The notes beneath the pieces were generated by a model. The model did not search any database. It had not been told where the DNA came from and saw only the letters and a list, made by a program, of their open reading frames with translations. A program made the position numbers and the translations under genes. DNA of 18,230 nt from a bacterium (GTDB lineage Bacteria > CSSED10-310 > JAJRTK01), in NCBI GenBank assembly GCA_024278345.1, contig JAJRTK010000523.1, positions 1-18,230 on the forward strand, read 5' to 3'. This document shows positions 1 to 18,230 of this stretch, one piece after another. Numbering within the stretch: position 1 is the first letter of the stretch; every line of letters begins with the position of its first letter.

Positions 1-1579
1 CCAGTCCCAAGCCGGTGCCTTTTCCCGCAGGCTTTGTCGTGAAGAAGGGCTCGAAGACTCTTTGAAGACTCGAAGTTGGAATGCCGGTGCCGGTGTCCTC
101 GACGCCCAGCTCCAACCACTGGCTTCGGTCCACTGTGACCCGTCGGGTGGACACGCGAATCACTCCCGGCCCATCCATGGCATCCATTCCGTTGAGGAGC
201 AGGTTCACGAGAATCTGGCAAAGGGCGTCTGGATCGGCCAGAAACCTGGGAACCTCTGAATCCTGTGTTCTTTCCACGACGATTCCTCGCTGCTCAAGGA
301 GGTATTGCACGAACAACACCGCATTCTCCACGACCTTGGAGATATCCATGGGTTGCGGATGAATCTCATCCCTGCGTGCCATGAGAAGGAGGCGCCTCAT
401 GATGTTGTCCATCCGCCGCGTCGATTCTTCCATGAGATCCAAGAGGATAGAAACTGGTTCAGGCACGTGTGGGAGTCGTTTTCGGGTGAGTTCCAAGGCA
501 TGCTGCAGGCCATTGATGGGATTGCCGATTTCATGAGCTAGCCTCGCCGACATCTCACCCAGCGCTGCCAAGTTTTCCGTGAGGGCCAGTTTCTTTCGGA
601 GTTCCACCTCTTCCGTGATGTCTCGACGTCGCTCGATAACCGTCCAAGCACCGTCCGGCGTGAGCAAAGGTCCGAAAGAGACCTCCCAAACACAACCATC
701 CCTCCGCGCCTGCTGGAACGAAACCGGCTTCCGGGTCCGGAGGACCGCTTCAAGACCACAACCGGCACAGGGTTTCTTCTCCCCTTGCAGAACGGTATAG
801 CAGGCTTCCGCGCCAGGCCCCATGCGCCGCCGCACGGGGCTGTTGGCGAACTGGATCCTGTAGTCCGGCGTGATGGCGCACACCTCTTCCCCCAACTGAT
901 CCACCAGCGCCTGAGTGTAACTCCGAAGGTGATGGATCTGTGCCTTCCGCCTGCCCAAACGCCGCATGACCGAGCTGGTCAAAAAAAGGGAGCAAAACAT
1001 GACAATGCAAAAGGAAATGAAGATGGCCGCGGCAAAGAGAGGCGTCTCCACCACACCAGAAAGCCCCAAAAAAAGGGACTTATCCGGAGGCTGGTGGGGA
1101 AGGATTCTCGCGCTCTCCAAAAAGACCAGGCTTCCGAATAAGAAGCAGGCCAACGCGGTCACGGCGAAGCTTTCCCTGGCGCTCAGCAGGATGCTGGCAC
1201 TGATGACGTGGAACACGAAGACAAAGGCGAAGGGGTTATCCATCCCGCCGGAATAGTGCAGTACGGCGGTGAGGGCCATAAGATCCAACGTGATCTGGCC
1301 AAGGGCCTGAAACCGCAACGAATAACCAGAATCCAACAACCGCCAGAACAAAAGATTGTAGCCCGCGATGGCGGCGGCGATCCAGTAGTGGATCGCCCCG
1401 TTTTCGACGAGGGGAATCCCAAGAAGATGAACTGCAGCCAGCGCAGCCAAAGCCACCATGGCACCAATGAGCCACCTGGCCCGCACGAAGAGCATGAGCC
1501 CGGCGTGGAGCTCATGCTCGGCGGTTGGGACGTCGGCAAATGCCCAGGTGGACCTCAGGGCTTTCGATTCGGGGTTCAC
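1..1579 (-). CDS. Sensor histidine kinase, six-TM RegB-like sensor plus PAS (3' end off window)
   Basis: Membrane histidine kinase that should autophosphorylate and pass phosphate to a response regulator, not seen here. The reading frame is open from a stop at 1619-1621 to the left edge, giving 526 visible residues. Residues about 32-202 contain six hydrophobic segments; residues 111-117 read GGMDNPF between segments 3 and 4, matching the GGXXNPF quinone-site motif of RegB/PrrB kinases. A PAS-like region (about 215-320) has a Cys pair in PCAGCGL. The H-box is LAHEIGNPI with His349, the N-box is NLLLNGMDAM, G1 is EDTGTGIP and G2 is GKGTGLGL at the window edge. The start is uncertain: GTG at 1579 follows a GAGGAG only three bases away, and ATG at 1495 is an alternative. 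Unlike classical RegB it has an added PAS domain and no Cys next to the H-box. It is separated from the cytochrome genes by 175 bp. Kinase assignment is firm; redox sensing is inferred. Confidence 0.9.
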   Translation of the reverse strand, partial: MNPESKALRSTWAFADVPTAEHELHAGLMLFVRARWLIGAMVALAALAAVHLLGIPLVENGAIHYWIAAAIAGYNLLFWRLLDSGYSLRFQALGQITLDLMALTAVLHYSGGMDNPFAFVFVFHVISASILLSARESFAVTALACFLFGSLVFLESARILPHQPPDKSLFLGLSGVVETPLFAAAIFISFCIVMFCSLFLTSSVMRRLGRRKAQIHHLRSYTQALVDQLGEEVCAITPDYRIQFANSPVRRRMGPGAEACYTVLQGEKKPCAGCGLEAVLRTRKPVSFQQARRDGCVWEVSFGPLLTPDGAWTVIERRRDITEEVELRKKLALTENLAALGEMSARLAHEIGNPINGLQHALELTRKRLPHVPEPVSILLDLMEESTRRMDNIMRRLLLMARRDEIHPQPMDISKVVENAVLFVQYLLEQRGIVVERTQDSEVPRFLADPDALCQILVNLLLNGMDAMDGPGVIRVSTRRVTVDRSQWLELGVEDTGTGIPTSSLQRVFEPFFTTKPAGKGTGLGL

Positions 1580-1683
1580 CTTCTCCTCGCGGACAAGAGT
1601 CAGGGTTGGGCGGGGAGCCTAATCCCGGAAGAGTGCCGAAACCTGGGGCCGGATGACGCCTTGGGATCCTAAGCCTGGGTCAA

Positions 1684-1748
1684 GGGCGATGAAATGCGAG
1701 TGGCGGCGGACGGATTGCCGCCGCCGGGAGCGGAACTCAACCCAAGAA
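1684..1748 (+). repeat. Intergenic repeat element, copy A
   Basis: A ~65-bp segment six bases beyond the heptahaem cytochrome stop codon. It matches copy B (10061-10126, opposite strand) at roughly 52 of 65 positions by hand alignment with one gap. Shared blocks are GGGCGATGA at 1684-1692, a 22-bp identical core at 1702-1723, and CGGAACT further on. The core folds as GGCGGC / GCCGCC around a 9-nt loop GGACGGATT; in this copy a 7-bp stem with a 10-nt loop is also possible. No T-run follows on either side, so it is not a standard terminator. Function unknown. Confidence 0.7.
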
Positions 1749-1754
1749 CGAGTG

Positions 1755-2369
1755 TCACTCATGGCACTCCTCGCAAAGGGACGGGCTCTTCCGTCCATCG
1801 CCATGGCAAGCGGCACAGGTGAAAATGTTGTTTCTGGCGGCTCGGCCGTGAAAGTTTCTGGATGCAGGATCGAAAAACCCGACACTGGGATGGATGGCCA
1901 CCTGCAGGTCGGTGACATTGCGTTCGTCGAGTCCCACGGATCGATGACAGGTCACGCACTGCTCGGGCCGGTGGCACGATTCGCATCGGGTCGTTCCCTT
2001 CTGGCTGTCGATGCCGTGGCGATCAACCCAGTTTTCCTCGTGGATGAGCACGCCGCCGGTCTTCTCTGGAACGATATCCGACTGGGTCTCGGTTCCAAGG
2101 TGACAGTTGACGCAAAAAGTTTCCCGATGGCAAGAGGTGCATTTGGCGGCAGTCCTGGAAAAGGTTGCCTGCCGGTGGTTCTTGGCGAAATCGAGTCCGT
2201 GGTTGGGCGGTTTGAGCTGGGCGATGGAGTCATGGCACTCCAGGCATTGGTAGCCTCGGGTGCGATGGCTTCTGGCATCATAGTCACCCTTCTGGAGTCC
2301 CCGTTCTCCGCCAGCCACTGTGGTGGCGATGGCCAAGAGCAGAATGGCCATCGTGGATCGAGCTTTCAT
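1755..2369 (-). CDS. Heptahaem c-type cytochrome (periplasmic side of porin-cytochrome module)
   Basis: 204-residue secreted cytochrome c. Residues 1-20 are a signal peptide with a hydrophobic core (MAILLLAIATTVAG). Seven CXXCH haem sites follow: CLECH 42, CTSCH 77, CVNCH 86, CESCH 129, CVTCH 138, CAACH 185 and CEECH 199, the last ending one residue before the C-terminus. There is no lipobox and no second membrane segment, so a soluble periplasmic protein or one plugged into the barrel is expected. The size and haem density resemble the small periplasmic cytochrome of porin-cytochrome (Pcc/Oma) complexes. The ATG is supported by GGGAGG six bases upstream. It starts 15 bp after the barrel gene, whose start carries the same GGGAGGTC ribosome site, so the two are almost certainly co-transcribed. 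Haem counts are read directly; the conduit role is inferred from context. Confidence 0.92.
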   Translation of the reverse strand: MKARSTMAILLLAIATTVAGGERGLQKGDYDARSHRTRGYQCLECHDSIAQLKPPNHGLDFAKNHRQATFSRTAAKCTSCHRETFCVNCHLGTETQSDIVPEKTGGVLIHEENWVDRHGIDSQKGTTRCESCHRPEQCVTCHRSVGLDERNVTDLQVAIHPSVGFFDPASRNFHGRAARNNIFTCAACHGDGRKSPSLCEECHE

Positions 2370-2384
2370 GACGGACCTCCCGAG

Positions 2385-3659
2385 CTATGGTTTGGTGGCA
2401 AAACGGTAGCGCAGCTTGAGGCTGCCTCGGCCGCGTTTTCGGTCGAACTGCAGCGTCTCTACACCCCCTGATGCCACGACGCTCATTTTGTCCATGAATT
2501 GCCACTCCATCGACGCGATGGCGGACGAAGCCCAATCGTCGGCATCTCGGTATTGGAGGAACAAAAGAGCATCCCGATTGAAGAATAGGAGACTGGCCCG
2601 GAGGCCGGCAAACAGGTGCTTGTTCAGGCGTTGCCGCCATCGGCCTACCAGGGCGTCTCCGTCATCTCCGAAGCCCACCTGGCGCTCGTAGGTCAGCCCG
2701 GCCACGTTTTCCCGCTCCGTTCCGTACCGATAGCTCAGGGCAGTTCGAAGCTCCCAGGTATCGTCATCGGCATAGAGATAGGCATGGAGGCTTGCCTGCA
2801 ATTTGAACCCCTGAAAAGGGCTCCAGGCCAGCTCGCCCCAAAAGTCGTTGATCGCTTCCAGCTCGAAGCGCGTGAAAACGGAGGTCTGCCCCAGATAACT
2901 GGCGGGCACCCTCCGCTGAAAACCGATGGCCGTCCGCAGGTTCGGTCGCAAGCCGTACCGCACCACGGCCGTCGTGTCGGCGAGTCCATTGAGAAGATAG
3001 CTGTACGCGACGTTGGCCTCGATCCAGAGGTCTTTCGCAGGCGCCATACCCAGCTCCAGGCCGACGATGCCTCTGTCACTCTCTCCATCGCGGTTGGTAT
3101 AGAGAAACGAAAGGCCCACGTCGAGTTTCTTCAAGAGAGTACCGCTCAGCCGAAGTCCCGCCAAAGCCGCATCCTTGTCGAAACCGTGGTAAGGCCCGAC
3201 CTCGAAGCCTCCGTAAAGATCCAGGTCCACCGGCCCCAGCGGCGCTAGGAGCTGCAACCCATCGAAGTAGGCCGAAGCCGCTTCCTGCAGCCGGAAAATC
3301 CGGCCCACCCGTAGCTGGGTGCGATCCGCCTTGTCCAGATGGAGGGCGGCATATCCGTACAAAAGGTCGAAGTCGCTGGATCCCTCGATGATGTCTTTGT
3401 CGGCAAGATGGAGACCTGCGCTCATGTAACTGTGAAAGGTGAGCTTGCCGTTGAGCAAGCCATCGACATTGGCCAACAGATACTGGCGCAGGGTGACTTT
3501 GTTCCTGGCGTCCAGGTAATTGAAGAAAAACTGGTCCTCGCTGTATCCAAACAGGGTCGAGCCCTCTAGCTCCAGCTCGACCGCACCGGCCCGTGACGGC
3601 GGGAAGACGAACACCGCTGCCGCCAGGAGAATCAGGAACAGCTCATATCGGGTACGCAT
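2385..3659 (-). CDS. Outer-membrane beta-barrel protein, porin of cytochrome conduit
   Basis: 424 residues. The N-terminal 26 form a signal peptide (hydrophobic LFLILLAAAVFVF, then SRAGA before VELELEG). The rest is a long run of amphipathic strands alternating polar and aromatic/aliphatic residues with short charged turns (for example LDLYGGFEVG, LRTALSYRYG, GSLKLRYRF), as in large outer-membrane barrels. The protein contains no cysteine at all, so it has no haem site. It sits between two multihaem cytochrome genes, 49 bp after one and 15 bp before the other. In MtrCAB and Geobacter Pcc systems a barrel sheathes a cytochrome so electrons can cross the outer membrane; this length is close to the shorter Pcc-type barrels rather than the ~700-residue MtrB. 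GGGAGG precedes the ATG at good spacing. Barrel identity is strong from composition and pattern; family membership could not be tested here. Confidence 0.82.
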   Translation of the reverse strand: MRTRYELFLILLAAAVFVFPPSRAGAVELELEGSTLFGYSEDQFFFNYLDARNKVTLRQYLLANVDGLLNGKLTFHSYMSAGLHLADKDIIEGSSDFDLLYGYAALHLDKADRTQLRVGRIFRLQEAASAYFDGLQLLAPLGPVDLDLYGGFEVGPYHGFDKDAALAGLRLSGTLLKKLDVGLSFLYTNRDGESDRGIVGLELGMAPAKDLWIEANVAYSYLLNGLADTTAVVRYGLRPNLRTAIGFQRRVPASYLGQTSVFTRFELEAINDFWGELAWSPFQGFKLQASLHAYLYADDDTWELRTALSYRYGTERENVAGLTYERQVGFGDDGDALVGRWRQRLNKHLFAGLRASLLFFNRDALLFLQYRDADDWASSAIASMEWQFMDKMSVVASGGVETLQFDRKRGRGSLKLRYRFATKP

Positions 3660-3708
3660 GATGACCTCCCTGCGTTACCATCCTTTGAGGCTCGGAACGC
3701 TCCGCTGT

Positions 3709-4890
3709 TCATGGGGAATGAACCAGCCGTGCATTCTCCGCGGCCCAAGAGAGACTCGTTTGCAGGGATGCGTCTTCGCCGTTGTGACAGCTCAGGCAGG
3801 CAAAATCCAACGTCACCGCCCCCCTGGCAAAGGTCTTGCCATCCTCTTCGTAGAACATGGCCTCTTCCGCGGTGGCGGCAATGGGGTTAATACTAAAAAT
3901 GTGGCTGCTGATGTCACCTCGGCGGTTCACACCGGAGCCAAAGGCCACGGCGCTCTTAGCCGCCGCCGGCATGTGGCACGATTCGCACGCCACCGATCCC
4001 GCGTGGCCCAGGAGCCCGTCACTCTTGGTGGGATGGCAGTCCACGCAGTCGGCAATCAGCGCCACGGATCGCCTGTAAAGCACCGACGCGTGGGGCTCGT
4101 GGCAAGATCCACACTCCAAAACCGCATGCCCACCGGCAATCATCTCGTCATACTGCTCGTGGTGGCGAATGAAGCCCTTGCTCACCTCGACTCGCCTCTT
4201 CGCATCCCGCGTGTGGCAATTCCCGCAAAGCTCCGCCGTCCGGTCGATGGGCATCTCCGTCCGGAAGGGTGAGTTGGCGTGGTGGCTGCCCTCACCATGG
4301 CAGGCTTCACACTGGACCCCGGGCTCCGAAAAGGTGCCGGCGATCCCCGAAAAACCCTCCTGATGTCCGCCATCGGGATCCCAGCCCGTAGTGTGGCACT
4401 TGCCGCAGGTGTAATCCTTCCTTCCGATATTCGCATCCCAAGGCCCGGGAGTCCCATCGGGCGCCGTGTGGCTGGAATCATTGCTGTAGGCGCTCCAGCC
4501 CTGGGTCTCCAGATTGTATTGGACCGTTGGTCCAAGGATGATTTGCCCGTTTCGATCCATGAAGCGGGCCTTCCATCCAAAACCACCGATCATCCAGGCG
4601 ATATCGCTCCAGGTATAACCTTCTGGTGGATTCGGAACCGCGGAAAAGGGAAAGCTCGGCCGCTGGCCGTTCAAGACGCGGCTGAGCTTGTAGGGGTGGC
4701 CAGATTGCATAAATTCATCGTACATACCTTGGTGGCATCCGGCACATCGCTCGGCACCGATATAGGAATTGGAGCCCAAAGCAATGTTATCTGCGCTGTC
4801 ATCGCTACAACCAGCGATCACCAGCAAGGCCGACGTCACCGCCATAACCTTGCCGAACATCTGTCGTCGCTCTATTCTGAGTCGTTTCAT
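3709..4890 (-). CDS. Octahaem c-type cytochrome lipoprotein
   Basis: 393 residues from the ATG at 4890, chosen because it begins a lipoprotein signal (MKRLRIERRQ, hydrophobic AVTSALLVIAGC, lipid Cys28) and is preceded by GAGGAAGGG; the frame stays open 49 codons further upstream without a signal sequence. Eight CXXCH sites: CAGCH 49, CGKCH 162, CEACH 194, CGNCH 222, CGSCH 260, CVDCH 282, CESCH 302, CLSCH 365. The first haem segment (YIGAERCAGCHQGMYDEF) looks like the start of cytochrome c554-type proteins. About 108 residues without haem separate sites 1 and 2. It is first in a three-gene set with a barrel and a heptahaem cytochrome, so it is the best candidate for the cell-surface member that hands electrons to an external acceptor or partner. 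A periplasm-facing lipoprotein or a terminal reductase are alternatives, since topology cannot be read from sequence. Confidence 0.92.
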   Translation of the reverse strand: MKRLRIERRQMFGKVMAVTSALLVIAGCSDDSADNIALGSNSYIGAERCAGCHQGMYDEFMQSGHPYKLSRVLNGQRPSFPFSAVPNPPEGYTWSDIAWMIGGFGWKARFMDRNGQIILGPTVQYNLETQGWSAYSNDSSHTAPDGTPGPWDANIGRKDYTCGKCHTTGWDPDGGHQEGFSGIAGTFSEPGVQCEACHGEGSHHANSPFRTEMPIDRTAELCGNCHTRDAKRRVEVSKGFIRHHEQYDEMIAGGHAVLECGSCHEPHASVLYRRSVALIADCVDCHPTKSDGLLGHAGSVACESCHMPAAAKSAVAFGSGVNRRGDISSHIFSINPIAATAEEAMFYEEDGKTFARGAVTLDFACLSCHNGEDASLQTSLSWAAENARLVHSP

Positions 4891-5156
4891 CTCCGTCCCT
4901 TCCTCGAATCGGTTGGCAACTTGCTTCGTGCCTTGCCATCCAGGCTCCACGAGCCAAGGATGGCGCAGTGCCGTTGAAAAGGAGCAAGTCACATGCCAAC
5001 CATACGGAAACTGGTAGAATCGCCCGTTGGCCGGCAACAGAGCACGGAAACAACGGGTTCAGTTTCATGCTCCGGGAAGAACCCAATTGCCTCCTGCCCG
5101 CCGAAGCCTCAGGAATGAGACCAAAGTCGGTCACCATCCCAAAAGCAGATGGGGAA

Positions 5157-5186
5157 TCTATAAAAAAACGCTCATCAATAGAGCAA
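5157..5186 (-). promoter_or_regulatory. Candidate sigma70-type promoter for cytochrome operon
   Basis: An AT-rich island in a GC-rich gap gives TTGCTC (5186-5181) and TATAGA (5162-5157) on the minus strand with an 18-bp spacer. If used, transcription would start near 5150 and leave a leader of about 260 nt before the octahaem ATG. The same bases can form a weak 4-bp hairpin (GCTC / GAGC) followed by seven T, so it could instead be the terminator of the HEAT-repeat gene, or both. Confidence 0.35.
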
Positions 5187-5197
5187 TCTAGCCAAGT

Positions 5198-5211
5198 GAC
5201 CAATAATGGTC
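5198..5211. promoter_or_regulatory. Inverted repeat GACCA-N4-TGGTC, possible operator
   Basis: A perfect 5-bp inverted repeat with a 4-bp AT spacer lies about 12 bp upstream of the proposed -35 box of the cytochrome operon. That position would suit an activator site, or the hairpin may simply act at the 3' end of the HEAT-repeat transcript. No known regulator motif is recognised. Confidence 0.3.
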
Positions 5212-5276
5212 TTCGCTGACGAAATCCGGTCACGATGGATGTCCGGGGGAAGTGAGACATGGGAAAAGGCGTCGTT

Positions 5277-6641
5277 CTACTTTCGCAGAGCTTGGGCCGC
5301 CGCCAGTCGGACCTCTTTTCGCCCATCGCCCAAAGCACGCTGCAACGCCGCCGCCGACCGATCCGAACGCCTGGCCAGAGGCCCCAATGCCCGAACAGCC
5401 TGAAGTCGCACCCACCAGTCGAAATCGGCGAAGGCCTGGAGAAGCGCGGGCTCCATCTCCAGGGATGCCCCGAGTTCGGCCAAGGCAAAGGCCGCAATCC
5501 GCCGAACGTCGCGGTCTCGGGAAGAGAGGGCCGCGGTGATCCGCGGTGCGTCGAGACCGGCATAAAGCCCAGCCAACCAGCCTCCGTAGAGGAGACCTCG
5601 AGCCTGCACATAGAGCTCCGGGTCCGCAAGAACCGCCTGGATAGCCTCCACGAGGTCCGTGGCCTCTGGCACCACCAAGGCGATGGCTTCGAATGCTAAT
5701 TCTCTCACTGCTGGCTCGCCATCGCGGAAGGCGGTCGCAAGGAGCGGCCCCAGAGCTGCCTTCGACGCCGGCCCCCACTCCCCAAGGAGTTCCGCGGCAA
5801 GCTGGCGGCGACCGCTGAAGGGGTCGGTCAAAACCTCCGCCACCAACGGCACAGCCCGAGAGAGCTGCAAGGAAAGCAACTCCCGAGCGGTCCCCCGAAC
5901 ATAATCCTCCCCTGTCCTGAAAGCCTCTACCAGTGCCGGTAGAACAGAAGCCGGGATGGCGGTCACACCTTCCAGAGCCAAAGCGGCCTCGGCCCGGACA
6001 TCGGAATCGCCTTCCGCCAGGATCTCGCAAAGGACGATGAGCACATCCCGCCGATCCCTGGCCATGCCTCCGATTCCCTCCACCAAAAACAGGCGGACAC
6101 CCGGTTCCGGTTCCTGGAGTAGGGCATCAGTGAACAGAGGAACCAGCCCCGGGTTCTCGGCAATTCGCTTCGATAATACCGCGGCGGCATCTCTCCTCAC
6201 CGGCCAGGCCGGATCGGTTTCCAACGCTTCCACCAAGGCATCCATCGCTTCAGGGTGGTGGCTTCCGGCAAGGAGTGCAAGGGCGTCCAGCCGCTCCTGG
6301 AGGTTGCCTGCACGAAGATCCCTCACCCAAGCGTCCTGGCGATTTCGGGCACGCATGCGGTCGAGATCCGCATCCCTCCCTCCTCTAAGGGTCCCAAAGG
6401 CCAGCCCTAGAGCCTCTACCGCAGCCACGCCCGCACCAAGGGAACTGCCTCCCACGGCCCCCACGGCAGATCCTATCACGCCAAGGCTGGCTTTTCGGAT
6501 AGAAAGACCGTTCTCCGCGCCTTCTTCACCGGCACGAACGCCTGTTGAGAAAACCACCGCCATGGAGAAGAACGCCACGCCAATCCGGACGATGCTCTCT
6601 CTCCACGGCAAGAAGGCAAGCAAGAAGAAAAAACTTCTCAC
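5277..6641 (-). CDS. Secreted or membrane-anchored HEAT-repeat protein
   Basis: About 454 residues from a GTG at 6641 whose bases overlap the stop of the preceding gene (GTGA), a common sign of coupled translation; a longer ATG start at 6692 would overlap the neighbour by 55 bp. Residues 1-37 look like a long signal sequence or membrane anchor, with a likely cut after GVRA. Residues about 52-86 form a Gly/Ala-rich, glycine-zipper-like hydrophobic stretch (GVIGSAVGAVGG and following). From about residue 93 to the end there are nine or ten alpha-helical repeats of HEAT/PBS-lyase type, recognisable by DVRAEAALAL, AVRELAFEAI, DVRRIAAFAL, WVRLQAVRAL and EVRLAAAQAL. No catalytic residues are seen, so it is probably a protein-binding scaffold. 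It is last in the sulfatase/FGE-like operon. Partner unknown. Confidence 0.85.
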   Translation of the reverse strand: MRSFFFLLAFLPWRESIVRIGVAFFSMAVVFSTGVRAGEEGAENGLSIRKASLGVIGSAVGAVGGSSLGAGVAAVEALGLAFGTLRGGRDADLDRMRARNRQDAWVRDLRAGNLQERLDALALLAGSHHPEAMDALVEALETDPAWPVRRDAAAVLSKRIAENPGLVPLFTDALLQEPEPGVRLFLVEGIGGMARDRRDVLIVLCEILAEGDSDVRAEAALALEGVTAIPASVLPALVEAFRTGEDYVRGTARELLSLQLSRAVPLVAEVLTDPFSGRRQLAAELLGEWGPASKAALGPLLATAFRDGEPAVRELAFEAIALVVPEATDLVEAIQAVLADPELYVQARGLLYGGWLAGLYAGLDAPRITAALSSRDRDVRRIAAFALAELGASLEMEPALLQAFADFDWWVRLQAVRALGPLARRSDRSAAALQRALGDGRKEVRLAAAQALRK

Positions 6642-7687
6642 CGCACCACCCGAAATCCGGTGAAGCCCGCTTTTCCATCTGGCAAGAACCAACCCCGGAA
6701 CGACACCCTTACTTTCTCAGGATAGTCACGCCAAGATCCACCGCGCAGGGAACGATATTCAGGTCCGTAGCCACGAACGAACGGGTTCCGGGTCAGTCCT
6801 TTGCGAGACTGATAGCTGTCCGATTTGTAGCCGTCCTCACACCATTCGTAGACGTTTCCCAGCATATCATAGAGTCCGAATGCATTGGGTTTCTTGGATC
6901 CCACGGACTGTGGCCTCTTTCCGGCAACAAGCTTGCCATGCCAGGCGATCTCGTCCAGCACGCCATACCGAGCGGCATCTACACCGCCCCGGGCAGCATA
7001 TTCCCACTGGGCATCCGTCGGCAGCCGCAAGCCCAGGCCCGACTTTTTCAGGAAGTCATGGGTCCGTTTCCAGGAGATCATTTCCACGGGGCATTCATCG
7101 CAGCCGTGGAATGCGGCAACGTTCTTGCCAGTCACCGCGATCCACTGGCCCTGGGTCACCTCGTACTGCCCCATCCAGAACCCATCGACCCAGACCCGAT
7201 GCCGCGGCTTTTCGTCGTCCAGGCAGTCACCATCGCCACGCGAACAACCCATCCAAAACTCACCCCCGGGAATCCAGGCCATCTTCAAGTCGGTCTCCCC
7301 AAGACTCACCGTCACTCGATCCAGCCCCAGCACCTTGGCCTTCCTCGGATCAAGCCGCCAAAGGGCGCCACCCAGGGCCAATAGCTCCTCACCCGTCGCT
7401 TTTTTCACCGCGGCGGTCAGCAGGGAAACGGCCTTGTCCTGGTCGGCCGCCCGACCCAGCTTTCGGATTTCATCGGCGACCGCGATCCGTTCATCTCTGG
7501 ACGAACTCGATAGCTTCCCCATGAGTTCACCGGAGCCAACTCCCATTTTTGAGGGCTGCGTCGCCGCGGGACCGCTTGTTGCACGGCGAGTTGCCGGCGC
7601 CTCGCCTGCCAAGCCCAGTGTCCCCTGGAGAAAAATCAAGACTCCTGCCGCCAACCCGGCAATTGCCCCCGTCTTTTTTATGCTCAT
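6638..7687 (-). CDS. FGE-sulfatase (SUMF1) domain protein lacking catalytic cysteines
   Basis: 349 residues from the ATG at 7687 (AAGGAAGG ten bases upstream); the open frame reaches 7750, but the extra codons precede the signal peptide and overlap the sulfatase gene end. Residues 6-28 are a signal peptide or anchor. Residues about 55-115 are helical and HEAT-like. Residues about 129-349 form the C-lectin-like SUMF1 fold: IPGGEFWMG 139-147, the PVEMISW region 200-206, RLPTDAQWEYAARGG 221-235, NAFGLYDMLGNVYEWC 268-283, LRGGSW 314-319 and GFRVVR at the end. In true formylglycine-generating enzymes the two copper-binding Cys follow the GGS segment; here that stretch reads WRDYPEKVRVSFRG with no Cys. 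Two Cys at 148 and 155 lie in an Asp-rich loop. It is therefore more likely a binding or regulatory member of the family than a sulfatase maturase. It lies 49 bp after the sulfatase gene. Confidence 0.9.
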   Translation of the reverse strand: MSIKKTGAIAGLAAGVLIFLQGTLGLAGEAPATRRATSGPAATQPSKMGVGSGELMGKLSSSSRDERIAVADEIRKLGRAADQDKAVSLLTAAVKKATGEELLALGGALWRLDPRKAKVLGLDRVTVSLGETDLKMAWIPGGEFWMGCSRGDGDCLDDEKPRHRVWVDGFWMGQYEVTQGQWIAVTGKNVAAFHGCDECPVEMISWKRTHDFLKKSGLGLRLPTDAQWEYAARGGVDAARYGVLDEIAWHGKLVAGKRPQSVGSKKPNAFGLYDMLGNVYEWCEDGYKSDSYQSRKGLTRNPFVRGYGPEYRSLRGGSWRDYPEKVRVSFRGWFLPDGKAGFTGFRVVR

Positions 7688-7736
7688 TTGTCTTCTACCT
7701 TCCTTGATTCCATGAACGACCAGTGCTGAAAACCCT

Positions 7737-9917
7737 TCACCACTGGCCAAACGCGCGCCGAAGCTTTTTCACCTGTGCCCGCCCCTGGGGCGAGGGGTTG
7801 TCCCGTGCAAACCGTCCCAAAATCGCTGCCAGCTCTTTCCGGCGTCCCTGGGCTCGATAAAGAGCACAAAGCTCCGCCAAGGCACTGCCATTGTCCGGAT
7901 ATAACCGCATCTCTTGCCGAAGCAGCTTCTCCGCACCCGCCGCGAATCCCCCATGGGTGAGACGCCCGTCTTCACCGAAACTGAGAGCCAGGAGCGTGTC
8001 TCCATGATAAAAACTAAAGTGGGGAATCCTTGTGCCCGGCTGCTTTTTCAATTCATCCGCTACTTTTTCGAACGAGGTGAGAGCTTCGGAGAAGTCCTTC
8101 TTGCCATAGGAAAGAACACCGTCGATGAATGGGATTGCAGCCGGTAAAAATGGGGCCGCCTCCGACGCAAGCTGCCGGGCGGCATCGGGCTTGCCAAGCT
8201 GGAGATCCAGGAGTGCCAACCGAACCTTCGCCTCCCCCGGCCTCTTCTCCGCGGCTTTCTTCAGGATCGCCCGGACCTGGTCGAGCTTGCCCAGAGGCAC
8301 CAGCAACTCGCAAAGCTCAAAAAGTTTCTCGACCCGATGCGGAGCGATTTCGAGGCCCTGTTCCAGGGCTTCCACTGCCTCAGCGTACCGCCCCAACCGC
8401 CGAAGAGCCAATGCCAGCTCATCCCAAGCATCGGGCATTCTGGGGCTCCCCCGCAAAACCTCCCTCAACTTCTCTACAACCTGCTCGTAGCGCCCCACCT
8501 TCTTCAAGCCCATGGCTTGTCGATAGAGATTGAGGTCGCCAATCCTCTCCTTGGGATCGGGGCGCTCCACCTCTTCCCCGCCGGAAGCCACACCGCCCGC
8601 GTAGCCAAGAGCACCCACGACTTCGAGCTCCTCCGGGGAAAGAAGCTCCGGCGCTGGAAGATCAGCCAAGCCGCCAAACTTCTCGAGCTCGCGGCGAAGG
8701 TGCTCCCGGACTTTTTCAATTTCCGAGGCAGGTTCGGAAGCAAGCAAGTTGTGTCGCTGCCCAGGGTCGATCACAATATCATAAAGTTCCTGGCGAGGCG
8801 CAAGGATGTAGCTGTATCGAGCCCCCGTCAACGCCACAAGCTCTTTCCAGCCAAAGTGGAGACGCCCATAGTAGCTCTCTGAGTAGACCCAACGCTCCCG
8901 GGCCAATCGCTTCCCTCTCAGCACTGGAACCAACGAAATGCCATCTGGAGAATCCCCGTGGCTACCGGCGGAAGCCCCTACAAGCTCCAGAATCGTCGGA
9001 AAGAGATCCACAAGCGCAACCGGTGCCTCCCAGCGCCTGCCCCTTTGACGCCCCCCGGGAAGCTTAACCACCAGGGGCACCCGCAACACCTCGCGGTAAA
9101 GAAAAACCCCGTGATCCCGCTCGCCATGCTCCCCAAGCCCCTCTCCGTGATCCGACACCAACAGAATGAGACTCCCATCGTACAGGCTCAGCCTTCGAAG
9201 GCCATCCAAGAAACGCCCCACAAGCTCATCGCTGTAGGCCACCTCCCCATCGTAGAGATTTCCTTTGTACCGATCCCAAAATCGCCGGGGCGGCTTATAG
9301 GGTGTGTGTGGTTCGTAGAGATGGAGAAATAAGAAAAAAGGTTCCTCTGACCTTCCCGCTCCTTGGCCAACGGATCCCTCTACCTGCCGCTCCAACCAAC
9401 CGAGAGCCCGCTGGACCGTCTCCGCTCCGGACCTCTCCGCCTCGGAAAGGGGTTCCCCCCATCGTGGCCGCTCCAAGTCATCGTCATACCAGTCAAATCC
9501 GCGGCCGATCCCTGTCTCATGCCGGAGCACCAGACTCGAAACCGCTCCACCGGTGGAGTATCCCGCCCTTTTCAACGTCTCGGCCAAAGTTGAATGCTCA
9601 TCGCCAAGACGAAATCCGACGTTGTCCCGGACACCATGATGAACCGGCAGGTATCCCGTGAAGATGGAAGCATGCGACGGAAGCGTCAAAGGAACATGGG
9701 AATAGGCATTCTCGAAGACCACGCCATCCCCGGCAAGAGAATCGATGGCGGGTGTCTCAATGCGGTTGTAACCGTATATCGGTAACCGGTCGCCACGAAG
9801 CGTGTCGATAGAAATCAAGATCACGCTGGGAGGCGCCTCCCGAAAAAAGATTGGCCATGCGAAAAGAGCCGCCAACAGTGCCAGCATGCCCAGCCCCCAG
9901 AATACCTTCCTGGTCAT
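7737..9917 (-). CDS. Membrane-anchored sulfatase-fold hydrolase fused to TPR repeats
   Basis: 726 residues from the ATG at 9917 (GGGGAAGAG just upstream; the open frame extends 16 codons further without support). Residues 6-25 are an N-terminal signal anchor. Residues 30-395 are an alkaline-phosphatase-superfamily sulfatase domain: metal-binding IDTLRGDR (Asp38), the nucleophile segment LTLPSHASIFTG, EPHTPYKPP 202-210, SDHGEGLGEHG with Asp256/His257, and the late QELYDIVIDPGQRHNLL. At the formylglycine position the usual C-x-P-S-R is T-L-P-S-H (Thr78, His82). Thr is the nucleophile in phosphodiesterase-like members, so the substrate could be a phosphate or phosphonate ester, or a lipid/glycan headgroup, rather than a sulfate ester. 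Residues about 460-720 form several TPRs (for example AWDELALALRRLGRYAEAVEAL). First gene of a likely operon with the FGE-like and HEAT-repeat genes. Fold is clear; substrate unknown. Confidence 0.9.
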   Translation of the reverse strand: MTRKVFWGLGMLALLAALFAWPIFFREAPPSVILISIDTLRGDRLPIYGYNRIETPAIDSLAGDGVVFENAYSHVPLTLPSHASIFTGYLPVHHGVRDNVGFRLGDEHSTLAETLKRAGYSTGGAVSSLVLRHETGIGRGFDWYDDDLERPRWGEPLSEAERSGAETVQRALGWLERQVEGSVGQGAGRSEEPFFLFLHLYEPHTPYKPPRRFWDRYKGNLYDGEVAYSDELVGRFLDGLRRLSLYDGSLILLVSDHGEGLGEHGERDHGVFLYREVLRVPLVVKLPGGRQRGRRWEAPVALVDLFPTILELVGASAGSHGDSPDGISLVPVLRGKRLARERWVYSESYYGRLHFGWKELVALTGARYSYILAPRQELYDIVIDPGQRHNLLASEPASEIEKVREHLRRELEKFGGLADLPAPELLSPEELEVVGALGYAGGVASGGEEVERPDPKERIGDLNLYRQAMGLKKVGRYEQVVEKLREVLRGSPRMPDAWDELALALRRLGRYAEAVEALEQGLEIAPHRVEKLFELCELLVPLGKLDQVRAILKKAAEKRPGEAKVRLALLDLQLGKPDAARQLASEAAPFLPAAIPFIDGVLSYGKKDFSEALTSFEKVADELKKQPGTRIPHFSFYHGDTLLALSFGEDGRLTHGGFAAGAEKLLRQEMRLYPDNGSALAELCALYRAQGRRKELAAILGRFARDNPSPQGRAQVKKLRRAFGQW

Positions 9918-10060
9918 CTCTTCCCCTTTCCCGGTATTCAGAGCATGCCGGGGCAAACAAAGCAAAACAACGCCAGAAACCAGTCACCGGCCACGGAGCA
10001 AAGCCGTCTAAGGAACCTCTACGCTCGCCCAACGCCCGTTCGTGACTCCCCGAAGCCCTT

Positions 10061-10126
10061 TTCTTCTAGTGAAGTTCCGGTCGGGTCGGCGGCAATCCGT
10101 CCGCCGCCCCTCCCCCCTCATCGCCC
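10061..10126 (-). repeat. Intergenic repeat element, copy B
   Basis: Partner of copy A at 1684-1748, in the opposite orientation. On the minus strand it begins GGGCGATGA (10126-10118), passes through the identical 22-bp core (10108-10087) with the GGCGGC / GCCGCC stem and GGACGGATT loop, then CGGAACT, and ends near AGAAGAA. The blocks between the shared segments differ, which argues for an old dispersed element with conserved parts rather than a fresh duplication. Confidence 0.7.
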
Positions 10127-10242
10127 ACCAACCGGGCGGCCTACCCCCGGGCCTCTCGCGGAACCGGTCCTCCATCACTCCACCCAATGGAAGGACACCT
10201 CATTCCGCGGGGGCCTGACATCGCCAGGAAAACCCATGACCT

Positions 10243-10284
10243 GAAAGAAAAGAAAAAGCGCCCCAAGACCATGTCTCAGGGCGC
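10243..10284 (-). terminator. Rho-independent terminator of the giant surface-protein gene
   Basis: On the minus strand a two-part stem, GCGCCC (10284-10279) with GGGCGC (10263-10258) outside and AGAC (10276-10273) with GTCT (10269-10266) inside, is separated by a 2-nt internal loop and capped by ATG. It is followed at once by TTTTTCTTTTCTTTC. This is the expected form of an intrinsic terminator. Confidence 0.85.
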
Positions 10285-10315
10285 CCTTTGATAAAGGCTT
10301 CAATCCTTCAGGAGG

Positions 10316-10350
10316 TTCTCCCACCCCCGGGAAACCCGGCGGTGGGAGAA
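10316..10350 (-). terminator. Strong hairpin just after the giant gene stop
   Basis: Nine-base arms TTCTCCCAC and GTGGGAGAA enclose an inner CGGG / CCCG helix closing on AAA/TTT, starting 8 bp after the stop codon. There is no T-run directly behind it; the T-rich terminator at 10243-10284 follows. It may protect the 3' end of the transcript or act as the first of tandem terminators. Confidence 0.6.
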
Positions 10351-10357
10351 CAGTTCC

Positions 10358-13300
10358 TTACAGGGATCGGCGCCGCCTTGACAGTACGCCTGCCGCGAGG
10401 AACGACAAGAGCAACATCAGGGCCAGGACCGTTAGCTGCGTCACCGAACCCACAGTCCTGAATGCCGTGGTCGTCAGCGTCACCGCATCCAGCACCGTAC
10501 CATCGGACTGGGATGTCGCCGTAAGAACCACCGCATCGGACGAATTGTAGGCCACATTCGCAGGTATCGTCACCGTCACCTGGACTGTTTCGCTCACACC
10601 GGAATCCAGCGGCGATGTCTGGGGTTTATCGACAACAGCCGTCCAGACGCTGGTTCCCAGGGTGATATCGAACGCTTCCGTAGCATTCCCGGTATTGGTG
10701 ATGTCCACTGAGTAGACAACATCGCGGCCAGGATCGCTCGTGATGGCACTCGTCGTCGCCACCGCAGTCACGCCGTAGAGGAAGTTCGCCGAGGTAATCA
10801 GCGGGATGGCATCCCATTCCTGCGCGTCCCCTTGGGAAGTCACTGTCAGTGTCGCCACGTCGGTGTCTCCGCCACTGGCATTCGCCGGAACATTGACCGT
10901 CACGGTGACCGTTCCCGATCCTCCCGCATTCAGCGGACCAACCGTGCCAACGTCCACCATCGTGCCAGACCAGAGGTCGCTGGCGACAACCACGTCGAAC
11001 GTGTCGGTGGCATTGCCGCCGTTGGTGACCGTCAGGTCGTATGTCACCACACTGTTGGGGTCTGCCCACTGGTGGGCTGTTCCCGAAGTCAAGGCAACAG
11101 CGGGGAGGTAGACTGCGTCAACCGTTGTGGTCAGGGTAGATGTCGCGGAGACAGTGGGATCGTTCTGCGAGGTCGCCGTCACCACGGCGGCATCAACGGA
11201 ACCCGCTGCGGTTCCCGCGGGCACAAACACCGTGATCTGAACCACGATGGTCGATCCCGGGTTCACCGGACCCACGGTGCCACTCACGTCCCGAGCCGAA
11301 CCCACGGCCGTCGCCCAGTTGCTGACGACATTGATGTCGTAGCTATCCGCGGCTTCGCCCGTATTGGTCAGCGTCAAGTCGTAGACCACCGTCGATTCCG
11401 GTGTCGTCTGAACATCCGTGCTCGGCGTCAAGTCCAAGCCGCCAACGATGACATCGGTCACCGTCAGATCGACTGGAACCTGAACGAATCCAAGACCAGG
11501 ATCGTCCGTCTGAACAATCAGGGTCGCCGAATAGGTTCCCGGAGTCAGGCTGGTGGCATCCAAGGTCACATCCACCGTGCCCGCCGTATCCGCGGCAACA
11601 GAGCCTGGATTCGGTGTTTCCGACAGCCAGGGAACATCCACGTAGGGCGATACACAGCTCTCGCCGGACAGCGTCCGGAAGTAGTTATCGTTCCAAATGG
11701 CCCCGATGTCGTAGGAACCCGTATACCAGATCTCCGCGTCGGCCAGGGCGCCGGTGCAGAACCCCGCATTGATGGCCGTAGTAGCGAAGGGCGGCGAATC
11801 ACTGAAAGTCGCCCAGGCACCAGCGGGCCAGGCCGACAGATCCAGCTCTTCCACAAGGTTCGTGCCGTCGAAGTAGAACCCGCCATTCTGATCGCCACCG
11901 ATAGCGTAGAGGGCTCGATCCGTTCCCGCCAGCGCAAAGTCAGCCCTTGCGCTGGTGAAGGCCGGACCGGTGGTCCATGTATCGGAAGCAAGGTCGTACT
12001 GCTGGGTTGCTGTAACATTGGGCACGTTACCGTTGGGATCGTTGGGATCCGGCACGCTGGCGTCGTCCCAACCTCCGACAACATAGAGGAACTGCCCAAG
12101 CTGCCGCGAACCCGCCATGAAGACAGGCGTCGGCATGCTCGTTCCCGTGCTCCACGTGTCGGTGGCGATGTCGTAGATATCCACGTCACCTACCGTGCCA
12201 GCGTCATCTCCACCCACGACATAGATCTTGCCTTCCCACGCGGCCAGGGCGGAGCCCCAGGTATAACGGGGAAGCAAAGTGCCCGAGTACCACGTGTCGG
12301 CGGCAATGTCGTAGATGTAGTTGAAGTCCCAGCTCCATCCAAACCAAGAGCCACCCATCACATAGATGTAGCCCTGGTAACAGATGGCCGAAGCGGCTTC
12401 GGTTCCCAAGGGTATGGGCGCCAAGGCCACCCATTCGTTGTTGTCGGCATCGAAGCGCCAACTGTTGTCAGTCAAGGCGAAACTCCCGTCGATCCCACCA
12501 AAGACGTAGAACGAATTCGGCGTCTCCCAGCACTGGGCCGAAGCGTACCGGATCAAACCGCCGGGAACCGGGCTGGCAGAGTACCATGCGGGACTCTGAG
12601 CAACGCGGCTTGGCTGGTTCGAGCCGGATCCCTTGCCCACGAGGGACATGGGCATTGGAGCCACTGGCCGACCCTTGGCGTCGGGCTGGATCTTCGTGGC
12701 GGGGCCGTTCAAGGTTGCCCTTGGCACGACGACGCCGCCATCGACTTCAAAGGCTTCGTAGCTCACGCTACCGGCGCCTGTGTTCGTCATGTTCAGGGAC
12801 GTCATGCCGGACGTGCCTTCGTCCAGCGTCATGGTAATGGCGTTGGGATCGGTGACGGTGCAGGGGGAGTCCGGCCGCATCGCTACGTCCGAAGTTCCCA
12901 TGACCTGCTGCGTCACACCTACCGAAGCCGTGAAGTCAGCGAATCCAGTGGCCGAAACGACCAGCGTATAGGTTCCTTCAGCCATCCAAGCTTCATAGGT
13001 TCCATCCGCCAGGGAGGCGGCAGCCACTACGTTGTTCGGATCGGCATCGTCGGTGAAGGTCAACGTCGCGTTCTCCAGCACCGCACCCGGCGCTTGGTCG
13101 CAGTAGTCCAGACCGGTCACCGTCCCCACCAAATAGCCGTAGTTCGCGGGCACGACCACCATGGTCACGTCCAGAACAGGCACCGACGGTGCCGAACTCG
13201 ATGCACGAAGCTGCGCTGAGTAGGTTCCGGTCATGGTCACCACATTTGGGTCACTGGCATCGAACGTGACATCTACCGGCTGGTTGCCGTCCGGTACCAC

Positions 13301-16300
13301 CGTCGCGGTGGACGGATTTTCACTCAGCCACAAGACATCGCTCGCCGCAAGAGCCGCCAAATCGTAGCCCACAATCGTGTCCGATGCTGCTTGGTGCATC
13401 CCGACGAAAGTGACGTTGGGGAACGCGAATTCGGTTGTGATCGCCGCTCCACCGGCACCCCCTGTCAGGTCCGCGGCGCCGCTGAAGCTCACGCCTGTCG
13501 CCAAACCGGTGGCCGGATCGATCTGGGTCGCCGTATGACCGGTTGCACCGTCCTGGGACCAAATCCATAGGAAGGGGCCACCGGTGGTGTAGGGATCCCA
13601 AGCCGCGCCGTAGGCCGCAAGGCCGTTGGTGGCAAACTGGTTGATCACGGTACCGGTTCGATCAAACTCAAAAAGGTCGCCACCGAAGTTCTGCGTCCAG
13701 AAATTGTCCGTCACGGGATCGTAAGCCAATGCCCGGCACGGGTTCTCAGGACAGGGAATGGTGACGCCAGTCGCCGTCCCAGTGGCAGGATCGATCTGAT
13801 CCAGGACCGTGGAATCACTGGCATAGAGGTAGGTTCCATCGTAAGCCAAATCGCGCCAGCCCCAGGTGGACGCGGTCGGTTGGATATAGGTGTTGAGAAG
13901 GACTCCGTTGGGATCGAGCTCGAACAGGTAGTTCTGCTCAGTGTAACTGGTCAGCCCGGCCGCCGTCGCCCAGAGACTTCCGTTAACCCACTCCACCCCA
14001 AGCAGGAGAACACTGCCCGTCGCGGCACCGGCATCGATTCTGAAGACTTCGTCGCCAAGTGCCGTGGGCGCGAGGCCCGGACGGACTTGGGGAGAGATCT
14101 CAGCGTCGGCAACCTGAGGCGCCGGAACCAGAGGAGGCAAGGGAGCCGTCGGCCCGGCCACGAAGCCAAGGTCGAACTCCAACAGGTCGTAGACATCTCC
14201 GGCGGCGCCAGAGTTCGTCAAGGTGAATCCAGGATTCAGGCTTCGGGTCATTCCCATTGCCAGAGTCATGGAGAGAGCATTCTGATCCGCCGTGTAGCAA
14301 GACGCGTCGAACCGCAGGACGAAGTCCTGAGTGACCGGAGCGTTGGGACCCAGCACGACGGTTGTCGATTGAGTCACATACCCGGCATAGGAAACGTCCA
14401 CGTTATAAGTGCCACCGGCCAACCAATAGGCGTAACCGCCGTCCGCCGCCGTGGCCAAATTGGCCGCGGGAGTGTTGGGAGCATTGGGATCCGTCACGAC
14501 CACCGCGGCGCCCTCCAATGCGCCTGCCGGCACATCACAGTAGCTGAGGCCCGTCACCGTTCCCTGGATCTTGCCCCAGCCAGCGGGCGAAGTCACGATC
14601 ATCGTCACCGGTACGATAGGATCGACGGGAGTCGAATTGAGAAGCACCAGATCCGCCGTGTAAGTCCCTGGCTGGGGCACCACGTTGGGATCGCTGGCGT
14701 CGAAGGTAATGTTAAACGCCGCATTGCCCGCGGCGGCAATCGTCGCTCCATTGGGATCCTCGTCGAGCCACAGAATGTCGGAAACTCCGCCCGAAGCGAC
14801 GGAAAAAGCTCCTACCTCGGCGTTGTTCGGGAAAGCCCCAACCAAGGTTCCCGCACCGGTGCCCACGTCGAGAATCCACATTTCGCCACCCGAACCACTG
14901 ATGTTGTAGGCGGCCAAATAGAGTAGGCCGGCCAGTTCATCGTAATCCATGCTTTGAATGTAGTTCGCGCTGAATCCAACAGGCCCAATGACTGTACCGG
15001 CTCCGGTTACCGGATCGACACTCAAAAGACTGTCGCTGACAATATCGAAGGCCCAGATCTCCCCCGCGCTCCCCACCGCGATGTCCACGACGCAAGCACC
15101 GTTGGTGATGGCACCAATCGTTGTGGGTGCGCCCGTAGCGGGATCGAGGGTATAGAGAGTCGAAGCGGAGCAGGTCGTCGCAACCGCATAGAGAGTTCCG
15201 TCCAGGGCACCGCCCATTCCCGACCAGGTCTCGCCTGTCCCTGGCACGGGCGTGCCGATCACTGTCTCCGCTCCAGTGGTCGTATCCACAGTCACGAAGT
15301 TGCCTGAAGTATTATTGATGGCATAGAGCTTGGTGAAGTCGCCTTGCAAGAAGTCTCCGGCCCAATAGTCCGGGGCTCCTCCCACCGACGTCCATGTTCC
15401 GGGAAGATCGATGTCCGGTATGCTCACCACCGCGTCCGTCCCAGGGAAGATATCGACACCGAATCCGGGTGATCCCGCAAATGGCAAGGCCACCGAGCCT
15501 GCGGTCTCATAGCTACAGAGTCTGTGCATCTCTGGCGAGGCTGGTCCCAGCCTTGTGGGGCGATCCAAACATTCTGCCGGGAGCTCCCGCTTCGGTCGAT
15601 CCGCGGCGGATTCCTGAAGCGCCGCCAGCTTCGCCGCTACCGGCGTTGCCAGGGTGAATCCAGGATTGCCCTCGTAGAAGTTGAACGTCCCGGCGCCGGC
15701 ACCGGTATTGTCCACGGTCAGGGCCGCTGGCAAGAGGTCGAGCTGCCCCATGGGCAACGTATGGGTCAACGAGGTTGGAGCTCCGGCGAAACAGGGTGCG
15801 TCGAGCCTGAGCACGAAGTCCTGGATCGTCGTCGAGTTCGGACCAAGGACCACCGTCGTGTTCTGGGTCACGTAACCAGTGGCAGAGACATCGACAGTGT
15901 AACTGCCAGCCGCCAACCAGTAAGAATAGCTGCCGTCCGCCGCGGTCAACAAGTTGACCGGCGGACTGTTCGGTGCGTTGGGATCGGTCACCACCACTGC
16001 TGCGTCCTTGAGGGCACCCAGCGGATCGTCGCAATTCCCAAGCGCCGTCACGACTCCGGAGAGCTTGCCCCAGCTCGCTGGCGCGGTCACCGTCATGGTC
16101 ACCGGGACTTTGACCATGCCGTAAGGCGTGTCATTGGAAAGAACAATGTTCGCCCTATAGGTTCCGGGCTGTGGAACGACGTTGGGGTCGTTGGCGAAGA
16201 AGTGAACGTTGTAAGCCTGGTTTCCGGCAGCGACGATGACCGCGTTGTTCGGGTCTTCATCGAGCCAGAGAGCATCACCCACGCCGCCCGCGGCGATGGC

Positions 16301-18230
16301 GAATGCATCCGTTTCGGCGCCACCGGGGAATGCCCCTACCAGCGTCGTGGCTCCAGTGGCAACATCGGCAATCCGCATCTCGCCACTGGTGGCGACGTTG
16401 TAAGCAGCTAAGTAGAGGATACCGTTGACCTCATCGTAATCCATGCCTTGGGCATAGCTTGCATTGAAGCCAAGGGGGCCAATGATGGTCCCCGCGCCGG
16501 TGGCGGGATCGATGCTCAGAAGGTTGTCGGCAACAATATCGACTCCATAAATCACTCCAGTCGGAGTGATGGCGATATCGATGACGCAAGCGCCATTGGT
16601 AATGGGGCCAATCGCCGTCGCGGCGCCCGTCGCCGGATCAAGAGTGTAAAGAGTCGAAGCGGAACAATTCGTGCCTGAAGCATAAAGCGTCCCGTCCTGC
16701 GCGCCGGTCAGCCCAGTCCACGACTCACCACCGCCGGGAGTCGATGCTCCGAGGATCGTCTGAGCACCCGTGGCGGTGTCCACCGTCACAAAGTCATTGG
16801 TGTTGAAGTCGATGGCATACAGCTTGCTGAAATCGCCACCCAGGAAATCTCCGGCGAAGTAGCTGGCTGCACCACCCACCGAAGTCCAGGTTCCTGGAAT
16901 ATCGATATCGGGGATACTGACAACGGCATCGGTTCCAGGGTAAACATCCACCGCGAATCCGGGTGATCCGGCAAACGGTAGAGCAACCGAACTGGAGGCT
17001 CCGCCGCTACAGAGGGCGTGCATCTCAGGCGATGGGCGACCGATGGAGATGGGACGATTCAGGCATTCGGTCGGAAGTTGAGGTTTCGCGGCTTTCGAAG
17101 CCGCATCCTTGAAAGTGGCAAGAATCCTGGCAGCCTTACCGGTCAAACCACCTATCTGAGGCCCGACATAAGTTCTTCTGGTCTCTACGTCGGTAGCATC
17201 GACGGTGGCCGAAACCGTCCCGAAATTGTCCACGGTCAGGCCGCCGGTAAGCGTGAGGGTTGTGCCCATGGCCAGCGTCGCTGACAGTGTGCCCGGCGAC
17301 GGATAGATCTGGCCGGCCCCTAAGGTGAAGTCCTGCCAGACCGCACCGCCAGCCACCGGAACCGGCGACTGGATATCCGACGTGTATCCGGTGAAAGACG
17401 CCGTCACCGTTGTGGCATTGTTGGGGTCGGCGTAGAGGGCGTAAAACCCATCTCCGATGACCGGATCATCGGGCGTCGCGAAGGATGTCGCCACATCGCC
17501 CGTTGCATCGTTGGTCACCGTGGCGCCGTTCATGCCCAGGAAGGTGTTCCCGTCCCGAACATTCCCGATGAACAAACCACCGGACCCGGCATCACAAGTC
17601 GATGCATTCAGATCGACATTATCGACCTGCCACCACCATGCCCAACTGGCATTGTAATAGTGGAAGCGGACCATGACGGAAGACTGGTTCGCGGCGACGC
17701 CGGAAAGATCCACCGTCTCGTGAGAACTCCGCAGATTAGCGGTCTGCCGCCAAACATTCGTCCAGCTCGTCCCGCCATTCAGGCTCACATCGACATCGGC
17801 CGTGTCACCTAAATTCCGATAATCATTGTCGAAATCGAGCATGACGATGGGATAGCCGGTGGCATCCACCGCAGGCGCCCAAAGCTCGGCGTCCTGGGAA
17901 TTCCCGCTACCATAAGAATCGCTATCGACGACGGCGAATTGGCCCGTGGCCGGGCTGTTGGGGTCGCCAGCAAGGTTGCCATTACCACCGGGATCATCGA
18001 AGCGCCAGGCCTGGGGATATTGGGGATCGTTGGGTGCATACTGGTTGTCGATGTTCACCCAGCCGGCGGGAGCATTGGGGCCGGCGGTCTCGAAGTCCTC
18101 CAAGAGGAGCGAGACGGGTGGACCCGCGCCGTAACCCGGAGCGGTACAGGTGGAATCGGCCAGGAGCCCGAAGTTCTCCATGGAGACGCCCGCTGGAGGG
18201 GTGACAGCCCGGGTCTCGCCAGTGTATCCG
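10358..18230 (-). CDS. Giant modular secreted surface protein (5' end off window)
   Basis: At least 2623 residues are visible. The frame is open to the right edge, and the bases before the ATG at 18181 encode GYTGETRAVTPPAG, which aligns with the end of the carboxypeptidase-regulatory-like repeats found later, so the true start lies outside. Counting from that ATG: 21-198 jelly-roll (MAM/choice-of-anchor J-like) domain, 202-290 carboxypeptidase-regulatory-like domain, 298-2243 four large modules each with a propeller-like segment (fourth one Kelch), 2244-2574 three NEW3-like Ig repeats, then a hydrophobic segment (TVLALMLLLSFLAAGVL) and RRRR at the C-terminus. Composition is acidic, Thr/Asp/Asn-rich and Lys-poor, typical of an exported protein. 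No enzyme domain is visible; a protease or other catalytic domain might be in the missing part. Adhesion or matrix function is a guess. Confidence 0.88.
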   Translation of the reverse strand, partial: GYTGETRAVTPPAGVSMENFGLLADSTCTAPGYGAGPPVSLLLEDFETAGPNAPAGWVNIDNQYAPNDPQYPQAWRFDDPGGNGNLAGDPNSPATGQFAVVDSDSYGSGNSQDAELWAPAVDATGYPIVMLDFDNDYRNLGDTADVDVSLNGGTSWTNVWRQTANLRSSHETVDLSGVAANQSSVMVRFHYYNASWAWWWQVDNVDLNASTCDAGSGGLFIGNVRDGNTFLGMNGATVTNDATGDVATSFATPDDPVIGDGFYALYADPNNATTVTASFTGYTSDIQSPVPVAGGAVWQDFTLGAGQIYPSPGTLSATLAMGTTLTLTGGLTVDNFGTVSATVDATDVETRRTYVGPQIGGLTGKAARILATFKDAASKAAKPQLPTECLNRPISIGRPSPEMHALCSGGASSSVALPFAGSPGFAVDVYPGTDAVVSIPDIDIPGTWTSVGGAASYFAGDFLGGDFSKLYAIDFNTNDFVTVDTATGAQTILGASTPGGGESWTGLTGAQDGTLYASGTNCSASTLYTLDPATGAATAIGPITNGACVIDIAITPTGVIYGVDIVADNLLSIDPATGAGTIIGPLGFNASYAQGMDYDEVNGILYLAAYNVATSGEMRIADVATGATTLVGAFPGGAETDAFAIAAGGVGDALWLDEDPNNAVIVAAGNQAYNVHFFANDPNVVPQPGTYRANIVLSNDTPYGMVKVPVTMTVTAPASWGKLSGVVTALGNCDDPLGALKDAAVVVTDPNAPNSPPVNLLTAADGSYSYWLAAGSYTVDVSATGYVTQNTTVVLGPNSTTIQDFVLRLDAPCFAGAPTSLTHTLPMGQLDLLPAALTVDNTGAGAGTFNFYEGNPGFTLATPVAAKLAALQESAADRPKRELPAECLDRPTRLGPASPEMHRLCSYETAGSVALPFAGSPGFGVDIFPGTDAVVSIPDIDLPGTWTSVGGAPDYWAGDFLQGDFTKLYAINNTSGNFVTVDTTTGAETVIGTPVPGTGETWSGMGGALDGTLYAVATTCSASTLYTLDPATGAPTTIGAITNGACVVDIAVGSAGEIWAFDIVSDSLLSVDPVTGAGTVIGPVGFSANYIQSMDYDELAGLLYLAAYNISGSGGEMWILDVGTGAGTLVGAFPNNAEVGAFSVASGGVSDILWLDEDPNGATIAAAGNAAFNITFDASDPNVVPQPGTYTADLVLLNSTPVDPIVPVTMIVTSPAGWGKIQGTVTGLSYCDVPAGALEGAAVVVTDPNAPNTPAANLATAADGGYAYWLAGGTYNVDVSYAGYVTQSTTVVLGPNAPVTQDFVLRFDASCYTADQNALSMTLAMGMTRSLNPGFTLTNSGAAGDVYDLLEFDLGFVAGPTAPLPPLVPAPQVADAEISPQVRPGLAPTALGDEVFRIDAGAATGSVLLLGVEWVNGSLWATAAGLTSYTEQNYLFELDPNGVLLNTYIQPTASTWGWRDLAYDGTYLYASDSTVLDQIDPATGTATGVTIPCPENPCRALAYDPVTDNFWTQNFGGDLFEFDRTGTVINQFATNGLAAYGAAWDPYTTGGPFLWIWSQDGATGHTATQIDPATGLATGVSFSGAADLTGGAGGAAITTEFAFPNVTFVGMHQAASDTIVGYDLAALAASDVLWLSENPSTATVVPDGNQPVDVTFDASDPNVVTMTGTYSAQLRASSSAPSVPVLDVTMVVVPANYGYLVGTVTGLDYCDQAPGAVLENATLTFTDDADPNNVVAAASLADGTYEAWMAEGTYTLVVSATGFADFTASVGVTQQVMGTSDVAMRPDSPCTVTDPNAITMTLDEGTSGMTSLNMTNTGAGSVSYEAFEVDGGVVVPRATLNGPATKIQPDAKGRPVAPMPMSLVGKGSGSNQPSRVAQSPAWYSASPVPGGLIRYASAQCWETPNSFYVFGGIDGSFALTDNSWRFDADNNEWVALAPIPLGTEAASAICYQGYIYVMGGSWFGWSWDFNYIYDIAADTWYSGTLLPRYTWGSALAAWEGKIYVVGGDDAGTVGDVDIYDIATDTWSTGTSMPTPVFMAGSRQLGQFLYVVGGWDDASVPDPNDPNGNVPNVTATQQYDLASDTWTTGPAFTSARADFALAGTDRALYAIGGDQNGGFYFDGTNLVEELDLSAWPAGAWATFSDSPPFATTAINAGFCTGALADAEIWYTGSYDIGAIWNDNYFRTLSGESCVSPYVDVPWLSETPNPGSVAADTAGTVDVTLDATSLTPGTYSATLIVQTDDPGLGFVQVPVDLTVTDVIVGGLDLTPSTDVQTTPESTVVYDLTLTNTGEAADSYDINVVSNWATAVGSARDVSGTVGPVNPGSTIVVQITVFVPAGTAAGSVDAAVVTATSQNDPTVSATSTLTTTVDAVYLPAVALTSGTAHQWADPNSVVTYDLTVTNGGNATDTFDVVVASDLWSGTMVDVGTVGPLNAGGSGTVTVTVNVPANASGGDTDVATLTVTSQGDAQEWDAIPLITSANFLYGVTAVATTSAITSDPGRDVVYSVDITNTGNATEAFDITLGTSVWTAVVDKPQTSPLDSGVSETVQVTVTIPANVAYNSSDAVVLTATSQSDGTVLDAVTLTTTAFRTVGSVTQLTVLALMLLLSFLAAGVLSRRRRSL
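10361..10453 (-). other. C-terminal membrane/sorting tail of giant protein
   Basis: The last 31 residues are a ~20-residue hydrophobic helix followed by SRRRRSL. This layout (helix then Arg cluster at the extreme C-terminus) is shared by CTERM-type sorting signals in Gram-negative bacteria. The usual PEP, IPTL, GlyGly or Cys box just before the helix is not present; TVGSVTQL stands there instead, so the class cannot be assigned. Confidence 0.6.
10460..11452 (-). repeat. Three tandem NEW3-like Ig repeats in giant protein
   Basis: Residues 2244-2355, 2356-2466 and 2467-2574 repeat the pattern VVYDLTLTNTG / VTYDLTVTNGGN / VVYSVDITNTGN, a central GPVNPG / GPLNAG / SPLDSG turn, and VVTATSQND / TLTVTSQGD / VLTATSQSD near the end. 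Each is about 110 residues. They probably form a stalk between the modules and the membrane tail. Confidence 0.8.
11453..12835 (-). repeat. Module 4 of giant protein, Kelch propeller
   Basis: Residues 1783-2243. Starts TMTLDEGTSG...MTNTG, then carries Kelch blades with FYVFGGIDG, IYVMGGSW, IYVVGGDD, LYVVGGWDD and LYAIGGDQ, each with a following D-TW or similar turn, then closes with PWLSETPNPGSV and GTYSATLIVQTDDPG. Unlike modules 1-3 it has no carboxypeptidase-regulatory-like domain after it. Confidence 0.8.
12836..14272 (-). repeat. Module 3 of giant protein
   Basis: Residues 1304-1782. Starts SMTLAMGMTRSL...LTNSG, carries a propeller-like segment (about 1376-1612) with LYASDSTVLDQIDPATG, LAYDPVTDNFW and TQIDPATGLATGV repeats, then VLWLSENPSTATVV, an Ig closing strand GTYSAQL, and a regulatory-like domain between Cys1694 and Cys1774. 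Confidence 0.75.
14273..15766 (-). repeat. Module 2 of giant protein, duplicate of module 1
   Basis: Residues 806-1303. Contains ELPAECLDRP, VALPFAGSPGFGVD, a propeller-like segment with STLYTLDPATGAPT and LLSVDPVTGAGTVIG, ILWLDEDPNGATI, GTYTADLVL and a regulatory-like domain between Cys1215 and Cys1295. It matches module 1 nearly throughout at a spacing of 498 codons. Confidence 0.85.
15767..17290 (-). repeat. Module 1 of giant protein
   Basis: Residues 298-805. Contains QLPTECLNRP, VALPFAGSPGFAVD, a propeller-like segment with STLYTLDPATGAAT and LLSIDPATGAGTIIG, ALWLDEDPNNAVI, GTYRANIVL and a regulatory-like domain between Cys717 and Cys797. Confidence 0.85.

Follow-up and report, generated by a model that had tools for sequence, protein, structure and literature searches.

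Do three neighboring genes of an uncultured bacterium encode a path for electrons across the outer membrane, and which of the known systems does it resemble? An initial annotation of the locus had proposed a porin-cytochrome conduit on the basis of two multihaem cytochrome genes with a barrel gene between them. In the following, the window denotes the whole stretch of DNA analyzed (18,230 nucleotides), which is one entire contig (C470) of a genome (G000) of 6.06 Mb in 550 contigs with 87.9% completeness.

Gene set and genomic context

All three genes lie on the minus strand and are read in the order octahaem cytochrome (4890-3709), barrel (3659-2385) and heptahaem cytochrome (2369-1755). The features of the locus are:

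3709..4890, minus strand: octahaem c-type cytochrome with lipoprotein signal, 393 aa, 8 CXXCH, lipobox VIAGC (Cys28), predicted to be surface-exposed
3660..3708, minus strand: gap of 49 bp in the sequence, with GGGAGG ahead of the barrel ATG
2385..3659, minus strand: putative outer-membrane beta-barrel, 424 aa including the signal peptide, no Cys
2370..2384, minus strand: gap of 15 bp in the sequence, with GGGAGG ahead of the heptahaem ATG
1755..2369, minus strand: heptahaem cytochrome, 204 aa, 7 CXXCH, predicted to be periplasmic, in or under the barrel
2..1618, minus strand: sensor histidine kinase, truncated at the contig end (Pfam: PilS-like membrane part, PAS, HisKA, HATPase_c)

The three-gene layout with eight plus seven haems, the Cys-free barrel, both gaps and the matching ribosome sites, all part of the initial annotation, were thus confirmed from the sequence. 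The CXXCH counts of octahaem protein, barrel and heptahaem protein are 8, 0 and 7; shuffled cytochromes of equal composition reached a maximum of two motifs (5,000 shuffles each). The downstream kinase gene is incomplete because the window ends with its contig. Its PilS-like part matched the Pfam model just under the cut-off, and the kinase is a possible regulator of the conduit; due to a gap of 136 bp, co-transcription with the conduit genes is uncertain. Elsewhere the contig encodes a sulfatase with TPR repeats, an FGE-like protein, a HEAT-repeat protein and, at 10358-18181 on the minus strand, a protein of 2,607 aa with Kelch, carboxypeptidase-regulatory and Ig-like repeats.

The barrel candidate had no Pfam or NCBIfam match at an E-value of 1, and structure searches with the single sequence and with a profile yielded no solved relative of the family. 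The designation as a putative barrel derives from homology, neighborhood, the signal peptide and a C-terminal strand ending in ...SLKLRYRF. AlphaFold2 modeled the protein with 18 strands, where the criterion for barrels of the porin-cytochrome (Pcc) kind is 18-22 predicted strands; the alignments used for barrel and heptahaem protein held just two and three sequences, and with a mean pLDDT of 38.6 and a pLDDT of 37.1, respectively, both models are too poor to be used. A profile search detected only one barrel of this family in G000.

Synteny and co-inheritance of barrel and periplasmic cytochrome

Only eight genomes of the source phylum were part of the comparison set. One of them, from a different family (G003), encodes a 6-haem lipoprotein, a barrel with 40% and a heptahaem protein with 45% identity to those of the window, in the same order. 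The 6-haem lipoprotein shares merely 27% identity with the octahaem protein, so the surface subunit was replaced or has strongly diverged, a pattern that has been reported for conduits of Geobacter (PMC6148476).

For a broader search, a barrel profile was built from the barrels of the window, G003 and G092; their selection relied on likeness to the window barrel and made no use of haem motifs. This profile matched in 25 of 386 genomes, including the three seeds and members of other phyla. A barrel ORF is present at 28 loci in these genomes. At 24 of them a cytochrome with at least five haems starts no more than 150 bp downstream in the same orientation, and leaving out the seeds reduces this to 21 of 25. 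The four exceptions are L064, which lies at a contig end, L054 with a short barrel ORF and a cytochrome 506 bp further on, L056 and L061. Genes for multihaem cytochromes make up a small minority of a genome. Since they are so few, chance is unlikely to be a serious account of this adjacency. In other loci a cytochrome is also encoded upstream of the barrel.

Additional loci came from a search with the heptahaem protein as sole query, and a wider profile based on 17 earlier barrels recognized the neighboring barrel in seven examined loci with E-values from 1.6e-10 to 1.9e-69. None of these seven had contributed to the wider profile, and six of them had been found by octahaem or heptahaem cytochrome searches. 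A first scan of genome contigs with the barrel revealed no relative, while a second one with the heptahaem pair as query recovered L091 and L092. Plasmid searches with two barrels remained without a match, and a DNA pattern for paired CXXCH motifs retrieved tandem repeats only.

A tree of 23 barrels groups those linked to pentahaem cytochromes with support values of 97/91 and pairs the two linked to heptahaem cytochromes with 100/100; the haem-class labels cluster far beyond shuffled labels. In the tree of the cytochrome cores, the pentahaem proteins likewise group together (96/94) and the heptahaem pair falls outside this group (86/92), although the tree is based on only 105 columns and has many weak branches and some long rows. 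The samples behind trees and profiles are modest, and the aligned sequences are divergent. We read the agreement of the two trees as pointing to co-inheritance of barrel and periplasmic cytochrome, which is also described for the barrel and periplasmic partner of Pcc systems (PMC4245776). The conserved synteny, the adjacency in unrelated genomes and the agreeing trees lend support to the conduit originally proposed for this locus.

The heptahaem protein and a five-haem core

The heptahaem protein carries a signal peptide without lipobox and has no cysteine outside its seven CXXCH motifs. It contains exactly seven histidines outside the motifs, all of which (7/7) are kept in the relative from G003, and one conserved spare histidine per haem fits electron-transfer haems with bis-His ligation. 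The best hit of the heptahaem profile among solved structures, a reaction-centre cytochrome (E 1.9e-4), covers CXXCH-rich stretches and is of no use for an assignment.

Comparison of the relatives divides the protein into a common five-haem core and two C-terminal haems. Pentahaem relatives align with haems 1-5 of the window protein. In relatives with 12 to 14 haems the C-terminal part matches up to all seven haems of the window protein and the additional haems precede it; for instance, the window protein aligns with haems 6-12 of 13-haem cytochromes encoded downstream of related barrels. The 8-haem proteins of L191 and L194 consist of the core followed by further haems. The 7-haem proteins of L060 and L197, in turn, are composed of two plus five haems, compared with five plus two in the window.

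L197 (contig C68 of G044, 6576-9277, minus strand) belongs to another phylum and encodes a 6-haem protein, a barrel of 451 aa and a 7-haem protein in the order of the window. At L060 (contig C23 of G138, 5382-7040, plus strand) an ORF of 552 aa joins four N-terminal CXXCH motifs to a barrel-like region, possibly a haem-barrel fusion, and is followed by genes for 7-haem and 17-haem cytochromes.

Taken together, it is conceivable that many outer-membrane conduits outside the Mtr type share an inherited five-haem core and one barrel superfamily, to which different lineages have added haems at either end. We put this forward tentatively, as an idea with somewhat less than even prospects. The five-plus-two protein of the window would then represent one of the smaller versions.

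The octahaem lipoprotein

Cys28 of the lipobox is the sole cysteine of the octahaem protein outside the haem motifs. The start at 4890 was preferred over an upstream TTG at 5037, since it gives a normal N-terminal lipoprotein signal, which makes this start an inferred one. Homologs with 32-53% identity were found in 14 other genomes; in G003 none was detected at the cut-off used. The lipobox is shared by the homologs in L178 and L184, while several others possess a plain signal peptide, and most of the homologs examined are encoded away from any recognized barrel. In L184, from the distant genome G073, the gene for an octahaem lipoprotein of 48% identity precedes those of a barrel and an 8-haem cytochrome, as in the window. 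Since members of the family are also found with no recognized barrel close by and with no lipobox, the place of the octahaem protein in the complex is deduced from the window locus and L184. Genes for a histidine kinase and for a response regulator are located near the octahaem homologs of L179, L185 and L187; in L179 and L187 the regulator is of the sigma-54 type. A kinase gene also adjoins the window conduit.

Among 13 aligned octahaem proteins, seven histidines outside the motifs are conserved to at least 90% (H65, H204, H243, H255, H267, H330 and H391), compared with eight haems. One haem may hence have a different or open site, which is a hint and no more. Both conduit cytochromes match general multihaem models of Pfam and NCBIfam, and for the octahaem protein the Pfam model of MtrC/MtrF domain II/IV scored above its cut-off. 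We give this latter match little weight, because CXXCH-rich profiles tend to cross-match.

Comparison with known porin-cytochrome systems

Published Pcc systems contain 5-14 periplasmic and 1-15 surface haems (PMC4245776). Small surface cytochromes and odd periplasmic haem numbers are therefore within the known ranges, and the eight and seven haems of the window, initially regarded as unusual in these respects, are ordinary. As is characteristic for Pcc clusters, the gene of a periplasmic cytochrome with a haem number in this range (7 CXXCH) lies next to the barrel gene, at a distance of 15 bp, and, as is usual for them, the cluster includes a gene for a predicted outer-membrane cytochrome, here with 8 CXXCH and a lipobox, 49 bp upstream. 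With its small barrel, adjacent periplasmic multihaem cytochrome and outer-membrane cytochrome the locus resembles ombB-omaB-omcB of Geobacter, and it shares with Pcc systems the co-inherited pair of barrel and periplasmic partner combined with a variable surface cytochrome (PMC4245776). It differs in haem numbers, with seven periplasmic and eight surface haems compared with 8 and 12 in the Pcc of G. sulfurreducens, and in gene order, which is surface-barrel-periplasmic instead of barrel-periplasmic-surface. The assignment to the Pcc kind is one based on architecture.

The position of the barrel gene in the middle, likewise first taken for an oddity, has a counterpart in extABCD, where it is the second gene (PMC6148476), and in the loci with an upstream cytochrome mentioned above. 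A barrel gene followed by that of a small multihaem cytochrome is common to the window and to extABCD and extEFG of Geobacter (PMC6148476). Unlike the ext clusters, the window consists of three genes with a heptahaem partner and without a gene for a dodecahaem periplasmic cytochrome; ExtABCD has the order 12-haem periplasmic cytochrome, barrel, 5-haem and 12-haem lipoproteins, the window 8-haem protein, barrel, 7-haem protein. An order that closely resembles extABCD occurs in L045, with an 11-haem cytochrome, a barrel and two 5-haem cytochromes.

In outline, MtrCAB, MtoAB and PioAB likewise combine a barrel with a periplasmic and a surface cytochrome. The search for MtrB/PioB-type barrels recommended at the outset was carried out and gave no match of PF11854 to the window barrel or anywhere else in G000 (87.9% complete), so this family was rejected. 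In addition, the periplasmic protein has seven haems, unlike the decahaem MtrA, and the 28 predicted strands of MtrB-type barrels (PMC4245776) are likely more than a protein of 424 aa would hold. Of the two models named in the initial annotation, Geobacter Pcc, together with Ext, was hence retained on grounds of architecture, and MtrCAB was dropped. Barrels combined with multihaem periplasmic cytochromes are also known from the porin-dodecahaem complexes of Ca. Manganitrophus (PMC9040806) and from PCC3 and PCC4 (PMC5566968). Judged by their descriptions, these differ from the window in haem numbers and gene content; an inner-membrane protein as in PCC3/PCC4 was not seen in the window.

Proposed electron pathway and alternative explanations

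We are confident that this gene set codes for an electron conduit of the Pcc kind that crosses the outer membrane. The sequences themselves show the genes, their motifs and signals, the conserved order and the joint inheritance of barrel and periplasmic cytochrome. From these we infer a single complex, in which the heptahaem protein would thread the barrel and the octahaem protein would face outward. The barrel in the outer membrane would hold the heptahaem protein, whose five-haem core and two C-terminal haems would carry electrons through it, and the octahaem lipoprotein on the outer face would exchange them with a partner outside the cell. On the inner side, the conduit would in turn give electrons to, or receive them from, a protein of the periplasm or inner membrane.

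G000 is rich in multihaem proteins. L131 on contig C263 (6140-9447, plus strand) encodes a 9-haem protein and a frame of 717 aa with 16 CXXCH, in which Pfam detects a NapC/NirT domain with a score above the cut-off. This NapC-domain protein is a candidate quinol oxidase and perhaps the inner partner of the conduit. The absence of a quinol oxidase from the window, correctly stated before, says little given such a protein on another contig. On contig C157, L134 (4362-7274, plus strand) comprises a frame of 971 aa with 40 CXXCH that continues past the end of the contig.

An ordinary solute porin that came to lie between cytochrome genes by chance would be compatible with the lack of a family model for the window barrel, and one barrel relative (L040) marginally matches the outer membrane homotrimeric porin model (E 0.0071). 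However, multihaem cytochromes adjoin the barrel in 21 of 25 non-seed loci and the trees agree; on this adjacency we rejected the porin explanation, which we regard as highly improbable.

Two further readings are variants of the Pcc conduit, and the confidences placed in them and in the conduit itself do not sum to one. Electrons could flow inward, supplied by another cell or by an outside donor, for instance Fe(II). Porin-cytochrome complexes have been proposed for metal oxidation too (PMC5566968, PMC9040806), and nothing in the sequence fixes the direction; on the other hand, the multihaem protein of contig C263 belongs to the NapC type, a usual quinol oxidase family, which is circumstantial evidence for the opposite direction. 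We consider inward flow rather unlikely, and if we prefer outward flow, with respiration of an acceptor outside the cell, this is no more than a guess. Alternatively, the conduit may serve a dedicated extracellular reductase, with the octahaem protein as terminal enzyme for a soluble acceptor, fed by the barrel and the heptahaem protein. The seven conserved histidines for eight haems, which may leave one haem without a conserved His ligand, point in this direction, as do a weak similarity of the octahaem protein to 6qvm (‘Multiheme cytochrome cf’, E 0.0028) and a match to the octahaem tetrathionate reductase model far below its cut-off. Yet the window protein has 12 histidines outside the motifs, so that all eight haems could be bis-His ligated, CXXCH-rich profiles cross-match easily, and any active site would be putative. 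Such an enzyme appears unlikely to us.

Implications

The conduit would provide a concrete route of electron exchange for an uncultured and sparsely sampled phylum. A literature search on Schekmanbacteria, the name under which the nearest named relative is recorded, returned no paper on such conduits with the search terms used. The shared core, if true, would unite clusters that have so far been described as largely dissimilar in sequence, and a common core and barrel across differing haem counts would amount to a testable general rule for wires crossing the outer membrane. A core with a co-inherited barrel across such unlike haem numbers would be the most interesting outcome of this work and merits a systematic study.
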